Positions 1 through 64,000 of a stretch of 64,000 nucleotides of DNA are shown piece after piece (within the stretch, counting starts at the first letter, position 1; each line of letters starts with the position of its first letter). The DNA is from Hamadaea sp. (lineage in GTDB: Bacteria > Actinomycetota > Actinomycetes > Mycobacteriales > Micromonosporaceae). The notes beneath the pieces are model-generated. The model saw nothing but the letters and a program-made list of their open reading frames with translations, was not told the DNA's origin and ran no database searches. The translations under genes were made by a program, and so were the position numbers. The DNA is taken from assembly GCF_013362815.1 (NCBI RefSeq), contig NZ_JABFVK010000049.1:62001-126000 (forward strand). The letters are read 5' to 3'.

Positions 1-680
1 AGGAAGTACCGGCGGTACTCGACGAACCGCGGGTCGCTGCGGTCGCGCGTACCAGGGAGGTCGATGAGCCGATCGGCGGCGAGCCGCCCGTCCCGGAGGA
101 CCGCGACCCGGTCGGCGAGCCGGACGGCCTCCTCGACGTCGTGCGTGACGAGGACGACGGCCGGCCGATGCCGCGCGACGAGGTCGCCGACCAGGTCCTG
201 CATCTGGAGCCGAGTCAGGGCGTCGAGCGCGGCGAACGGCTCGTCCAGCAGCAGCAGTTGCGGACGGCGTACGAGGGCGCGGGCCAGCGCGACGCGTTGG
301 GCCTCGCCGCCCGACAGCGTCACCGGCCACCGCCGGGCGGCGTCGGGCAAGCCGACCTCGGCCAGCGCCGACCGGCCGACCTCCCGGGCGCTGCGCGGCT
401 GGCCGATCGTGACGTTGGGCAGCACTCGCCGGGCCGGGACGAGCCGCGGCTCCTGGAACACCGTGGTACGCCGCTCGGGCACGAGCACCTCGCCCGAGTC
501 GGGCCGTTCGAGCCCGGCCAGGATGCGCAGCAGCGTCGTCTTGCCGGTGCCGCTCGGTCCCAGCAGCGCCAGGAACTCCCCGGCTTCGAGGTCGAGGCCG
601 ATGTCGTCCAGCACCGTCTTCGTGCCGAAGCGCTTGGTGAGCCCGCGAAGCTGGACAGCCGGCGGGCGTACGGGGCTCAT
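1..680 (-). CDS. ABC transporter ATP-binding protein, SsuB/TauB-like (partial)
   Basis: Energises import of a sulfonate-, taurine- or nitrate-type substrate together with the permease and binding protein transcribed just before it. The ORF track omits it because it has no stop inside the window; the frame reads from ATG at 680 down to base 1. Reading the complement I see Walker A (GPSGTGKTT), the signature LSGGEAQRVALARAL, Walker B (LLLLDEPFAALD) and the H-loop VTHDVEEAV, all in the expected order. The start overlaps the permease stop by 4 bp (ATGA), so the three genes are one operon. The C-terminus is cut by the window edge. Substrate is inferred from family resemblance only. Confidence 0.9.
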   Translation of the reverse strand, partial: MSPVRPPAVQLRGLTKRFGTKTVLDDIGLDLEAGEFLALLGPSGTGKTTLLRILAGLERPDSGEVLVPERRTTVFQEPRLVPARRVLPNVTIGQPRSAREVGRSALAEVGLPDAARRWPVTLSGGEAQRVALARALVRRPQLLLLDEPFAALDALTRLQMQDLVGDLVARHRPAVVLVTHDVEEAVRLADRVAVLRDGRLAADRLIDLPGTRDRSDPRFVEYRRYF

Positions 681-1522
681 CGGGCCTCCTGATGCCGCCG
701 CCAAGGCATGGCCAGCCGCTCCAGTCCGCGTACGCCGAGATCGATCGCGATGCCGAGCACGGCGTACAGGAGGATGCAGAGCACCATGTAGTCGTTGCGG
801 TAGTACTGCTGGGCCAGCGTCACGAGGTAGCCGATCCCGGCGGTCGCACCGACTTGCTCGGCCGCGATCAACCCGACGAGGCTGACGGACAGGCTGATCC
901 GCAACGCCATCAGGATGTTCGGCAACGCGGTCGGCAGGATGACCCCGGCGACCAGGCGTACGCCGGACAACCCGAAGGTGCGCGCCGCCTCGACGAGCTT
1001 CCGGTCGACCCCGCGCACCCCGAGATACGTGTACGCATACATCGGGCTGGCGGTGGCGACCGCGATGAGGACGACCTTGAACAGCTCGTCGACGCCGAAC
1101 CAGGAGATGAACAGCGGCACCAGCGCCAGGAACGGCACGGCTCGCTTCATCTGCATCACGGGGTCGGCGAGGCGCTCCCCGATCGCCGACAGCCCCGTCC
1201 ACAGCCCGAGCAGCAGCCCGGCCAGTGTTCCGATGAGGACACCGGGAGCGGCCCGGGCGAAGGACGCGAGCAGGTAATCGGCGAGCTGCCCGGTCGCCGC
1301 CAGCTCGCGCAGCGCGCGCACGACCGCGCCCGGCCCGGCCAGCACCTCCTCGGAGATCAGACCGCGGCTTGTCGCGTACCACCAAAGGAAGAGGAGAAGC
1401 ACCGGGACGACGAGCCGGGCTACCAGCGAGACCACCCGCCGAGGCCGCCGCGTGCCCAGAAAGCGCGGCGTGACCAGCGGCGCGGCGGGCGCGGTGAGCG
1501 GCGGATCGATGACGGCGGTCAT
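677..1522 (-). CDS. ABC transporter permease, SsuC/TauC-like
   Basis: Inner-membrane channel of a sulfonate/taurine/nitrate-type ABC importer, 281 aa, about six membrane segments of the BPD_transp_1 fold. The EAA loop that contacts the ATPase is visible in the C-terminal half (EAARTFGLSG followed by ILPTALPNI). An N-terminal Pro/Arg-rich cytosolic tail of about 30 residues precedes the first membrane helix. The start overlaps the stop of the upstream binding-protein gene by 4 bp and its stop overlaps the ATPase start by 4 bp, so translation is probably coupled. Length and layout are normal for the family. Confidence 0.9.
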   Translation of the reverse strand: MTAVIDPPLTAPAAPLVTPRFLGTRRPRRVVSLVARLVVPVLLLFLWWYATSRGLISEEVLAGPGAVVRALRELAATGQLADYLLASFARAAPGVLIGTLAGLLLGLWTGLSAIGERLADPVMQMKRAVPFLALVPLFISWFGVDELFKVVLIAVATASPMYAYTYLGVRGVDRKLVEAARTFGLSGVRLVAGVILPTALPNILMALRISLSVSLVGLIAAEQVGATAGIGYLVTLAQQYYRNDYMVLCILLYAVLGIAIDLGVRGLERLAMPWRRHQEAR

Positions 1523-2526
1523 GACAGCAGGAGGAAGACGTCGGCCGGCGCGACGGTGTCCTTGACCACGCCGTAGCGGGCGAACAGCTCCGAGACCGAG
1601 GTGACCGCCGCGCCGTCAGCCGTCGTGACCAGGCGCGGGACCTGCGCATAGCGAGCCTTCTCGATCTCCAGCTTGAGCCGGTCGCCGGTGATCGCGGTCG
1701 GACCCTGCTGGAGGAAGACGTTCTGGAACTTCTCCGGCTCGTGCTTGGCCTGCTGGGTCAGCTCGCGGAGGACGTCGAGGTAGACCTTGACCGCCTCCGG
1801 ATGCTGCTGCAGCAACTCCAGCCGCGCGGCCACAATGGACAGATCCTGGTCCGGCAGGTCGCGACCGTGCACCAGGACCCGCGCGCCCTTCGCGACGACC
1901 TGCGGGTACGCGTTGACGATGGCCCACCAGGCGTCGACCTTGCCGGTGGCGAACGCGGAGGCCGCCTGATCGAGTCCAAGGTAGACACGTTCCACCTTGT
2001 CGACCGGGATGTTCGCCTGCTGCAACGCAAGCAACAGGAGGTATTCACCCCGGCCGCCCTTGTTGACGGCGACCCGCCTGCCGACCAGATCGGCGACCGA
2101 CTTGATCGGGCTGTCGGCCGGGACGACCAGCCCGTCCGTCTGCGGAGCGGCGGTGTCGGTGACCGGATCGGTGACGGCGAAGACGCGGATGTCGGAGCTG
2201 TTGGCCAGATATCCGAGGACCGGCGAGATCGCACCGGCCAGCACGTTCACCGATCCGGCGTGGACGGCGTCGGCCGTGGCGGTGAACGAGGCGTACGAGC
2301 CGCCCCATTCGACCTTCGCATTCACCGCCGCCAGCCGCTTCTCCAGAATCCCCTCGCGTTTGGCGTACGCGAGCGGGCCGGCGTTGCCGGGATCCTGCAA
2401 TTTCAGGACCGCCCCGCCCGAACCGGCGGCGGCGTCCGCTCCCGCGTCGCAGGCGCTGAGCCCGACGGCCGCGGCGGACAAGAGAGCGGTCGTGGCCGCG
2501 ACGAGCAGCCTTCGGGGTACGCGCAT
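1519..2526 (-). CDS. ABC transporter substrate-binding lipoprotein, SsuA/NMT1-like
   Basis: Extracytoplasmic solute receptor of the operon, 335 aa. The N-terminus has an Arg-containing n-region, a hydrophobic stretch and a lipobox (GLSAC), predicting a lipoprotein anchored at Cys 26. The body matches NMT1/SsuA-like periplasmic proteins: a helical domain with TDGLVVPADSPIKSVADL and RRVAVNKGGRGEYLL. Aliphatic sulfonates are the likeliest ligands by family, but thiamine-precursor or nitrate binders share the fold, so the substrate is not settled. It is the first gene of the operon. An upstream palindrome cluster (2561-2592) is the candidate control region. Confidence 0.87.
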   Translation of the reverse strand: MRVPRRLLVAATTALLSAAAVGLSACDAGADAAAGSGGAVLKLQDPGNAGPLAYAKREGILEKRLAAVNAKVEWGGSYASFTATADAVHAGSVNVLAGAISPVLGYLANSSDIRVFAVTDPVTDTAAPQTDGLVVPADSPIKSVADLVGRRVAVNKGGRGEYLLLLALQQANIPVDKVERVYLGLDQAASAFATGKVDAWWAIVNAYPQVVAKGARVLVHGRDLPDQDLSIVAARLELLQQHPEAVKVYLDVLRELTQQAKHEPEKFQNVFLQQGPTAITGDRLKLEIEKARYAQVPRLVTTADGAAVTSVSELFARYGVVKDTVAPADVFLLLS

Positions 2527-2560
2527 GACGAGGAACTCCTTGACGACAGGTGATCAGGTA

Positions 2561-2592
2561 ATTCCTATCGTTCCCATGGGAATTATGGGAAT
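2561..2592. promoter_or_regulatory. Nested palindromes upstream of the SsuA-like gene
   Basis: A perfect 12-bp palindrome, TTCCCATGGGAA (2571-2582), is flanked by ATTCCTAT on the left and ATGGGAAT on the right, giving three related half-sites within 32 bp. It starts about 35 bp upstream of the binding-protein ATG. The arrangement suggests an operator for a dimeric regulator, plausibly linked to sulfur supply given the operon. No cognate regulator lies next to it. Confidence 0.45.
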
Positions 2593-2637
2593 CAAGCGCG
2601 GTCCCAGGGGGCGGGATAACCAGTTTGTGAACGCGGC

Positions 2638-2675
2638 ATCAAGATCCGGCGCCCACGCGTTAAGAAACCGTCAAG
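2638..2675 (+). promoter_or_regulatory. Candidate KdpE-type direct repeats upstream of the KimA-like gene
   Basis: GTTAAG (2659-2664) and GTCAAG (2670-2675) are direct repeats 11 bp apart start to start, with a third related hexamer ATCAAG at 2638, 21 bp upstream of the first. Helical-turn-spaced direct repeats are typical binding sites of OmpR/PhoB-family regulators, and a KdpE-like regulator is encoded two genes downstream. The site ends 39 bp before the GTG start. Confidence 0.45.
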
Positions 2676-2714
2676 ATCCGCGTCGCGAAACCAAGGCGGG
2701 CCTTCACTAGGGCC

Positions 2715-4694
2715 GTGTTCGAGGTATTCAAGCGCCTGGTCGTAGGCCGCCCCCTCCGCAGCGACCGGCTCGGCGAGCAGCTGCTCTCCAAGCGGATCGC
2801 ACTGCCGGTCTTCGCCAGCGACCCCCTCTCCTCCGTCGCGTACGCCACTCAGGAGATCCTGCTCGTCCTGACGCTCGGCGGGTTGGCGTACCTGTATCTG
2901 GCGCCGTGGGTGGGGCTGGGGGTCATCGTCCTGCTGGCCGTCGTCGTGCTGTCGTACCGGCAGGTGGTGAAGGCGTACCCGAGCGGCGGCGGCTCGTATG
3001 AGGTGGCGAGCACCAACCTCGGGCCGTCGGCCGGGCTCGTCGTGGCGGCCGCGCTGCTCGTCGACTACGTGATGACCGTGGCCGTGTCGGTGGCGGCCGG
3101 CGTGGACAACATCATCTCGGCGTTCCCGGCGATGAATCCCTGGCGGGTGCCGGTCAATCTGGTCTTCGTCGCCATCCTCATGGCGATGAACCTGCGCGGC
3201 GTGAAGGAATCCGGGCGGATCTTCGCCGTGCCGACCTACATGTTCGTCGTCGGCGTGCTCATCATGATCGTGACCGGCTTCGTCCGGGTCGCCTTCGGGG
3301 ATGCGCCGGTGGCCGAGAGCGCCGGGTGGAACGTCGTCGCCGAACCCGGGCACGTCGGGCTGTCCGGGTTGGCGCTGCTGTTCCTCGCGCTGCGAGCGTT
3401 CTCCTCGGGCTGCACGGCGCTGACCGGAGCCGAGGCGATCTCGAACGGCGTACCGGCGTTCAAGCCACCCAAGGGCGAAAACGCCGCCCGGACGATGGCC
3501 GCCATGGGTCTGCTGTCGATCGTCATGTTCGGCGGCATCACGGCGCTGGCCCTGGTGTCGAAGGTGCACTACGTCGAGAACACCTGCGATCTGGTCGGCT
3601 ACCCGGGCGACTGCGCGAACGAGGCGCAGCGCACCGTCATCGCCCAGCTCGCGTCGGCGGTGTTCGGCGGATCCAGTTCGATCGGCTTCTTCTACATCCA
3701 GGCGGCGACCGCGCTGATCCTGATTCTGGCGGCGAACACTGCGTTCAACGGTTTCCCGCTGCTCGGCTCGATCCTCGCCGAGCACCGCTATCTGCCTCGC
3801 CAGCTGCATACGCGGGGCGACCGGCTGGCGTACTCGAACGGGATCATCCTGCTGGCCGTCATCGCCGGTGCGCTGATCTACGCGTACAAGGGCTCGGTCA
3901 CCAGCCTCATCCAGCTCTACATCCTCGGGGTGTTCACCTCGTTCACCCTCTCCCAGACCGGCATGGTGCGGCATTGGAACCGGCTGCTGCGTACCGAGCG
4001 TGATCCGGGGCAGCGGCGGCGGATGCACCGCTCGAAGGCGATCAACGCGGTGGGGGCATGCTTCACCGGGTTGGTGCTCGTCATCGTCACGATCACGAAG
4101 TTCACGCATGGGGCGTACCTCGTGGTCATCGCGATCCCGGTGCTGTTCACGATGATGCGGGCGATCCGGCGGCACTATGACCGGGTCGCGACGGAGCTGA
4201 CGCCGGAGCCGGGCGGCATGCTGCTGCCGCCGCGCATCCACGCGGTCGTGCTGGTCTCGCGGCTGCACCGGCCGACGATCCGGGCGCTCGGCTTCGCCCG
4301 CGCCACCCGGCCGGACACGCTCACCGCGCTGACCGTCGCGATCACGCCCGATGAGGTACGCAACCTCCAGCAGGAGTGGGACGCCCACGACATCCCCGTG
4401 GCGCTGACGATCGTCGACTCCCCCTATCGCGACATCACCGGCTCGGTCCTGAACTTCATCGCGCGCCTGCACGCCGAGCATCCGCAGGATCTGATCTCCA
4501 TCTACATCCCCGAATACGTCGTCGGTCATTGGTGGGAGCATCTGCTGCACAACCAGTCTGCGCTGCGGCTCAAGGCGCGGTTGCTCTACAAGCGCGGGGT
4601 GATGGTCACGAGCGTGCCCTGGCAGCTCGCCTCGACCGGCACGCCCACGCCGGTCCCGGCCGAACTCCCCGCTCCGGCTGGGCATACCGGCTAA
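2715..4694 (+). CDS. kimA: KimA-type APC-family potassium transporter
   Basis: 659-aa membrane protein of the amino acid-polyamine-organocation superfamily, closest in my reading to the KimA/YdaO potassium importers. The N-terminus carries the family-like run SKRIALPVFASDPLSSVAYAT, followed by about 12 hydrophobic segments and a 150-residue soluble C-terminal domain (from about residue 490), as in KimA. The start is GTG at 2715; the Shine-Dalgarno is weak. It is followed after 7 bp by a KdpD-like kinase and a KdpE-like regulator, which fits potassium transport better than amino-acid transport. I did not recognise a c-di-AMP (ydaO) riboswitch in the 120-bp leader. Confidence 0.8.
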   Translation: MFEVFKRLVVGRPLRSDRLGEQLLSKRIALPVFASDPLSSVAYATQEILLVLTLGGLAYLYLAPWVGLGVIVLLAVVVLSYRQVVKAYPSGGGSYEVASTNLGPSAGLVVAAALLVDYVMTVAVSVAAGVDNIISAFPAMNPWRVPVNLVFVAILMAMNLRGVKESGRIFAVPTYMFVVGVLIMIVTGFVRVAFGDAPVAESAGWNVVAEPGHVGLSGLALLFLALRAFSSGCTALTGAEAISNGVPAFKPPKGENAARTMAAMGLLSIVMFGGITALALVSKVHYVENTCDLVGYPGDCANEAQRTVIAQLASAVFGGSSSIGFFYIQAATALILILAANTAFNGFPLLGSILAEHRYLPRQLHTRGDRLAYSNGIILLAVIAGALIYAYKGSVTSLIQLYILGVFTSFTLSQTGMVRHWNRLLRTERDPGQRRRMHRSKAINAVGACFTGLVLVIVTITKFTHGAYLVVIAIPVLFTMMRAIRRHYDRVATELTPEPGGMLLPPRIHAVVLVSRLHRPTIRALGFARATRPDTLTALTVAITPDEVRNLQQEWDAHDIPVALTIVDSPYRDITGSVLNFIARLHAEHPQDLISIYIPEYVVGHWWEHLLHNQSALRLKARLLYKRGVMVTSVPWQLASTGTPTPVPAELPAPAGHTG

Positions 4695-4701
4695 TTTGGC
4701 G

Positions 4702-6129
4702 ATGATGAGCGACGCGCCCGTTCCGGCGGCCCAGGCTCGCCGGGTGCGTACCGGCGCGCTGGTGGGGCTCGTCTGCCTGGCCGCGCTGACCGGCATCCTC
4801 TTGCCGCTGCGCGATCACGTCTCGCTGGCCAGCGTCATCCTGCTCTACCTGGTGGCGGTCGTGATCACGGCGATCGCGGGCGGCCTGGCCGTGTCGCTCG
4901 CCGCCGCGGTGGCGGCCAACCTGCTGATCAACTTCTTCTTCGTGCCGCCCTACCACACCTTCCGGGTCGCCAGCGGCGACAACGTGATCACCCTCGTCGT
5001 GTCGATCTCGGTCGCCATAACCGTCAGCGTCGCGATGGACCTGGCCGCGCGTCAACGCGCGGCCGCTGCGCGTACCGGGGTCGAGGCCGCCCTGCTCGCG
5101 CGGATCAGTGCCGAGCCGGCCGCGGCCGGGTCCACGGAGTCTCTTCTCACACGGGTACGCCAGACGCTGCGGATGGATGCCGCTGCTCTCGTGGAGACCG
5201 ACGAGTCCGGAAAGGACCACGTCGTAGCGCAGTCGGGACGGAGCCTGACCGGTCAGCCGGTGCTCACCGTGCCGGCTGCCGCCGGGCTGAAGCTCGTGGT
5301 CGAGGGACCCGAGATCTTCGCGCCCGATCCCCGGTTCCTCGTCCGCATCGCCGCCGCGTCGGCCCGGGTGCTGCAGGCCGAACGGCTGGCCGCCGAAGCA
5401 GCCCAGGCCCGCGAGCTCGCCGAGATCGACCGTTTGCGATCAGCCCTGCTGGCGGCGGTCGGCCACGATCTGCGTACGCCGCTGGCCGGGATCAAGGCCG
5501 GCGTGTCCAGCCTGCGCGACCCCGACCTCCAGCTCGGCCCAGGTGAGCAGGCCGAACTGCTGGCGACGATCGAGGAGTCCGCCGACCGGATGGCCGACCT
5601 CGTCGAGAACCTCCTCGCGATGAGCCGCCTGCAAGCGGGCGCGCTCAGCGTCGACGCCCGCCCGATCGCCCTCGACGAAGTTGTCGCCGCGGCGATGTTG
5701 CACCAGCCGGAGCCCGGAGCTTCAGTGACCGTCGACGTCTCCGACGACCTGCCGTTGGCGTACGCCGATCCCGGGCTGCTCGAACGAGTCGTCGCGAACC
5801 TCATCGCCAACGCGGTGCACCACTGTCCACCCGGTACGCCGATCCTCGTCACCGCCGCGGCGACTGAAGACACCGTCGAACTTCGCGTCGTCGACCACGG
5901 GCCGGGCATCCTCCCCGCCGACCGGGATCGCGTCTTCGCCCCGTTCCAACGGCTGGGCGACCGCACGACGACCGGCGGGCTCGGCCTCGGGCTGGCGATC
6001 GCGCGCGGTTTCACCGAAGCCATGGACGGCACGCTGACCGCGTCGGACACCCCGGGTGGCGGTCTCACCGTGACCGTCGGCCTGCCTCGGGCCCAGCCGC
6101 CCGCCGTCGGTGGTGGAATCGACCGGTGA
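4702..6129 (+). CDS. KdpD-like sensor histidine kinase lacking the N-terminal KdpD/Usp domains
   Basis: Sensor kinase of a potassium/turgor-type two-component system. It begins with four closely spaced membrane helices (about residues 18-115, the DUF4118 region of KdpD), then a GAF-like linker, a HisKA domain with phospho-acceptor His in GHDLRTPLAGIKAGVSSL (about residue 254), and a HATPase domain with N, G1 (DHGPGI) and G2 (GGLGLGLA) boxes. Full-length KdpD is about 850-900 residues; this one is about 475 and lacks the cytosolic KdpD and universal-stress domains. The ORF track starts at a TTG (4696); I prefer ATG 4702 or 4705. Its stop overlaps the next gene's GTG start. Confidence 0.85.
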   Translation: MMSDAPVPAAQARRVRTGALVGLVCLAALTGILLPLRDHVSLASVILLYLVAVVITAIAGGLAVSLAAAVAANLLINFFFVPPYHTFRVASGDNVITLVVSISVAITVSVAMDLAARQRAAAARTGVEAALLARISAEPAAAGSTESLLTRVRQTLRMDAAALVETDESGKDHVVAQSGRSLTGQPVLTVPAAAGLKLVVEGPEIFAPDPRFLVRIAAASARVLQAERLAAEAAQARELAEIDRLRSALLAAVGHDLRTPLAGIKAGVSSLRDPDLQLGPGEQAELLATIEESADRMADLVENLLAMSRLQAGALSVDARPIALDEVVAAAMLHQPEPGASVTVDVSDDLPLAYADPGLLERVVANLIANAVHHCPPGTPILVTAAATEDTVELRVVDHGPGILPADRDRVFAPFQRLGDRTTTGGLGLGLAIARGFTEAMDGTLTASDTPGGGLTVTVGLPRAQPPAVGGGIDR

Positions 6130-6806
6130 CCCGAGTCCTGGTCGTCGACGACGATCGACAACTGCTCCGAGCCTTGCGCATCGCGCTGGCCGCCCGGGGG
6201 TACGAGGTCGTCCTCGCCCCCGACGGCACGACCGGGCTGGCCGCCGCCCAGCACACGCCGCCGGATCTCATGATCGTCGACCTCGGCCTGCCCGACCTCG
6301 ACGGAGTCGCCGTAGTGCAGGCGATTCGCGGCTGGTCCAGCGTCCCCATCCTGGTGCTGTCGGCCCGGCTCACCGAACAGTCGAAGATCGACGCGCTCGA
6401 CGCCGGGGCCGACGACTACGTCACCAAGCCGTTCGGCATGGGTGAACTACTCGCGCGCATCCGCGCGGCGATGCGGCGCACGACCCCGGCGGACACCCCC
6501 GCGGTCGTGACGACGGCCGCGTTCTCGGTGGACCTCGCCGCGAAGCGGGCCGTCGACGCCGCGGGTTCCGAAGTCCGGCTGACCCCGACCGAATGGCACC
6601 TGCTGGAGATGCTGCTACGCAATCCGGACCGCCTCATCACCCATCAGCAGCTGCTGCAGGAGGTGTGGGGGCCGCGGTACTCCACCGAGACCAACTACCT
6701 GCGGGTGCACATGGCCAATCTGCGGCGCAAACTCGAACCGGACCCGAGCCGGCCGCGCTATCTGCGTACCGACCCGGGACTGGGCTACCGCTTCGTCCCC
6801 GACTGA
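6126..6806 (+). CDS. kdpE: KdpE-like response regulator
   Basis: 226-aa OmpR/PhoB-family response regulator. The receiver domain has the acidic pair (VVDDD), phospho-acceptor Asp 52 (LMIVDLGLPDLDG) and the KP motif (YVTKPFG); the C-terminal winged helix carries LTPTEWHLLEMLLRNPDR and ends YLRTDPGLGYRFVPD, as in KdpE. Starts at GTG 6126, overlapping the kinase stop by 4 bp, so kinase and regulator are co-translated. Likely target is the transporter at 2715. Its 3' end overlaps the convergent MFS gene by 22 bp. Confidence 0.9.
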   Translation: MTRVLVVDDDRQLLRALRIALAARGYEVVLAPDGTTGLAAAQHTPPDLMIVDLGLPDLDGVAVVQAIRGWSSVPILVLSARLTEQSKIDALDAGADDYVTKPFGMGELLARIRAAMRRTTPADTPAVVTTAAFSVDLAAKRAVDAAGSEVRLTPTEWHLLEMLLRNPDRLITHQQLLQEVWGPRYSTETNYLRVHMANLRRKLEPDPSRPRYLRTDPGLGYRFVPD

Positions 6807-8197
6807 CGCGTACGCCAGAATCCTCCGCCCACGAGCGCTGCGGCCGCGATCGTGAGCGTGACCCCCGCGATCGTCAGGGCTTGCCGGAACTCCGCCGTCT
6901 GGTGAGCGTTCCAGCCCGCGGCCGTGATGTTGCCAGTGAACATCGCCGCGACGATGGTGCCGGCGACCGCGATGCCGATGCCGGAGGGGACCTGGGTGGC
7001 GGTGTCGGTGAGGGCCGCGCCGATGGTCGTGCGGTTGTCCGGCAGGCCGCGGAGGACGTTGACCCCGGCGACCACGCCGACCACCCGCAGCCCGGCGGCG
7101 ACCAGCACCAACGCGACCGCGACCCAGACGTAGCCGAGGTTGCCGAACAGGCCGTAGACGGCGAGCCCGAGCACGACGGCGGCGGCACTGATCCACGCGG
7201 CTCGATCGAGGCCGGCCCGCCGGACGAACGGGCCGATGAGCGCACCGCCCGCGATCAGGACGACCACCTGCGGCAACAGGCCGAGGGCCGCGAGCCCGGG
7301 CGCCCAGCCCCAGTCGAGTTGCAGCTGGAGGGTCACCAGGTAGCCGAGTCCGGCGATCGCGAGCCCGGCGGCGGCCTTGAACAGCAGCCCACCGGAGACC
7401 AGCGGGCGCGCGAGGAGTGCGAGGTCGAGCAGCGGATGGCGAGCCGTTCGCTCGCGGACGACGAAACCGATCGTCGCCAGCAGGGCGGCTGCCGTCACGA
7501 GCCACGGCGACCACGAGCCGAGGCCCTCCTCCACGAACAGCGTGGGCGCGATGAGGGCGAACCCGACGGAGGCCGTACCCAGCAGCGCACCGGCGACGTC
7601 GATCGGATCGCGATGAAGATCGGCGGCGACGTCGGCGGCGATGCCGAACCGCACCCCGAGGATCGCCAGTACGGCGATGGGCACGTTCACCAGCAGCAAC
7701 ACCTGCCAAGGCGCGACGGCGAGCACGAAACCGCCCACGGTCGGGCCGATCGCGAGCCCGACCAGTCCGACGGTCGAGATGAGCGTGGTCGCGTTCACCC
7801 GCAGGCGGTCGTCGTCGAACAGCCGGAAGGCCAGCGCCATCGAGCCGGGAGTAGTCATGGCGGCTGCGACGCCCATCGCGGCGCGTACGGCGATCAGCTG
7901 TTCCGCGGTGCTGACGAAGGCGGTGGCGAGGCTGGCGACGCCGAGGAGGGTCAGCCCGGCGAGCATGATCCGGCGACGGCCGAACCGGTCGGCGAGCGCG
8001 CCGAAGGCGAGCATCAAGCCGCCGAAGACGACTGCGTACGACCCCGTCACCCATTGCAGAGCGGCGGTCGAGGCGTGCAGGTCGCGGCCGATCGTGGGCA
8101 GCGCGACGTTGAGGATGGAGGTGTCCAGCATCTCGAAGAGGAACACCGCCGACAGCCCGGCGAGGGCCATCCAGGCTTCGCGCAGTGATCGATTCAT
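6785..8197 (-). CDS. MFS multidrug exporter, DHA2 (EmrB/QacA) type
   Basis: 470-aa drug:proton antiporter-like membrane protein with about 14 predicted helices. The motif-A loop is visible (GALADRFGRRRIMLAG), and so is the motif-C-like MGVAAAMTTPGSMALA. Preceded by a GGGAG ribosome site. Divergent from a TetR repressor gene over three identical operator half-sites, which implies substrate-inducible expression. Slightly shorter than many DHA2 members (about 500 aa). Substrate cannot be told from sequence. It is far from the biosynthetic cluster and probably unrelated to it. Confidence 0.88.
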   Translation of the reverse strand: MNRSLREAWMALAGLSAVFLFEMLDTSILNVALPTIGRDLHASTAALQWVTGSYAVVFGGLMLAFGALADRFGRRRIMLAGLTLLGVASLATAFVSTAEQLIAVRAAMGVAAAMTTPGSMALAFRLFDDDRLRVNATTLISTVGLVGLAIGPTVGGFVLAVAPWQVLLLVNVPIAVLAILGVRFGIAADVAADLHRDPIDVAGALLGTASVGFALIAPTLFVEEGLGSWSPWLVTAAALLATIGFVVRERTARHPLLDLALLARPLVSGGLLFKAAAGLAIAGLGYLVTLQLQLDWGWAPGLAALGLLPQVVVLIAGGALIGPFVRRAGLDRAAWISAAAVVLGLAVYGLFGNLGYVWVAVALVLVAAGLRVVGVVAGVNVLRGLPDNRTTIGAALTDTATQVPSGIGIAVAGTIVAAMFTGNITAAGWNAHQTAEFRQALTIAGVTLTIAAAALVGGGFWRTRQSGTKR

Positions 8198-8209
8198 GCT
8201 CCCAGTCTA

Positions 8210-8263
8210 GAACGGTGTTCTGATTTATACGAACGGTGTTCGACATGATGTGGAACACCGTTC
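8210..8263. promoter_or_regulatory. Triple TetR-type operator between MFS and TetR genes
   Basis: The 11-mer GAACGGTGTTC occurs at 8210-8220 and 8231-8241, and its exact complement GAACACCGTTC at 8253-8263. Start-to-start spacings are 21 and 22 bp, two helical turns each. The second and third copies form a perfect 12-bp inverted repeat (CGAACGGTGTTC / GAACACCGTTCG). The array sits in the 88-bp divergent intergenic region, so repressor bound here would shut both promoters. Confidence 0.8.
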
Positions 8264-8285
8264 GCCCACCCGCTAAACTGCGCAT

Positions 8286-9029
8286 ATGGCACCGACTCCG
8301 CACGAACGGCGCGCCGCCCGGCACCAGCTCGACACGTCGAACGCGCCCAAGGCCCGCCGTGGGCCGTCCGGCGGCAACAAGCAGCCGATCACGGTCGACG
8401 CCGTCGTCGCCACGGCCTTCGACCTCGTGCGGCGTGAGGGGTACGAGGCGCTCACGATGCGGCGGCTAGCCACTGCATTGGAGACCGGGCCCTCGTCGCT
8501 CTACGCCCACGTGGTCAACAAGGAGGATCTGGACGAGCTGCTCATCGGGCGGCTGTGCGCGGCGATCGAGTTGCCCGAGCCGGACCCCGCGAACTGGCGG
8601 CAGCAGATCGTCGACGTCTGCCGTCAGCTGCGCGATCAGTACCTGAGGTATCCGGGGATCTCGCAGGCGGCCTTCGCCGCCGCTCCGTCCAATCTCGACA
8701 CATTGCGGGTCGCCGAGGGCATGCTCGCGATCCTGCTCGCCGGGGGCGTCGAGGCGCAGGCGGCGGCCTGGGCGATCGACTCGCTCGTGCTCTACGTCAA
8801 CGCGTACAGCCTGGAGGTGTCGCTCGCCGAGCGGCGGACCGGCCATCGCCCGGAGGGCTGGGTGGTCGGCCGGGACGAACTGCTACGCCGATTCGCCGCG
8901 CTGCCCGACACGTTTCCGCAGACCAAGCGGTACGCCCCGGAGCTCACCGCCGGCACGGTCGACGACCGGTTCACCTTCACCCTCGGGCTGATGATCGACG
9001 GGTTGCCGGTCTCCCGGGCCGACCCGTAA
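8286..9029 (+). CDS. TetR-family transcriptional repressor
   Basis: 247-aa one-component regulator. The N-terminal HTH lies around residues 35-85 (ITVDAVVATAFDLVRREGYEALTMRRLATALETGPSSLYAHV), preceded by an unusually long basic tail of about 33 residues that may add DNA contacts. The C-terminal ligand domain resembles the TetR_C (TetR class) type. It most likely represses the divergent MFS exporter and itself through the three operators at 8210-8263; the inducer is unknown. Confidence 0.88.
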   Translation: MAPTPHERRAARHQLDTSNAPKARRGPSGGNKQPITVDAVVATAFDLVRREGYEALTMRRLATALETGPSSLYAHVVNKEDLDELLIGRLCAAIELPEPDPANWRQQIVDVCRQLRDQYLRYPGISQAAFAAAPSNLDTLRVAEGMLAILLAGGVEAQAAAWAIDSLVLYVNAYSLEVSLAERRTGHRPEGWVVGRDELLRRFAALPDTFPQTKRYAPELTAGTVDDRFTFTLGLMIDGLPVSRADP

Positions 9030-9058
9030 ACCGGCCGCGATCCGGGTATGGGACGCCC

Positions 9059-10051
9059 GTGCGACTACGCCGGAGTGACCTTTCCCAACCGGGGATCGAA
9101 CGCCGTCGGCAGGGCCGGGGATTCTCCTACCGCTACCGAGGCCGGCCGGTCAGCGCCGCCGATCGGCAGCGGATCGAGGCACTCGTGCTGCCACCCGCGT
9201 GGACGGACGTCTGGATCAGCCCGGACGAGCGCGGTCACATCCAGGCGACCGGCGTCGACGCCGCCGGGCGTACGCAATATCGCTATCACGATCAGTGGCG
9301 GGAACGCCGGGACCGGGCGAAGTTCGCCCACGTCGAGGAGATGGCCCGGGCGTTGCCGAAGCTTCGCCGGGTGGTGAAGCAGGATCTGGCCACCCGGGGA
9401 CTCAACCGGCGCCGGGTGCTGGCGGCCGGCGTACGGCTGCTCGATCGGGCCGCGCTTCGGGTCGGTGGCGAGGCGTACGCCGTCGACGACCCCGACCTGG
9501 GCGACGCGACCTTCGGACTGGCGACGCTGCGACGGGAGCATGTGAGCGTACGCGGGAAGGTGGTCCGGCTCTCGTTCCCGGGGAAGGGCGGCACCGCCAC
9601 CGAGGTGACGATCGAAGACGCCGAGCTGGCGACCGTCATCCGCTCGTTGCTGCGCCGGCCCGACGACAACCCCGAGTTGCTGGCGTACTTCCACGGCCGC
9701 TCGTGGGTGGACGTCCGGAGCAGCGACGTCAACGACTATCTCCGGGACATCAGCGGAATGGACCTCACCGCGAAGGACTTCCGCACCTGGCACGGGACTG
9801 TCGCGGCGACGCTGAGCCTGTGCCGGGCCGGGCGCTGCGCTACGGCGTACGCCCGGCGGCGGGCGGTGTCGGCGGCGATGAAGGCTGCGGCGGAGGTGCT
9901 GGGCGACACCGCTTCCGTCGCTCGGAAGTCCTATGTCGACCCCCGGATCGTGGACGTCTTCGACTCCGGGAAGCTGCCTTCGGCTCCGGGTGCGGGTGCG
10001 GGGTGGCTGCTCGCCGAGAAGACCACCATGGCGGTGCTGGCGGCTGCCTGA
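9059..10051 (+). CDS. DNA topoisomerase IB (poxvirus-like)
   Basis: About 330-aa type IB topoisomerase that relaxes supercoils through a 3'-phosphotyrosyl intermediate. The actinobacterial N-terminus VRLRRSDLSQPGI fixes the start at GTG 9059 rather than the longer ORF-track start at 8555, whose first 160 residues are the TetR gene read out of frame. Catalytic elements visible: RRxR-type Arg in GLNRRRVLAAGVRLLDRAALRVGGE, Lys in PGKGG, Arg/His in FRTWHGTVAA, and the nucleophile Tyr in ARKSYVDPRI. Non-essential accessory topoisomerase in most actinomycetes. Confidence 0.88.
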   Translation: MRLRRSDLSQPGIERRRQGRGFSYRYRGRPVSAADRQRIEALVLPPAWTDVWISPDERGHIQATGVDAAGRTQYRYHDQWRERRDRAKFAHVEEMARALPKLRRVVKQDLATRGLNRRRVLAAGVRLLDRAALRVGGEAYAVDDPDLGDATFGLATLRREHVSVRGKVVRLSFPGKGGTATEVTIEDAELATVIRSLLRRPDDNPELLAYFHGRSWVDVRSSDVNDYLRDISGMDLTAKDFRTWHGTVAATLSLCRAGRCATAYARRRAVSAAMKAAAEVLGDTASVARKSYVDPRIVDVFDSGKLPSAPGAGAGWLLAEKTTMAVLAAA

Positions 10052-10070
10052 GGTGGCCCCGCGGGCGACT

Positions 10071-10128
10071 CCATGATCAACGGAGCTTTTGTGGGGCTAT
10101 GACACCGCGAAACTTCCGCTGATCATGG
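10071..10128. repeat. Imperfect 21-bp inverted repeat (REP-like or terminator)
   Basis: CCATGATCAACGGAGCTTTTG (10071-10091) pairs with CGAAACTTCCGCTGATCATGG (10108-10128) at 17 of 21 positions around a 16-nt loop. It lies between the convergent topoisomerase and SDR genes, so it could serve as a bidirectional terminator. The CCATGATCA ends look like a dispersed intergenic repeat rather than a simple G/C stem terminator. Confidence 0.55.
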
Positions 10129-10171
10129 CCGCCGCGACCGCTGCGCCGCATCCGCCGCGACCGCTGCGCCG
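10129..10171. repeat. 20-bp perfect direct repeat
   Basis: CCGCCGCGACCGCTGCGCCG occurs at 10129-10148 and again at 10152-10171, immediately downstream of the SDR stop. It is a local duplication with no evident coding role. Confidence 0.6.
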
Positions 10172-10173
10172 AG

Positions 10174-11043
10174 TCACAGGATCGGCTTGCCGCCCGTCAC
10201 CGGGATGAGCGCACCGGACATGTAACTCGCCTCGTCCGAGGCCAGCAGCACGTACGCCGGAGCCACCTCCGCCGGCTGGCCGGCCCGGCCCAGCGGCGAG
10301 TTCTTTCCGAACTTCTCGACGTGGTCGGGCGGCATCGTGGACGGGATCAATGGAGTCCAGATCGGGCCGGGCGCGACCGCGTTGACTCGGATGCCGCGGT
10401 CGCCGAGCAACTGGGCCAGCCCCGCCGTGAAGTTCGCGATCGCGCCCTTCGTCGTCGCGTACGGCAAGAGGGTCGGCCGGGGCATGTCGGAGTTGATCGA
10501 ACTCGTGTTGATGATCGACCCGCCCGCCTTCATGTGCGGCAACGCCGCCTTCACGAGGCGGAACATCGCGGTGATGTTGATGTCGAAGGTCCGCGTCCAC
10601 TCCTCGTCGGTGATCTCCTCCACCGTCTCGTGCGTCATCTGGTACGCGGCGTTGTTGACGAGGACGTCGATGTGCCCGAAGGCGTCGACCGCCCGTGCGA
10701 TCAGCTTCTCGCAGTGGGCTCGGTCGGCCAGGTCCCCGGAGACGAGCACGGCCTGCCGACCGGCCTCCTCGACGAGCCTCGCCGTGTCCCGGGCGTCGGA
10801 GTCCTCACTCAGGTACGCGATGAGCACATCCGCGCCTTCGCGGGCGTACGCGATGGCCACTGCGCGACCGATCCCGCTGTCGCCGCCGGTGATCACGGCC
10901 TTCTTCCCGGCCAGCCGACCGGAGCCCCGATACGACTCCTCGCCGTGATCGGGCTTGATCTGCATGGCGCTCAATGTGCCGGGTGGCTGTTGCGGCGGCT
11001 CCCCCGAGAAGTCGGACGGTGGGGCGGGCTTGGTCTCAGACAT
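10174..11043 (-). CDS. SDR family oxidoreductase (YhdF/general-stress type)
   Basis: 289-aa NAD(P)-dependent short-chain dehydrogenase. The Rossmann motif is TGGDSGIGRAV, the structural NNAA motif and the catalytic Ser and Tyr-Lys (LLPYATTKG) are present, and the N-terminal tail of about 40 Pro/Gln-rich residues ahead of the fold (QIKPDHGEESYRGSGRLAGK) is characteristic of the YhdF/YghA/stress-protein subgroup. The ORF-track start at 11265 is too far upstream; I take ATG 11043 (MSETKPAPP). Substrate unknown; family members are often linked to stress responses. Confidence 0.85.
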   Translation of the reverse strand: MSETKPAPPSDFSGEPPQQPPGTLSAMQIKPDHGEESYRGSGRLAGKKAVITGGDSGIGRAVAIAYAREGADVLIAYLSEDSDARDTARLVEEAGRQAVLVSGDLADRAHCEKLIARAVDAFGHIDVLVNNAAYQMTHETVEEITDEEWTRTFDINITAMFRLVKAALPHMKAGGSIINTSSINSDMPRPTLLPYATTKGAIANFTAGLAQLLGDRGIRVNAVAPGPIWTPLIPSTMPPDHVEKFGKNSPLGRAGQPAEVAPAYVLLASDEASYMSGALIPVTGGKPIL

Positions 11044-11263
11044 GCCGAACTCGTACCCGCCGATCGCGCGATCATGCGTCGACCACTCCACCGCCGGCTG
11101 CTTCGAGCGCCGGATCAGGGTTCCCGGTCGAATCTTGGCCGGAATACGACCCAGATCCGTGATCCGGCGGCCGTTTCTCCACACCGCGCCGATGAGAACC
11201 GCGGGGAGAACCGGCGCGGGGAGAACCGGTTTGAGCCGGTGGTGGCCGGGTAGCGCTGCTCGC

Positions 11264-12529
11264 ATGACCGAGACTCCGCTCCGGGTGGCCTTGATCTCCG
11301 AACACGCGAACCCGCTCGCTCCACCCGGCGGGGTCGACGCCGGCGGCCAGAACGTCCACGTCGAGGCCTTGGCGACGGCGCTGGCCCGGCGAGGTCACGA
11401 TGTCACGGTCTACACCCGCCGCGACGGCCCGCATCTGCCGCTGGAAGTCGACGCGCCGGGCGGCTTCCGGGTCGTGCACGTCCCGGCCGGTCCGCCCGAG
11501 CGCATACCCAGGGACGGTCTGCTGCCGTACATGGGCGCGTTCGGGCAGTGGCTCGCGGAGCAGTGGACCACCGGTCCGGCTCCGGACGCTGTGCATACGC
11601 ACTTCTGGATGAGCGGCGTCGCGGCGCTGGAGGCGGCGAAGGCGTACCGGGGTCGGCCCGTTCCGCTCGTGTCGACCTTCCACGCGCTCGGCACGGTCAA
11701 ACGGCGGATGCAGGGTGCGGCCGACACGAGTCCGGCCGATCGCATCGTCCTGGAGACGATGGTCGCCCGGAGCGCCGACCGAGTCATCGCGCAGTGCGCC
11801 GACGAGGTCGCCGAGCTGCTGCGCATGGGCGTACGCCGAGAGCGCATCGACGTCGTTCCGTCCGGAGTGGACACCGACGTGTTCCACCCGGCCGAGGGCG
11901 GTCCGTCGACGCGCCCGGACGGCCGTCCCGCCCGGCTGCTGAGCGTCGGCCGGCTCGTCGAACGCAAGGGGTACGCCGACATCGTGCAAACGCTGCGGAC
12001 GTTGCCCGACGCGGAGCTCCTCATCGCGGGTGGTCCGGCCGAGGGCGATCTGCGGAGTGACCCGGAGGCTCAACGGCTGGTACGCACCGCCGCCGAATAC
12101 GGCGTCGGCGACCGGCTGCGGCTGCTCGGAGCGGTCGACCGCTGGCGGATGCCCGCCCTGTATCAGGCGGTGGACGTGGTGATCTGCGCTCCGGCGTACG
12201 AGCCGTTCGGGATGACGCCGCTGGAGGCGATGGCCTGCGGTACGCCGGTCGTCGCGTACGCGGTCGGCGGGCTCACCGACTCGGTCATCCACGGCACCAC
12301 CGGGTTGCTCGTCGAACCGCGGAACGTGGCGCAGCTGTCGGAGTCCATCGGCAGCCTGCTCGACGACGAGTCGCTCCGGTACGCCTACGCCACCGGCGGT
12401 CTCCGGCGAGTCCGCGGCCGCTATCCCTGGACGCGGATCGCCGAACAGGTGGAGGTGGTCTACCGCTCGGTCCGGGCTCCGGAACCCGCCGCCGGGCTGC
12501 CCTTCCGGCGGTTGGCGGGGGTTCGATGA
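11264..12529 (+). CDS. GT4-family glycosyltransferase
   Basis: 421-aa retaining glycosyltransferase with a GT-B fold. The N-terminal domain starts MTETPLRVALISEHANPLAPPG and has the nucleotide-sugar family signature GGVDAGGQNVHVEALA; the C-terminal donor domain carries VGRLVERKGYAD and the E-x7-E-like catalytic segment EPFGMTPLEAMACGTPVVA. It resembles MshA/sucrose-synthase-like GT4 enzymes, but neither acceptor nor donor is determinable. ATG 11264 replaces the over-long ORF-track start. It is not linked to the macrolactam cluster. Confidence 0.85.
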   Translation: MTETPLRVALISEHANPLAPPGGVDAGGQNVHVEALATALARRGHDVTVYTRRDGPHLPLEVDAPGGFRVVHVPAGPPERIPRDGLLPYMGAFGQWLAEQWTTGPAPDAVHTHFWMSGVAALEAAKAYRGRPVPLVSTFHALGTVKRRMQGAADTSPADRIVLETMVARSADRVIAQCADEVAELLRMGVRRERIDVVPSGVDTDVFHPAEGGPSTRPDGRPARLLSVGRLVERKGYADIVQTLRTLPDAELLIAGGPAEGDLRSDPEAQRLVRTAAEYGVGDRLRLLGAVDRWRMPALYQAVDVVICAPAYEPFGMTPLEAMACGTPVVAYAVGGLTDSVIHGTTGLLVEPRNVAQLSESIGSLLDDESLRYAYATGGLRRVRGRYPWTRIAEQVEVVYRSVRAPEPAAGLPFRRLAGVR

Positions 12530-12593
12530 TGATCGCGGCGGGTATAGGGGTTCCGGAATCAGCCCAGCCGCGTACGCGGCCCGGCCGGAACTG

Positions 12594-13373
12594 GTGAGCA
12601 CGACGAGCCTGACGACGGTGACCCGACAGGACCTGCGGACCGGGGTCTACGAGCTCCGCCCCACGGGTTCGCTCGACCTGTCAGGGACCGCCGCGCTCCG
12701 CCGTTCGGCCCTGAAAGTGCTGCCGGAACAACCCCGGGCCCTGCTGCTCGGCCTCGACGAGATCGACATCCGTGACCCGCTGAACTTGGCGGTGCTGCCC
12801 AGCATCGACAAGCGGGTGCGGCTCGACTGCGGCATCCGGCTTCAGTGTTACGCCGATCCGGCGACCGACACAGGCAGGCGCGTCCGGCAGGTCGTCGGCG
12901 GGCGGATCGCCCTGCACGACGACCGGCTCTCGGCGCTGGTCGCTGCGGATCAGGAGACCGTGGCGACGCAGCGGGCGTACCGGCATCTGACGCCCGGCGC
13001 CGGGGCGGTCCGCGAGGCTCGCGCGATCACCCAGGAATGCTGCCGGCGCTGGGGCATCCCGCAGATCTCCGACGCCGCCCAGCTCATCGTCTCGGAACTG
13101 ATCACCAACGCCGTCCAGCACGCGCAGACCGAGATTGACCTCATCCTCACCCATCGGGGTCCCAGGCTGCATCTACAGGTACGCGATACCGCGTACGCAC
13201 CCGCGTTGTTCCCCATCGAACCGGTCAGCAGCCTGATCTACCGCGTCGGGGACGACCGGATCGGTGGCCGGGGCTTGATGCTCGTCGCGATGTTGTCCGC
13301 GGCGTGCGGTACCACGGTCGGCGCCGACGCCAAGACTGTGTGGGCTTCGTTGCGCGTACGCCCCGAGGTGTGA
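12594..13373 (+). CDS. STAS-like/anti-sigma ATPase fusion regulator
   Basis: 259-aa protein combining an N-terminal region of about 130 residues that reads like a divergent STAS or MEDS-like module (ELRPTGSLDLSGTAALRRS) with a C-terminal RsbW-type HATPase domain: N-box LIVSELITNAVQHA and G-box DDRIGGRGLMLVAML. Such proteins act as anti-sigma or switch kinases in partner-switching signalling. A separate STAS protein is encoded 75 bp downstream and is the probable partner. Start is GTG 12594. No sigma factor gene is adjacent, so the target is unknown. Confidence 0.75.
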   Translation: MSTTSLTTVTRQDLRTGVYELRPTGSLDLSGTAALRRSALKVLPEQPRALLLGLDEIDIRDPLNLAVLPSIDKRVRLDCGIRLQCYADPATDTGRRVRQVVGGRIALHDDRLSALVAADQETVATQRAYRHLTPGAGAVREARAITQECCRRWGIPQISDAAQLIVSELITNAVQHAQTEIDLILTHRGPRLHLQVRDTAYAPALFPIEPVSSLIYRVGDDRIGGRGLMLVAMLSAACGTTVGADAKTVWASLRVRPEV

Positions 13374-13448
13374 CGCGGCGTAAGCGTTGGAGAATCGGGC
13401 ATTGCGTGAGAAAGGCGCTAGAATCGGGGACTAGCCCGATGGAGGCCG

Positions 13449-13808
13449 ATGGTGACGCCGAGCGAGTTCGGGGCTTGGTCCGTCAGTGAGCCGAATGGTG
13501 ACGTCACCGTGTTTCTGCGCGGTGAGCTCGACCTGTCCACCGCGGCACGGGCGAAAGACGCGTTGCTCGGTGCGGTCAGCCGTGGCGGTGGCCGGCTGAC
13601 CATCGACGTCTCGCAGCTCTCGTTCATCGACGCAACCGGCGTTCGCGGCCTGATGAGCGCCCGGCTCGCCGCCGAAGCGGCCGGGCAGCCGATGCACGTG
13701 ACCGGCGCCCACGGAGTCGTCGCGATCGTCCTCGAACTGCTGAACTTCCCCGTGCCCGACCGTCCTTTGGTGCCGGATCAGGGATCCGGGCCGAATCTTG
13801 AGGCGTGA
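13449..13808 (+). CDS. STAS-domain anti-anti-sigma factor
   Basis: 119-aa single-domain STAS protein of the SpoIIAA/RsbV type. It contains VFLRGELDLSTAARAKDALL and the phosphorylation loop SFIDATGVRGL, in which the usual Ser is Thr. Starts at ATG 13449 with a GGAGG site 4 bp upstream. When unphosphorylated it would sequester an anti-sigma kinase, plausibly the ATPase encoded just upstream. Its 3' end overlaps the convergent acetyltransferase gene by 31 bp. Confidence 0.85.
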   Translation: MVTPSEFGAWSVSEPNGDVTVFLRGELDLSTAARAKDALLGAVSRGGGRLTIDVSQLSFIDATGVRGLMSARLAAEAAGQPMHVTGAHGVVAIVLELLNFPVPDRPLVPDQGSGPNLEA

Positions 13809-14662
13809 CCGACCCGAGTCACTGATCCGGCTGCTCCGGTGCCGGTGAGCGCGCCGGGCGCGGCATAGCGGCGAGTACGCCGCAGGAATCGGAAGCCCAG
13901 CTGACCGCGTAGGGCGATCAGACCGAGGTCGTCGTCGGCCGTGGCGGTCTGGATCTCGTCGACGTGCGGATGGATCTCGCGCAGTCGCTGGATGAGGGCG
14001 GCACTGACCCAGCGGCCCAGCCCGTGCCCTCGATGCGCGGCCAGCACGGCCGGTCCGTATTGAAGCGCGCGACGCTGCCAGGGCGGCCCGACGACGACCG
14101 TCGCGTACGCGGCGAGGTCGCCGTCGGCGTCCGCTGCGACCTGAACGGCGTGCCCCAACCGGTTCGGGTCGTCGAGCACGTCCGCGATCGCGGGGGCGTC
14201 GAGGATGGCTCCGGACCAGTCGGCCAGGCGATAGCCGGGGTGCTCGTCGTCGACCAGCTCGCTCACCCAGGCCTGATGAACGTCGCAATAGGTCAGCAGG
14301 TCATGCCGCCGCAATCCGGCCGGCTGGAAGCCGTGACGCCGATAGAGCGCCTCTTCCGGCGTACCTTCGGTCACGTCGGCGGCCAGAAGCCGACCGGCTG
14401 CCTGCTCGCGGACGGCGGCCAGGAGTCGCGATCCGATGCCCCGGTTCCGCCACTCGGCCGCGACGTGGAGGCTGACCTCGGAGGGCGCCTCTCGCGAGGA
14501 AGGCGGTTCACGGAAGGGTGGCATGACCAGGCTGGGCCGGAACGGAATGCCCGGGCGCAATCCGGCCACCCCGGCCGCGGACCCGTCTCCCGTCACGGCC
14601 TGCCACCGCGAGACGCCGAAGTCGTCCGACGCCGTCACGATGCCGACCAGCCGTTCGCTCAT
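13778..14662 (-). CDS. Tandem GNAT acetyltransferase
   Basis: 294-aa protein with two GNAT folds. The first has the acetyl-CoA loop in VAAEWRNRGIGSRLLAAV (about residues 70-85); the second has VLAAHRGHGLGRWVSAAL (about residues 205-222). Tandem-GNAT proteins of this size are common in actinomycetes and include mycothiol-synthase relatives, but I see no basis to call MshD. Substrate unknown. Confidence 0.78.
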   Translation of the reverse strand: MSERLVGIVTASDDFGVSRWQAVTGDGSAAGVAGLRPGIPFRPSLVMPPFREPPSSREAPSEVSLHVAAEWRNRGIGSRLLAAVREQAAGRLLAADVTEGTPEEALYRRHGFQPAGLRRHDLLTYCDVHQAWVSELVDDEHPGYRLADWSGAILDAPAIADVLDDPNRLGHAVQVAADADGDLAAYATVVVGPPWQRRALQYGPAVLAAHRGHGLGRWVSAALIQRLREIHPHVDEIQTATADDDLGLIALRGQLGFRFLRRTRRYAAPGALTGTGAAGSVTRVGHASRFGPDP

Positions 14663-14749
14663 GCGAATCAGGATTCCGCCCGACCCGGCTGCGCAACAAC
14701 GGGAAAGATCGAATCGCCGGTTAACCCACCGGTTATGAATCGTCGCCCG

Positions 14750-15646
14750 TCATCCGGCGTACGCGCGCGGGCCCATCGACTCCGCGATCTCCACGAAGGC
14801 TCGCGTACGCGGATGCAGGTCGTCGTCACGCCACACGAGCGCCCATTCGGTGACCGGCGCGTCCACCACCGGCAGCAGCACCAGGCCCGGATGCGAGTAG
14901 TACCGCGAATAGTGCTGGTTGAGCGGCGACAAGGCTTGGCCGGTCGACACCGCGTGCAGCACCTCGTGGAAGGTGTTGACCACCGGGCCCCGCCGGATCG
15001 GCCGCCCGCTGGGCGTCGTGTCCGGCAGCATGCTGCCGATCCAGTCCTCGGAGACATTGGGGCCGGTGTCGATGAACACCCGGTCGGCGAAGTCCTCCAA
15101 CGACACCGACTCCCGGTCGGCCAGCTCGTGGCCGGCCCACACCGCCAGCAGACGGCCCTCGGTGAGCAGCACCGGGCCCTCGGTCAGACCGGGCTCTCGA
15201 ATGGGTCGCCACACCAGCGACAAGTCCACCTCGCCGCGGCGCACCTCGCCGAACGGATCGCTGAAGTGGATCTCCCGGACCACCACGTCACAGCGTGGAT
15301 AGCGGGTGCGGAACGCGTCGAAGACCGGGCTCAACTCGTGGCTGACCGCGCCCATCGTGCCCAGCCGAACCGTTCCCGACACGCCGCGGGCGGTCTCGGT
15401 CGCCCGTTCCACACCCCGTTGGATCGCCTGGTAGCCGGCCCGCAGATCCGCGCGCAGCTGCTCGCCGAGCGGGGTCAAGGCGACCGCCCGGCTGGTGCGC
15501 TCGAACAGCACTCCGCCGATCCGGCGTTCCTGCGCTTTGATCGACTGACTGACCCGCGCCTGCGTCACATGCAGCCGCTCGGCCGTGCGCCCGAAATGAA
15601 GCTCTTCGGCCAGCGTCAGGAAGATTTCGATGTCGCGCAACTCCAC
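14750..15646 (-). CDS. LysR-family transcriptional regulator
   Basis: 298-aa LTTR. The N-terminal winged HTH begins VELRDIEIFLTLAEELHFGRTAERLHVTQARVSQSIKAQE, and the C-terminal periplasmic-binding-like sensor domain follows. I take GTG 15646 as start because it gives the standard N-terminus; the ORF-track start at 15814 would add 56 atypical residues. It is divergent from the gene at 15817, and the shared intergenic region holds an ATAA-N8-TTAT element, so that gene is a likely target. Confidence 0.85.
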   Translation of the reverse strand: MELRDIEIFLTLAEELHFGRTAERLHVTQARVSQSIKAQERRIGGVLFERTSRAVALTPLGEQLRADLRAGYQAIQRGVERATETARGVSGTVRLGTMGAVSHELSPVFDAFRTRYPRCDVVVREIHFSDPFGEVRRGEVDLSLVWRPIREPGLTEGPVLLTEGRLLAVWAGHELADRESVSLEDFADRVFIDTGPNVSEDWIGSMLPDTTPSGRPIRRGPVVNTFHEVLHAVSTGQALSPLNQHYSRYYSHPGLVLLPVVDAPVTEWALVWRDDDLHPRTRAFVEIAESMGPRAYAG

Positions 15647-15710
15647 GTGGAACCCCAGGTCTGACGGCGGTACAGGCCCGGATCGTAACTTCCCCGGCTC
15701 AGCACCGCCC

Positions 15711-15741
15711 ATAAGCCTGGGGTTATCCGGCGTTATCCAGG
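15711..15741. promoter_or_regulatory. Candidate LysR box in divergent promoter
   Basis: ATAA (15711-15714) and TTAT (15723-15726) form an interrupted dyad inside a larger CCTGG...CCAGG dyad (15716-15741), and GTTATCC is repeated twice 10 bp apart. It lies between the divergent LysR gene and the gene at 15817. Interrupted A/T dyads of this size are typical LTTR recognition elements. Confidence 0.45.
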
Positions 15742-15816
15742 TTCTCGTTGTTCGCGCGTGCGCGGCTGCCGAAGACTGACTGCCGACCAGGAACAACGCA
15801 GCTAGAGGAGTCACTC

Positions 15817-16269
15817 ATGACCGTATTCCTCGCCGACGCACCGGCTCCCGGCGTCGATCTGAGCCTGTTCGGCCAGTTCGCCGGCTCGTGGGAGCTGACC
15901 TGCACCGATCACGGCGTCGACGGTTCCACGACCGTCCGCCGGGGCGAGTGGCATTTCGGGTACGCCCTGGCCGGCCGGGCGACCACCGACGTCTGGATCC
16001 TGCCCGGCGTCGAGCACCGAGTCAGCGTGCGCTTCCCCAATCCCACCGCCGGTCCCGGCGTCTGGCGGTCGCTCTGGTTCGGCCCGGGGCGTGGCCGGAA
16101 ACACATGTTCCTCGCCGGTCAGGTGGAGGAGCGGATCGTCCTCGAGGGCGGCGACCTTCGGTGGACGCTGCACGGCATCGAGTCCGACACGTTCTGCGGT
16201 CGCAACGAGGTGCGCCGGTCCGACGGGGAATGGCGTACGCGCCAGGAGTTCGAGGTGTGGCGCCGCTAG
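15817..16269 (+). CDS. Small beta-rich hypothetical protein (DUF1579-like)
   Basis: 150-aa protein starting at ATG 15817 behind an excellent GAGGAG site; the longer ORF-track start at 15748 has no such support. The FAGSWELTCTDHG start and alternating beta-strand pattern (WHFGYALAGRATTDVWILPG) resemble DUF1579 or lipocalin-like small ligand-binding barrels. Trp-rich. No catalytic motif recognised. Divergent from a LysR regulator that probably controls it. Function unknown. Confidence 0.75.
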   Translation: MTVFLADAPAPGVDLSLFGQFAGSWELTCTDHGVDGSTTVRRGEWHFGYALAGRATTDVWILPGVEHRVSVRFPNPTAGPGVWRSLWFGPGRGRKHMFLAGQVEERIVLEGGDLRWTLHGIESDTFCGRNEVRRSDGEWRTRQEFEVWRR

Positions 16270-17267
16270 AGCCAGCCGGACTTGCGGAACAGCCGGTAGA
16301 GCCCGTACGCCGAACCGAACATGATCACGAGGATGGCCGGATAGCCGTACTGCCAGCGCAGTTCGGGCATGAAGTCGAAGTTCATGCCGTAGATCCCGGC
16401 GATCGCGGTCTGCAACGCGGCGATGCCGGCCCACGCGGCGATCTTGCGCATGTCGTTGTTCTGATCGACCGCGACCTGGGCCAGCCGCGCCTGCAACAGG
16501 GACTGCAGCATGTCGTCGAAGGCCGCGATCCGCTCGACGACGCGCTGGAGGGTGTTGTCGATCTGCCGGAAGCGCCGCCGGATCTCCTTGGGCACCTGGC
16601 CCGGATCGTCCACGATGGATGCCATCGGCCGCTGGAGCGGCGCGACCGCCCGCTTGAACTCCATCAACTCGCGCTTGAGCTGGTAGATGTGGGCGATGCG
16701 GCTGCTCGTCTCCCGGCCGAAGACGTGCGCCTCCAGCGCGTCGACGTCGGCCTCGATCGCCGTCGAAACGTCCAGGTAGTTGTCGACCATGCGCTGGCAG
16801 ATGGCGTACGCGACGGCCCAGGGTCCGCGGGCCAACAGGTCCGGTTCCCTCTGCAGACTGGTACGCACCCCGCCGAGCGCGCCGGGGGCCCCGTGACGGA
16901 TGGTGATCACATATCGGGCACCGAGGAAGACGGTGATCGAGCCGCTCTCGACGACCTCCGAGGTCGCAGTGAGCTCCGGGTGCTCGACATAGCTGGTCGT
17001 CCGCAGGGCGAAGTAGGTCACCTCGCCGAAGCGCTGGATGGTCGGACGGCTGTGCACGGTCAGCGCATGTTCGACGGCCAGATCGTCCAAGTCGAACACG
17101 ATCGCGACGTCGGCCATGACCTCCGGAGTGGGCTCGTGCAAGCCGAGCCAGACGAACGCACCGGGGGTGTCCTGGGCGACCGCGTACGCATCCGGATAGG
17201 CGCGCGGGCCGCCGTCTCTGGCCCCCTCGACATAGACGGCGCAGTCCACCACGCCCGTCGGCGCCAT
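16266..17267 (-). CDS. corA: CorA-family magnesium/cobalt transporter
   Basis: About 333-aa divalent-cation channel. A large cytosolic N-terminal domain with the actinobacterial start VDCAVYVEGARDG leads to two C-terminal membrane helices separated by the diagnostic GMN loop (YGMNFDFMPEL), ending in the basic cytosolic tail YRLFRKSGWL. I choose ATG 17267, which has AGGTGG 4 bp upstream, over 17297 or the ORF-track start at 17609. Convergent with the gene before it (4-bp overlap). Confidence 0.92.
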   Translation of the reverse strand: MAPTGVVDCAVYVEGARDGGPRAYPDAYAVAQDTPGAFVWLGLHEPTPEVMADVAIVFDLDDLAVEHALTVHSRPTIQRFGEVTYFALRTTSYVEHPELTATSEVVESGSITVFLGARYVITIRHGAPGALGGVRTSLQREPDLLARGPWAVAYAICQRMVDNYLDVSTAIEADVDALEAHVFGRETSSRIAHIYQLKRELMEFKRAVAPLQRPMASIVDDPGQVPKEIRRRFRQIDNTLQRVVERIAAFDDMLQSLLQARLAQVAVDQNNDMRKIAAWAGIAALQTAIAGIYGMNFDFMPELRWQYGYPAILVIMFGSAYGLYRLFRKSGWL

Positions 17268-17343
17268 CGCCCACCTCACTTCGGCCGTAGCGGTCATGCG
17301 CACTGTATCGACTGGGCGCATTCTCCGCGTCGGCCGAGTGGAG

Positions 17344-18063
17344 TCACCTCCGGGGCAGGCCGAACACCTGAGCCTTGTCGATGTACGCGTCGCCGAACGT
17401 CCCGATGCCGGGGTTCTGATAGGTCGCCAGCAGCTCCAGCTCGGCCTCCGGCAAGTGACCACGACCGGGGTCGCCGACCAGCACCTGACCGCCTGCGTCG
17501 CGTACGCGGCCGAGGTAGGGCAGGACGAGGGCAGCGATCTCGTCGTTGTAGAAGCCGTCCCCGACCAGCACGACCTCAGCCTCCCGGCCGTCGCCGGACA
17601 GCAGGTCACCCACGTGCGACGTCACGTCGACGTCGTTGGCCTCGGCGTTGAGGCTGATCGCAGCGCCGGCCAGCGGGTCGATGTCGTTCGCCACGACGGA
17701 ACGCGCGCCCGCGCGGGCGGCGGCGATCGCGGCCAGCCCCGACCCCGATCCGATGTCGAGCACCGACTTACCGCGTACAACCTCCGGATGATCGAGGATG
17801 TAGCGGGCGACGGCCTGGCCCCCCGCCCAAGCCGAGGCCCAGAACGGCGCGGCGAGCCGGGACTTGGTCGCGGCCTCCAGCCGGGCCCAGAACAAGATCG
17901 CGTCCTGGGCCAGATAGAGCTGGACCTCGGGGACCATGGCCACCGGCAGGAGAACGAGCTGGTCACCGGCGGCCTCGAACCGGTCGCCGTCCACCAGGCC
18001 GCTGAGGAAATGACCGGCCGTCGGCGGGCTCTGCACCCGGACTCGGGTGGAAATGTCGGACAC
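17344..18063 (-). CDS. Class I SAM-dependent methyltransferase (ETFB/protein N-methyltransferase-like)
   Basis: 239-aa Rossmann methyltransferase. Motif I is [20 protein letters not shown] and motif II around [10 protein letters not shown]; the upstream [17 protein letters not shown] segment resembles the ETF-beta lysine methyltransferase/NNT1 group, so a protein substrate is possible. GTG 18063 has a GGGAG site; the ORF-track TTG at 18117 overlaps what may be a -35 element and is less likely. Divergent from the cold-shock gene. Confidence 0.78.
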
Positions 18064-18178
18064 GATGGTTCTCCCAGCTCGATCGGCGACTACGGTGGAC
18101 GGGTGCGGATTGGTCAAAGTGACATGGCCTTCGTTTCTACGTGGGTCTCAAACTCCGCACCCGAATGGGAGACGGCAC

Positions 18179-18382
18179 ATGGCAACGGGAACCGTGAAGT
18201 GGTTCAACGCCGACAAGGGGTTCGGTTTCATCCAGCAGGACGACGGTGGCCCCGACGTCTTCGTGCACTACTCAGCCATCGCCAGTGGTGGCTACCGGAG
18301 CCTCGATGAGGGCCAGAAGGTCCAGTTCGAGGTCAAGCAAGGACAGAAAGGCCCGCAGGCCGACAACGTAACCGTCGTCTAG
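18179..18382 (+). CDS. cspA: Cold-shock domain protein
   Basis: 67-aa single OB-fold RNA chaperone. RNP1 (KGFGFI) and RNP2 (VFVHY) are intact and the length is standard. ATG 18179 is preceded by GGGAG; the ORF-track start at 18047 is an upstream extension. A strong hairpin follows directly, so this is a monocistronic unit. Confidence 0.95.
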
Positions 18383-18391
18383 TCCTTAAAT

Positions 18392-18425
18392 GCTTCCGGG
18401 GCCGAACTGATCCGGCCCCGGAAGC
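18392..18425 (+). terminator. Hairpin terminator after the cold-shock gene
   Basis: GCTTCCGGGGCC (18392-18403) pairs perfectly with GGCCCCGGAAGC (18414-18425), 12 bp with a 10-nt loop, starting 10 bp after the stop codon. No U-tract, as usual in actinomycetes. Confidence 0.85.
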
Positions 18426-18539
18426 GTATCTCACGGGCAGCCCGGGCCGTCGGCAGACACGAAGGAATCGGGCTGCCCGTACACTGGGCCGCTGACGATC
18501 TTGCCTCTGAAGATTCCCCCCTCCAGGAGGTACTCCCCG

Positions 18540-19637
18540 GTGGTCTCCTCGGTCGCCGCAGCCGCCGTGGCCTTCGTGTTCGCGCTGCTTTGCACTCCCC
18601 TGGCCGCCCGCGGCCTGGTCCGGCTCAAGGCCGGTCAGCCGATCCGGGACGTCAACCCGGAGGCGCACCAGGTCAAGCGGGGTACGCCGACCATGGGCGG
18701 GCTGGTCTTCATCGTCGGCACCGTGCTCGCGTACGTCGTCGGCCACCTCGTGATGAACGTGCTGCCGGAAGCGCAGATCGTGCCTCCGGGGCCGACCATG
18801 ACGGGCTTCGTGCTGCTCGGGCTGATGGTGTTCTGCGGCGGCATCGGATTCGTCGACGACTTCCTGAAGGTCACGAAGAAGAACACCGCCGGGTTGAGCG
18901 GACGCTGGAAGCTGATTCTGCAGCTCGTCATCGGGGCCGGATTCGGCATCGTGGCGCTGGGTTTCCCGAGCACCGCCGGACTGTCGGTGGGCAGCACCCG
19001 GCTGTCGTTCGTACGGGAGATCGACTGGCTGAACGTCGGCAAGGTCGGCGCGGTGCTGGCGTTCATCGCGATCGTCATGGCGGCGACCAATGCGGTGAAC
19101 CTCACCGACGGGCTCGACGGCCTGGCCACCGGGACGTCGATCGTCGTGCTGATGGCGTACGGGCTCATCTCGTTCTGGCAGTACCAGCACTGGTGCGCCG
19201 ACCCGGCCGCGAAGGCCGAGTTCTGTTACGTCGCCCGCGACCCGCTGGAGACCGCGCTCGTCGCGGGTGCGGCGGCGGGGGCACTGCTCGGCTTCCTGTG
19301 GTGGAACACCTCGCCGGCGCGGATCATCATGGGTGACACCGGCTCGATGGCGCTGGGCGGGCTGATCGCCGGGGAGGCGGTCGCCACCCGGACGGTCCTG
19401 TTGCTGCCCATCCTGGCGGCGCTCTTCGTGGTGATCACGATGTCGCGCATCATCCAGTACACCTCGTACAAGACCACCAAGCGGCGGGTCTTCCGGATGT
19501 CGCCGCTGCACCACCACTTCGAAATGGTCGGCTGGCACGAAGTCACCATCGTGACCCGCTTCTGGATCATCGCGGGCGCGGGCGTGGTCGCCGGGCTGGG
19601 CCTGTTCTACGGCGACTTCCTCGGCCGCCTGCCCTGA
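18540..19637 (+). CDS. mraY: Phospho-N-acetylmuramoyl-pentapeptide transferase (stand-alone)
   Basis: About 365-aa polytopic enzyme that transfers phospho-MurNAc-pentapeptide to undecaprenyl phosphate, making lipid I. All signatures are intact: GLVFIVGT near the N-terminus, [19 protein letters not shown], the [10 protein letters not shown] loop and [11 protein letters not shown] 18540 lies 9 bp after a perfect AGGAGG. Surprisingly, no murE/murF/murD/ftsW neighbours are present, although mraY normally sits inside the division/cell-wall cluster. It is therefore either a relocated mraY or a second copy. Ten or so helices expected; no damaged motif seen. Confidence 0.92.
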
Positions 19638-19700
19638 CGCTCGCGCCGATCCGCGCCTCGCCGCGCTCAGACGCGCGGCTCCGTGACCCCCGAGGGACGA

Positions 19701-19721
19701 GTCATAGGCGTTGTCTATGAC
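19701..19721. promoter_or_regulatory. LysR-type operator upstream of the YeiH gene
   Basis: Perfect interrupted dyad GTCATAG-N7-CTATGAC, containing ATAG-N7-CTAT, an LTTR-box layout (T-N11-A). It lies 56 bp upstream of the transporter start, and a LysR gene follows that transporter. Confidence 0.65.
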
Positions 19722-19776
19722 TGTCGTCGGTGAATGACCGCTACCGGCGCGGCTGGCGGAGGCGAAGCCTGAACTG

Positions 19777-20799
19777 GTGATCGTTCTCACCGAGCCGGCC
19801 CGCCACCGGGCTCTGCTGTGGGCGGCCGGACTCGGGCTCGCCACACTTCTGGGCCTCTTCGCTACGGCGGTCGGCACCCTGCTCCCCGTCGTCGGCGCTC
19901 CGGTCATCGCAGTGCTCGTCGGAGGACTGCTGAGCCCGTACGCCCGGCGGCGAGCCGAGGCGGTCGAGCCCGGTCTCACCCTCGCCAAAGGCACTCTGTT
20001 GCAGCTCTCGGTCGTGCTGCTCGGCGCTCAGCTGTCGATCGCCGAAGTTCTACGCGTAGGCGCGGGATCGCTGCCGGTCATGCTCGGCACCCTCGCGGTA
20101 TGCCTACTGCTGGCTTGGCAGCTCGGCCGCAAGCTCGGAGTCCCCCGGGATCTGCGTACGCTCATCGGCGTCGGCACGGGGATCTGCGGCGCGTCCGCCA
20201 TCGCGGCCACCACTCCGGCGATCCGCGCCCGCAGCACCGACGTGGCGTACGCGATCTCGACGATCTTCCTGTTCAACGTGGCGGCCGTGGTCGTCTTCCC
20301 GCCGCTCGGGCGGGCCCTCGGACTGAGCGAGCACGCGTTCGGGCTGTTCGCTGGGACCGCGGTCAATGACACGAGTTCCGTGGTGGCCGCCGCTTCGGCC
20401 TACGGACCCGACGCCGCTCAGTACGCCGTCGTCGTCAAGCTGGCGCGTACATTGATGATCATCCCCATCGTCCTCGGCCTCACCGCGCTCACTCGCAGGC
20501 GCGACGGTCTGCCTTCCGCATCCGGGGCACGGCGGATGTTCTCGCTGATCCCGTGGTTCCTCCCGGCGTTCCTGGCCACCGCCGCGCTACACAGCGCCGG
20601 GTTGATTCCGGCTGCCGTCGGGCCCGTCGCCCACCAGGCTGCTCTACTGCTCATCGCGATCGCACTGGCGGCGGTCGGTTTGTCCACGGACGTCGCCGCG
20701 CTACGCCGGGCCGGGCCGCGGCCGCTGCTGCTCGGCCTCGTCCTGTGGGTCGCGGTCAGCGGAACCAGTCTGGCCCTCCAATTGCTCGTCGGCGGATGA
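19777..20799 (+). CDS. YeiH-family putative sulfate exporter
   Basis: 340-aa membrane protein of the UPF0324/Cons_hypoth698 family, about ten helices. Family segments visible: LAKGTLLQLSVVLLGAQLS, GTGICGASAIAATTPAI and FAGTAVNDTSSVVAA, the conserved membrane-embedded motifs. 'Sulfate exporter' is a database-style label and has weak experimental basis. Followed immediately by a LysR regulator, as yeiH is paired with yeiE in enterobacteria. Confidence 0.85.
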   Translation: MIVLTEPARHRALLWAAGLGLATLLGLFATAVGTLLPVVGAPVIAVLVGGLLSPYARRRAEAVEPGLTLAKGTLLQLSVVLLGAQLSIAEVLRVGAGSLPVMLGTLAVCLLLAWQLGRKLGVPRDLRTLIGVGTGICGASAIAATTPAIRARSTDVAYAISTIFLFNVAAVVVFPPLGRALGLSEHAFGLFAGTAVNDTSSVVAAASAYGPDAAQYAVVVKLARTLMIIPIVLGLTALTRRRDGLPSASGARRMFSLIPWFLPAFLATAALHSAGLIPAAVGPVAHQAALLLIAIALAAVGLSTDVAALRRAGPRPLLLGLVLWVAVSGTSLALQLLVGG

Positions 20800-20837
20800 G
20801 CGGCCTCGGCCCGGGCGACTGTGCCACACTGCGGACG

Positions 20838-21803
20838 ATGCCACTGCCGCCCTGGATCAGCGATCTGCCCGCGCTCGATCTGCTCATCTCGGTCGCCGAG
20901 ACGGGCAGTGTCGGCCGCGCCGCCCAGGTGCACGGCATCACGCAGCCCAGCGCCAGCGCTCGGCTGGCCAAGTTGGAGCGCCGGCTCGGGGTGCCGCTAT
21001 TGGTGCGTACGCGGCGGGGCAGCCGGCTCACCCCGGCCGGTCAGGCCGTCGTCGCCTGGTCGCAGGCCGTGGTGGACGCCGCGCAGGCCCTGGCCGACGG
21101 CGTACTCACGCTCCGGGCCGATCGGCAGGCCCGGCTGCGGGTCTCGGCCAGCCTCACCGTCGCCGAGCACCTCCTGCCAGCGTGGCTGCTGAGCCTCCGC
21201 CGGACTCACCCCGGTCTCGACATCTCCGCCGCCGTCGCCAACAGCAACGGCGTCATCGATGCGGTACGCACCGGAGCAGCCGACCTGGGCTTCGTCGAGT
21301 CGCCGAACGTCCCGCCCGAGCTGAGTTCCCGGGTCGTGGGCGAGGACCGGCTGGCGCTCGTCGTGGCGGCCGGATATCCGCTGGCCGCCCATGCTTGGCG
21401 GCCGTTGCGCCCGACCGATCTCGCCGACCAGCCGCTGCTGCTCCGCGAACCGGGCTCGGGCACTCGCGACACCTTCCTCCAGGCGTTGGAACACGCCCTC
21501 GGCTTCGCACCGAAGCTGCCCCATGTGATCAGCCTCGGTTCGACGACGACGATCCTGGCGACCGTACGCGCGGGCGGTGGCATCGGCGTGATCAGCGCTC
21601 GGGCGGTCGCCACTGCGGTCGCCTCCGGTGAACTGGTCGAACTGCGACTCGACGACATGCCGCTGACCCGCCCGCTGCACGCTCTCTGGCTGGGGCGTAC
21701 GCCCACCGCGCTCGCCGGCGAGCTCCTCGCGATCGCCGCGGCGACCCCCGTGCTCCCCGGCGCTGCCGCGAGCAATACGAGCTTCTCCGGCAACGGGTGC
21801 TGA
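20838..21803 (+). CDS. LysR-family regulator paired with YeiH (YeiE-like)
   Basis: About 321-aa LTTR. HTH: LDLLISVAETGSVGRAAQVHGITQPSASARLAKLERRLGVPLL; the effector domain includes LLLREPGSGTRDTF, a ligand-loop seen in CysB/YeiE-like members. ATG 20838 gives a normal N-terminus; an in-frame ATG at 20796 overlapping the transporter stop by 4 bp is an alternative. Likely acts on the dyad at 19701-19721. Confidence 0.85.
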   Translation: MPLPPWISDLPALDLLISVAETGSVGRAAQVHGITQPSASARLAKLERRLGVPLLVRTRRGSRLTPAGQAVVAWSQAVVDAAQALADGVLTLRADRQARLRVSASLTVAEHLLPAWLLSLRRTHPGLDISAAVANSNGVIDAVRTGAADLGFVESPNVPPELSSRVVGEDRLALVVAAGYPLAAHAWRPLRPTDLADQPLLLREPGSGTRDTFLQALEHALGFAPKLPHVISLGSTTTILATVRAGGGIGVISARAVATAVASGELVELRLDDMPLTRPLHALWLGRTPTALAGELLAIAAATPVLPGAAASNTSFSGNGC

Positions 21804-21825
21804 CTGCCCGCCGACGCCCGCGCCG

Positions 21826-22977
21826 TCAGCTGACGACGACTCCCCCAGCGATCACGGTCCGGTCGACGGGCCGCTGCGTGATCGCCTCGACGACGCTCTC
21901 GGCCGGGAGGAGCAGCAGGTTCGCCCGGCAACCCGGCTCCAGCCCGTAGTCCGGCAGGCCGAGAACGGCGGCACCGCCCTCCGTCGCGAGGCGAGCCGTC
22001 CGCTCGATGTCGGCGTCCTGGCGGTAGCCGGAGGTGACCGCCAGCATCAGCGCCTTGTCGAGCAGATCGCCGGTGCCATAAGGACTCCACAGATCGCGTA
22101 CGCCGTCGTGGCCGAGCCCGACGCGGACGCCCGCCGCCATGAGCCGGGCCAGCGGCAGCTGCGGAGTCGTGCCCGGAACCGTCGTCGTGAGTGCGATGTC
22201 GGCCGCCGCCAGCAGTTCGATCAGGGAACCCTGGCGTACGTCGTCCACCGTGCTCAATGCGTAGCAGTGGGCGATAGTCACTCTGCCCGGCAACCCGAAC
22301 GCCTTCGTACGCTCGGCGATCCGCTCGATCTGCCAGGCGCCGAGCGTTCCCCGGTCGTGCAGATGGATGTCGAGCCCGGCGTTCTTGTCCGCCGCGATCC
22401 CGAAGATGGTGTCCAGGTGCCGAATCGGATCGCCGTCGAACCCGGCCGGGTCGAGCCCACCGATCAGATGCGCGCCCGCGTCGATCGCCTCAGCCATGAG
22501 CTCAGCGGTACCTGCGCGGGTCAGCAGGCCGCTCTGCGGGAACGCGACGACTTCGACCGTGACCTGCCCGGCGCGGTCGGCCGCAGCGGCCAGCACACCG
22601 GCGACCGAGTCCAGCCCGATCGTCGGGTCCACGTCGACATGACTGCGCACATGCAGGACGCCCCGCTCGATGTGACGGTCGAGCAGTGCGCCGGCGCGTT
22701 CGCGTACGGGTCCGAGGTCACCGCGGTTGGCCCGCTCGTTGTCGATCAACGCGGCGAGCGTCGCTCCGGCCGAATGCGGGCGATACGGCGTACCCCATGA
22801 AGTCTTGTCCAGGTGGGCGTGCGCGTCGACCAGCGCGGGCAGCGCGATGCGGCCACCGCCGGCCACGACCGCGGCTTCCGGTCCGGCTGGGGCCGCGACG
22901 AACAGGCCGTCGACGACGTGAAGATCCGTGGCGGGTCCGCCCCACGGCCGCACATCTTTGATCCAGAGCGATGTCAT
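21826..22977 (-). CDS. Amidohydrolase, cytosine deaminase-like
   Basis: 383-aa metal-dependent hydrolase. Metal ligands in order: DAHAHLDK (about residue 51), the His in LDIHLHDRG, the His in VTIAHCYAL, and the Asp in LGHDGVRDLW, the pattern of the cytosine deaminase/isoguanine deaminase branch. The N- and C-terminal beta-sandwich strands are present. The exact substrate is not predictable because this branch deaminates many pyrimidine- and triazine-like rings. Monocistronic, divergent from the GH27 gene. Confidence 0.82.
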   Translation of the reverse strand: MTSLWIKDVRPWGGPATDLHVVDGLFVAAPAGPEAAVVAGGGRIALPALVDAHAHLDKTSWGTPYRPHSAGATLAALIDNERANRGDLGPVRERAGALLDRHIERGVLHVRSHVDVDPTIGLDSVAGVLAAAADRAGQVTVEVVAFPQSGLLTRAGTAELMAEAIDAGAHLIGGLDPAGFDGDPIRHLDTIFGIAADKNAGLDIHLHDRGTLGAWQIERIAERTKAFGLPGRVTIAHCYALSTVDDVRQGSLIELLAAADIALTTTVPGTTPQLPLARLMAAGVRVGLGHDGVRDLWSPYGTGDLLDKALMLAVTSGYRQDADIERTARLATEGGAAVLGLPDYGLEPGCRANLLLLPAESVVEAITQRPVDRTVIAGGVVVS

Positions 22978-23031
22978 CCCATGATCCTATGGGTACGCCG
23001 CACCGCCCGCCGACGAGCGCCGATGGATTGA

Positions 23032-24744
<1,713 letters not shown>

Positions 24745-25132
24745 ACGAGATGCTCCGCGATTCATCCGGCCCGGCAGTCGGCCCTGCCGAATGGCCGATC
24801 GAATACTTGGTCGCCGACGCTTGTCGAAATAGCGCGTCAGCCAGGCGGACTAAGATCACCGTCGATGGGCGATGTGCCAACGGCATCTAGTCACATTCCC
24901 GCCCTGATTGCCCCATAGCCATTGGACCGCACGGGATTTCCGCCGACCGGCCGACCGACCCCGAGACATTTTCAGGGCTCTGAAAATCGGGTGAATGGGA
25001 CACCCGCCTTGACGGGTTCTGCGCGTAGTGAGAACGTATGAAACTGCTACGTGCAGATCGCTGGTAGCAGAATGCAGCAGTCTGGATGCATCTGGATGCA
25101 CACGTATGTTCAGCGAGCGTTGGGAGAACGCT
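24745..25132. other. Intergenic region with an 8-bp dyad
   Basis: 388 bp without a supported gene. It contains ATTTTCAG-GGCT-CTGAAAAT (24968-24987), a perfect 8-bp dyad about 150 bp upstream of the XRE gene, in locally A/T-rich DNA; either a small terminator or an operator. TCTGGATGCA is repeated in tandem at 25081-25100. The remainder shows nothing I can name. Confidence 0.5.
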
Positions 25133-26014
25133 ATGCCTGAGGGAAACGGCCCGGCCGTTATTAGCCGGAGGCTCAGGCAACAACTGCGCGAACTACGGGA
25201 GAATGCCGGACTTTCCCAGCGAGAAGTCGTCGAGCAGTTCGATTGGTCTCTTTCGAAACTCGTGCGAATCGAGAACGGGCCCGTCGGCATCGCCGTTGCG
25301 GACCTCATGGTTCTCGCCGAACTCTACGGTGTTTCGCCTGACGCCAAAGACCACCTCCTGCGTCTCTTGCGGCAGACCAGACCGCAGACGAAACCCGAGC
25401 GATGGTGGATGGAGTATCGCGACGTCCTCCCGTCTCAGCTGCAGCAGTTCCTGGCCCTGGAGTACGACGCGTCGCAGATCTTCATGTTCCACCACTCGAT
25501 CGTCCCCGGGCTTCTCCAGACCGATGACTACATCGAAGTCATCTGCCGGGAGACTGCGGTGCAGGAAATGGAGCCCAGCCGAGGGGAAAGACTCAAGGAG
25601 GTGCGTCGGCGACGGGCGAAGGAGCTCTTCGCCAAGGCCGCCCTCCCCCAGGTGGTCACGCTCCTGGACGAGGCAGTCCTTCGCCGGCCGGTCGGCGGTC
25701 CGGCCGGCATGACGGCGCAGCTCCGGCGACTGGCCCAGCTGACCGAGGACGACAAGATGTCCCTCGGCGTCGTCCCCTTCAGCAGTGACGCATACTTCGG
25801 CATGACCGGGGCATTCCACGTCATGGGGTTCTCTGGAGACCTCGACCACGACGTGCTCTATCTCGAGAACGCGCCAGGCTCGGGAAGCCTGCAAGACAAG
25901 CCCGACCTGGTCGCGTTCTATCGGCAGCGGTTCGACAAGATGTGGGACGGCGCGGTCAAGGGAACACACGCCATCGCATTCCTCGAAACGATCATCGCGG
26001 ACTTCGCCCGGTAG
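25133..26014 (+). CDS. XRE-family regulator with DUF5753 domain
   Basis: 293-aa protein. The N-terminal Xre HTH spans about residues 11-66 (RLRQQLRELRENAGLSQREVVEQFDWSLSKLVRIENG), followed by a DUF5753 domain (YDASQIFMFHHSIVPGLLQTDDYI, LLDEAVLRRPVGG). Such Scr1/WblJ-linked regulators are abundant in actinomycetes and usually pair with a DUF397 protein, which is encoded convergently just downstream. ATG 25133 has GGGAG upstream; the ORF-track start at 25028 is over-extended. Partners and targets unknown. Confidence 0.9.
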   Translation: MPEGNGPAVISRRLRQQLRELRENAGLSQREVVEQFDWSLSKLVRIENGPVGIAVADLMVLAELYGVSPDAKDHLLRLLRQTRPQTKPERWWMEYRDVLPSQLQQFLALEYDASQIFMFHHSIVPGLLQTDDYIEVICRETAVQEMEPSRGERLKEVRRRRAKELFAKAALPQVVTLLDEAVLRRPVGGPAGMTAQLRRLAQLTEDDKMSLGVVPFSSDAYFGMTGAFHVMGFSGDLDHDVLYLENAPGSGSLQDKPDLVAFYRQRFDKMWDGAVKGTHAIAFLETIIADFAR

Positions 26015-26024
26015 CCACTCGCGA

Positions 26025-26231
26025 TCAGGCGAGTTCCCCGGACGTCACCGCGTCGACGAACACCTGCCACTCCAGCCGGGTGAAGACGAGGGCCGGTCCG
26101 CCCGGGTCCTTCGAATCCCGCACCGCGACGAAGTCTTCGTGCATCGCTACCTCGACGCACCCCGCGTTCACCGTGTCGCAGCGCGCACTCCGACGCCACG
26201 CCACCTGTGACAAGTCGATGGCAGACACCAT
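26025..26231 (-). CDS. DUF397 domain protein
   Basis: 68-aa small acidic protein with the DUF397 pattern: WRRSARCDTVNAGCVEVA and VAVRDSKDPGGPALVFTRLEWQVFV, ending in FVDAVTSGEL. DUF397 proteins are the usual partners of XRE-DUF5753 regulators, possibly antagonists. Convergent with that gene, 10 bp apart, with a 6-bp stem (ACTCGC/GCGAGT) at the junction. Confidence 0.88.
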   Translation of the reverse strand: MVSAIDLSQVAWRRSARCDTVNAGCVEVAMHEDFVAVRDSKDPGGPALVFTRLEWQVFVDAVTSGELA

Positions 26232-26682
26232 TCCTCCCCATAAGCACAGAGGCCAGTAGTTTGCGGTCTTGTCCGGCTATGGGGCAGATCGGCCATTCGC
26301 CCTCGCCGTATGCACACCGTAGCAGTTCGTTCACAGTGCGCATACAGTCATTCATCTCGCTGCGTATATATGACAGCGTCGCTGCATTTGCTATGAGCAG
26401 AATGCGGTAAGTAAAAAGCTTCGGCTGGTTCTGCCTCTTGCCAAAATGCCACTCTCGTCGCATAGTGTTCAGCGGCAGAAGTTCGCAAGGGACGGTGTGG
26501 ACCCGCCAAATGTCCTAACACCACCGTCTATTGAGAATCGATGACCCGGCCGCTCTGCGTACCGAGCAATCCCGGAGAGCGGCGCGCTACCCGGCGGGCC
26601 GATCGCCACAAGCGATCCGGCTCACCTCAGCGTGAACACTTCACGCCCGGGGCCCCTCAACCTCGACAATGGAGTCGAACAC
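26232..26682. other. Intergenic, locally lower-GC region
   Basis: 451 bp without a supported gene, noticeably richer in A/T around 26340-26470 than the rest of the window. It contains the promoter of the DUF397 gene and probably that of the small gene at 26683. ORFs here are short and uneven in codon use. I see no RNA gene or mobile element. Confidence 0.5.
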
Positions 26683-26853
26683 ATGGCTAAGGGCCAGTTT
26701 CGCTTCGCCGTTCCGCCGCCTGAGCCGCCATACATCGCCGCGACGATGATCGTCTTCGCGATCATCAACTCGCCCGGAACCGTCCTTGAGCGCGCGGTGC
26801 TCATCGTCGCCGCCACTCCCGTGATGGCGATCATGATTCGCGAGTCCCGCTGA
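26683..26853 (+). CDS. Small hypothetical membrane protein
   Basis: 56-aa ORF starting MAKGQFRFAVPPPEP at ATG 26683 with GGAG 9 bp upstream, then one or two short hydrophobic stretches (YIAATMIVFAIIN and AVLIVAATPVMAIMI). A clean 10-bp hairpin follows the stop, supporting a real short transcript. No homology recognised. Confidence 0.5.
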   Translation: MAKGQFRFAVPPPEPPYIAATMIVFAIINSPGTVLERAVLIVAATPVMAIMIRESR

Positions 26854-26862
26854 TCCATGAAC

Positions 26863-26892
26863 GGGCTGACGCGGGACGTGCTGCGTCAGCCC
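26863..26892 (+). terminator. Hairpin terminator after the small membrane-protein gene
   Basis: GGGCTGACGC (26863-26872) pairs perfectly with GCGTCAGCCC (26883-26892) around a 10-nt loop, 10 bp after the stop at 26853. Confidence 0.75.
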
Positions 26893-27009
26893 TCACCGAT
26901 CGCGCAGGCCCGCCCTGGTTAGGGGGTCACTAAGGGTATTCGGCCGGTGTACCGCCGATTATGTTCGCCTGGAACGGCCAGTCAGCAGTCGAGCGACGGA
27001 GGTCGTGCG

Positions 27010-27225
27010 ATGACAGATCCTGCGAACATCATCGACGCGGTGCTGGAGGGCGGCCCGGTCGCCCTGCCGGCCGAGCTCCGCAGTCACCGCGTCTCGTGGG
27101 CGGAGAACAAGATCAAGGTATGCCACGGCGGCGGATACGAGCACTTCGAGCGAGATCCCGAGGGGACCGCCGAGGATACTCCCGTGATCTTCCGCTGGAC
27201 CGGCCGCACCCGGATCGCGGAGTAG
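27010..27225 (+). CDS. DUF5988-like small protein
   Basis: 71-aa protein: MTDPANIIDAVLEGGPVALPAE, then VSWAENKIKVCHGGGYEHFER and a C-terminus PVIFRWTGRTRIAE. This matches my memory of the DUF5988 family, small proteins often seen near antibiotic clusters; function unknown. ATG 27010 is preceded by GGAGG; the ORF-track start (26947) lacks this. Followed after 13 bp by the VOC gene, so the two are probably co-transcribed. Confidence 0.7.
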   Translation: MTDPANIIDAVLEGGPVALPAELRSHRVSWAENKIKVCHGGGYEHFERDPEGTAEDTPVIFRWTGRTRIAE

Positions 27226-27238
27226 CGGAGCAGGTGCC

Positions 27239-27619
27239 GTGATGCGTACGCAGCAGCCGAAACCCGGACCACAGCTCACCGTGAGCGACGTCGCTCCGCT
27301 CATCGCGTTCTACGTCGACGTGTTCGACGCCGTCTCGACGGAGCGGGAGTGCCTGCTCGACGGGCGCGTCCTGCAGGCGGAGATGATCGTGGGCGGATAC
27401 CACCTCACGGCGGTCGAGTGGTACGACGACCCCGCGATCGAAGGCGGCGACGGCCCGGCCGTGCTGACCGTCGCGCCGGACGACCCGCAACTGCTGATCG
27501 ACCGCGCGCTCGCTGCCGGAGCGAAGCTCGAACCATCCCTCGACGGAGCAACCGGCGTGATGTTCCGGGATCCGGCGGGTCAGCGGTGGGCGGTCACCGG
27601 GGCGATTCTTCCTCAGTAG
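27239..27619 (+). CDS. VOC (glyoxalase/bleomycin-resistance fold) protein
   Basis: 126-aa single VOC half-module: LTVSDVAPLIAFYVDVFDA at the start and GVMFRDPAGQRWAVTG at the end are the paired beta-alpha-beta signature. Subfamily resembles PhnB/YaeR-like proteins that may bind metal or small ligands, but the expected metal ligands are not clear. Start GTG 27239 or ATG 27242. It could belong to the cluster edge (self-protection or tailoring) or be unrelated. Confidence 0.75.
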   Translation: MMRTQQPKPGPQLTVSDVAPLIAFYVDVFDAVSTERECLLDGRVLQAEMIVGGYHLTAVEWYDDPAIEGGDGPAVLTVAPDDPQLLIDRALAAGAKLEPSLDGATGVMFRDPAGQRWAVTGAILPQ

Positions 27620-27628
27620 TGCACAACC

Positions 27629-27660
27629 ATGCCGGGCCACCGCATTCGGTCGCCCGGCAT
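27629..27660. terminator. Bidirectional hairpin at the left edge of the cluster
   Basis: ATGCCGGGC (27629-27637) and GCCCGGCAT (27652-27660), a perfect 9-bp stem between the converging VOC gene and the FkbG-like gene. Confidence 0.7.
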
Positions 27661-27667
27661 CGTCCTG

Positions 27668-28330
27668 TCAGCGCTTGCGTACCAGGGTGACGCCGTCGGC
27701 GAACGGCAGCATCGCCAGATCCACCCGCGAGTCGCCGTGCATCGTCTCGTTGAGCCGGGCCACGGCCGTCGCATCGGCGTCGCCGGGTTCGGGGCTGAGG
27801 ACGCGCCCGAAGAACAGCGTGTTGTCGACGACCATCAGGCCACCCGGGCGCAACAGTACGAGGCACTTCTCGTAGTACTCGGGGTAGTTGGCCTTGTCCG
27901 CATCGATGAACACCAGGTCGACGCTTGCGGAGCCGTTTTCGGCCTCGAGCTTGTCGAGCGTCTCCGCCGCCGGGCCGATGCGGAGGTCGATCCGATCGGC
28001 CACGCCGGACTGCTCCCAATACGGGATGCCGAGCGCCGGCCAGCGATTGGTGATGTCGCACGTGATGAGGCGACCGTCGGCGGGCAGTGCCCGCGCCATC
28101 CACAGCGCGCTGTAACCGGTGTAGGTGCCCAATTCGAGGACCGTACGCGCTCCGCACAGCCCGACGAGGAGCGCCAGCAGCTGGCCCTCTTCGGCCATCA
28201 CCTGCATCGTCGTGCCACCGGGCAGCCCGGCCGTCTCGTCGCGGAGTGCTCGCAGGATGTCGTCTTCGCGCAGGGAGTGCTCCCGCACGTACGCGAGCAG
28301 GGCCGGAGAGCCCTCAAGCTGGCTGGCCAT
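27668..28330 (-). CDS. FkbG-like O-methyltransferase (methoxymalonyl-ACP pathway)
   Basis: 220-aa SAM-dependent O-methyltransferase of the caffeoyl-CoA/FkbG type. Motif I VLELGTYTGYSALWMARALP, and the metal/catalytic segment VDLVFIDADKANYPEYYEKC followed by LLRPGGLMVVDNTL. In this context it should methylate the 2-hydroxyl of hydroxymalonyl-ACP, giving the methoxymalonyl-ACP extender. Last gene of the fkbK-J-I-H-G-like operon; its start overlaps the FkbH-like gene by 17 bp. Confidence 0.88.
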   Translation of the reverse strand: MASQLEGSPALLAYVREHSLREDDILRALRDETAGLPGGTTMQVMAEEGQLLALLVGLCGARTVLELGTYTGYSALWMARALPADGRLITCDITNRWPALGIPYWEQSGVADRIDLRIGPAAETLDKLEAENGSASVDLVFIDADKANYPEYYEKCLVLLRPGGLMVVDNTLFFGRVLSPEPGDADATAVARLNETMHGDSRVDLAMLPFADGVTLVRKR

Positions 28331-29423
28331 GCATACCCCTCAAGTCGGGTGCGTTGAGACGGACGGTCGAGGAGGCGTCGTGCATCACGGGAACGAGATG
28401 CAGACGCTCCACATCAGACGGATCTGGCGGCGGCAGTATGCCGAGGCAGTCACAGGTATCCGTGGTGTACCCGGCGAATCGGTACGCCACTTCCATCATC
28501 CGATTGCGCTCGTTGCGCCGGAAGTCGGCGGCCAAGTGGGCGTCGGCTCGCGCCGCCTGATCGGCGATCCAGTTCAGAATCAGCGTGCCGGCGCCGAGCG
28601 ACACCACTCGGCACGACGTCGCGAGAAGTTTGAGGTTCCACACGTGCTCGTGCAGTTCCAGCAGCATCACGCCGACCGCGCCGTACGGGCCGAAACGATC
28701 GGACATCGTGACGGTCAGCACCCGATGACGCGGATCCTTCACGAGCGACGCCAGCATCTCGTGTGAGTAATGCACTCCGGTCGCGTTCATCTGACTAGTC
28801 CGCAGGGTCAACTCCTCGACCCGCAACAGCTCCTCGTCACCGGCCGGAGCGATGGTCGCCACGAGTTCCAGCGAGCGGAGGAACCGCTCGTCCGGCCCGG
28901 CGAACGTCTCCCGCTCGGCGTCGCGCCGCAGACCGGCCTGATACATCTCCCGACGCCGCCGGGAATCCTGGGTGACCACCGCGGGCGAGAACTCGGGCAG
29001 CCCGGCGAGCTCGGGCAGTTGCTCGGCGGCGTAACAGCGTACCTTCGGCAGGTGGAACTCGACCTCGGCGCGTTCGGCCGGCTGGTCGTCGACGAAGGCG
29101 ATGGTGTCCTCGGCGAACTGCAGGCGCTCGGCGATGTCGCGTACGGCGGCGGACTTGGGTCCCCAGCCGATGGCCGGGTGGACGAAGTACTCCGCGACGC
29201 CGAGCTTCTCCAGCCGCTCCCAGGCGTCCGCGAAGTCGTTCTTGCTGCAGACCGATTGCAGGATTCCCCGTGCATCCAAAGTGGAGAGTAGCGTACGCGT
29301 CTCCTCGCTGAGCTGGACGTCGTCGCCCTCCAGCAGGACCCCTTGCCAGAGCGTGTTGTCCAGGTCCCACACCAGGCACTTGACCGTCTTCGTCGGCTCG
29401 GCCACGAGCTGTCTCCCCGTCAT
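28314..29423 (-). CDS. FkbH-like HAD-type glyceryl transferase/phosphatase
   Basis: About 369-aa FkbH homologue, which recruits 1,3-bisphosphoglycerate, dephosphorylates it and loads glyceryl onto the partner ACP. HAD motif I is LVWDLDNTLWQG (DxDxT); SVCSKND supplies a conserved Cys thought to carry the glyceryl group; the C-terminal half is GNAT-like (LTLRTSQMNATGVHY). The 593-aa ORF-track entry is an upstream extension. ATG 29423 overlaps the FkbI stop by 4 bp; GTG 29405 has the better GGGGAG site and is an equally good start. Confidence 0.92.
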   Translation of the reverse strand: MTGRQLVAEPTKTVKCLVWDLDNTLWQGVLLEGDDVQLSEETRTLLSTLDARGILQSVCSKNDFADAWERLEKLGVAEYFVHPAIGWGPKSAAVRDIAERLQFAEDTIAFVDDQPAERAEVEFHLPKVRCYAAEQLPELAGLPEFSPAVVTQDSRRRREMYQAGLRRDAERETFAGPDERFLRSLELVATIAPAGDEELLRVEELTLRTSQMNATGVHYSHEMLASLVKDPRHRVLTVTMSDRFGPYGAVGVMLLELHEHVWNLKLLATSCRVVSLGAGTLILNWIADQAARADAHLAADFRRNERNRMMEVAYRFAGYTTDTCDCLGILPPPDPSDVERLHLVPVMHDASSTVRLNAPDLRGMHGQPA

Positions 29424-30544
29424 CCGTGTGCGGCTACGGCGTGCTGGGCCAGCAGCAGCTGGCAGATCTCGGTGCTGCCCTCGATGATCTCCATCATCTT
29501 GGCGTCGCGGTACGCCCGCGCGACGACGTGGCCGTCCTGCGAACCGGCGGAGGCGAGGACTTGCACGGCCGCGGACGCACCCTCCGCCGCGTGACGTGCG
29601 CTGACGTGCTTGGCGAGTACTGCGGCGAGCACCATGTCGGGTGAACGCGAGTCCCAGCTGCGGCTCGCTTCGAGGCACGCGTACGTCGAGGTGCGTTCGG
29701 CGGCGTACAGCTCGGCCAGGTGACGAGCGACCAATTGATGCTCCGCCAGCGGCTGCCCGAACTGCTTCCGAGTCCCGGCATGGGCGGCGGCGGATTCCAG
29801 GCAAGCCCGGAGGATGCCGACGCAGCCCCAGGCGACCGACATCCGGCCGTACGCCAACGCGGTGGTCACCAGCATCATCACGGGCCGGGCGGTCGCACCG
29901 AGGAGGTTGGCGGCGGGCAAGCGTACGCCGTCGAGCCGGATGTTCGCGTGCCCGGCCGCACGGCAGCCCATCGGGTCCGGGACCTTCGTCACGCGTACGC
30001 CGGGAGCATCGGACGGCACAACGACAGCCGCAGCGCCGTCGGCGTACCGGGCGACGATCACCAGGAGGTCGGCGTAGGACGCCGCCGTGGTCCACACCTT
30101 CTCGCCGGAGAGGACGATGTGATCCCCGTCGTCGTGAACCGTCGTGGTCATCCCGGCCAGATCGCTGCCCGCGTCGGGCTCGCTGAAGCCGACCGCCGCC
30201 AACCGGCCGCCGGCCAGCTCACCCAGATAGCGTCGCCGCTGGCCGAGGTCGCCGAACCGCTCGATCGTCCAGGCCGCCATGCCCACGGAGGTCATCACGC
30301 TGCGCAGGGAGCTGCAGAGCGCGCCGACGGACGCGGTGAACTCGCCGGTCTGCTCGCTGCTCAAGCCGCGCCCGCCGTACTGCCGTGGCACCTGGGTGCA
30401 CAGCAGGCCACGGCCGCCGAGCGTGCGCAGCACGTCCTCCGGCAGCCGACCCGCCAGGTCCCACTCACCGGCGCGGCCGTCGACGAGGGTGCGTACGAGC
30501 TCGACGTCGTCCGCGAGGAGCTCAGATCCCGTCGGCAGGGTCAC
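29420..30544 (-). CDS. FkbI-like acyl-CoA (acyl-ACP) dehydrogenase
   Basis: 374-aa FAD-dependent dehydrogenase. It oxidises the hydroxymethylene/aldehyde carbon of the glyceryl-ACP-derived intermediate en route to hydroxymalonyl-ACP. Visible family marks: GFSEPDAGSDLAGMTT, GEKVWTTAASYAD (FAD contacts), RKQFGQPLAEHQL and the catalytic Glu region MMEIIEGSTEI. Length is normal. Overlaps the ACP gene by 23 bp upstream and FkbH by 4 bp downstream: tight translational coupling. Confidence 0.9.
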   Translation of the reverse strand: MTLPTGSELLADDVELVRTLVDGRAGEWDLAGRLPEDVLRTLGGRGLLCTQVPRQYGGRGLSSEQTGEFTASVGALCSSLRSVMTSVGMAAWTIERFGDLGQRRRYLGELAGGRLAAVGFSEPDAGSDLAGMTTTVHDDGDHIVLSGEKVWTTAASYADLLVIVARYADGAAAVVVPSDAPGVRVTKVPDPMGCRAAGHANIRLDGVRLPAANLLGATARPVMMLVTTALAYGRMSVAWGCVGILRACLESAAAHAGTRKQFGQPLAEHQLVARHLAELYAAERTSTYACLEASRSWDSRSPDMVLAAVLAKHVSARHAAEGASAAVQVLASAGSQDGHVVARAYRDAKMMEIIEGSTEICQLLLAQHAVAAHG

Positions 30545-30827
30545 CCGCGGCCTCGCTGTCGTCCTTCAGCCGCAGCACCAGCTCGGTCATCTTGCCGATC
30601 GTGCGGAAGTTGTCCATCCGCAGGTCGGGGCCGACGATGGCGATGTCGTAGCTGCCTTCGAGGAAGACGACCAGCTGCATCGCGAACATCGACGACACCA
30701 GGCCACCGGCGAACAGGTCGGTGTCGGCCGCGCACGCCGCCTTCGTCTTCGACTTCAGGAACTCCGCGATCGTCGCCGTGACGGCCTCCGTGGTCACCGC
30801 CGACGCGGTCGCGCTCTCGATGGTCAT
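30522..30827 (-). CDS. FkbJ-like acyl carrier protein for methoxymalonyl extender
   Basis: 101-aa ACP. The phosphopantetheine site is in FAGGLVSSMFAMQLVVFLE (Ser 45/46), with the G-x-VSS variant typical of FkbJ-type carriers rather than the DSL of PKS ACPs; this sequence difference is how these ACPs are told apart. It carries glyceryl through to methoxymalonyl for an AT outside this window. Overlaps FkbK by 4 bp. Confidence 0.9.
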   Translation of the reverse strand: MTIESATASAVTTEAVTATIAEFLKSKTKAACAADTDLFAGGLVSSMFAMQLVVFLEGSYDIAIVGPDLRMDNFRTIGKMTELVLRLKDDSEAAGDPADGI

Positions 30828-31699
30828 ACGGCTGCCTTTCCGTAGTCGTAGAAGCCCCGGCCCGTCTTCCGGCCGAGGTCGCCCTCGCGTACCTTGTCGA
30901 GCAGCAGGTCACACGGGCGGCAGGCGGGCTCGCCGGTCCGCTCGTACATCGCCGCCAGCGAGTCCACGAGGTTGTCGATGCCGATGAGGTCGGCGGTGCG
31001 AAGTGGGCCGGTCGGGTGCCCGAGGCAGCCCTGCATCAGGTCGTCGACCGCTGCGACGCTCGCGATTCCCTCGCCGACGATGCGCGCCGCCGAGTTGATC
31101 ATCGGGTGGAGCAGCCGGCTCGTGACGAACCCCGGCGCGTCGCGTACGACGATCGGCTTGCGGTTCAGGCACCTCATCAGCCACTCGACGGAGCGCATCG
31201 TCGCTTCGCCGGTCCGGTCGCCCCGGATGACCTCGACCATCGAGATGGCGTACGCCGGGTTCATGAAGTGCGTGCCGACGAGGTCCTCCGGGCGCGACAC
31301 CCATTCGGCCATCTCGTCGACCGGGATGCCGGATGTGTTGGAGATCAACGGCGTACCGGGGTCCACAATGGAGGAGATTTCGCCGAGGACTTTGGCCTTC
31401 GCACTCGGCGACTCGACAACGGCCTCGACGACCGCGATCGCGCGACCGCAGTCGTTCAGATCGACCGTCGTCGTGAGCTTCCCGGGCGTACGGTCCGGCG
31501 GCACCACACCCAGCAGCGTCGCGTGCCTGGACTGCTGAGCGATCTCCGCTCGGGCCCGGCTGAGGATCGACTCGTCCAGATCGACCAGGAGGACGTCGGC
31601 CCCTTGGCAGCGCGCCATGGTGGCGATCCCCGTGCCCATGACCCCCGCGCCGATGATGGCGATCGGGCGGGCCGTCCCACCGTCTTCGCTGGCAGACAT
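30824..31699 (-). CDS. FkbK-like 3-hydroxyacyl dehydrogenase
   Basis: 291-aa NAD-dependent dehydrogenase of the 3-hydroxyacyl-CoA dehydrogenase fold: Rossmann motif IAIIGAGVMGTGIA, then SNTSGIPVDEMAEWV and GTHFMNPAYAISMVEVIRG (catalytic His). In methoxymalonyl-ACP assembly it oxidises the glyceryl-ACP hydroxyl. First gene of the fkbKJIHG-like operon. The 73-bp gap to the glutamate mutase gene holds its promoter and one ACCCCTA half-site (31769-31775). Confidence 0.9.
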   Translation of the reverse strand: MSASEDGGTARPIAIIGAGVMGTGIATMARCQGADVLLVDLDESILSRARAEIAQQSRHATLLGVVPPDRTPGKLTTTVDLNDCGRAIAVVEAVVESPSAKAKVLGEISSIVDPGTPLISNTSGIPVDEMAEWVSRPEDLVGTHFMNPAYAISMVEVIRGDRTGEATMRSVEWLMRCLNRKPIVVRDAPGFVTSRLLHPMINSAARIVGEGIASVAAVDDLMQGCLGHPTGPLRTADLIGIDNLVDSLAAMYERTGEPACRPCDLLLDKVREGDLGRKTGRGFYDYGKAAV

Positions 31700-31772
31700 G
31701 CCGCCCCTTTCCCACTCCGATACGCGATCCGACTACCGGCACGCTATTGACGGTCCTTGCGAGGGAACACCC

Positions 31773-33107
31773 CTACAGTGCGGTGCCGCCCCCTGTTATC
31801 GCGGTCGCCGAGGAGGTGCGGCTTCGCGCCGGAAGCGACGGCTGCTCGCTGTCGAACTTCTGCCGCACGTAGTTGAGATCGGCCAGCAGTCCGGACGCGG
31901 TCACCCGATGCCCGCCGACGGTGCGTACGAGCTTGCGCAGGGGCATCGCGCCGATCTCGGCCCACCGAAGCCGGCCGGTGTCGTCGATGTAGCCACGAGC
32001 CCGGCCCGCGTTGTCCGGATGCAGGCAATAGGGCACGTCGAGGTACCCGTGCTGGAAGGCGAGCACCAGTGCGCGTCCGACATCGCTGTCCAGGTTCAGC
32101 ACTGCGCTGATGAGCGCGTACGCCTCGGCATAGATCTGCGAGTCCGGCGCCGGTGGCGGCACGTCGGCGACGCCGTAGGTGCGGGCCCAGTCCTCGGCCG
32201 TCTCCAGCGCCTCGACGTTCTCCTCGATCGTGGGAATCCGGATCGACTCCGCGACCGTCTTGACGATGAGGCGTTCCGATCCGGTGGCGGCCGCGACGCG
32301 TACCGCCTCGCCGAGCAACCGGCGCGCACCGGGCGGCGTCGTCGGATACACGCCCATGTACGCATAGATCACCACGTGCCAGTCCTCGGTGGGCAGCATC
32401 TCCGCGCAGAGCCGGCGGAGCGCCCCGACCGCTTCGATGTCCTGATCGAGGCTGGTCTGCTGGGCATAGCTGACCGAAACGCTGGACACGCCCCGGGAAC
32501 AGAAGAACAACGCCTCCAAGACGGTCACCGCAACCAGCAGGCTCGGCGGGCACAGCTGCCCCATCAGGCAGCCTCCGAAGGTCTCCAGATGCGGCCGGGC
32601 GGCGGTGGTCAGCGACACGAAGAGGTCGACGCATTCCTCCCAGTTACGCACGGACTCCGCGAGCGGCGTCTGCCCGTAGGGAAGGCAGTAGGAGACCGGG
32701 CCGCCCTCGGTGGCGGTGATCCCGACCTGGGCGAGAGCGGTGAAGATGTGCTGGGGGACGGCGGATCCGTGCCGCACCTGGACCGGGAACGCCGGCTCGT
32801 GCAGATCTCGCAGAACGGCCGCCGTCGTGGCGGCGTCGTGGCTGGCGATCGGATAACCGTTGAGCCCGGTGCCGTCGCGCAGCGCCCGGCGGACCGCGTC
32901 CAGGTCGCCCACCCGGGTGAAGCTGTCCAGCGTGATGGTTCCGACGGTGGCCGCCCGCGCCCGTCTCGTGGCCAGCAATCCTGCCCGCATCTGCTCGGGA
33001 CGGCCGAAACCCATCCGCGGCTGCACCACGAGATGACCGGCCGCTCGCATCCGGCGTACGTGGCGGCCGAAGTCGATTCCCGCCGGGCTCACGGCGTCTG
33101 CGGTCAT
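31773..33107 (-). CDS. Glutamate mutase large subunit (VinI/MutE-like)
   Basis: 444-aa catalytic epsilon-type subunit of adenosylcobalamin-dependent glutamate mutase, converting L-glutamate to L-threo-3-methylaspartate. Residues RMGFGRPEQMRAGL, HGSAVPQHIFTALAQVG and GGPVSYCLPYGQTPLAESVRNW are the conserved TIM-barrel substrate/cofactor segments. The gene follows the small subunit with a 4-bp overlap. In the vicenistatin route this is the first step of the starter unit. The C-terminal tail of about 25 Ser/Thr/Arg-rich residues is extra relative to the core. Confidence 0.92.
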   Translation of the reverse strand: MTADAVSPAGIDFGRHVRRMRAAGHLVVQPRMGFGRPEQMRAGLLATRRARAATVGTITLDSFTRVGDLDAVRRALRDGTGLNGYPIASHDAATTAAVLRDLHEPAFPVQVRHGSAVPQHIFTALAQVGITATEGGPVSYCLPYGQTPLAESVRNWEECVDLFVSLTTAARPHLETFGGCLMGQLCPPSLLVAVTVLEALFFCSRGVSSVSVSYAQQTSLDQDIEAVGALRRLCAEMLPTEDWHVVIYAYMGVYPTTPPGARRLLGEAVRVAAATGSERLIVKTVAESIRIPTIEENVEALETAEDWARTYGVADVPPPAPDSQIYAEAYALISAVLNLDSDVGRALVLAFQHGYLDVPYCLHPDNAGRARGYIDDTGRLRWAEIGAMPLRKLVRTVGGHRVTASGLLADLNYVRQKFDSEQPSLPARSRTSSATAITGGGTAL

Positions 33108-33607
33108 GGCGTCAGGCTCGCCTCGATGGGCAGCCTCGACTGCCGCTCCGGCAGCGTACGCAGGAACTCGTGGAACTCGATGCCGTCCCGAGCGCCGTCG
33201 TCGAACACCGCGTCGAAGCCGCCTTCAAGCAGCTCGGCGACCCGGTCGCCCAACGGCGTACCGGTGATGCCGAGCTTGCCGCCGATGATCGTCGGCGTAT
33301 CCTTCAGGCGGTCCTCGGACCGCAGTCGGCCGATCAGCCGCAGGCCGTCCTGGCAGCCGTGCCCGTTCACGCTGCTGATGACGATCAGCGTGGGCGCGAT
33401 CCGCAGGCATTCCCGCACGAGCCGCTCGTCGGAGACGCACGAGCCGAGGTTGACGACCGAATAACCGAGCTCTTCCAGGAACAGCTGGAGGAAGACCAGG
33501 TTCCAGGTATGCGCGTCGGACGCGGTCGCGCTCACGACGACGGTTCCCAGACGAGGGACTGGTGGCGTTGCGTACGAGTTGGTTTCAGACGTCATAGGAA
33601 CGCACAT
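33104..33607 (-). CDS. Glutamate mutase small B12-binding subunit (VinH/MutS-like)
   Basis: 167-aa cobalamin-binding sigma subunit. The B12 motif reads SDAHTWN: Asp 31 and the cobalt-ligating His 33 are conserved, but the Gly of DxHxxG is Asn 36, a variation to note. VVNLGSCVSDERLV, ISSVNGHG and IGGKLGI complete the Rossmann-like fold. ATG 33607 or ATG 33595 can start it; either overlaps the decarboxylase gene. Forms a heterotetramer with the large subunit encoded next. Confidence 0.9.
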   Translation of the reverse strand: MCVPMTSETNSYATPPVPRLGTVVVSATASDAHTWNLVFLQLFLEELGYSVVNLGSCVSDERLVRECLRIAPTLIVISSVNGHGCQDGLRLIGRLRSEDRLKDTPTIIGGKLGITGTPLGDRVAELLEGGFDAVFDDGARDGIEFHEFLRTLPERQSRLPIEASLTP

Positions 33608-34793
33608 GCTCGACCCGCGACCTGGACTGGACCCGGCCGCCGCGGACGACGACCTCGAGCGGAGCCGGTCGGCCCAGGAACATCACGAGGCTCGCCGTGA
33701 GGCCGTATGCGCCGGCATTGGGGATGGCGACCAGGTCGCCCTCGCGCAGCGACGGCACGTCGATCTCGCGACCGAGCGCGTCCCCGGGTGTGCACAGTGG
33801 ACCAACGAGGCTGGCCTTCTCCACCGGTTCGCCCTCGTCGCAGCCGACGGCGACCGGCAGGAGCCGGCCGAGGCCGGACATGCCGCCGAAGGTGTTGATG
33901 CCCGCGTCGAGGATGACGAACTTGCGGCCCCGGCTGACCTTGACGTTGGTGACCCGGGTCAGCAGCTTGCCGCTCGACCCGACGAGGAAGCGCCCGGACT
34001 CGCAGGCGATGCGCGGCTGCCCGGTACGCCATTGCGGAAACGCGCGATCCAGCGCCAGTTCCAGCGCCGGACCCAGACCCGGATAGCTCTCCCGGGACCC
34101 CGGTACGCCATAAGGAGCGTTGAAGCCGCCGCCGATGTCGAGGTACTCCAGGGCGAGGTCGTGCTTGCGTTCGAGATCCAAGGCGAGCTCGATGGTGTGC
34201 TCGAAGGCGCCGATCAGACTGGCCTCGTCGAGCGCGCCGCTCAGCGGGAAACAGTGCAGCCCCCGGATGCGCGCGCCCTCGACTTCGCGAAGCCGGGGCA
34301 ACGTGTCGTCCAGCGCCTCGCTGTCGAAGCCGAACTGCGACGGTACGCCGGTCATGCGGATGCCGGTGGTCGCGTTGGCCGCGACGTTGTTGATCCGCAG
34401 CAGGCAGTCGGCGATTACGCCGTGCCGCCGTGCGACGCCCGCGACGCGCTCGAAGTCGGTGACCGAGTCCGTCGAGAACATCCGTACGCCTTGCCCGATC
34501 GCCTCGTCCAATTCGAGCGCGGTCTTGCCCGGTCCCGTGTAGAGGCAACGCTCCCCCGCGACTCCCGCCGTACGCACAGCGGCGAGCTCGCCGGAGGAAC
34601 TGATCTCGAACCGGCAGACGCGGCCCTCACCCGAAGCCAGCTCCTTGATCAGCTCCGGATGCGGGTTCGCCTTCACCGCGTAGTAGAGCTCGATCGGTTC
34701 CGGCAACGCCGCGAACGCCGCGTCCCGCGCGTCGGCGACCTCGTCGAGGTCATAGACGTACGCCGGGGTGGGCAACTCCTGGCCGCCGATCAT
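33585..34793 (-). CDS. PLP-dependent decarboxylase (VinO-like)
   Basis: 402-aa fold-III decarboxylase of the diaminopimelate/ornithine decarboxylase family. The PLP Lys lies in YYAVKANPHPELI, the phosphate-binding glycine loop in YLDIGGGFN, and the C-terminal active-site Cys in GPLCTPGD. By analogy with VinO it decarboxylates 3-methylaspartyl-ACP to 3-aminoisobutyryl-ACP. It overlaps its neighbours by 23 bp and 4 bp. Free diamino acids cannot be excluded as substrates from sequence alone, but context strongly favours the ACP-bound one. Confidence 0.88.
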   Translation of the reverse strand: MIGGQELPTPAYVYDLDEVADARDAAFAALPEPIELYYAVKANPHPELIKELASGEGRVCRFEISSSGELAAVRTAGVAGERCLYTGPGKTALELDEAIGQGVRMFSTDSVTDFERVAGVARRHGVIADCLLRINNVAANATTGIRMTGVPSQFGFDSEALDDTLPRLREVEGARIRGLHCFPLSGALDEASLIGAFEHTIELALDLERKHDLALEYLDIGGGFNAPYGVPGSRESYPGLGPALELALDRAFPQWRTGQPRIACESGRFLVGSSGKLLTRVTNVKVSRGRKFVILDAGINTFGGMSGLGRLLPVAVGCDEGEPVEKASLVGPLCTPGDALGREIDVPSLREGDLVAIPNAGAYGLTASLVMFLGRPAPLEVVVRGGRVQSRSRVEHVRSYDV

Positions 34794-36286
34794 GCCGCAC
34801 CGGTCAGGATCGCGTTCAGCGCCTCGCGCGCGTTCTTGCCGTGCGCCGTCAGCGGCAGCTCCCCGACCACCCGGCAGATCGCAGGCACCTTCGCCTTGTC
34901 GAGCCGCTGAGCCAGTTCCTTCAGCACCGTATGCGGCTCCAGCGTCGACTCGACGAAGATCACGAGATCGCGCTCGGCAGTCGGCGGCAGTACGGCGGCC
35001 GCCCGCACACCCGCGATGTCCAGCGCCGCCGCCTCGATCTCCAGGGTGCTCATGCGGATGCCCTTGCGCTTGAACATGTCGTCCCGGCGGCCCTCGAAGT
35101 ACAGGTACCCGTCGCTGTCGAGGCTGCCGTAGTCGCCGGTGTGCAGGCGCTTCTCACCCGTCGCCGGGTCCGGCCGGAACGTCTGTGCGGTCAGCTCCGG
35201 CAAGCGCCAGTAGCCGGGCATCACGTGCGGCCCGGTCACGACGATCTCGCCGACCTCACCGGTCGGCACGGGCTGCCCTTCGGAGTCGAGGATGAGCACG
35301 CGAGTGCCGGGCAGCGGAAGACCGACCGAGGTCGGCCGGAGACCGTCCTCGTCGGGGGGCACGATGGAGACACGTTTGCACTCCGTCTGCCCGAATTGGC
35401 GTACCACTCGGGTGCCTGGGAAGTTCTCGCGCAAGGCGGCGATGGTGCTGTCGGGTAGCGCGGCCCCGGTGTTCGTGAACATCCGGACCGGAGGCTTGGC
35501 CGCGGTGTCGCGTTCGGACAGTGTGACGATCATCGTCGCCAGCGACGGCACGATCGGCACCACGGTCGCGCCCACTTCGCGCATCCGCGACAAGAGCGCC
35601 AGATCGGACTCCTCCCCCGCCAGGACGAGCGTCGACCGGCCGAGGAAGCAGAGCAGGATCTTGTAGAGGCCGTAGTCCCACGAGATCGGGAACCGGCAGA
35701 ACACCACGTCGGTCGGACGGTACCCGAGGACTTGGTGGATCGACCGGGAGGCGAAGGTCATCTGCCGATGCGGGCAGATGACTGCCTTCGGCAAAGCCGT
35801 GCTGCCGGAGGTGTAGACCAGCGTGGCGACGTCGTCCGGAGCGACCTCCGCCGGAAGCTGAAGCGCCGTCCCGGCGGCCGCCACGATGGCCGGCCACAAC
35901 GTCGTCGCGTCGTGCACCGGCACCTCGGTCAGGCCGCTCAGCTTGGCGGCGGCCTCTCCGGCGGCGATCACCAGGGACGGCTCCGAGTCCGCGAGGACCG
36001 CCCGTTGATGGAACTCGCGCATGTCCTTGTTCAGCGGAACGAAGACGACGCCGAGGCGTACTGCGCCGAGGAACATCGCCACCAGCTCGTGGCGGCTCGG
36101 CAACTGGACGACGAGCCGGTCGCCCCGGCCCACGCCCTGCTCGCGCAGCCAGGCGGCGAACGCCCAACTGAGGTCGACGAGCTCGCGGTAGGTCACGGAG
36201 GCGTCGGCGTCGCGTACGGCGCAATTTCCGGGGGCCTGGGCCGCCGCCTCATCGAGCAGGGTATGCACAAGATCGCTTGCGGCCAC
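34790..36286 (-). CDS. Beta-amino acid:ACP ligase, adenylation enzyme (VinN-like)
   Basis: 498-aa stand-alone adenylation enzyme. A3 is LVYTSGSTALPKAV, A5 GQTECKRV, A7 HTGDYG, A8 GRRDDMFKRKGIRMST and A10 LPLTAHGKNAR (catalytic Lys). The residue run FPISWDYGLYK is in the substrate-pocket region and contains an Asp that could bind the beta-amino group, as in VinN. Expected role: activate 3-methylaspartate and load it on the ACP at 38250. Its stop overlaps the decarboxylase start by 4 bp. Specificity is inferred from context. Confidence 0.88.
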   Translation of the reverse strand: MAASDLVHTLLDEAAAQAPGNCAVRDADASVTYRELVDLSWAFAAWLREQGVGRGDRLVVQLPSRHELVAMFLGAVRLGVVFVPLNKDMREFHQRAVLADSEPSLVIAAGEAAAKLSGLTEVPVHDATTLWPAIVAAAGTALQLPAEVAPDDVATLVYTSGSTALPKAVICPHRQMTFASRSIHQVLGYRPTDVVFCRFPISWDYGLYKILLCFLGRSTLVLAGEESDLALLSRMREVGATVVPIVPSLATMIVTLSERDTAAKPPVRMFTNTGAALPDSTIAALRENFPGTRVVRQFGQTECKRVSIVPPDEDGLRPTSVGLPLPGTRVLILDSEGQPVPTGEVGEIVVTGPHVMPGYWRLPELTAQTFRPDPATGEKRLHTGDYGSLDSDGYLYFEGRRDDMFKRKGIRMSTLEIEAAALDIAGVRAAAVLPPTAERDLVIFVESTLEPHTVLKELAQRLDKAKVPAICRVVGELPLTAHGKNAREALNAILTGAA

Positions 36287-36351
36287 TCCAGGCTCCTCTT
36301 CGCCGAGGACACGGCAGCCGGATCAGCCACCCGGCCGCCAAGTCGAGGTCG

Positions 36352-36561
36352 TCAGTTCTCGATGAGGCTCAGGGCTCCGCCCGGGCATGCCAGCACGGCA
36401 TCCCGCACGGCGGTACGCAGGCCGGCGTCGGGCTCGGCGGTCAGCAGGATCACCCGGCCGTCGTCCTCGTCCTGGTCGAAGACGGCCGGTAGCGCCATCG
36501 CGCACGATCCGGACGCGACACAACGTTCGCGATCGATCTCAACCTTCACGACTTCGGTCAT
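36352..36561 (-). CDS. Small 3Fe-4S-type ferredoxin
   Basis: About 69-aa ferredoxin starting MTEVVKVEIDRERCVASGSCAMALP at ATG 36561 with a strong GAGGGAG site; the track's extra 12 residues have none. Only three Cys positions fit a cluster (C-x5-C, and CPGGAL near the C-terminus), the pattern of the single 3Fe-4S ferredoxins that feed P450s in actinomycetes. It sits between the two adenylating enzymes, 65 bp upstream of the VinN-like gene, so it is co-regulated with the starter genes. No P450 is in the window. Confidence 0.85.
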   Translation of the reverse strand: MTEVVKVEIDRERCVASGSCAMALPAVFDQDEDDGRVILLTAEPDAGLRTAVRDAVLACPGGALSLIEN

Positions 36562-36625
36562 GACTCCCTCTCGGCTCGCCGGACGCAGCGTGGCCACCCT
36601 AGGGAGCGCGCTGCCCGTAGCCGCG

Positions 36626-36642
36626 ACCCCTAGGAGCCCCTA
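36626..36642. promoter_or_regulatory. ACCCCTA-N3-GCCCCTA element upstream of ferredoxin/starter operon
   Basis: ACCCCTA (36626-36632) and GCCCCTA (36636-36642), 10 bp apart, overlapping the stop of the VinM-like gene and lying 65 bp upstream of the ferredoxin ATG. A related ACCCTAGGGAG palindrome is at about 36597. The same two-box layout recurs at 39561 and 44559, suggesting a cluster-specific regulator site. Confidence 0.6.
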
Positions 36643-38130
36643 AATCTCGCGGGCCGCCGACGCGAGACGAGGCCGGTCGACCTTCCGATTGGCGTTCAAC
36701 GGCAGGTCGTCAAGGTGATGAAAGGAGCGCGGGATCATGCGCTCGGGCAGGACGTCGCGGAGATGGCGTACCAGGGTCATGGCGGGCACCGGAGTTCCCG
36801 TGTAGAAGACGACCAGTTCCAGTCCACTCTCGGTCTCCCGAGTCACCGTGACCGCATCGGCGACCCCGGCACAGCCGCGTACGGCGTGGTCGATCTCGGC
36901 CAGCTCCACCCGCCAGCCCTGTACCTGCACCTGACTGTCGAGCCGGCCCAGGTACGCGTATTCGCCACCGTCGAGCCGGCGTACCCGGTCACCGGTCCGG
37001 TACCACCTCCGGCCGTCGAGTTCGAGGAATCGACCGATGCCGTCAGCCGGGTCGAGGTAGCCCGGCGTCAGCTGCGTACCGGTGACGCACAGTTCGCCGT
37101 CGCCGTCGGTGGGGCGGCCGTCCAGCCCGAGGACCAGGCAGTCGTGACCGGGGTGGATCGCGCCGATCGGCACCACGCCGTTGACCGCTCCCGCTTCGGA
37201 ACGGTCGCCTTCCCACCGGTGCCGAGAAACGGTCACGGTCAGCTCGGTCGGGCCGTACAGGTTCTCCACTCTGGACTGATCGGCGGCCAGCTGCCATTCG
37301 GCCGCATCGGAGCACCGCAAGGCCTCACCGGCGAAGAAGCTCCATCTGAGGCCGGGCAACGACCCTTCCCGCAGCCCGCCGAGACGGCGCACCAGACCGA
37401 TCGCGCTGGGCGTCGAGAACCACACCGTCATACGCCGCTCGCGTACGAAGGCCGGCAGATCACGATAGGCCTGGCCGGGCAACGGATGCACCGCCGCGCC
37501 CGCGCCCCAGGCGCAGAAGAGGTCGAACATCGCGCAGTCGAAGTTCAGGTCGAACGTCTGCGAGAAGACGTCTTCGCCGGTGAAGTCGTACCGGCTGTCC
37601 AGCAGGTCGAAGTAGTGGATCGCGTTGCCATGCGTGATCGGTACGCCCTTGGGCCGCCCGGTGGAGCCCGAGGTGAACAGCACGTACGCCACGTCCTGCG
37701 GATCGACGAGGCTGGGCTCGGTGAGCGCCCGGCCGGAGCCGAGCTCGTCCGGCAGCAGCAACGGCACCTGCGCCGTGATCTCGCCGAGCCGTCCCGCCAA
37801 CGCAGCACCTTGGTCGTCGGCGATGAGGGCGGTGACCCTTACGGCTTCCAGCATGCTCCGCAGCCGCTCCGGCGGAAATGAGGGGTTCATGGGGACGACC
37901 GGGACACCGGCATACAGCCCCGCCAGCAGACCGGCGTACGCCGCCCGGGTCTTGCCGGCCAGCACGGCGACCGGACCGACTTCGGCTCGTTCGCGAAGCC
38001 GTCCGGCCCAGGTCGACGCCGTCGCATGGAGTTCGTCATAGGTGACGGTTCCGTCCGCGGCGTACAACGCCGGCCGGGCCGGGGAAGCCGACAGCCCGCG
38101 CAGCACCCGATGGTGCAGTCCGTGGTTCAT
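36640..38130 (-). CDS. Stand-alone amino acid adenylation enzyme (VinM-like)
   Basis: About 496-aa A-domain-only protein. A3 LFTSGSTGRPKGVP, A5 NLYGPTELTVTV, A7 YRTGDRVRRL, A8-type LDSQVQVQGWRVELAEI and A10 PLNANRKVDRP are intact. By analogy with VinM it adds a protecting amino acid (alanine in vicenistatin) to the 3-aminoisobutyryl-ACP amino group. ATG 38130 (MNHGLHHRVLRGL) has a GAGGACGG site; the 743-aa track ORF extends into the opposite-strand ACP gene. Which amino acid it activates is not decided by the sequence here. Confidence 0.86.
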   Translation of the reverse strand: MNHGLHHRVLRGLSASPARPALYAADGTVTYDELHATASTWAGRLRERAEVGPVAVLAGKTRAAYAGLLAGLYAGVPVVPMNPSFPPERLRSMLEAVRVTALIADDQGAALAGRLGEITAQVPLLLPDELGSGRALTEPSLVDPQDVAYVLFTSGSTGRPKGVPITHGNAIHYFDLLDSRYDFTGEDVFSQTFDLNFDCAMFDLFCAWGAGAAVHPLPGQAYRDLPAFVRERRMTVWFSTPSAIGLVRRLGGLREGSLPGLRWSFFAGEALRCSDAAEWQLAADQSRVENLYGPTELTVTVSRHRWEGDRSEAGAVNGVVPIGAIHPGHDCLVLGLDGRPTDGDGELCVTGTQLTPGYLDPADGIGRFLELDGRRWYRTGDRVRRLDGGEYAYLGRLDSQVQVQGWRVELAEIDHAVRGCAGVADAVTVTRETESGLELVVFYTGTPVPAMTLVRHLRDVLPERMIPRSFHHLDDLPLNANRKVDRPRLASAAREI

Positions 38131-38143
38131 CCGTCCTCGCAAA

Positions 38144-38225
38144 CTAGGGGATCTGCCCGGCCGCCGTCGCGTGCTACTTTTCGCACGGCCACGCGGGTCG
38201 TATCTCGATAAACCCGTTAAACCCG
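38144..38225. promoter_or_regulatory. Divergent promoter region with CCCCTA box and AAACCCG repeats
   Basis: Between the VinM-like gene and the oppositely transcribed ACP. It holds a single CTAGGGG (38144-38150, complement CCCCTAG) 14 bp from the VinM-like start, and a direct repeat AAACCCG-TT-AAACCCG (38210-38225) 25 bp upstream of the ACP start. Confidence 0.4.
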
Positions 38226-38249
38226 ATACACGATGAATCGGAGCCGACA

Positions 38250-38498
38250 ATGAGAGATGAGCATTTCGACCAGACGCTCCGGAGCCACTTGCCGTTCCTG
38301 GGGCCGGGCGAGGCGCTGCACGACGACGCCGACCTGCGCGACCTTGGGCTCGACTCGCTGGGCACCGTGGAGCTGCTGGCGTCGCTGGAAAACCGTTACA
38401 ACGTCCGGTTCGTCGACGACGCGCTGACGCTCGAGACGTTCGCGACGCCGGGCACTTTGTGGAACACCCTTTCGCGGATGGCCGGCACCGCGTCGTAG
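38250..38498 (+). CDS. Starter-unit acyl carrier protein (VinL-like)
   Basis: 82-aa ACP with phosphopantetheine Ser 36 in LRDLGLDSLGTVELL. It is the expected carrier of 3-methylaspartate, its decarboxylated form and then the dipeptide. Starts at ATG 38250 with GGAG 9 bp upstream. Unlike every other starter gene it lies on the plus strand, alone, facing the transacylase gene (28 bp between the two stops). Confidence 0.9.
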   Translation: MRDEHFDQTLRSHLPFLGPGEALHDDADLRDLGLDSLGTVELLASLENRYNVRFVDDALTLETFATPGTLWNTLSRMAGTAS

Positions 38499-38525
38499 CA
38501 GGCATCGCGAAACCGCGGCATACCG

Positions 38526-39482
38526 TCAGGCCGCGTCGGCGAACGCACGCCGCCGGCGCGGCCGCAGGGCGGTCCGCGGCGAGATCGGTACAGTGTGGAC
38601 GTTCCGGGTGGTCACCCCGACCCGGCCGAATAGACTGTCCGGGCCGGACACGTAGACCGTCTGAACGCCCTGTGCCACCAGCGTGGCCACCACCGACGGC
38701 CAGCGCACCGGGCGGACGAACCCCTCCGACAGCATCGCCCGCACACCGGCGCCGTCGCGTACCAGCCGCCCGTCTTGATCCGCGACGATCGGGATGGCCG
38801 GATCGGCGAAGGTGAGCTGCGCGAGGACCTCCGTGTCCATCAGCTCCCGCAGACCGCCGAAGACGCTGCAATGCATCGGCGGGCGCATCACGTACAGCGG
38901 CAGCGCCCCTTTCGCCCGCAGGCTGGCGGTCAGCCGGTCCGAGACTCGTTCGCGTACCGAGATCATGTAAAGGTCGTCGTCGACGTGGCAGGACATCTCA
39001 TGCCACTCACCGTCCGCGTCGAGTTCCGCTTGCAGGGCCGCGAGCACGTCCGGCGGCGTCCGGGCGAAGGAATGCGTGATGACGTCCGTGTGCTCGGAGC
39101 TGAAGTACCGCTCCAGCACGCGCGCCCGCTGCACGGTCAGCCAGATCGCCTCCTCCACGGAGAGCACCCCCGTGTACGCCGCGGCGGCCTTGCCGCCGAA
39201 GCTCGGGCCGGCGCAGACGACCGGGCTGAGCCCGCTGGTCTCCTCCGCCCATCGAGCCAGCGCCAGGCAGACGATCAGGAACGCCACCTGGGCGTACTCG
39301 CTGTAGTCGCCGGTCGCCTCGTGATACCGGTCGAGCAGCGAGTCGCCCAGCACCTCGTCGGCGACGGCCGTCAGCTCGCGGGCGTACCGGTTGATGAGCA
39401 TGAACCTCGCGGTCTCGTCATAGCGCATCGGCCCCATGCCGGGAAAGACGATCGCGGTCGCCTCGGAAACGCCGGTCTCCAA
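38526..39482 (-). CDS. Trans-acting acyltransferase (VinK-like)
   Basis: About 318-aa malonyl-transferase-fold protein. The nucleophile elbow reads CAGPSFGGKAAAAYTG, GPSxG instead of GHSxG, as expected for VinK-type enzymes that move dipeptidyl groups instead of malonyl. SATAIVFPGMGPMRYDET marks the fold start and the C-terminal VYVSGPDSLFGRV the core end. Expected role: transfer the protected beta-aminoacyl group from the starter ACP to the PKS loading ACP. TTG 39482 has AAAGGGGG 6 bp upstream; the track's GTG 39518 lacks a clear site but cannot be excluded. Confidence 0.85.
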   Translation of the reverse strand: METGVSEATAIVFPGMGPMRYDETARFMLINRYARELTAVADEVLGDSLLDRYHEATGDYSEYAQVAFLIVCLALARWAEETSGLSPVVCAGPSFGGKAAAAYTGVLSVEEAIWLTVQRARVLERYFSSEHTDVITHSFARTPPDVLAALQAELDADGEWHEMSCHVDDDLYMISVRERVSDRLTASLRAKGALPLYVMRPPMHCSVFGGLRELMDTEVLAQLTFADPAIPIVADQDGRLVRDGAGVRAMLSEGFVRPVRWPSVVATLVAQGVQTVYVSGPDSLFGRVGVTTRNVHTVPISPRTALRPRRRRAFADAA

Positions 39483-39560
39483 CGCCTGCCCCCTTTCCGG
39501 CACGTGCTCTCGGGGCACGTACGGCCCCGCCAGGCTAAGCCGGGGCCGACTGCGCCTCCC

Positions 39561-39578
39561 ACCCCTAGGCCGCCCCTA
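39561..39578. promoter_or_regulatory. ACCCCTA-N4-GCCCCTA element upstream of VinK-like gene
   Basis: ACCCCTA (39561-39567) and GCCCCTA (39572-39578), 11 bp apart start to start, between the stop of the LAL regulator gene and the start of the transacylase gene. Same boxes and near-identical spacing as at 36626 and 44559. Confidence 0.6.
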
Positions 39579-39586
39579 GCTTGGCG

Positions 39587-42364
39587 TCAGCTCGCGATCA
39601 CCACCGGATGCCCGCCGCCCACCGCACCGTCGTCGAACGGATCTGCGTTCATCTCCACCGGAGACTCCTGTTGTCCTTCGAGTCCCGCCGACAGCCCGAC
39701 TCGGCCGCTCACGCCGAGCTTCTTGTAGACCCGGGTCAGGTGCTGTTCGACGGTGCTCACGGTGATGTAGAGGCGACGGCCGATCTCGCGATTGGTGTGG
39801 CCCCGTGCGGCGAGCGCGGCCACGCGCCGCTCGGCCTCGCTCAACGTCGCCAGGTCGTTGACCGCGACGAGCGGGCTCGGCGGAGTGGGCGCGACCTCGG
39901 CGATGACCGGCTGCGTCGCGCCGCGCAGACCGGCGTCATCGCCTTGGTACGCCTCCAGAGCGGCCAGTACGCGAGCGAGCTCCAGCCGGTCGCCCGCCAG
40001 GCGAAGAAGCGGCACCGCCTTGTTCAGCAGCCGTTCGCGCTGCCCCGCATCGCTGGCGGTGGCCAGCACCCGCAGCGAGATGCCCTGCGTCCGATAGTCG
40101 TTGGGCTGGACCTTGTCCAGCTGCTGCGTCACCAGATCCCGGGCGAGCTGGGTGTGCCCCAGCCGCACGTACGCCTCGGCGAGATCGCTGCGGATGGGGA
40201 TGAGCGCCGGCACGTCGATGCCACGCTCGCTCATCAGCTCGCCGCAGAACTGGAAGTCCCGGGCGGCGGCCAGCACCCGGTTGTCCGCCAGGTGGTAGTG
40301 GCCGCGAGCGTGCAGGTAACGCAGTCCGGCGATGGAGGTGAACATCGCGTCCGGCACCATTTGCGCGAACGTCTTGTCGGCGGAGTCCAGCTTGCCCTTC
40401 GCGGTGTTGGCCAACGCCTGCGTGGCCAGCGGCCAGCCGACGAGCACTCCCCAGCACCGCGCGTCGAGGAGCCCCAGCGCCGTGACCGAGTCGGCGAGCG
40501 CCTTGTCGATGTCGCCGCTGCGCAGCGCGATCTCAGCCTGGATGTTGTAGAGCAGGGCCTGCCACGTGACCGCGTTGCGCCGCGAGGCGTGTTCCATCAG
40601 CCGCTGACACCACACGGACGCCCGATCGAGCGCGCCACCGCAGACGAGCGCCAATAGCGCGCCGGTGACGACATCCACTGTGGAGTCCTCGAGGGAACAG
40701 CTGTGCAGCAGGTGCTCGGCGCTGGCGACGGCGGCCTCGCCCGGGCCGTCGGCCCACATGTAGGTGAGCGTTCGCAACGCGGTCACCCACGGGTCGTCCG
40801 ACCGCTCCTGGGTGGTCGCCGACCCGGCCGAACCGTACCCGCCGGGCTCCTCGCCGTAGATCACGTGCCGGGCGAGGTCCAGTTCGGCCAGCACGCGCTT
40901 GTCACCCGGGTGCGGCGCGCGTTCCAGCGCCGCGACCGTCTTGTCGACCAAGGCGTTGTCGCCGTGCCACAACCCGTGGCGGAGCAGGGTGACCGCCTGG
41001 CGGCCGGAGAGCTTGCCGAGTTCCGCCGCGTCCTCCAGAACGCTCAGGTACGGCGCGACGGCCAGCGGCGCGTTACGCCACATCGCGCGGGTTAGGGCTT
41101 CGGTGATGACGACGCGCTCGCGGTCGTCCGCCGTCGCCGCCAGCGCCAGCTTCAGATAGCGGATGGCCAGATCGCTCTGCTCGCCGGTCATCGTCTCCGC
41201 CGCGGCGGCCTGGAGCATCAGCACCGGCCAGCCGCCGGTCACGTGACCGGACTCGGCGATGTGCGCCGCGACGTCGACGGCGGGACAGTTCTGCTGATAG
41301 AGCAGCTCGGCCGCCCGGCTGTGCAGAGCGGAGCGCGCGCAGGCGCTGAGCGTGCCGAGCGCGACCGCACGAGCGGCCTCATGACGGAACCGGCCGTCGC
41401 AGAGCACCCCGGCGAGGGCCAGGATCTCCATGATCTCCACGACGGAGGTCTGCCCGATGTCCAGCAGCCGCGACAGCGACTGAGGCGTGGCGTGCTTGTC
41501 GAGCACCGCGATCCCCTGTGCGACCGTCAGCAGCTGCGGGAACCAGCGGTGCAGGCAGGTGGCGATCGCCTGGCTGAACGCGGCGCCCACGACCGGCCGG
41601 CCCTCGTCTTTGAGCCGGCCGTCGCGCATCGCCGTGCGGTAGTCCTCCATGAGCGCGTTGACCAGCATCGGATTGCCGCCGGTCAACCGGTGATACGCCG
41701 GTGCCAGGTGTGCCGCGGCAGTCGGCCCGGCCGCCTTGGTCAGGGCCTCCGCGATCGCCGGTCCCGACATCGGCAGCAGCCGGAGCCGATGATGCGGCTG
41801 CCGGGTCAGCTCGGCGTGGAACTGCGAGTGCTCCGGCCGTGGGCGCTCGCATTCGGTCAGCACCATCATCACCGGCGCCGCGGCGATCCGCCGTCGCATG
41901 TAGAGCAGCAATTGCAGAGACGCGCTGTCGATGTGGTGCACGTCGTCCACCACGATGACGAGCGGCCGGTCGAGCGAGAGGCCCAGCACCGCACCGCACA
42001 ACGCCTGCACGACCTGCACGACGGCGTACGCCGCCAGGAACGAGCCGTCGTCGGCGACCGAGTCCATCGCCTCGGCCCGGGTCAGGTCGGTGAGGCGCTG
42101 GAGGACCTCCTTGGGCAGCTCGGCGCTGCGCAGGAGCTGGTCGATGACGCCGAACTGGACCGGCCGCTCGGTCAGCGACCCGGCGGCGGTGAGGACGAGT
42201 GCACCCGCTGCCGCCGCCGCGCTGGAGAACTCGTGCATGAGCGTGGTCTTGCCGGTCATCAGGCCCCCGCTGACCAACACGACCTGCCCTGCTTTGTCGG
42301 TGATGCGGGTGAGGAGCCTCTCCAGCATCAGCCTGCCGTCGCGGATCCCGACGTAGTTCGTCAT
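39587..42364 (-). CDS. LAL-type LuxR-family transcriptional activator
   Basis: 925-aa pathway-specific regulator of the large ATP-binding LuxR type. Walker A is SGGLMTGKTTL (residues 32-42), Walker B LVIVVDDVHHID (about 136), a long TPR-like middle follows, and a C-terminal LuxR HTH (LSEAERRVAALAARGHTNREIGRRLYITVSTVEQHLTRVYKKLGV, about residues 835-895). Walker A reads GGLMTGKTT, a G/A-rich variant of GxxxxGKT. It sits between starter and exporter genes and is the obvious activator of the cluster. ATG 42364 has GGGAG upstream. The 754-bp leader carries no gene. Confidence 0.92.
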   Translation of the reverse strand: MTNYVGIRDGRLMLERLLTRITDKAGQVVLVSGGLMTGKTTLMHEFSSAAAAAGALVLTAAGSLTERPVQFGVIDQLLRSAELPKEVLQRLTDLTRAEAMDSVADDGSFLAAYAVVQVVQALCGAVLGLSLDRPLVIVVDDVHHIDSASLQLLLYMRRRIAAAPVMMVLTECERPRPEHSQFHAELTRQPHHRLRLLPMSGPAIAEALTKAAGPTAAAHLAPAYHRLTGGNPMLVNALMEDYRTAMRDGRLKDEGRPVVGAAFSQAIATCLHRWFPQLLTVAQGIAVLDKHATPQSLSRLLDIGQTSVVEIMEILALAGVLCDGRFRHEAARAVALGTLSACARSALHSRAAELLYQQNCPAVDVAAHIAESGHVTGGWPVLMLQAAAAETMTGEQSDLAIRYLKLALAATADDRERVVITEALTRAMWRNAPLAVAPYLSVLEDAAELGKLSGRQAVTLLRHGLWHGDNALVDKTVAALERAPHPGDKRVLAELDLARHVIYGEEPGGYGSAGSATTQERSDDPWVTALRTLTYMWADGPGEAAVASAEHLLHSCSLEDSTVDVVTGALLALVCGGALDRASVWCQRLMEHASRRNAVTWQALLYNIQAEIALRSGDIDKALADSVTALGLLDARCWGVLVGWPLATQALANTAKGKLDSADKTFAQMVPDAMFTSIAGLRYLHARGHYHLADNRVLAAARDFQFCGELMSERGIDVPALIPIRSDLAEAYVRLGHTQLARDLVTQQLDKVQPNDYRTQGISLRVLATASDAGQRERLLNKAVPLLRLAGDRLELARVLAALEAYQGDDAGLRGATQPVIAEVAPTPPSPLVAVNDLATLSEAERRVAALAARGHTNREIGRRLYITVSTVEQHLTRVYKKLGVSGRVGLSAGLEGQQESPVEMNADPFDDGAVGGGHPVVIAS

Positions 42365-43118
42365 GCGCTACTCCCGGGCCTTCTCATCGGCGGCGCCGGC
42401 CGTCAGCGCGCCCGCTGCGGCGCACGTCCGATCGTCGATCCCTGCACGAGAGCCCGGCACAAGCTGCCAACACCCGCGGTATGTCTGGATACACGGATCC
42501 ATAGCTGTCTCCCCCGAGAACGTCTTCATGTCGCACCGATGAACCAGGAAGGCTCCTAGATCACCAACCCACCCGCGGCCATCGGGGAGTGATCGTCCAC
42601 TGCGCCACTGAGTCCACTCCAAAGTCGTTCATAAATATCGCTACGCGTGAATTGCCCGGCAGTCGGTTCCGATGGTATGACTGCCCGACATCTAAGCGCC
42701 GACATTGATGAGCCGCAACCCCCTAGGCAAGCACCTGTGGATAACACTGCGGTCGGACTTCCGATATTCCTCGATCACTCGCTCGGACGGACCAATTAGG
42801 ACATCGGTACCGTCTCGGGAGGATTTCGAATTCGGCCGAATTCCCTTGGCGTACTTCCGCGAACCTCCGGCGCAACCTGCGCGTTTCAGTAGGTGCACAA
42901 GTCGCCTCTTCGGGCTTTCGTCACATTGCCGCAATGCAATCGACAACAGCGCGCAATGCCACCGCGGCGTACCAGCGTCATCGATCAAGTGTGAAACGAT
43001 TACAGCAAGTCCACTTTGTCGCCAGAGTCGCACCGTTGCGGAAAGGAATGCCATGCGAAGGCCGGTGGAGCGACGCCCACCGGCCTTCGTGACGCTGGTT
43101 CGAGTGAGCCGCCCGGGT
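42365..43118. other. Long non-coding region upstream of the LAL regulator gene
   Basis: 754 bp with no supported gene; the short ORFs here (e.g. 42368-42622, 42692-43054) have poor codon bias and no recognisable product. A CCCCCTAGG box lies at about 42719-42727. GC is lower than in the coding DNA. It probably holds the regulator's promoter and a long leader, and may hold the downstream part of the 43119-43445 gene's transcript. Confidence 0.5.
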
Positions 43119-43445
43119 TCAGGCCTGGTCGCCGGCCGGCACCTCGGCGACGGCTCGGGTGCCGACGATCGACGTGGGCTTGAACACGCCGAGCTTCGCC
43201 GTGCCGTTGAGCGAGTCGCCGTCGATCTTGACCTTGTAGTGGATCGTCATCGACATCGGCTTGCTGAGCTTGATGGTCCAGGTCAGGTCGTCGCCGTCGA
43301 CGACGCCGTCGACCAGCGGCTCGGGCCCGCTCGGACCGGTCAGGCTGCCGGTCAGGGTGGCGCCGGACGTGACGAGGATCAGTTCGCCCTGCATAGTGCC
43401 CATCGGAGTCTTCATGCTGACGTTCCAGGTGCCGTCGATGCTCAT
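43119..43445 (-). CDS. Small beta-rich protein of unknown function in the cluster
   Basis: 108-aa protein from ATG 43445 (GGAGG 6 bp upstream; the 153-aa track ORF is over-extended). Sequence is almost entirely alternating strands: GTWNVSMKTPMGTMQGELILV, ATLTGSLTGPSG, LTWTIKLSKPMSMTIHYKVKIDG. It looks like a small avidin/lipocalin-like barrel that could bind a hydrophobic ligand. No signal peptide and no Cys. I do not recognise a named family. It is the only gene between the LAL regulator and the metallophosphoesterase. Confidence 0.75.
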   Translation of the reverse strand: MSIDGTWNVSMKTPMGTMQGELILVTSGATLTGSLTGPSGPEPLVDGVVDGDDLTWTIKLSKPMSMTIHYKVKIDGDSLNGTAKLGVFKPTSIVGTRAVAEVPAGDQA

Positions 43446-43661
43446 CGGGCCTCCGTTCGTTGGCGGTGATTGACGCGGACGGCCGTCCGCGACGGCCGGC
43501 CACCGGCGGGCCCGAGTGCGGCTTGGTCTTCCGGTCCGCGCCAGGGAATCGTCCACTTCGGCCAGTCTGGTCGCGCCCACCGTGGCGGTGATCGTAAGCC
43601 TGGTAGCAGAGGCGTGACGACCCGTAATGACCTGGGAGAAGTCGATCTTAGGGGGGTGCTG

Positions 43662-44519
43662 TCAACCGGTTTTGCCCGGCGCGAACACCCGGCGAAGTGG
43701 TTGCGGATCGGCCGTCCGCCGTTTCCATTCCCGGGGATAGCCCAAGGACACCTCCTCGAAGCGTACGCCTTCGTAGGTGGTCATCCGGGGAATGTGGAGG
43801 TGCCCGTAGACCGCGACGGCGGCCCGGAATCGCGTATGCCATCCGGCCGTACGCTCGGTGCCGCACCACTGGGCGAACTCGGGGAACCACAGCGGCTCAG
43901 TCGGTCTGCGGTCGAGCGGCCAGTGCGTGACCAGCACGGTGGGAACGGCCGGATCGACGGCGTTCAGCCGCCGTTCGGTCTCGGCGACCCGGTCGGCGCA
44001 CCACGATTCGCGGTCGGGATAGGGATCGGGATGCAGCAACATCTCGTCCGCGCAGACGACACCGGCCTCGTACGCCTTCTTCAGCGACTCCTCCTTCGTC
44101 GTCGTGCCCGGCGCACGGAACGTGTAGTCGTAGAGCAGGAACAGTGGCGCGACGGTGACCGGGCCGCCGAAGCCGTCCCATTGGGCGTACTCGTCTTCGG
44201 GGGTGAGCACACCGATGTCACGGCACATCTGAACGAGGGCGCGGTATCGAAGGTCGCCGCGCAGGGTCACCGGGTCCTGGGGATGCGTCCAGAGCTCGTG
44301 GTTGCCGGGTGCCCAGATCACCTGGCGGAATCGCGTACGCAGCTGCCGCAGCGCCCACTCGACGTCTTCGAAGATCTCCCCGACGTCGCCCGCCACGATG
44401 AGCCAGTCCTCGTCGGACTCCGGTCGGATGCCCTCGACGATCCGGCGGTTCTCCGGATGCGCCACGTGCAGGTCGCTGACCGCGAACAGAGTACCCGCCA
44501 TCACCATGTTTTCGAGCAT
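43662..44519 (-). CDS. Calcineurin-type metallophosphoesterase
   Basis: 285-aa binuclear-metal phosphoesterase with all five motifs: SDLHVAHP, VAGDVGEI, APGNHELW, VTHWPLD and YGHLHIP. Soluble, no signal peptide. Shares a divergent promoter, including an ACCCCTA-N3-GCCCCTA element, with the type II thioesterase gene, so it is probably part of the biosynthetic regulon. Role unclear: dephosphorylation of a self-resistance intermediate or of a CoA/ppant-linked by-product are only guesses. Confidence 0.85.
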   Translation of the reverse strand: MLENMVMAGTLFAVSDLHVAHPENRRIVEGIRPESDEDWLIVAGDVGEIFEDVEWALRQLRTRFRQVIWAPGNHELWTHPQDPVTLRGDLRYRALVQMCRDIGVLTPEDEYAQWDGFGGPVTVAPLFLLYDYTFRAPGTTTKEESLKKAYEAGVVCADEMLLHPDPYPDRESWCADRVAETERRLNAVDPAVPTVLVTHWPLDRRPTEPLWFPEFAQWCGTERTAGWHTRFRAAVAVYGHLHIPRMTTYEGVRFEEVSLGYPREWKRRTADPQPLRRVFAPGKTG

Positions 44520-44558
44520 ATCCGCTGCTCTTCACCGACCTACCGTCCTCTGTGGCCA

Positions 44559-44575
44559 TAGGGGCGGGTAGGGGT
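44559..44575. promoter_or_regulatory. ACCCCTA-N3-GCCCCTA element in the metallophosphoesterase/thioesterase promoter
   Basis: On the complementary strand: ACCCCTA (44575-44569) and GCCCCTA (44565-44559), 10 bp apart, exactly as at 36626. It lies 40 bp from the metallophosphoesterase ATG and 32 bp from the thioesterase ATG, well placed to control both. Confidence 0.6.
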
Positions 44576-44606
44576 TGCCCGGCCATAGTCGATCGAGCAT
44601 CGTGAC

Positions 44607-45371
44607 ATGATGGCGACAGTAGGTCTTTCCGCCGACGCTTGGCTGCGGCGTTTTCATCCCAAGAGCGCCGCCGGGGACGTCGTCGTGTGCTTCCCGCACG
44701 CGGGCGGCTCGGCGAGCTATTACTTTCCCTTCTCCGCCGCCATGCCGCCCGACGTCGACATGCTGACGATCCAGTATCCGGGGCGGCAGGAGCGGCGTGC
44801 CGAGCCGCCCGTCGAGTCCGTGCCGGAACTGGCCGATCAGATCGCCGAGCTGCTGGCCGGCTGGGCGGACAGCCGGCTGACCTTCTTCGGGCACAGCATG
44901 GGCGCGACCGTGGCGTTCGAGGTCGCCCGGCGACTGGAGGCCGGCGGAATCGCCGTGCACGGGCTGTTCGCGTCAGGCCGCCGAGCCCCGTCGACCCACC
45001 GCGTCGAGGGTCTGCACCTCGGCAGCGACGCCGCACTCATCGCCGAACTGCGGGATCTGAGCGGGATGCCGGTCGAGCTGCTCGCCGATCCGGAGGTCGT
45101 CCAGCTGATCCTTCCGGTGCTGCGCAACGATCTGCGGATCGCGGAGACCTATCGCTACGAGCCGGACGGCAGCGAGTTGCGCTGCCCGATCGTGGCGCTC
45201 GTCGGCGACCAGGATCCCAAGGTCGAGGTCGCCGAGGCCGCGGCCTGGCAGCGGCACACCACCGGCACGTTCGAGCTGCGTACGTTCTCCGGCGGGCACT
45301 TCTTCCTCGTCGAGCACAAGGCGGCGGTCGTCGAGGCTGTCACGAAGCACGCAGTCGCACGGAACTTCTGA
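44607..45371 (+). CDS. Type II thioesterase
   Basis: 254-aa editing thioesterase of the alpha/beta-hydrolase fold. VVCFPHAGGSASYY starts the fold, the nucleophile Ser is in FFGHSMGATVAFE, and the His is in GGHFFLVEH. Type II enzymes clear mis-primed or decarboxylated acyl groups from PKS carrier domains. It is discrete, not fused to the PKS, and so is not the macrolactam-forming thioesterase. ATG 44607, weak ribosome site. Confidence 0.92.
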   Translation: MMATVGLSADAWLRRFHPKSAAGDVVVCFPHAGGSASYYFPFSAAMPPDVDMLTIQYPGRQERRAEPPVESVPELADQIAELLAGWADSRLTFFGHSMGATVAFEVARRLEAGGIAVHGLFASGRRAPSTHRVEGLHLGSDAALIAELRDLSGMPVELLADPEVVQLILPVLRNDLRIAETYRYEPDGSELRCPIVALVGDQDPKVEVAEAAAWQRHTTGTFELRTFSGGHFFLVEHKAAVVEAVTKHAVARNF

Positions 45372-45386
45372 GCCGGACATGATTCA

Positions 45387-45426
45387 GCGCCCTCCGCGGC
45401 GGGTGGCGGACCCGCGCGGAGGGCGC
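45387..45426. terminator. Hairpin between converging thioesterase and exporter genes
   Basis: GCGCCCTCCGCG (45387-45398) pairs perfectly with CGCGGAGGGCGC (45415-45426), a 12-bp stem. An imperfect direct repeat (GATCAGGGGACTGAGCC / GATCAGGAGACTAAGCC) follows at about 45428-45461. Confidence 0.8.
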
Positions 45427-45455
45427 CGATCAGGGGACTGAGCCCGATCAGGAGA

Positions 45456-47042
45456 CTAAGCCGAGGGAGCCGCGGCCAGGTCCTTCTCCTCGTCGTCCTT
45501 GTTCTCCTTGGCGCCGCCCGGGGTGATGTAGCCGACCGGCATCCGGCGCAGGATCACGAAGATGAGTACGCCCCACACGAGCGATACTCCGGCGCCGGTC
45601 AAGGCGGCGAAGTTCATGCCGTGCGTGAAGGCCTCCCGGGCGGCGGTCAGCAGTGGGCCGGCCACCTCCGGGGGCAGTGCGGCGGCGACCTGGAAGGCAC
45701 CGCCGAGAGTGCTGTGCGCCGCGTCGACGGCCGCCGCCGGAGCGCCGGGAATGGCCGTGTCGAGCATCTGGTGGTGGTAGACCGCCGCACCGACGGTGCC
45801 GAGGATCGCCACACCCAATGCGGTGCCGAGCTCGTCACTGGTCTCGGCCAGGGCCGACGCCGCGCCCGCCCGTTCTGGCGGAGCCGCGGTGAGCACGAGG
45901 TCGGCGATCAACGGCGCGGTCATCATCATGCCGGCCGCCACCGCACCCGAGCCGACCAGCAGCTGCCAGAGTTCGGCGTCCGGAGCCAGCAGGTAGAGCA
46001 CCCCGAAGCCGAGGGTCATCACGACCAGGCCCGTGCCGATGATCCGGCTGGGGCGTACCTTGGCGGCCAGCCCGACCGACAGGAACATGGCGACCATGAC
46101 CGCCGGAATCGTGACGAGCGACCACAACGCCGCGGTGAACGGGCGCATCCCCATCACCAGCTGAAGGTACTGGTTGGCGTAGAGGCCGATGCCGGTGAGC
46201 CCGAAGCCGGTGATGACCTTGGTGAGGATCGACATGGTGAACGGGCTGTTCTTGAACAGCCTCATGTCGATCAGCGGGGCGGGATGTCCCAGCTGACGCC
46301 GGATGAACAGCAGCCCGAACGCCAGACCCACGACGACCGCCGCGAGCGGCACGATCTCGAAGCCCTCGACGGCCAGCTGCTTGATCCCGTAGATCACGGC
46401 CACGATGGCGAACAGCGAGATCGCCGCGCCCAGCAGGTCGAACCGGCCGTTCTCCGGGGACTTGAACTCCGGCAACAGGAACGGCGCGAGCACCAGCAGC
46501 AGCGCCATCGCCGGAAGGTTGATCATGAAGACGGAGCCCCACCAGAAATGGTCCAGCATCAGGCCGGCGATGATCGGGCCGAGCATGATGCCGCTGGTGA
46601 GGCTGCCGGTCCAGATGCCGATCGCCGACTTGCGTTCCTTCTCGTTGTGGAACATGTTGCGGATCAACGCCATGGTCGACGGCATCAACGTCGCCGCCGC
46701 GATGCCGAGCACCGCCCGGCTGGCGATCAGCAACTCGGCGCTGCCGGAGTACGCCGCGGCCACCGACACCGCGCCGAACGCGGCCGCCCCGATCAGGAGC
46801 AGCTTGCGCCGCCCGATCCGGTCCCCGAGGCTGCCCATCGTGATCAGCGCGCCGGCCAATCCGAATCCATAGGCGTCCATGATCCACAGTTGTTGGGTCG
46901 CCGTAGGCTGCAAGCCCTCACTGATGAACGGCAACGCCAGGAACAGGATGCTGACATCCATCGAGATGATCAGACAGGGCAGCACCAAGACGGCCAGCCC
47001 GATCCATTCCCGGCTCCCGGCCTTGGACTCCACGACCGTCAT
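45456..47042 (-). CDS. DHA2-type MFS exporter of the cluster
   Basis: 528-aa 14-helix drug:proton antiporter. Motif A (MGSLGDRIGRRKLLLIG), SRAVLGIAAATLMPSTMALIRNMF, and GIWTGSLTSGIMLGPIIAGL are clear. Located between the thioesterase and the PKS genes, so it most likely exports the macrolactam and gives self-protection. A Lys/Glu-rich C-terminal tail (KENKDDEEKDL) is cytosolic. It is read from a 150-bp promoter region that holds one ACCCCTA box. Confidence 0.88.
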   Translation of the reverse strand: MTVVESKAGSREWIGLAVLVLPCLIISMDVSILFLALPFISEGLQPTATQQLWIMDAYGFGLAGALITMGSLGDRIGRRKLLLIGAAAFGAVSVAAAYSGSAELLIASRAVLGIAAATLMPSTMALIRNMFHNEKERKSAIGIWTGSLTSGIMLGPIIAGLMLDHFWWGSVFMINLPAMALLLVLAPFLLPEFKSPENGRFDLLGAAISLFAIVAVIYGIKQLAVEGFEIVPLAAVVVGLAFGLLFIRRQLGHPAPLIDMRLFKNSPFTMSILTKVITGFGLTGIGLYANQYLQLVMGMRPFTAALWSLVTIPAVMVAMFLSVGLAAKVRPSRIIGTGLVVMTLGFGVLYLLAPDAELWQLLVGSGAVAAGMMMTAPLIADLVLTAAPPERAGAASALAETSDELGTALGVAILGTVGAAVYHHQMLDTAIPGAPAAAVDAAHSTLGGAFQVAAALPPEVAGPLLTAAREAFTHGMNFAALTGAGVSLVWGVLIFVILRRMPVGYITPGGAKENKDDEEKDLAAAPSA

Positions 47043-47192
47043 GGTCGACCTACCCCCACTCGCTCACGCGCGTATAAGTTGCCATCGGCTTAGTTGCGTA
47101 TGCTGTACACTGTACCCAGCACTCTAAAGTGGTCACTTATCTCCGTCAACCCCTAAACCCGCGCTCCGAAGGCACCGGGAAATCGTTACGCA
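47043..47192. promoter_or_regulatory. Promoter region of the exporter gene
   Basis: 150 bp between the exporter start and the PKS stop. ACCCCTA (47149-47155) followed by the degenerate AAACCCGCG resembles the paired boxes elsewhere in the cluster. Also A/T-rich: TGTACACTGTAC-like repeats around 47103-47116 and TATGCTGTAC near 47099. Confidence 0.4.
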
Positions 47193-50100
47193 TCAGTGCA
47201 GTTGCTCCAATTCCTGATCAAGGATGTCGAACAGTTCAGCCGCTGTGGCGCGGCTCAGATCGTCGGGCACCGCGGGCGCCTCGACGCCGAACAACCGCAC
47301 GTCGAGGTACTCGGCGACGGCCGCGACGGACGGGTGGTCGAAGATCAGCGTCGCCGGAAGCCGGGTCCCCACCGCCTCCGACAACGCCGTCCGCAGTTCG
47401 ATGGCGGTCAGTGAGTCGAACCCCAGCTCCAGGAACCCGCGCGACACGTCGATCCCACTCGGGTGGTCGTAACCGAGGATGGCGGCGGCGCGACCGCGTA
47501 CCAGATCGAACAACGCGGCCCGCCGCTCCTGGACGGACATCCGGCCCAGATTGTCGAGCAGCACGGACGGCGCACCGGTTCCGCTACCCGCCCGGCGCTT
47601 GCTGCTGGTCCGGGCCAGACCGCGCAGCATCGGCGCGACGGTGGCCGCGGCCCGGAGCACCGTGAGATCCAGCTTCATCACCGCGAGGGCGGCTTCCGGC
47701 CGCGCACCAGCGACGGTGAAGGCCGCGAGACCGGCGGACGCGGGCAGCGCTCGCATGCCGTCGCGCCCCAGACGGCTGCGGTTGGTCGAGGTCAGGCCAC
47801 CGGCCAGGCCCTCGTCGCTGTCCCACAGTCCCCAGCCGAGCGACTGCCCGACGAGACCCTGCGACCGTCGATGCGCCGCGAGCGCGTCGAGGTAGCTGTT
47901 GGCGGCCGCGTAGTTCGCCTGGCCGGGGCCGCCGAGGACCCCTGAGGCTGACGAGAACAGGACGAACGCGGTCAGGTCGTGGTCCCGAGTGAGCTCGTGC
48001 AGGTACCAGGCCGCGTCGACCTTGGGCCGCAGCACCTTGTCGAACGCCTCCGGGGTCAACGAACTGAGGACGCCGTCGGCGAGCACACCGGCGGCATGCA
48101 CGATCCCGCGCAGCGGACGATCGGCCGGGATCGCGGCGATCAGGGCCGCCACGGCTTCGTGGTCGGCCACGTCGACTGCAGCGATCGTCACCTCCGCGCC
48201 CAGCTCGGCCAGCTCGTCTCGCAACTCCACTGCGCCCGGGGCGTCGAGCCCACTGCGGCTGGTGAGCAGCACGTGGCGTACGCCGTGCTCGGTGATCAGG
48301 TGCCGGGCGAAGAGCCGCCCCAGCATCCCCGTGCCGCCGGTGACCAGCACCGTCGCGTCGGAGTCGAAGACGCTCGCACCTTCCACTGAAGCCGCCGCAC
48401 CGTCCACCGAGCCGGCGCGTTCCAACCTGGCCGCGTACGCCGTCCCGCCGCGCACGGCCACCTGCGGTTCGCCGGTGGCCAACGCGACGGCCAGATCGTC
48501 GGCGGTGCCGTCGACCAGGACGAAGCGGCCGGGATTCTCCGACTGCGCGGAGCGCATCAGTCCCCAGGCTGCTGCGCCAACCAGGTCGCTCACCGGCTCA
48601 CCGGCCACCGAGACTGCGCCGTTGGTGCGTACCACCAGGATGGCGTCGGCGAAGCGCTCGTCCGCGATCCAGGCTTGCACGACCGGCAGCAACTGCTGAA
48701 TCGCCGTACGCACAGCCGAAGGATCTTGGCCAGAGGTTACCTCGATCACCACCGACTCGGGGACGGGTCCTTCGTCGGTCAGCGCCTCCCAGTCCGCCCA
48801 GCCGAGCGGCCGTCCCGTCGCCGCAGCTTCGGTCCAGGCGGTCCGGAACAGCAGTTCGGTCCCGCCCGAACTGGCGGACAGGTTGGAATCCGGTTCCCGC
48901 AACAACAGCGAGCCCACCGACAACACCGGCAAGCCCGTCGTGTCGGTGGCGTCCAGCGACACCAGGCCTTCTCCGAGCGGCCGCACCCGTACGCGCACCG
49001 CCGAAGCGCCGATCGCGGACAGCGACACGTCCGTCCAGGAGAAGGGCAGCCGGACCTTGTCGCCCAGTTCCTCGTTGCAGGCGATCGCGTGCAGCGCGCC
49101 GTCGAGGAGAGCCGGATGAAGGCCGAATCGGGTGACGTCCGTGCCTTCCGGGAGGGCGATCTCGGCGTACACGTCGTCGCCGTGCCGCCAGGCTGCGGTG
49201 AGGCCACGGAACAGCGTGCCGTACGGCAGACCGGCGTCGGCCAGGCGCTCGTAGAAGTCCGACAAGTCGATCGCACTAGCGCCCGGCGGCGGCCAGCTGA
49301 CCGCGTCGGCGGCGGTGCCGGGCGCGCTTTCGGCCACCACACCGGAGGCGTGCTGGATCCAGGGCGCCTCCAGATCAGTGGCCCGGGAGTAGATCGTCAG
49401 CGCTCGGCGACCCCGCTCGTCCGGTGCCGCGAGGACGAGTTGGAGAACGAGCGCCTCCCGCTCCGGCAGCACCAGAGGCGCATGCACCGTGAGCTCCTCG
49501 ACCAGCTGACAGCCGGCCTGTTCCGCCGCCGCCAGCGCCAGCTCGACGAAGCCGGTGCCGGGGAACATCACCCGGCCCAGCACCACGTGCCCGGCCAGCC
49601 ACGAATGCGTCGCCAGCGAGACCCGGCCGGTGAACACGACCGAGCCGGTGTCGGCCATCGGCACTGCCGCACCGAGGAAAGGATGCCCGACGGCGGCCTG
49701 CCCCAACGCCGACGGATCACCGGTGGCCCGATCGTCGGCGGCCCAGTAGCGCCGGTGCTCGAAGGCGTACGTGGGCAACGGGAGGTCGCTGTGCTCGTGC
49801 CCGGCGAACATCGTGGCCCAGTCGACCCGGAACCCCCGGGTATGCAGCTCGCCCGCCGAGACCAGCAGGCGCGCCGGCCCGCCGTCGTCGCGCCGGAGTG
49901 AGCCCGTGACGGCGACCTCGTCGGCGTGCTCGTCGAGGATCTGCTCGATGCCCGGCACCAGGACCGGATGCGGGCTGCATTCCACGAAGGCTCGGTGGCC
50001 GTCGGCGTACAGGTCGCGGACCGCCTGCTCGAACCGGACCGGCTCGCGGAGGTTCCGGAACCAGTACTCGGCGTCCAGTCCGGCGGTGTCCACCCGCCGA

Positions 50101-53100
50101 CCCTCCACTGTCGAATAGAACGCGATCTCCGACGTACGCGGAGCGACCCCCGCGAGGTCGGCGAGAATCGTCGGCCGCAGTGCCTCGACGGCCGGCGAAT
50201 GGGAGGCGTAGTCGACGGGAATGCGGCGAGCACGGACGGTCTGGCTTTCACACTCGGCGAGCAGTTCCGCCAACGCGTCGGCGTCACCGGAGACGACGGT
50301 GGTCGCCGGACCGTTCACGGCGGCGATTCCCAGGCGGCCGTCCCAGCGCCGAAGACGCTGGCCGACTCGTTCGGCCGATTCGGCCACCGAGACCATGCCG
50401 CCGGTGCCTGCGATCGTCAGCACCGCGCGACTGCGCAGAACGACCACCCGCAACGCGTCCGCCAGCGACAGACCACCAGCGACGTACGCCGCCGCGACCT
50501 CTCCCTGCGAGTGACCGACCACGACGTCGGGGGTCACACCTAGCGACCGCCAGACAGCGGCCAAACCCGCCATCATCACGAAGAGCACCGGCTGGACGAC
50601 GTCCACTCGTTCCAACGACGGCGCGCCCGGCACATCCCGCAGCACATCGGCGGCCGACCAACCCGCCAAGTCCGCCAGCACCTCGTCGCAGTCGGCCACC
50701 ACCTGCCGGAACACCGGCGAGTGGTCGAGCAACTCCGCACCCATGCCCAGCCACTGCGAACCCTGACCCGGGAACACCCAAACTAGGCCACCACCGCGGG
50801 TTGCCCGGCTCCGAGCCAGTCGGGGCGACGGGTCGCCGGAGGCCGCCGCTCGCAACGCAGTCAGCATGGATTCCCGGTCTTCGCCCACCACGACCAAGCG
50901 GTGTTCCTGAGTGGAGCGACCGGTCGCCAGCGAGGAGCCCACCTCGGCCAGCGAGAGATCCGGATGGTCGTCGACGAACGCGGCGAACCGGTCCGCGTAC
51001 GCACGCAGCGCATCGGCTGACTTCGCGGAGAGCAGGAACGGCACCGCCGCCAACGGAGGGGCCGACGCAGGCGATTCCACGGCCGGGGCCTCTTCGATGA
51101 TGAGGTGAGCGTTGGTTCCGCTGACCCCGAACGAGGACACACCCGCTCGCCGAGGACGCCCGGATGACGGCCAATCGCGGGCCTCGGTCAGCAGCTCGAC
51201 CGAACCCGACGACCAGTCCACGTGCGTCGACGGCTTGTCGACGTGCAGCGTCTTCGGCAGTACGCCGTGCCGCATCGCCATGACCATCTTGATCACGCCG
51301 CCGACCCCGGACGCCGCCTGCGCGTGCCCGATGTTCGACTTCAGCGATCCGAGCCACAGTGGACTGACCCGATCCTGCCCGTACGTCGCCAGGAGCGCCT
51401 GCGCCTCGATCGGATCGCCCAGTGTCGTCCCAGTCCCATGGGCTTCCACCGCGTCCACATCGGACGGCGTCAGCCCGGCCACCGACAACGCCTGCCGGAT
51501 CACCCGCTGCTGCGAAGGGCCACTCGGCGCGGTGAGCCCGTTCGACGCACCGTCCTGGTTCACCGCCGAACCGCGTACGACGGCGAGGATTCGATGACCG
51601 TTGCGGCGCGCGTCGGACAGCCGCTCCAGCAGCACCATTCCGACGCCCTCGGACCAACTAGTGCCGTCGGCCGAATCGGCGAAGGACCGGCACCGCCCGT
51701 CCGGCGACAACGCGCCCTGGGTCGAGAACTCCACGAACGACTCCGGGGTCGCCATGACGGTGACGCCACCGGCGAGGGCCAAGGTGCACTCCCCGGCTCG
51801 CAGTGCTTGACCGGCAAGGTGCAACGCCACCAGCGACGACGAACACGCGGTGTCGATCGTCACCGCCGGGCCTTCGAGGCCGAAGAAGTACGACACCCGG
51901 CCCGAGGCGATCGCGCCGGACGCTCCGGTCTTGCCGTAGTCGTGATACATCATCCCGACGAAGACGCCGGTGGAGCTGCCTTTGAGCGAGTTCGGGTCGA
52001 CGCCGGCCCGTTCCACCGCCTCCCAGGTCGCCTCCAGCAGCAGGCGCTGCTGCGGGTCCATGGTCAGCGCCTCGTGCGGGCCGATCCCGAAGAACGCGGC
52101 GTCGAACTCCCCCGCGCCGGTGAGGAATCCGCCTCGGTCGACGTAGCTGGTGGCCGGACGGCTGCGGTCGGGGTCGATCAGCGTGTCGAGATCCCAGCCG
52201 CGATCGTCCGGGAAACTCCCCGTCCCCTCACGACCGTCGAGCACCATCCGCCACAGATCCTCCGGGGACGACACTCCGCCCGGATAACGGCAGGACATCC
52301 CGACGATCGCGATCGGCTCGTCCGAGGTCTGCCGGACACCGGCCACGACCGATCGACTGGAGTCCACTCCGGACAGTTCGGCCGTGACGAACTCGGCGAG
52401 CTTCACCGGCGACGGGTAGTCGAAGACCAGAGTTGCCGGGAGCCGGAGGCCGGTCGCCTCACCCAGCGAATTGCGCAGCTCCACCGCCGTCAGCGAGTCG
52501 AAGCCGAATTCCGTGAAGGCCCGATCGGGGACCAGTCCGGTCGCATCGGCTCGGCCGAGGACGGCGGCGACATGCTGCAGGACGACGTCGAGCACCAGAC
52601 CGGCTCGGGCCTCCGGGGGGTGGTTCGCCAACCGGCGGGTCAGCGTACCGGCGCGGGTGCCGGAGCTGCGCCGAGCCCGGCCGCCGAGCAGTCCCCGGAA
52701 GATCGCGGGCACGTCACCGGCCGCAGCCAGCGCCCGTCGATCGACGCTGATCGGAACCAGCACCGCTTCGGCCGATCCACCGGCCGCGTCGAACAGCGCC
52801 AGCCCGTCCTGCTCCGTCAACGGCAGGACACCGCCGCGCGCCATCCGGGAGCGATCGGTCTCGGCCAGCGTCTCCGTCATGCCGCTCACCGGCACCCACG
52901 GTCCCCAGGCCAGCGACTGCGCAGCGAGGCCCGCGCTGCGCCGATGGGTCGCGAGCGCGTCGAGGAAGACGTTCGCCGCGCCGTAGTTCCCCTGCCCGGC
53001 CGCGCCGAGCGCACCAGCCGCCGACGAGAACAATACGAAGAACTTCAGGTCCACGGTCAATTCGTGCAGGTGCCAGGCCGCGTCGACCTTCGGGCGCAAG

Positions 53101-56100
53101 ACCGTGTCCAATCGCTGCGGCGTCAGCGACTCGATCACCCCGTCGTCCAACAATCCAGCGGTATGCACAACGCCGTCCACGGCAAAGTCACTCAGCAACG
53201 CAGCAACCGCAGCCCGATCAGCCACATCACACGCCACCAACGAAACCGACGCACCCGACTCCCGAAGGCTCGCCACCAACTCCGCCGCCCCCGGCGCATC
53301 CCCACCCCGACGACTCACCAACACCAGATCGCGTATGCCGTGACTCACCACAAGGTGCCGAGCCACGAGCGCACCCAACCCGCCGGTCCCACCCGTGATC
53401 AGCACGCGATTCGCGGTCGACCAGGGAGGCGTACTCGCCGGTGCGGGCGCCTTCACCAGGCGCGGCACGAAGATCCGATCCTCCCGCACGGCCAGCTCGG
53501 GTTCGTCCAGTCCAAGCAGGCCACCGACGGAGTCGGGGGTTAGCTCTCCGATCGTGTCCACCAGCACGATCCGGCCCGGGTTCTCCGCCTGCGCTGCGCG
53601 TACCAGTCCCCAGACCGAGGACTGCACGAGGTCCACCGGCTCGCCGGAGATCGACACCGCTTGGCGGGTGACGACGACCAGCCGCTCGGCGGCGCGATCC
53701 TCCGCCAGCCACTGTTGCAGCCTCAGCAGAACCGCCTTCGTCACCTCGGCGACGCGAGCCGGGATCTCGCCTTCCCCGCTCGGCACAACCAGCACGTCAT
53801 GGCTGGTGTCGGCGGCAACCGGCGAACTCGTCTGGACCCAGCTCACGCCGAACATCGAGTCGTGCGTACCGGCTGCCGTCCGCAGCTGCTCACCCGTGAC
53901 TTCCCGCGTACGCAGAGAGCCGATCGAAGCCACCGCACGGCCGGACGAGTCGCCGAGGTCGATCGAGGCCGAGGACTCGTCGACTTCACGCATCCGCACC
54001 CGTAGTTCGGTCGCACCCCCCGCGACCAGGGAGATCCCGGCCCAGGAATACGGAACGCGGGCGGGACCGGCGGTGGTACGCGGATCGTGGAGCGCCGCGT
54101 CCAGCAGGGCCGGATGCAGCGTGTAGGAACCGGCGTCGCTCCGGGCCGACTCGGGCAGTGCGACCTCGGCGTAGATGTCCCGGCCCGAGCTCCAGGCCGC
54201 GCGCAGTCCCGCGAAGGCCGGACCGTACTCGAATCCGGAGTCCGCCAGCCGCTCATAGAGATCGGTGACGTCGAGTTCGGTCGCCTCAGCCGGGGGCCAG
54301 ATCGTGAAGTCCGTCGACGGCCGGCTCGCTGCCGTCCCGAGTACGCCTTCCGCGTGCAACACCCACGAGGCGTCGGACCGGTCGGGTCGCGAGTGGACGG
54401 TGATCCGCCACCGGCCGTCGACCGCTCCGTCGACGACGACCTGAAGGTTCACTCCGCCCCGGTCGGGTAGCACCAATGGCGCTCGCAGGAGCAACTCCTC
54501 GATCGCCTGCGCGCCCACCTGCTCGGCGGCGTGCAGGGCGAGCTCGACGAACCCGGTCCCGGGGAACACCGTCTGCCCCAGTACGCGGTGCGCAGCGAGC
54601 CAAGGCAGCGCGTCCAGCGAAAGACGCCCGGTCAGCACGACCCCACCGGAATCGGGAGCGCTGACGATCGCCCCGAGCAGCGGGTGGTCGGCCGCCCGGA
54701 GTCCGGCCGCCACCAGCGAACCCTGCCCGGAGAGGGCGTCCACCCAGTAGCGCTCACGCTGGAAGGCGTACGTGGGCAGGTCGACGCGCCGCCCGCCATC
54801 GAGGCACACCGCCCAGGCCACCGGTACGCCCCGCACATGGCAGGCGGCGACCGCTGCCATGAGGGACTCGCATTCGCCGTGATCTTTGCGCATCGCCGAG
54901 ACGAACTTGGCCTTCCCCGTGAGGCAGAGCTGCCCCATGGCGGACAGCACCGCATCCGGCCCGAGTTCGAGATACGTGCCGACGCCTGCCGCTTCCAGGG
55001 TGCGTACGCCGTCGGCGAAGCGGACTGCCGACCGCACGTGATTCACCCAGTACTCGGGATCGCCGACCGGGGCGAGGTCGCCGGTCACGTTCGATACCAC
55101 CGGGATCGTCGCCTCGCCGAACGTCAGTCCACTCACGACCGCCCGAAACTCGGCCAGCATGGGGTCCATCAGCTGCGAATGGAAGGCGTGGGACACCCGG
55201 AGCCGTTTGGTCTTCACGCCCTGCTTCTCCAGCGCGGCCACCACGAGCTCCACTGCCTGATCCGCGCCGGACAACACGACCGCGGCAGGGCCGTTCACCG
55301 CTGCGATGTCGACGCCGTTCGTCAGCAGCGGGCGTACGTCGTCCTCCGCCGCAGCGACTGACACCATCACGCCGCCCGGCGGAAGCGCCTGCATCAGCCG
55401 GCCCCGGGCGGCCACCAACCGGGCGGCGTCGGGCAACGACAGCACCCCGGCGGCATGGGCGGCCGCGATCTCGCCGATCGAGTGACCGCCCACGAAGTCC
55501 GGGCGTACGCCCCACGACTCGGTCAGCCGGAACAACGCCGTCTCCAGGGCGAGCAAGGCCGGCTGCGCGTACGCGGTCTGGTTGAGCAGGTCCGCGTCGG
55601 TACCCCACATCACGCCGAGCAACGGCTGATCCAGCAGTGGATCGATCTCCGCCGCGACTGCGTCCAAAGCCTTCGCGAACACGGGGTACGCCTCGTAAAG
55701 CTCCCGTCCCATGCCCAGCCGTTGCGAGCCCTGGCCGGAGAACAGTACGGCGAAGGCGTCCTCGGTCCGCGCGATCCCGGTGACGATCCCTGAGTCGGCT
55801 CCGTCGTCGGCGAGCAGCCGAAGGCGGGCGGTCAATTCCTCGCGACTCGTCCCGAGCACGGCCGCTCGATGGGTGAGCCGAGCGCGGCCGGTGGCCAGCG
55901 AGAAACCGACGTCCCTCGGCTCGACGTCCGGCTTCGACTCCACAAGAGACACCAGGTTCGCCGCCTGCGCGCGTAGCCCGGTGGCCGACTTGGCCGACAG
56001 CACCCATGGCACCACCGGCGCGTCGCCTGTGCGTTCGTCCCGAGCGGACTCGTCGGCCGGTGCCTGCTCCACGATCACATGCGCGTTCGTGCCACTGATG

Positions 56101-57395
56101 CCGAACGATGACACCGCCGCCCGACGGGGTCGGCCGGTCTCCGGCCAATCCCGGTTCTCCCGAAGCAATTCCACCGCGCCGGACGACCAGTCCACTCGGG
56201 AGGACGGCTCGTCCACGTGCAGAGTCTTGGGCAACACCCCACGGCGTATCGCCATGACCATCTTGATGACGCCACCGACGCCCGCAGCTGCCTGCGTATG
56301 CCCGATGTTCGACTTGAGTGAGCCGAGCCACAGTGGGCGGTCGCGGTTCTGACCGTAAGTGGCAAGCAGAGCCTGCGCCTCGATCGGATCGCCCAGGGTC
56401 GTGCCGGTGCCGTGCGCCTCGACGGCGTCCACGTCGGACGGCTGGAGGCCGGAGGCCGACAAGGCGGCCCGGATGACCCGCTGTTGTGCGGGACCGTTCG
56501 GGACGGTCAAACCGCTGGACGCGCCGTCTTGGTTGATCGCGCTGCCCCGCAGAACCGCGAGCACCGGGTGACCCAGCCGCTGTGCGTCGGAGAGCCGCTC
56601 CAGCAGCAGTACGCCGACACCCTCGGAACAGCCGATGCCGTCGGCGGCGGAGGAGAACGCCTTGCACCGGCCGTCCCGGGCGAGGCCGCGCTGCTCGCTG
56701 AAGTAGCAGAACATGTCGGGGGTGGTCATGATGGTGACCCCGCCGGCCAACGCCATCGAGCATTCGCCCCGGCGGAGAGCCTGAGCCGCGAGGTGCAGCG
56801 CGACCAGCGAGGAGGAGCACGCGGTGTCGACGGTGACCGCAGGCCCCTCCAAACCGAGCGTGTACGCGATCCGCCCGGTGACGAGGCTGCCGTCGCTGGT
56901 CCCGGTGCCGTAGTCGTGATACATCACGCCACCGAATACGCCGGTCTGGCTGCCGCGCAACGAAGTGGGGTCGATGCCCGCGCTCTCGATGGCCGACCAG
57001 CTCGCCTCCAGGAGACGTCGCTGCTGCGGGTCCATGATGAGCGCCTCGCGAGGCGAGATCGCGAAGAAGTCGGCGTCGAACTCGGCCGCGTCGTAGAGGA
57101 AGCCGCCCTTGCGCGACACCGTCCGACCAGGCTTGCCCGGCTCCGGGTCATGGATGCGCTCAACGTCCCAGCCCCGGTCGTCGGGGAAGTCGCCCACCGC
57201 GTCCCGGCCCGAGGAGACGAGCCGCCAGAGCTCCTCGGGCGAGTCGACGCCACCGGGATACTCGCAGGCCATGCCCACGATGGCGAGGGGCTCGGCCTGG
57301 GCGGCGGTGAGCCGGCCGTTCTGCTGGCGCAGCCGGTCGTTGTCCAGCATGGAGGCTCGCAGCGCCTCGACGATCTGCTCGACAGAGGTATCCAC
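47193..57395 (-). CDS. Type I modular PKS, two modules (KS-AT-DH-KR-ACP)x2
   Basis: 3400-aa polyketide synthase. N-terminal docking helix MDTSVEQIVEALRASMLDNDRLRQQ. Module A: KS (33-455; [20 protein letters not shown]), AT (about 550-850; GHSIGE, HAFH: malonyl-CoA), DH (about 903-1110; HRVLGQTVFP, LLDAALH), KR (about 1335-1500; GLLDDG, GQGNYGAAN: B-type), ACP (about 1635; FGFDSLTAVEL). Module B: KS (about 1695-2120), AT (about 2210-2500; GHSQGE, YASH: methylmalonyl-CoA), DH (about 2573-2790; HVVLGRVMFP, LLDGALH), KR (about 3015-3190; VLADG: B-type), ACP (about 3325; LGFDSLTAIEL). No ER. The C-terminus TAAELFDILDQELEQLH is a docking tail; no thioesterase, so chain extension continues elsewhere. 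Starts at GTG 57395, 6 bp after the preceding PKS stop. Confidence 0.95.
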   Translation of the reverse strand: MDTSVEQIVEALRASMLDNDRLRQQNGRLTAAQAEPLAIVGMACEYPGGVDSPEELWRLVSSGRDAVGDFPDDRGWDVERIHDPEPGKPGRTVSRKGGFLYDAAEFDADFFAISPREALIMDPQQRRLLEASWSAIESAGIDPTSLRGSQTGVFGGVMYHDYGTGTSDGSLVTGRIAYTLGLEGPAVTVDTACSSSLVALHLAAQALRRGECSMALAGGVTIMTTPDMFCYFSEQRGLARDGRCKAFSSAADGIGCSEGVGVLLLERLSDAQRLGHPVLAVLRGSAINQDGASSGLTVPNGPAQQRVIRAALSASGLQPSDVDAVEAHGTGTTLGDPIEAQALLATYGQNRDRPLWLGSLKSNIGHTQAAAGVGGVIKMVMAIRRGVLPKTLHVDEPSSRVDWSSGAVELLRENRDWPETGRPRRAAVSSFGISGTNAHVIVEQAPADESARDERTGDAPVVPWVLSAKSATGLRAQAANLVSLVESKPDVEPRDVGFSLATGRARLTHRAAVLGTSREELTARLRLLADDGADSGIVTGIARTEDAFAVLFSGQGSQRLGMGRELYEAYPVFAKALDAVAAEIDPLLDQPLLGVMWGTDADLLNQTAYAQPALLALETALFRLTESWGVRPDFVGGHSIGEIAAAHAAGVLSLPDAARLVAARGRLMQALPPGGVMVSVAAAEDDVRPLLTNGVDIAAVNGPAAVVLSGADQAVELVVAALEKQGVKTKRLRVSHAFHSQLMDPMLAEFRAVVSGLTFGEATIPVVSNVTGDLAPVGDPEYWVNHVRSAVRFADGVRTLEAAGVGTYLELGPDAVLSAMGQLCLTGKAKFVSAMRKDHGECESLMAAVAACHVRGVPVAWAVCLDGGRRVDLPTYAFQRERYWVDALSGQGSLVAAGLRAADHPLLGAIVSAPDSGGVVLTGRLSLDALPWLAAHRVLGQTVFPGTGFVELALHAAEQVGAQAIEELLLRAPLVLPDRGGVNLQVVVDGAVDGRWRITVHSRPDRSDASWVLHAEGVLGTAASRPSTDFTIWPPAEATELDVTDLYERLADSGFEYGPAFAGLRAAWSSGRDIYAEVALPESARSDAGSYTLHPALLDAALHDPRTTAGPARVPYSWAGISLVAGGATELRVRMREVDESSASIDLGDSSGRAVASIGSLRTREVTGEQLRTAAGTHDSMFGVSWVQTSSPVAADTSHDVLVVPSGEGEIPARVAEVTKAVLLRLQQWLAEDRAAERLVVVTRQAVSISGEPVDLVQSSVWGLVRAAQAENPGRIVLVDTIGELTPDSVGGLLGLDEPELAVREDRIFVPRLVKAPAPASTPPWSTANRVLITGGTGGLGALVARHLVVSHGIRDLVLVSRRGGDAPGAAELVASLRESGASVSLVACDVADRAAVAALLSDFAVDGVVHTAGLLDDGVIESLTPQRLDTVLRPKVDAAWHLHELTVDLKFFVLFSSAAGALGAAGQGNYGAANVFLDALATHRRSAGLAAQSLAWGPWVPVSGMTETLAETDRSRMARGGVLPLTEQDGLALFDAAGGSAEAVLVPISVDRRALAAAGDVPAIFRGLLGGRARRSSGTRAGTLTRRLANHPPEARAGLVLDVVLQHVAAVLGRADATGLVPDRAFTEFGFDSLTAVELRNSLGEATGLRLPATLVFDYPSPVKLAEFVTAELSGVDSSRSVVAGVRQTSDEPIAIVGMSCRYPGGVSSPEDLWRMVLDGREGTGSFPDDRGWDLDTLIDPDRSRPATSYVDRGGFLTGAGEFDAAFFGIGPHEALTMDPQQRLLLEATWEAVERAGVDPNSLKGSSTGVFVGMMYHDYGKTGASGAIASGRVSYFFGLEGPAVTIDTACSSSLVALHLAGQALRAGECTLALAGGVTVMATPESFVEFSTQGALSPDGRCRSFADSADGTSWSEGVGMVLLERLSDARRNGHRILAVVRGSAVNQDGASNGLTAPSGPSQQRVIRQALSVAGLTPSDVDAVEAHGTGTTLGDPIEAQALLATYGQDRVSPLWLGSLKSNIGHAQAASGVGGVIKMVMAMRHGVLPKTLHVDKPSTHVDWSSGSVELLTEARDWPSSGRPRRAGVSSFGVSGTNAHLIIEEAPAVESPASAPPLAAVPFLLSAKSADALRAYADRFAAFVDDHPDLSLAEVGSSLATGRSTQEHRLVVVGEDRESMLTALRAAASGDPSPRLARSRATRGGGLVWVFPGQGSQWLGMGAELLDHSPVFRQVVADCDEVLADLAGWSAADVLRDVPGAPSLERVDVVQPVLFVMMAGLAAVWRSLGVTPDVVVGHSQGEVAAAYVAGGLSLADALRVVVLRSRAVLTIAGTGGMVSVAESAERVGQRLRRWDGRLGIAAVNGPATTVVSGDADALAELLAECESQTVRARRIPVDYASHSPAVEALRPTILADLAGVAPRTSEIAFYSTVEGRRVDTAGLDAEYWFRNLREPVRFEQAVRDLYADGHRAFVECSPHPVLVPGIEQILDEHADEVAVTGSLRRDDGGPARLLVSAGELHTRGFRVDWATMFAGHEHSDLPLPTYAFEHRRYWAADDRATGDPSALGQAAVGHPFLGAAVPMADTGSVVFTGRVSLATHSWLAGHVVLGRVMFPGTGFVELALAAAEQAGCQLVEELTVHAPLVLPEREALVLQLVLAAPDERGRRALTIYSRATDLEAPWIQHASGVVAESAPGTAADAVSWPPPGASAIDLSDFYERLADAGLPYGTLFRGLTAAWRHGDDVYAEIALPEGTDVTRFGLHPALLDGALHAIACNEELGDKVRLPFSWTDVSLSAIGASAVRVRVRPLGEGLVSLDATDTTGLPVLSVGSLLLREPDSNLSASSGGTELLFRTAWTEAAATGRPLGWADWEALTDEGPVPESVVIEVTSGQDPSAVRTAIQQLLPVVQAWIADERFADAILVVRTNGAVSVAGEPVSDLVGAAAWGLMRSAQSENPGRFVLVDGTADDLAVALATGEPQVAVRGGTAYAARLERAGSVDGAAASVEGASVFDSDATVLVTGGTGMLGRLFARHLITEHGVRHVLLTSRSGLDAPGAVELRDELAELGAEVTIAAVDVADHEAVAALIAAIPADRPLRGIVHAAGVLADGVLSSLTPEAFDKVLRPKVDAAWYLHELTRDHDLTAFVLFSSASGVLGGPGQANYAAANSYLDALAAHRRSQGLVGQSLGWGLWDSDEGLAGGLTSTNRSRLGRDGMRALPASAGLAAFTVAGARPEAALAVMKLDLTVLRAAATVAPMLRGLARTSSKRRAGSGTGAPSVLLDNLGRMSVQERRAALFDLVRGRAAAILGYDHPSGIDVSRGFLELGFDSLTAIELRTALSEAVGTRLPATLIFDHPSVAAVAEYLDVRLFGVEAPAVPDDLSRATAAELFDILDQELEQLH

Positions 57396-57401
57396 AGTGG
57401 A

Positions 57402-60400
57402 TCAGTCCTTCGCTGTGCTGTCGTTGGCCGCGAGCGCCGCGCGGACCAGATCGGCGACGTCCATGCTCTTGATCGCTTCCTGCCGCCCGTCCTCCAGCGG
57501 CGCATCGGCAGCGGCATCGGCGGGCTCGGGCTGCGCATCCGGGAACAGCTCGGCATCGAGGAGTTCGGCGACGGCCCGGGCGTTCGGGTGGTCGAACATC
57601 AAGGTCGCGGGCAGCCGGAGCCCGGTCGCCTTCTGCAGCCGGTTGCGGAGCTCGACGCCTGCCAGCGAGTCCAGGCCGAGATCGGTGAAGCCCTTCGTCG
57701 GTTCGATGGCCGACGCCTCGTTCCGCGAGACGGCGGCGACCTGGGTCCGTACGAAGGTGACCAACGCGTCGTGCCGGCGGCCGGTGGGCATACCTTCGAG
57801 TCCACGGAGGAAGGCCTCGTCGTCGTCCTCGGTGGGCTGGGTGACGGTTCGGCGTACGGCCGCGGTTGTGGTGACGGCGAAGTCCCGCAGCGCTGCGGGC
57901 ACGTCCTGGGTGATCCCGGCCCGGGTGATCCGGACGGGCACCAGCATCGGCTCGGCCGATCCCAGCGCCAGGTCGAAGGCGGCAAGTCCCTGCTCGGCCG
58001 TCATCGCGGGCAACCCAAGGCGTTCCATGTGCTGCAGCTCGTCCGCTCCGACACCGCCGCCTAGCTCTGTGCGTACCGCCCACATGCCCCAGGCCAACGA
58101 GGTCGCGGTCAGCCCCGCCGCGGCCCGATGCTGGGCGAGCGCGTCGAGGAACGCGTTGGCCGCCGCGTAGTTGCCCTGACCGGCGGCCAGCACGGTGCTC
58201 GCCGCCGAGGAGAACAGCGCGAAGGCCTTCAACTCCCGGTCGCGGGTCAGCTCGTGGAGGTTCCAGGCCGCGTCGACCTTCGGCCGCAAAACGGCCGCCA
58301 GCTGCGCCGGGCTCAGGTTCGCGATCAGCGCGTTGTCCACGATTCCCGCGGCATGGACGATGCAATTCACCGGGTACGCCGAAAGCACGTCAGCGAGCGC
58401 ATCCCGATCGGCTGCGTCACCGGCGACCACGACGACATCAGCGCCCTGTGCCTGCAACTCCGCCGTCAGCTCCGTCGCGCCGGGGGTCGCCATTCCGCGT
58501 CGGCTGAGCAGGACCAGCCCGCGTACGCCGCTGGCGACGAGGTGGCGGGCGACGACCGCACCCAACCCGCCGACACCACCGGTGATCAGTACGCAGTCGG
58601 TGCCCGACCACGCCACTCCGGGCTGGTTCACGGAGGCCCGGGCGAGCCGGGGGACGAACGCCGTCCCCGCACGGACCGCCAACTCCGGTTCGCCCGAGGA
58701 GACCGCCGCCAGCAGCATCTCGTCGGACGCGGTCGGGTCGGCGTCCATGAGGACGACCCGGCCCGGTTGCTCCGCCTGCGCCGCTCGCACCAAGCCCCAC
58801 ACTGCTGCGTGAGCGAGGTCCAGCTCCTCCCCCTCGCCGATGGCGACGCCGTGCGATGTCGCCATCACGAGTCGGGCCGAGCCGTGGTCCTCCGCCAGCC
58901 AAGACTGCACGTGACTCAGCACCTCGGCGGTCGCCGTACGCACCCGGTCCGGCACGCTGCCGCTGGTGAGCACCGGGCAGCGATACAGCTCGTCGCGCGG
59001 GTCTTTCTGCGTACCGAGGGACGTCGGCCGCCATCGGAGCACATGCAGAAGTCCGTCATCCGCCGCCGGCACCAACTGCTCACCCGAAGCCAGCCGGGAC
59101 GCCAGCCGCTCGACCGTCAGCACCGGCCGCCCGGAGTCGTCGGCGATCCGCATGCTCGACAGCTCTTCGCCGTTGATCCGGTGGGCATGTACGCGCAGCG
59201 CCCGAGCCCCGCTTGCATGCAACGCCACGCCGGACCAGGAGAACGGAAGCAGCGTCGGCTTCGGCTCCTCCAGCAGCCCCGCCAGCAGTTCGGCGTGCAT
59301 CGTGGCGTCCAGCAGCGCCGGGTGCAGCCCGTACCCCGCCGCCTCGGCGACCTCCGGCAGCACCACCTCGGCGTAGATGTCCTCGCCGTCGCGCCAGACC
59401 GCCCGCAATCCCTGGAACGCCGGGCCGTAGTGGTAGCCGCGCTCGGCGATCCGTGCGTACGCGGCCGCCGCCTCTCCGGTGTCCACGCGTTGGGCCGTTG
59501 CGGGCGGCCACTGCCAGAGATCCCATGTCGGCTCGGCGTCGGCCGGGGCGACGAAGCCTTCGGCGTGCAGCACCCAGTCGGCGGAACCGTCCACTCGGGA
59601 GAACACCTGCACCGTACGCCGACCGGCGACGTCGGCCGCCCCGACCGGGACCTGCACTTCGACCACTCCGGCGTCGGGGATGATCATCGGCGCTCGTAGG
59701 GTCAGCTCCTCCACTACGCCGCAGCCGACCTGATCGCCGGCGCGTACGGCCAACTCGACGAACCCGGTTCCGGGGAGCAGGACGGTGTCCAGCACCCGGT
59801 GATCGGCGAGCCACGGATGAGTCGCCACCGACATCCGGCCGCTCAGGACGACGCCCCCCGTCCCGGCCAGGCTCATCGAGGCGGTCAGCAAGGCGTGCCC
59901 CAGCTCGCTGGGACCGGCTGCCTTCCTCGGCGCGCTCAGCCAGTAGCGTTCGCGCTGGAAGGCGTACGTGGGCAGGTCCACCCAAGTCGCCCGATGCTCG
60001 GCGAAGAACTTCGCCCAGTCGACGGTTGCTCCGGCCGAGTGCAGGGCACCCAGTACGCTGACGATGGTGAGCGGTTCTTCGCGGTTTCGACGCTGAGCCG
60101 GGATGAACGTGCCCCGACCTTCTGCCATGCCGGAGAGCACGGCGTCGGGGCCGAGTTCGACGAAGACTCGTGCGCCCGCTGCTTCCAGCGTCGTGATCCC
60201 GTCGGCGAACCGGACGGCGTTACGGACGTGGGTGACCCAGTACTCCGGGTTGTTCACCGGGGTGAAGTCGCCAGTCACGTTCGACACGACTGGGATCGTG
60301 GCTTCGGTGAAGCTGAGTCCATTCAGGACTTGGCGGAACTCGTCCAGCATCGGGTCCATCAGCGATGAGTGGAACGCGTGGGATACCCGCAGTTGCTTGG

Positions 60401-63400
60401 TCTTCACGCCGCGTCGCTCCAGCTCTCCCACCACGCGCGCCACGGCCTGCTCAGCGCCGGAGAGGACCACGGCAGCGGAACCGTTGATCGCGGCGATGTC
60501 CACGCGCGCGCCATCCGCGAGCGTGTCCACCAGCGCGCCGTCTGCCAACGCGCCGTCTGCCAACGCGCCGTCCGCCAGCAGCGGGAGGACATCGGCTTCT
60601 GAGGCGGCGACCGACACCATCACCCCACCGGCCGGGAGCGCCTGCATCAGCCTGCCCCGGGCGGCCACCAGTTTCGCCGCATCCGCCAGGGACAGCACAC
60701 CGGCGACGTGCGCAGCGGTCACCTCACCGATCGAATGCCCGCCCACGAAATCCGGGCGTACGCCCCACGACTCGGCCAGCCGGAACAACGCCATCTCCAC
60801 CGCGAACAACGCCGGTTGCGCGTACCCGGTCTGGTTCAGCAACTCCTCGTCGGAACCCCACATCACGTCCAGCAGCGGACGATCAAGGTGCTGATCGAGT
60901 TCGGTAACGGCTTCGGACAACGCCGCAGCGAAGACCGGGAAAGCGGCATACAACTCCCGGCCCATCCCGAGCCGCTGCGAGCCCTGCCCGGAGAAGAGGA
61001 TCGACAGCTTAGCGTCGGAGTACGCCACCTGGGCATCGCCGGCCGTCAGCTCCGCCAGCCCGCGCAGCAGCTCCTCGCGGGTCGCGCCGGACACCGCCGC
61101 CCGGTACGCCATCGCCGAACGCCCGGTGGCCAGGGAGAACCCGACGTCCACCGGATCGAGACCGGGCTCCGACTCCACGAAGTCGGCGAGCTTGACCGCC
61201 TGCGAGCGGAGACCGGCAGGCGACTTCGCCGAGAGCACCCAGGGCACCACGGGAGTTGCAGCCGTCGGCCGCGCCGAAGACGCAAGCTCGGGCGCCTGTT
61301 CCAGGATGACGTGCGCGTTCGTGCCGCTGATGCCGAACGACGAGACTCCGGCCCGGCGCGGACGGCCGAGGTCGGGCCAGTCCCGGGCTTCGGTCAGCAG
61401 TTCGACCGAGCCGGCCGACCAGTCCACGTGCGGCGTCGGCTCGTCGACGTGCAACGTCTTCGGCAGCAGCCCCTGCTGCATCGCCATGACCATCTTGATG
61501 ATCCCGCCGACGCCCGCCGCTGCCTGCGTATGCCCGATGTTGGACTTCAGCGAGCCCAGCCACAGCGGCTCGGCCCGATCCTGCCCGTACGCCGCCAGCA
61601 GCGCCTGCGCCTCGATCGGATCACCGAGCGTCGTACCGGTTCCGTGCGCCTCGACGGCGTCCACATCGGACGCGCTCAGCCCGGAAGCGGCCAGCGCCTG
61701 ACGAATCACCCGCTGCTGGGAGGGCCCGTTCGGCGCCATCAATCCGTTCGACGCGCCGTCGGAATTCACCGCCGAACCGCGTACGACCGCGAGCACGCGA
61801 TGGCCGTTGCGCCGGGCATCCGACAGCCGCTCCAGCAACAGCATCCCCGCGCCTTCGGACCAGCTGGTGCCGTCGGCCGACGCGGCGAACGACTTGCACC
61901 GGCTGTCTCGCGCGAGCCCTTGCTGCCGGGAGAAGTCCACAAAGGCGTCCGGAGTCGCCATGACCGCGACACCGCCCGCGAGCGCCAGTCCACATTCGCC
62001 GGACCGGAGTGCTTGCGCCGCAAGGTGTAGGGCCACGAGTGATGAGGAGCAGGCGGTGTCGACCGTGACGGCCGGACCCTCCAGACCAAGCAGGTAAGAG
62101 ATCCGACCAGAGAACACACTGCCCGAGGTGCCGTTGCCGAGATAGGCGGCGAGATCGTCGTCGACGTCGGTCACGTTGCTCGCGTAGTCGTGATACATCA
62201 GGCCCGCGTACACCCCGGTCTGGCTGCCGCGCATCCCATTCGGGTCGATGCCCGCCCGCTCGAACACCTCCCACGCCAGCTCCAGCGCGAGCCGCTGCTG
62301 CGGGTCCATCGCGAGAGCCTCGCGCGGCATGATGCCGAAGAATCCGGCGTCGAAGTCCGCGGCGTCGTGCAGGAAGCCGCCTTCGCGCACATAGGACCGG
62401 CCGATCGCGCCGGGCGTCGGGTCGTAAATCCCGTCGATGTCCCAGCCCCGATCAACGGGGAATCCGGTGATCCCGTCGCGTCCCTCGGCGACCAGCCGCC
62501 ACAGCGCCTCGGGGGAGGTCACGCCGCCCGGGAACCGGCACGCCATGCCGACGATCGCGATCGGCTCGTCCGCGCTCACGGTCCGGACGGACAGCGCCGG
62601 CTCCGCGACCGTCACGCCGCTCAGTTCGGTGACGAGGTTGGCCGCCAGCACCCGCGCGCTGGGATGGTCGAACACCAGCGTCGAGGGCAACCGCAGGCCC
62701 GTGCGCTTGGCCAGCAGGTTGCGCAGCTCCACTGCGGCCAGCGAATCGAAGCCCAGATCGCGGAACGGCTTGTCCGGGTCCACCGCTTCCGGTCCGCGGT
62801 GTCCCATCAAGGCAGCTATTTCGGTACGCACAAAGCCGAGTACGAGTTCGGTTCGACCGGCCGGGGACAACTCGGCCAGCTGAGCCGCCAACGGCGTCTC
62901 CGTACGCCGTTTGCGCGGATGAGCCAGGTCCAGCCACACGGACGGGACACCCTCGTCCCGGTCCCGGAGGGCGGCGAGATCCACGCCTGCCGCCAGTACG
63001 CTCGCGGTAGGCGTACCCACCGCGCGGTCGAGCAGATTCAGCCCTTCGGCCGCCGAGAGCGCGGCGAACCCGGAACGCTTGGCCCGCGCGAGCGCGGCCT
63101 CGTCGAGGAGGTCGCCCATTCCGCCGTCGCCCGTCCAGAGCCCCCACGCGATCGACGTCACCGGCAGCCCCAACGCCGCCCGGTAGGCCGCCAACCCGTC
63201 GAGGAAGGCGTTCGCGGCCGCGTAGTTGCCCTGGCCGGCGCCGTCGAATATCGCAGTGGTCGAGGAGAAGAGCACGAAGAACTTCAGATCGCACGTCAGC
63301 TCGTGCAGATGCCACGCGGCATCCGCCTTCGGTCGCAACACCGCGTCGAGCCGCGCCGGCGACAGCGATCCGAGGACACCGTCGTCCACCACCCCGGCCG

Positions 63401-64000
63401 TATGCACGACCCCGTCGACCGGGAACTCGACGAGCAGCTGCTCGACTGCATCCCGATCGGCGACATCGCACGTCTTCACGACGACCTCGGCACCCGCCTG
63501 CCGAAGGCTCGCCGCGAGCTCTTGGGCACCCGGAGCATCCGGGCCCCGACGGCTGACCAGCACCAGATCGCGTACGCCATGGTCGGCCACCAGATGCCGG
63601 GCGACCAGCGCGCCCAGCCCACCGGTGCCGCCGGTGATCAGGACGCGGTCGGCCGCGGACCAGGCCGGGTTCGCAGCCGGCTCTGTTCTCACCAGGCGCG
63701 GCACGAACCTCTGGTCGCCGCGGACCGCCAGTTCGGGCTCGTCGCCGGACAGGCCCTCGATCGCGGCGCCCTCCATGGCGTCGACCAGCCGAATCCGGCC
63801 TGGATTCTCGGCCTGCGCCGCCCGCACGAGGCCCCACACCGCGGACTGCGCAACGTTCACCGGTTCGCCGTTCACCGACACCGCTTGACGCGTGACGATC
63901 GTCAGCCGAGTCGCAACGTGTTCCGTGGGCTCGGGGTCTTTAGCCAGCCAGGACTGCACCCGGGCGAGCACGTCGCCCAGAACCAGCCGGACGTCCGGCT
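57402..64000 (-). CDS. Type I modular PKS, partial: KR-ACP then KS-AT-DH-KR-ACP with docking domain
   Basis: Open at the right window edge; the track's start at 63971 is internal. Reading from the edge: the KR of an unseen module ([16 protein letters not shown]-type; around 63650-63190) and its ACP ([11 protein letters not shown], about 62740). Then a full module: KS (about 62575-61320, [14 protein letters not shown]), AT (about 60990-60100; GHSIGE and HAFH: malonyl-CoA) with a 15-bp tandem repeat insertion, DH (about 59920-59100; [17 protein letters not shown]), KR (about 58600-58110; [15 protein letters not shown]), ACP (about 57670; [11 protein letters not shown]). C-terminal docking helix [14 protein letters not shown] matches the N-terminal docking helix of the next gene. 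Confidence 0.95.
60526..60585 (-). repeat. In-frame 15-bp tandem repeat inside the AT domain
   Basis: TCTGCCAACGCGCCG is repeated exactly at 60541-60555 and 60556-60570, flanked by degenerate copies (60526-60540 TCCACCAGCGCGCCG; 60571-60585 TCCGCCAGCAGCGGG). The protein reads [19 protein letters not shown], a five-residue repeat (ADGAL) inserting about 20 residues before VDIAAINGS, where the sister AT in the next gene has only LLTNGVDIAAVNG. Confidence 0.85.

Follow-up and report, generated by a model that had tools for sequence, protein, structure and literature searches.

A vicenistatin-type starter cassette beside a methoxymalonyl-ACP operon in Hamadaea sp. points to a large methoxylated macrolactam

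Do genes for a vicenistatin-type beta-amino acid starter and genes for a methoxymalonyl extender, found side by side on one contig of Hamadaea sp., serve a single macrolactam, and if so, of what kind? The stretch of DNA analysed here, hereafter the window, is 64,000 nucleotides long (GCF_013362815.1, NZ_JABFVK010000049.1, positions 62,001 to 126,000 of the forward strand) and is part of a contig that we call C36. Judged from sequence, it probably belongs to a type I modular polyketide synthase (PKS) cluster for a large polyene-type, approximately 30-membered macrolactam, primed with 3-aminoisobutyrate and bearing one methoxy carbon. The starter and extender genes lie in the window as follows.

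38526..39518, minus strand: vinK homologue with GPSFG active site (best PDB matches 5czc and 5czd, VinK and VinK-VinL, E 2.5e-116)
38250..38498, plus strand: vinL homologue, discrete starter ACP (PF00550; GLDSLGTVELL motif)
36640..38130, minus strand: vinM homologue, A-domain enzyme (PF00501)
36352..36561, minus strand: ferredoxin gene between both A-domain genes (PF13459/PF13370)
34790..36286, minus strand: vinN homologue, predicted 3-methylaspartate adenylation enzyme (best PDB match 3wvn, VinN, E 1.8e-184)
33585..34793, minus strand: vinO homologue, PLP-dependent decarboxylase (diaminopimelate-decarboxylase-like family; 54-70% identity to vin-cassette relatives)
33104..33607, minus strand: vinH homologue, glutamate mutase S (cobalamin) subunit (NF002612, E 6e-15)
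31773..33107, minus strand: vinI homologue, glutamate mutase E subunit (TIGR01503, E 3e-49; 57-65% identity to relatives)
30824..31699, minus strand: fkbK, 3-hydroxyacyl-CoA dehydrogenase-type enzyme (NF004474, E 4e-71; place conserved in fkb operons)
30522..30827, minus strand: fkbJ, dedicated ACP (ACP families; place conserved in fkb operons)
29420..30544, minus strand: fkbI, acyl-ACP dehydrogenase (best PDB match 1r2j, FkbI, E 3.9e-136)
28314..29423, minus strand: fkbH, HAD-type glyceryl transferase (TIGR01686 FkbH, E 6.3e-104, above the curated cut-off)
27668..28330, minus strand: fkbG, O-methyltransferase (PF01596, E 3e-67; best PDB matches are O-methyltransferases)

The glutamate mutase pair and homologues of VinN, VinO, VinM, VinK and VinL are all found in this run, and by their E values the matches to VinN, VinK, FkbI and FkbH are far above chance. 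Every vin-type gene that the earlier note had named is present where it had been placed, VinN and VinK with their own PDB structures as matches (3wvn and 5czc). The discrete starter ACP reported there was also recovered, on the plus strand and not, like the other named genes, on the minus strand; the same opposite-strand position of vinL recurs in the loci of several relatives. The ferredoxin gene is an addition to the earlier list. In the relatives' loci L099, L116 and L144 its position is occupied by a P450-ferredoxin pair, and the ferredoxin is the probable partner of a P450 encoded on another contig of the cluster, C57. The vinM homologue, mostly 53-63% identical to the proteins at the VinM position of other complete vin cassettes, is by homology the candidate for the enzyme adding the protecting alanyl residue. 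The pocket of the vinN homologue keeps the equivalents of D230 and K330-R331, and carries Y for F231 and T for S299, two substitutions which residue comparison found to be common to the 76 vin-cassette relatives compared. The cobalamin motif reads DxHxxN rather than the textbook DxHxxG in 93 of 94 VinH-type homologues, and is a trait of the subfamily. Genes overlap by 4-23 bp within vinN-O-H-I and again within the contiguous five-gene set fkbK-J-I-H-G, and a gap of just 73 bp separates vinI from fkbK. That a complete FkbK-J-I-H-G set directly follows the starter genes, as had been claimed, is borne out, with all five genes identified. Operons for the same five enzymes serve FK520/FK506, geldanamycin and ansamitocin (fkbG-K, asm13-17), in combination with macrolide or ansamycin PKSs and other starters.

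The assembly line that these genes would feed extends over three contigs. The flanking genes that bear on its reconstruction are listed here.

39587..42364, minus strand: large LuxR-type (LAL) regulator (PF13191 and PF00196; homologues in the NBC_01306 and WMMA1423 clusters)
44607..45371, plus strand: type II thioesterase (PF00975, E 1e-54)
45456..47042, minus strand: MFS exporter (PF07690; homologue in related clusters)
47193..57395, minus strand: PKS, modules 4-5, KS-AT-DH-KR-ACP twice (Pfam domains; AT motifs HAFH then YASH, malonyl then methylmalonyl)
57402..64000, minus strand: C-terminal part of the loading PKS, end of module 2 and module 3 (Pfam domains), leaving contig C36 at 128351 inside KS2
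L011:7078-8241 (contig C57): VinJ-type deprotecting amidohydrolase homologue (best PDB match 3wmr, E 2.9e-140)

Contig C36 ends 2.35 kb past the window, within a PKS gene. The 10.9-kb contig C57 carries the thioesterase-bearing end of one PKS, the VinJ homologue, the P450 and the opening portion of another PKS; this portion is the N-terminus of the loading PKS and comprises its loading ACP and module 1. A third contig, C68, shares at its end an exact in-frame overlap of 87 bp with C57, and joining the two gives an open PKS of 1998 aa that ends in a thioesterase. On the other side, C57 and C36 break at opposite sides of a presumed single KS domain, KS2, and we infer that they adjoin across this unbridged gap. 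Repeated KS DNA often breaks short-read assemblies. The reconstruction adds to the starter genes three further features of a vicenistatin-type system: VinJ, an N-terminal loading ACP without a loading AT, and a terminal thioesterase. Just outside the cluster, at 23122-24744, the sequence reads as an alpha-galactosidase-like secreted glycoside hydrolase with C-terminal lectin-like repeats. Elsewhere in the genome, on contig C51, there is a lone single-module PKS (KS-AT-DH-KR-ACP; L012 1104-9532), with neighbouring genes for an AMP ligase and an O-methyltransferase; it apparently belongs to another cluster.

By the domain map of the three contigs, the loading ACP is followed by 13 extension modules, distributed over the PKS genes as 3+2+2+1+4+1. 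Nine ATs have the malonyl motif HAFH (modules 1-4, 7, 8 and 10-12), three the methylmalonyl motif YASH (modules 5, 9 and 13), and the AT of module 6 reads MRWAVPDVDFAAH. Module 7 is without a KR and module 8 has only a KR. The DTACS active site is kept in all 12 readable KS domains, KS2 being hidden by the gap, and the ACP serine motif is present in every module. Some reductive domains have degenerate sites, namely the DH of module 6 (P to A), the DH of module 9 (catalytic D to E) and the KRs of modules 9 and 10, where the catalytic serine is Gly/Ala (C68, L016-L017), and the exact reduction pattern is therefore uncertain. The catalytic serine is Ala in both orthologous modules (9 and 10) of the Actinomadura cluster described below, which suggests a conserved change in reduction at this point. 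The docking ends, by our reading, fall into two classes: the C-terminal type of the loading gene and of C68c pairs with the starts of the C36 gene and of the last gene, and the ends of C36, C68a and C68b pair with the starts of C68a, C68b and C68c, respectively. This compatibility supports the colinear order loading gene, C36, C68a, C68b, C68c and last gene.

Whether the methoxymalonyl unit would be used by this assembly line turns on module 6, the AT of which is the only one in the cluster to carry an FAAH motif with a one-residue insertion. According to a review (PMC8944477), FAAH replaces YASH or HAFH in an AT responsible for a methoxy branch. The module 6 AT was set against ATs close to the fkb genes in seven FkbH-positive relatives, with ATs remote from fkb genes serving as controls. 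In five fkb-linked PKS clusters, one AT apiece had the one-residue insertion together with an F-x-A/G-H motif, and none of the 15 readable control ATs had the FAAH-like motif with the insertion, one control (c_G047) having the insertion with a different motif. In the other two FkbH-positive genomes, G283 and G320, the motif was absent from the ATs sampled, which are part of their ATs. The motif-bearing ATs, that of module 6 and the single FAAH AT of Streptomyces sp. NBC_01306 form one clade in a quick tree. An AT of the methoxymalonyl subtype is found in the same cluster as the fkb operon, and the evidence that the module 6 AT would use methoxymalonyl is good but indirect. A second AT subtype (FPGLGAEWPG ... 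VDYAPHS) was seen near fkb genes in L064 (G312) and in L192 (S. geranii, at approximately 182.4 kb in contig coordinates); the G312 copy sits in the FAAH clade, and this subtype may also be methoxymalonyl-specific.

These observations are consistent with the following pathway. Glutamate mutase (VinH/VinI) would produce 3-methylaspartate, which VinN would load onto the discrete ACP VinL and VinO would decarboxylate to 3-aminoisobutyryl-ACP; VinM would then cap the starter amine with alanine, and VinK would move the resulting dipeptide off VinL and onto the PKS loading ACP. The 13 modules would extend the chain, nine of their ATs being predicted to select malonyl and three methylmalonyl units, with FkbH, I, K and G making methoxymalonyl on FkbJ for acceptance by the AT of module 6. 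VinJ would remove the alanine and the terminal thioesterase would close the amide, after which the P450 and ferredoxin may oxidise the product. A 3-aminoisobutyrate starter and 13 extensions closing on nitrogen would give a ring of 30 atoms (1 + 3 + 26, that is N, 3 starter carbons and 2 x 13), with a single methoxy carbon near the middle. The combination of a methyl-branched beta-amino starter with a methoxy-bearing carbon, proposed earlier from the window, thereby gains the support of the VinJ homologue, the loading ACP, the thioesterase and the AT subtype of module 6. Vicenistatin itself, from Streptomyces halstedii, shares VinH to VinO, the loading ACP, the thioesterase and the 3-aminoisobutyrate logic (PMC11284099), but is a glycosylated 20-membered ring (8 extensions by our own count) whose extender units are malonyl and methylmalonyl, whereas the cluster described here has 13 modules, an fkb operon and no nearby sugar genes.

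Two uncharacterised clusters resemble the one in Hamadaea. In Actinomadura sp. WMMA1423 (NZ_CP041244.1, approximately 1.476-1.563 Mb) a contiguous 12-module cluster has the vin and fkb sets, the P450-ferredoxin pair and the LAL, MFS and type II thioesterase genes, and it agrees in the FAAH AT of module 6, the YASH ATs of modules 5 and 9, the keto-type module 7, in which the KR is without the catalytic tyrosine motif, and the DH-less module 8. It differs in gene-block order, in having one module fewer in the four-module gene (3+2+2+1+3+1 versus 3+2+2+1+4+1, gene by gene) and in its last AT, which is malonyl and not methylmalonyl. The best match in WMMA1423 was at the same position for 9 of 12 KS domains. 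This is independent support for the way in which the three contigs were joined here, and it implies that one module has been gained or lost. Literature on this strain was limited, in our search, to reports of madurastatins. Streptomyces sp. NBC_01306 (NZ_JAPEPC010000001.1, approximately 1.096-1.160 Mb) has vinJKLM-(P450-Fdx)-NOHI-fkbKJIHG in one run, and shares the vinK-to-fkbG order and a single FAAH AT; it differs in having 9 modules (22-membered), a penultimate methoxymalonyl AT and vin genes of another vin clade.

It might be argued that the fkb genes are passengers, or supply a different PKS in this strain, so that the macrolactam would have no methoxy group. Other clusters of the family do have fkb genes without vin genes, and in several of its vin cassettes a P450, not fkb, follows vinI. 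However, among the ATs of the cluster that holds the operon a single one belongs to the fkb-associated subtype, as is also true of WMMA1423 and NBC_01306, the vin+fkb clusters that were examined whole, and we regard a passenger operon as improbable. More open is the size of the ring, which module skipping or iteration would alter. The degenerate DH and KR domains of modules 6, 9 and 10, and the 12 modules of the WMMA1423 orthologue, which make module number evolutionarily fluid, favour a product in which one module is skipped or inactive, or one that is smaller or linear. Against this stand the intact DTACS of the readable KS domains, the ACP serine motif throughout, and 13 colinear modules with compatible docking classes; a ring of other than 30 members, or a linear product, is rather unlikely in our estimation.

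A known compound of the incednine, sipanmycin or silvalactam type, 24-membered and glycosylated, is the least likely product, and we consider it highly improbable. Incednine does join a beta-amino starter to a C-2 methoxy group (PMC5797532), in line with the earlier association of methoxymalonyl units with such macrolactams, but its starter route is a different one: the incednine starter is 3-aminobutyrate, made from beta-glutamate by IdnL4 and IdnL3, a glutamate 2,3-aminomutase route and not glutamate mutase (PMC11284099), whereas the window encodes glutamate mutase, a VinN-like enzyme and a VinO-type decarboxylase. In addition, a 24-membered ring needs 10 modules and the cluster has 13; incednine is diglycosylated, with its methoxy group at the last unit, and here the methoxy group is predicted at module 6 of 13. 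No deoxyaminosugar or glycosyltransferase genes occur in the annotated flanks on C36 and C68, and the macrolactam is probably not glycosylated. The kenalactams (22- to 32-membered) were also considered as a known match and set aside, the text consulted giving no link to methoxymalonyl units. The class is already known, through vicenistatin starter chemistry and the beta-amino starter and methoxy group of incednine. For the specific pairing no product was found: no compound joining 3-aminoisobutyrate and a methoxymalonyl unit was described in the mostly open-access literature searched, and the earlier failure to match a specific compound is repeated here.

How widespread is the pairing? Of 354 genomes of the family, a VinK homologue occurs in 39, among which 17, the Hamadaea genome included, also carry a VinI homologue; in the others no FkbH was found near VinK or VinI. 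When genome contigs were searched for VinI with a family alignment, 506 candidates were obtained and 80 kept (a single-protein scan gave none), and vin and fkb genes lay within 10 kb of each other at 3 of these 80 loci. The pairing is nevertheless not near-unique, a view that we rejected when a search of whole genomes placed FkbH on the vin contig of Actinomadura WMMA1423, of Streptomyces hyderabadensis and of S. geranii, the last two having both cassettes on a single contig. At least four other genomes have the pairing on one contig, and since they depend on how far contigs reach, such counts are lower bounds; for none of these genomes did the literature searched yield a product. Plasmid records gave partial matches only, at 72-78% identity. 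Nocardia tenerifensis, the sister of the Hamadaea locus in the vin tree, has its vin and fkb genes on separate contigs. A single vin+fkb fusion held in common with NBC_01306 is unsupported in approximate trees of few sequences, where the vin genes of the latter fall in another clade and its fkb genes do not pair with those of Hamadaea. In Streptomyces sp. NBRC 110028 (L110) and S. glaucescens NRRL B-2706 (L156), fkbG/fkbHIJK adjoin vinO-H-I, L156 adding vinM and vinN; neither locus has vinK or vinJ or a PKS match, and an ATP synthase operon follows a few genes downstream in L110.

If this reading is correct, the cluster is a specific starting point for the isolation of a large macrolactam with a methoxy group. 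The macrolactam class includes antifungal and antitumour members. The FAAH motif with one extra residue would be a usable marker for methoxymalonyl modules, and the 12- and 13-module clusters would form a matched orthologous pair for studying the evolution of macrolactam ring size. On balance we lean towards an undescribed family of 28- to 30-membered, 3-aminoisobutyrate-primed macrolactams, methoxylated in mid-chain and distributed over Micromonosporaceae, Actinomadura and, with some probability, both Nocardia and Streptomyces. Ring size in this family would have changed as one PKS gene acquired or shed a single internal module.

Follow-up and report, generated by a model that had tools for sequence, protein, structure and literature searches.

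Tandem TAGGGG boxes as a candidate LAL operator in a macrolactam-type polyketide cluster of Hamadaea

MalT, the prototype of the LAL regulators, has an N-terminal ATPase and a C-terminal LuxR-type HTH. Its operators in enteric maltose promoters are G-rich direct repeats whose proximal box adjoins the -35 element, and it acts there as a class II activator that offsets a poor -35. LALs are also known as cluster activators; MilR, GdmRI/II, LodR3, SlnR/SalJ, AveR and PikD all activate type I PKS cluster genes. MilO, a LuxR-family activator associated with mildiomycin, works on tandem direct repeats (PMC11784345). The tandem heptamers of SARPs near the -35 are likewise known (PMC3367932); operators of the ActII-ORF4, SanG, PolR and PimR type are direct repeats one turn apart, located near the -35 in most SARPs.

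Here we analysed a 64,000-nucleotide stretch of the Hamadaea sp. genome (the window, on contig C36) that contains a LAL gene and recurring TAGGGG boxes. Like MalT, the LAL combines an ATPase with a LuxR-type HTH, and the boxes are G-rich direct repeats beside the -35; resemblance between the two proteins is detectable in the HTH only. Unlike in the MalT system, the box is TAGGGG(T) and no second activator was seen. The boxes share with SARP operators the direct repeats one turn apart near the -35. The conserved unit TAGGGG(T) differs, however, from the CGGCAAG-type heptamer of PimR, SanG and PolR (PMC3367932), and no BTAD/SARP domain was found in the cluster genes scanned, which flank about 20 kb or more of inter-contig PKS sequence. 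Unlike the PKS LALs named above, for which no such operator is described in the papers examined, the LAL studied here is accompanied by TAGGGG tandems at a fixed -10 spacing. No TAGGGG/CCCCTA LAL operator was recognised among the openly available full texts examined; two literature occurrences of the sequence that were inspected were primers, and the remaining matches were judged by title and abstract.

The cluster and its two contigs

The cluster genes (Table 1) encode a PF21124 protein, two AMP-binding proteins, a PP-binding ACP, MutE, a B12-binding protein and an Orn/DAP/Arg decarboxylase, the set of a beta-amino-acid (3-Amp type) macrolactam cluster. Hallmarks of 3-Amp macrolactams are a VinK-type acyltransferase, VinN/VinM-type ligases, a stand-alone ACP, and a glutamate mutase together with a PLP decarboxylase (PMC10662134). 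On C36, the PKS gene closest to the exporter terminates in an ACP and lacks a thioesterase, and PKS frames continue past the right edge of C36 and the left edge of C57, an 11-kb contig carrying a PKS (initial ACP, then KS-AT-DH-KR-ACP), a P450, an alpha/beta hydrolase and a terminal PKS module with a thioesterase. Because the C36 PKS lacks a thioesterase and the frames are open at the contig ends, C57 on the simplest reading probably carries what C36 lacks of this cluster.

Table 1. Cluster genes, TAGGGG boxes and predicted -10 elements (window positions unless C57 is given)
Feature	Position	Strand or sense	Context
Methoxymalonyl-ACP type operon (FkbK-like, ACP, acyl-CoA dehydrogenase, FkbH, O-methyltransferase)	27668..31699	-	
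Starter-unit operon (ferredoxin, VinN-type ligase, PLP decarboxylase, glutamate-mutase-like B12-binding and E subunits)	31773..36597	-	
Stand-alone ACP (VinL-like)	38250..38498	+	
VinK-type acyltransferase	38526..39518	-	PF21124
LAL regulator, 925 aa, AAA_16 and LuxR-type HTH	39587..42364	-	proposed binder
Thioesterase	44607..45371	+	
MFS exporter	45456..47042	-	
Paired box TAGGGG-N4-TAGGGG	36627..36642	-	upstream of ferredoxin/starter-unit operon
Predicted -10 TAGGGT, N25 from proximal box	36596..36601	-	ferredoxin/starter operon
Paired box TAGGGG-N5-TAGGGG	39562..39578	-	upstream of VinK
Predicted -10 TAGCCT, N24	39532..39537	-	VinK promoter
Paired box TAGGGG-N4-TAGGGG	44559..44574	+	upstream of thioesterase
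Weak -10 candidate CATCGT, N23	44598..44603	+	thioesterase
Single box and -10 TACTTT, N24	38145..38180	+	upstream of stand-alone ACP
Single box and -10 TAGCGT, N23	31741..31775	-	upstream of FkbK-like/methoxymalonyl operon
Single box, TTGACG -35 and TAGAGT -10	47121..47155	-	upstream of MFS exporter
Single box, poor -10 TTAGAT	42720..42725	-	far upstream of LAL gene
Paired box, N25, -10 TACGGT	C57:5637		upstream of PKS
Two boxes 14 bp apart, N23, -10 TAGCAT	C57		upstream of P450

Boxes and promoter geometry in the cluster

The genome-wide tests were pattern searches. Across the genome of 7.45 Mb, CCCCTA-N3-5-CCCCTA had exactly four matches, of which three lie in the window and one at C57:5637, upstream of the first PKS gene of the cluster to which C57 seems to belong; shuffled versions of the window contained a mean of 0.02 CCCCTA pairs against the three observed. 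All genomic pairs would thus belong to one cluster if C57 is part of it. The first-pass annotation had proposed three paired boxes in cluster promoters and further single ones. A pattern search of the window recovered all three pairs, the thioesterase pair being read as CCCCTA on the minus strand, together with the singles near 31769, 42719, 47149 and 38145 (the last on the minus strand). A similar density of pairs elsewhere had been named as evidence against the proposal, and four of four pairs fell in the cluster, counting C57.

The motif is real, but its functional sense is not the ACCCCTA originally read: every element reads TAGGGG in the direction of the downstream gene. The layout towards the genes is TAGGGG-N4/5-TAGGGG, followed 23–25 nt on by a TANNNT -10 that is weak at the thioesterase. 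The pair at 44559, assigned earlier to a divergent promoter, is directed at the thioesterase rather than the metallophosphoesterase, and the box at 38145 faces the stand-alone ACP, not the VinM-like ligase. Single boxes in the window are only mildly enriched (10 MCCCCTA versus 4.3 expected), and others lie at, for example, 4421, 24738 and 43649; most of the listed singles are set apart from these because a -10 element lies at the right distance.

TAGGGG-N23-TANNNT has three matches in the whole genome, all in the cluster, compared with seven for the reversed pattern, and 7 of the 14 genome matches to TAGGGG-N23-25-TANNNT are in the cluster. With the spacing widened to N22–26, the genome search returned seven cluster promoters and, apart from these, a family of dispersed repeats whose spacing is mostly 26. 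This palindromic repeat, found elsewhere in the genome, contains TAGGGG within flanks that differ from those of the cluster boxes; it had no Rfam match.

The mild enrichment of singles and the TAGGGG of the dispersed repeat would fit an origin of the boxes by chance, as CCCCTA in GC-rich promoters, or as a repeat artefact. However, neither the pairs nor their coupling to the -10 are reproduced by shuffling, by reversing the pattern, by other spacings or by a control hexamer, and the dispersed repeat has its own flanks and spacing. Chance is refuted by the comparative data below, and an origin of either kind has next to no probability.

The promoters differ in detail. In the FkbK-like promoter, CAGGGG lies two helical turns (20 bp) upstream of the box, and the TAG of the box at 31770 doubles as the stop of the mutase E gene. 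The exporter promoter reads box, directly TTGACG, N17, TAGAGT. A search of the cluster's single-box promoters for a degenerate partner box 10/11 bp away gave none. The weak -10 candidate of the thioesterase would make its transcript leaderless. The LAL promoter would have a leader of about 330 nt, and autoregulation of the LAL through the box at 42720 is uncertain. The likely ATG of the ferredoxin gene stands downstream of the predicted -10 TAGGGT, after GAGGGAG.

The fixed distance of TAGGGG upstream of a -10 would also be expected if TAGGGG were the -35 of an alternative sigma factor. The usual -35 to -10 spacer is about 17–19 nt, for which 23–24 nt is too long; the TANNNT -10 is of the kind used by the housekeeping factor; boxes repeated at 10/11 and 20/21 bp suit a protein that lies along a single helix face; and the exporter promoter owns a TTGACG -35 beside its box. 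We consider a sigma factor site very improbable. Judged from sequence, the TAGGGG boxes are genuine control elements, set at a constant distance ahead of the genes of an antibiotic-type (macrolactam) cluster.

Conservation in VinK loci and association with LAL genes

An alignment of VinK led to 80 named loci, whereas a scan of genome contigs with the LAL alone had given no relatives. The loci come from Streptomyces, Kitasatospora, Micromonospora, Salinispora, Catellatospora, Amycolatopsis, Kutzneria, Saccharothrix, Actinomadura, Nonomuraea, Microbispora, Frankia and others. Tandem repeats of each hexamer were counted de novo over all gaps of 0–19, with no motif assumed. TAGGGG at gap 4/5 was the strongest tandem hexamer in the 80 loci, with 92 occurrences versus 3.1 expected from the other gaps, counts that are only partly independent as the loci are related to varying degrees. 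A second TAGGGG peak lay at gap 14/15, corresponding to two helical turns. Of the 80 loci, 57 contained one or more perfect pairs whose flanks were long enough for scoring, which, with the fixed distance to the -10 box, supports the cluster-wide, helically spaced promoter element that had been proposed.

TANNNT lay exactly 23 nt (23 sites) or 24 nt (46 sites) past the proximal box in 69 of 91 pairs, and in none at 22 or 25 nt, against a background of 0.24% per position. This is the geometry of a class II (MalT-like) operator, with the box in a fixed place next to the predicted -35 and upstream of the predicted -10. A T followed the proximal box in 62–86% of sites. Unpaired TAGGGG boxes peaked at the same TANNNT distances, unlike a control hexamer of identical composition. 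The sites stand before homologues of the cluster genes in 80 of 92 cases (VinN 23, P450 15, hydrolase 14, first PKS 11, VinK 5, thioesterase 5, and others). The element thus recurs in most of the related actinobacterial clusters, and this apparent regulon architecture is conserved and goes beyond a peculiarity of one cluster.

A LAL lay within the roughly 20 kb fetched in 11 of the 80 VinK loci, the clusters exceeding the fetched loci in size. Association with LAL genes was clearer across whole genomes. Among genomes of the same order, 61 pairs occurred in the 38 with a strong LAL match versus 3 in the 23 without; 12 of the 38 LAL genomes had no perfect pair. In complete genomes, 24 of 29 sites were within 200 kb of a LAL, zones that make up 6% of bases (binomial 7e-25, relatedness ignored). 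Class-wide, the full element had 26 matches in 16 of 395 genomes, and the reversed pattern two, in other genomes. A LAL was present in 12 of 14 newly matched genomes, compared with 10 of 16 chosen same-family genomes without the element; 12 class-level sites were on the same contig as a LAL, within about 55 kb. In several pair-bearing genomes of the Micromonospora type there is a LAL and no VinK match; the element therefore appears to track the LAL and not macrolactam chemistry.

The LAL as the proposed binder

The protein belongs to the LAL family by its N-terminal ATPase (AAA_16 PF13191, E=3e-13; Walker A GGLMTGKT fits GX4GK[ST]) and its C-terminal HTH (GerE PF00196 at residues 840–891), for which the best PDB matches are NarL HTH structures. 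It is the sole GerE (LuxR-HTH) protein on C36, with none on C57, the sole LAL of the genome at E<=1e-60 and the sole DNA-binding regulator recognised among the cluster genes scanned. LALs in loci with boxes have a nearly invariant recognition helix, so a single operator sequence fits; yet for some LALs that share this helix, the surrounding 10 kb hold no box.

We infer that the LAL binds the boxes as a dimer or oligomer and activates upon binding. On this evidence, with a probability of roughly 0.85, the boxes are class II operator half-sites of the cluster's LAL activator, which would co-activate most transcription units. The LuxR/NarL-type HTH of one LAL subunit would contact TAGGGG(T), directly upstream of or overlapping a degenerate -35, so that the operator abuts or replaces this element. 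With TANNNT taken as -12 to -7, the proximal box would span about -42 to -36, one turn downstream of the distal box; the box centres would be near -38 and -49. Bound LAL may then touch RNA polymerase, adjoining sigma region 4, and offset the poor -35. A single LAL could in this way jointly turn on the starter-unit, VinK, thioesterase, ACP, methoxymalonyl, exporter, P450 and PKS units. Pairs at the starter, VinK, thioesterase and first PKS units versus singles at the ACP, precursor and export units suggest graded strength, and the exporter promoter combines a single box with a good -35, as would fit weaker LAL dependence. Against the LAL stand the low number of LALs in the fetched VinK loci, the LALs of like helix with no nearby box, the LAL genomes lacking a perfect pair, the two class-level matches in genomes with no strong LAL match, the N25 spacing at two cluster sites, rare elsewhere, and the poor -10 of the thioesterase and LAL promoters.

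Another activator travelling with the clusters, such as a SARP, a NarL-type response regulator or a global factor, might instead bind the boxes with the LAL acting above it. Two-box direct repeats near the -35 are a SARP layout too (PMC3367932), other regulator classes are possible in macrolactam clusters (PMC10662134), small NarL-type LuxR proteins occur in several pair-bearing Amycolatopsis VinK loci, and two class-level matches are in genomes without a strong LAL match. But the LAL is the only recognised regulator of the window cluster, and the sites track LAL genes from genome to genome even where VinK has no match. A different binder is thus unlikely, and the cluster's own LAL is the preferred one.

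LALs control many important polyketide clusters, and few LAL operators are defined in the literature examined. The candidate operator is sharp, has a fixed promoter geometry and ranges from Streptomyces to Micromonospora, Amycolatopsis, Nonomuraea and Actinomadura, so the pairing of regulator and operator can be tested directly. It also provides a search pattern for LAL-controlled units, for the joining of split clusters such as C36/C57, and for waking silent clusters by expression of a single LAL. There is a slightly better than even chance that TAGGGG-N4/5-TAGGGG-N23/24-TANNNT is a general operator of PKS-type LALs across Actinomycetota, kept in distant and non-orthologous clusters through the near-invariant recognition helix. 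If so, it would predict LAL regulons and cluster borders, join fragmented clusters and foresee cross-activation by heterologous LALs.

Operator matches and inverted boxes in other genomes

The operator (paired TAGGGG boxes) together with its -10 element is complete in two genomes that have no strong match to the LAL, the MalT-like LuxR regulator proposed to bind it, and these occurrences reflect either chance or a diverged regulator. Three relatives have inverted boxes of the form TAGGGGTTACCCC(C)TA at a distance of ∼5–7 kb from their LAL genes, possibly an alternative arrangement of the TAGGGG operator.

A dispersed repeat containing TAGGGG

Well over a dozen copies of a ∼70-bp repeat, GTTGATCATGAACC-TAGGGG...CGACACGCCG...CCCTAGGTT-CATGATCAAC, whose ends are inverted repeats, are spread over the Hamadaea genome; an Rfam search with nine of the loci gave no match.

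Other frames in the window and extent of the cluster

The interval from the LAL leader to the metallophosphoesterase holds a 153-aa frame of coding-like composition, which had no match in Pfam or NCBIfam. A convergent gene pair, encoding a DUF397 protein and an XRE-family HTH/DUF5753 regulator, falls immediately outside the cluster.

Locations of the features described
Feature	Location	Strand
Operator with -10, no strong LAL match	L188 = G624:C11:328638; L191 = G314:C139:2638	
Inverted boxes	L068:2847; L076:3080; L078:3506	
∼70-bp repeat, loci	L008, L009, L011-L015, L018, L019, L029, L032, L035, L036	
∼70-bp repeat, contigs	C5, C17, C18, C20, C28, C31, C32, C70, C91, C99	
153-aa frame	window 43119-43580	-
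XRE-family regulator/DUF397 protein	window 25028-26231	

The cluster appears to be divided between the right end of its contig (C36) and the PKS-bearing contig C57, and the operator common to both supports joining them into one cluster.

Follow-up and report, generated by a model that had tools for sequence, protein, structure and literature searches.

The window, the 64,000-nucleotide stretch of a Hamadaea sp. genome analysed here, carries two minus-strand genes, encoding a 108-aa protein and a 285-aa metallophosphoesterase, which are placed between a LAL regulator gene and a type II thioesterase (TEII) gene (Table 1). The surrounding cluster encodes glutamate mutase E/S-like proteins, a PLP decarboxylase, AMP ligases and a VinK_C acyltransferase, together with a discrete acyl carrier protein (ACP), methoxymalonyl-ACP-like genes and a modular PKS, and it is a VinK-type β-amino-acid macrolactam cluster in which all the expected marker genes are present. 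Because the PKS extends beyond the window to near the end of the contig (C36:126001–128351), the cluster is incomplete in the assembly. The 108-aa ORF begins with an ATG at position 43445, preceded by a GGAGG ribosome-binding sequence, and lies 216 bp from the metallophosphoesterase gene; the latter is divergent from the TEII gene, with the two start codons 87 bp apart. As both ORFs have the third-position GC of actinobacterial genes and homologues in other genomes, they are genes rather than chance frames. An earlier reading of the sequence only had described a small gene and a metallophosphoesterase embedded in the cluster, in agreement with the ORFs, the Pfam Metallophos match of the 285-aa protein (E = 1.6e-14) and the neighbouring genes. 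It knew of no assigned role for either gene in macrolactam biosynthesis, and we likewise found none in the searchable literature.

Table 1. Genes and sequence elements of the macrolactam cluster discussed in the text (positions in the window)
Feature	Position	Strand	Basis
101-aa putative ACP of the methoxymalonyl-ACP gene set, candidate PptH substrate	30522..30827	-	position and sequence; no Pfam match
Tandem TAGGGG-N4-TAGGGG, upstream of ferredoxin gene	36627..36642	-	
Discrete acyl carrier protein, VinL-like, candidate PptH substrate	38250..38498	+	Pfam PP-binding, E 5e-10
VinK-type acyltransferase, marker of the β-amino-acid macrolactam class	38526..39518	-	Pfam VinK_C, E 1.5e-23
Tandem TAGGGG-N5-TAGGGG, upstream of VinK homologue	39562..39578	-	
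LAL regulator of the cluster, LuxR-family, AAA_16 and GerE	39587..42364	-	domain search
108-aa small beta-barrel protein, predicted calycin-like	43119..43445	-	ORF, AF2 model, Foldseek, homologues
Single TAGGGG between pptH and small-barrel gene, reversed relative to barrel gene; function doubtful	43649..43654	+	
Probable PptH-type 4'-phosphopantetheinyl hydrolase, metallophosphoesterase fold, 285 aa	43662..44519	-	6unc match, MPE motifs
Tandem TAGGGG-N4-TAGGGG, putative operator in pptH/TEII divergent promoter, oriented to TEII	44559..44574	+	
Type II thioesterase (TEII), divergent neighbour of pptH	44607..45371	+	Pfam Thioesterase, E 1.4e-54
MFS efflux protein	45456..47042	-	homologue with 52% identity adjoins pptH in locus L099
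Modular type I PKS, 3400 aa; ACP domains proposed as main PptH substrates	47193..57395	-	ORF
Second modular PKS gene, continuing past the window end	57402..63998	-	

A search of solved structures with the 285-aa protein returned one meaningful match, 6unc (334 bits, E = 6.6e-99), with residues 8–270 aligned to residues 17–279 of 6unc over 263 ungapped columns at 54.4% identity. Although the database title of 6unc is only 'Metallophos domain-containing protein', we take it to be PptH (Rv2795c) of Mycobacterium tuberculosis. This assignment is backed by its 313-residue chain, corresponding to a 310-aa construct plus three residues, and by the loss-of-function residue H246 of PptH (PMC8557913), which aligns to the first His of the GHLH motif, H240 in the 285-aa protein. 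The metal motifs are all kept in the latter (D16/H18, D45, N73/H74, H199 and H240/H242, in the strings SDLH, AGD, PGNHE, THW/NHF and GHLH). On these grounds, the 285-aa protein is very probably PptH-type, and a specific reaction can be expected of it; the sequence-only reading had the fold right and missed both this identity and the reaction that follows from it. Two other assignments were rejected: the match to the NCBIfam family acc_ester, which would leave a generic metallophosphoesterase, scored 35 bits against a curated cut-off of 148 bits, and an AcpH-type enzyme would carry an HD domain, which is absent from the protein, Pfam finding Metallophos instead.

PptH removes 4'-phosphopantetheine from holo-carrier proteins of the FAS, PKS and NRPS types from several species, converting them to the apo form, and has been described as confined to mycobacteria (PMC8557913). 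According to that paper, Ppt hydrolases have no known physiological purpose, and knockouts of M. tuberculosis PptH gave no phenotype in mice (PMC8557913). The limitation to mycobacteria fails, because we detected PptH relatives in 138 of 201 genomes sampled from the window's family and, with a stricter cut-off, in 133 of 395 genomes of the class. The genome under study (a 7.45-Mb draft, 97.5% complete) itself contains two copies, the cluster copy and one on contig C77, which share 63% identity and fall in different parts of a quick tree, where support near the window copy is modest. In the same tree, the PKS-associated copies are spread over several separate lineages.

We compared 20-kb stretches around 100 PptH relatives of the window's family with 20 control stretches from the same genomes. 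A PPTase gene was adjacent to 39 of the 100 relatives and in none of the controls (Fisher's exact test, P = 1.6e-4, computed with 40 adjacent cases; an evidently antisense match in locus L142 was then left out), usually directly downstream on the same strand with a gap of 0–30 bp. The PPTase assignment was checked in two examples (L075 and L160), which matched Pfam 4PPT_N and ACPS. Modular KS/PKS genes lay within 10 kb of 18 relatives, compared with 0/20 controls (P = 0.04), so that 82 had no modular PKS inside this distance. In seven loci (L092, L093, L096, L101, L102, L143 and L159), pptH stands beside or between giant PKS genes, and in L139 one operon beside a PKS comprises the genes for TEII, PptH (with a 4-bp overlap) and PPTase. 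A divergent TEII/pptH pair is also present in the window's own genus (L107), near genes for a LAL regulator, a protein of the arylamine-acetyltransferase fold and shikimate dehydrogenase, a gene set suggestive of an ansamycin cluster. Another copy (L169, genome G062) lies near 3-dehydroquinate synthase, dehydroquinase II and shikimate dehydrogenase genes and a PKS, in what looks like an AHBA/ansamycin cluster; PptH recruitment would thus not be confined to macrolactams. The window copy resembles M. tuberculosis PptH in its MPE motifs, its catalytic His and the coupling of its relatives to PPTases, but differs in being inside a PKS cluster, divergent from a TEII gene, and in having no adjacent PPTase, as is also the case for 10 other PKS-associated copies. 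No PPTase was detected in the window, and a PPTase remnant was rejected, the best tblastn match reaching only E = 0.096. In the draft genome as a whole, we found no PPTase of the 4PPT_N type, the typical partner of PptH, but only AcpS and one Sfp-like enzyme; the genome nevertheless has two pptH genes.

With a threshold of E < 1e-60, VinK homologues were identified at 20 loci in 19 genomes. At 8 of these loci, the distance from VinK to a PptH gene was 65 kb or less, compared with an expectation of 0.38 (binomial test, P = 1.9e-9, or 3.9e-8 without the window), although the independent cases are fewer than 8 because related species were counted separately; for example, the arrangement is the same in genomes G057, G091 and G111. 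The PKS of G048 and G137 runs between or next to the PptH and VinK genes, G137 being left out of the 8 with a distance of 102 kb. The two genes are on separate contigs in G015.

The sequence-only reading had also described a divergent promoter with a repeated element between the metallophosphoesterase and TEII genes. A long repeat was not supported: CCATAGGGGCGGGTAGGGG is unique in the window, and a repeat search gave weak GC-rich matches only. The true repeated element is the hexamer TAGGGG, which forms a tandem at 44559–44574 in this promoter. It occurs 15 times in the window, a total not above that in shuffled sequences; the 12 copies from 26.9 to 47.2 kb (26920–47155) are nevertheless all intergenic, with two touching a stop codon and none inside a gene, and only one other hexamer is more enriched than TAGGGG between the genes of the cluster. 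The exact tandem with a 4- or 5-nt spacer occurs four times in the 7.45-Mb genome, three of them in the cluster, where the boxes are spaced 10–11 bp. The sole exact tandem elsewhere (C57:5637–5652, that is, L235:1501–1516) lies just past a cytochrome P450-like gene, and the regulon may thus include another gene set there. Because the boxes mostly share the orientation of the gene that they precede, the 44559–44574 tandem points to TEII, and its control of pptH is therefore uncertain. Among the PptH relatives, 11/21 PKS- or TEII-associated copies have TAGGGG in the 200 bp upstream, compared with 7/79 others (Fisher's exact test, P = 3.6e-5), although several of the 11 belong to one clade, from which the enrichment partly arises. 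The tandem is also present in the LAL-bearing PKS loci L160, L161 and L168, and is possibly a conserved operator to which LAL regulators would bind.

The homology, the catalytic residues, the gene neighbourhoods and the boxes together lead us to propose, with a probability of about 65%, that a PptH-type hydrolase has been recruited to a VinK-type macrolactam PKS cluster, possibly under LAL control, where it would reset or switch off carrier domains and so complement TEII. The binuclear metal centre would cut the phosphodiester linking 4'-phosphopantetheine to the ACP serine, and the release of phosphopantetheine would convert the holo-ACP domains of the macrolactam PKS and the discrete ACPs to apo-ACPs, which a PPTase would re-arm. 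This re-arming would fall to the Sfp-like PPTase, since the window encodes no PPTase and the genome only AcpS besides it. The same reaction is expected for AcpH, the E. coli ACP hydrolase (PMC8557913), but AcpH is an HD-family phosphodiesterase whose sequence family and fold are unrelated to those of PptH. In PKS clusters, type II thioesterases act on the same carrier arms and here are encoded next to pptH, but they cleave the acyl thioester, whereas a PptH-type enzyme would cleave the phosphodiester of the arm itself. TEII and PptH might therefore form a carrier-protein maintenance pair, in which TEII would clear wrong acyl groups from the arm, and PptH would strip arms beyond rescue by TEII or turn the assembly line off.

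We also considered whether the enzyme could be a general hydrolase for housekeeping or CoA economy, a hitch-hiker in the cluster with every carrier protein of the cell as a substrate and no special part in making the macrolactam. M. tuberculosis PptH has a wide range of substrates (PMC8557913), the majority of PptH relatives are outside PKS clusters, and the copies closest to the window PptH are stand-alone pptH-PPTase operons. A second copy exists on another contig, which fits a housekeeping family; however, that copy could equally cover the general needs of the cell. The repeated occurrence of PptH near VinK (8/20, P about 2e-9), its position next to or amid PKS genes of other genomes and the boxes upstream likewise argue against a hitch-hiker, and we regard this explanation as unlikely. 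The sequence-only reading had named synteny outside any biosynthetic cluster, together with independence from the LAL regulator, as evidence against a cluster role. Both gene families indeed have many members outside PKS clusters, but both also recur in related clusters, and the TAGGGG boxes, together with the repeated presence in VinK clusters, speak for the present copies as part of the cluster.

Members of the metallophosphoesterase superfamily catalyse diverse reactions, so that the PptH fold could have been kept for another phosphodiester or phosphoester, for example in a phosphorylated biosynthetic or self-resistance intermediate, but the 54% gap-free identity to PptH and the coupling of the PptH family to PPTases across the window's family make this improbable. 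The inactivity of M. tuberculosis PptH on the monoester pNPP (PMC8557913) points in the same direction.

The 108-aa protein matched no Pfam or NCBIfam family, and a profile of its family found no match among PDB sequences; two of 20 relatives matched Pfam Calycin_like weakly (best E = 4e-4), whereas the protein itself did not. An AlphaFold2 model of the protein computed with 11 relatives has nine strands (pLDDT 87.7, pTM 0.77) and, in a Foldseek search, was closest to Cap15 (TM-score 0.62–0.69), followed by FABP/CRBP structures (about 0.5–0.6). The likeness to the Cap15 β-barrel receptor is in the predicted barrel, the identity being only 17–18%. Calycins have an N-terminal GxW and a conserved Arg as hallmarks. 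With calycins such as FABP/CRBP and lipocalins, the protein shares the predicted up-and-down fold, a G-x-W at the N-terminus and, in the last strand, a conserved Arg, W7 and R97 being invariant or nearly so among its relatives; it differs in having no significant sequence family match and in its length of only 108 aa. The protein is thus predicted to be a calycin-like up-and-down antiparallel β-barrel, and the modelling and fold search are in line with the ligand-binding-type barrel that the sequence-only reading had suspected.

Relatives of the barrel occur in 52 of the 201 genomes of the window's family and, more broadly, in Actinobacteria, Acidimicrobiia and alpha- and gamma-proteobacteria, often outside biosynthetic clusters; in marine Acidimicrobiales, for example, they adjoin argS-lysA-like genes. 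Two genomes of the window's family encode barrel relatives identical to those of Catenuloplanes japonicus and Virgisporangium aliadipatigenens, by which this family is very probably Micromonosporaceae. Across the 100 PptH neighbourhoods, none of the other PptH genes had a small barrel nearby. In 5 of the 14 genomes in which KS genes were mapped (G136, G137, G176, G174 and G001), a relative is inside a modular PKS or no more than 15 kb from one (binomial test, P about 1e-4 to 2e-5 for an assumed chance of 0.025–0.04); those of G136 and G137 are inside VinK clusters, and that of G176 is 1.4 kb from the PKS. Relatives also stand beside crotonyl-CoA carboxylase/reductase genes in three loci (L048, L059 and L067), and in L068 the relative overlaps a PKS gene by 4 bp. 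Because PKS and crotonyl-CoA carboxylase/reductase neighbours recur amid varied contexts, the barrel is a recurrent PKS-cluster accessory rather than a cluster-only gene. In the VinK-type PKS cluster of G136 (L048:2–3294, contig C14), the mycofactocin genes mftB and mftC (radical SAM maturase) are directly ahead of the barrel relative and the crotonyl-CoA carboxylase/reductase gene. In another locus (L050:1447–2559), a relative is fused N-terminally to an HD-domain protein of the cyanamide hydratase family.

Our best guess is that the barrel may be an accessory binder of an acyl intermediate, a product or a carrier protein. The sequence-only reading had suggested that it might bind the hydrophobic polyene as a protection or delivery protein. 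We treat this idea, with the MFS pump as the recipient of the polyene, as a rival reading only; the family is broad and frequently found outside biosynthetic clusters. The calycin-like fold, with FABP and retinol-binding proteins among the fold matches, and the relatives that lie in the macrolactam clusters of G136 and G137 or touch the PKS gene in L068 are consistent with a polyene ligand; however, the TM-scores to FABP/CRBP are only 0.5–0.6, and other relatives are found beside crotonyl-CoA carboxylase/reductase or far from clusters, in organisms that need not make a polyene. Polyene binding is therefore a distinctly doubtful alternative to the accessory binder.

Genes that are described in similar terms have been reported from other polyketide clusters: abmL of the abyssomicin cluster (PMC5819245), I-NTF T/ORF29 of an ECO-02301-type polyene cluster (PMC8312574) and nypZ of the nystatin P1 cluster (PMC2942817). 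In the passages that describe them, each is a 'metallophosphoesterase' with no function given and a PPTase gene next to it or near it. They resemble the window PptH in their polyketide-cluster setting and PPTase neighbour, and the sizes, where given, are 281 and 303 aa; the likeness is one of size and description, and those passages do not name PptH. We found no paper linking PptH to biosynthetic clusters in the searchable literature, which did not extend to subscription papers, so that priority is uncertain.

More broadly, it is conceivable that many actinobacterial PKS clusters carry a dedicated recycling module, consisting of TEII and PptH and often a PPTase under the cluster's own regulator, by which assembly lines would be stripped and re-armed as a form of quality control or a post-translational off-switch; the barrel would then be a further accessory of the same lines. 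We put this forward tentatively. That PptH has been recruited repeatedly to PKS clusters, where TEII and PPTase accompany it, suggests what the enzyme is for, namely the resetting or silencing of carrier domains, and provides a likely function for the gene that has been left as a 'metallophosphoesterase' in described clusters. It also suggests PptH as a handle for raising polyketide yield.
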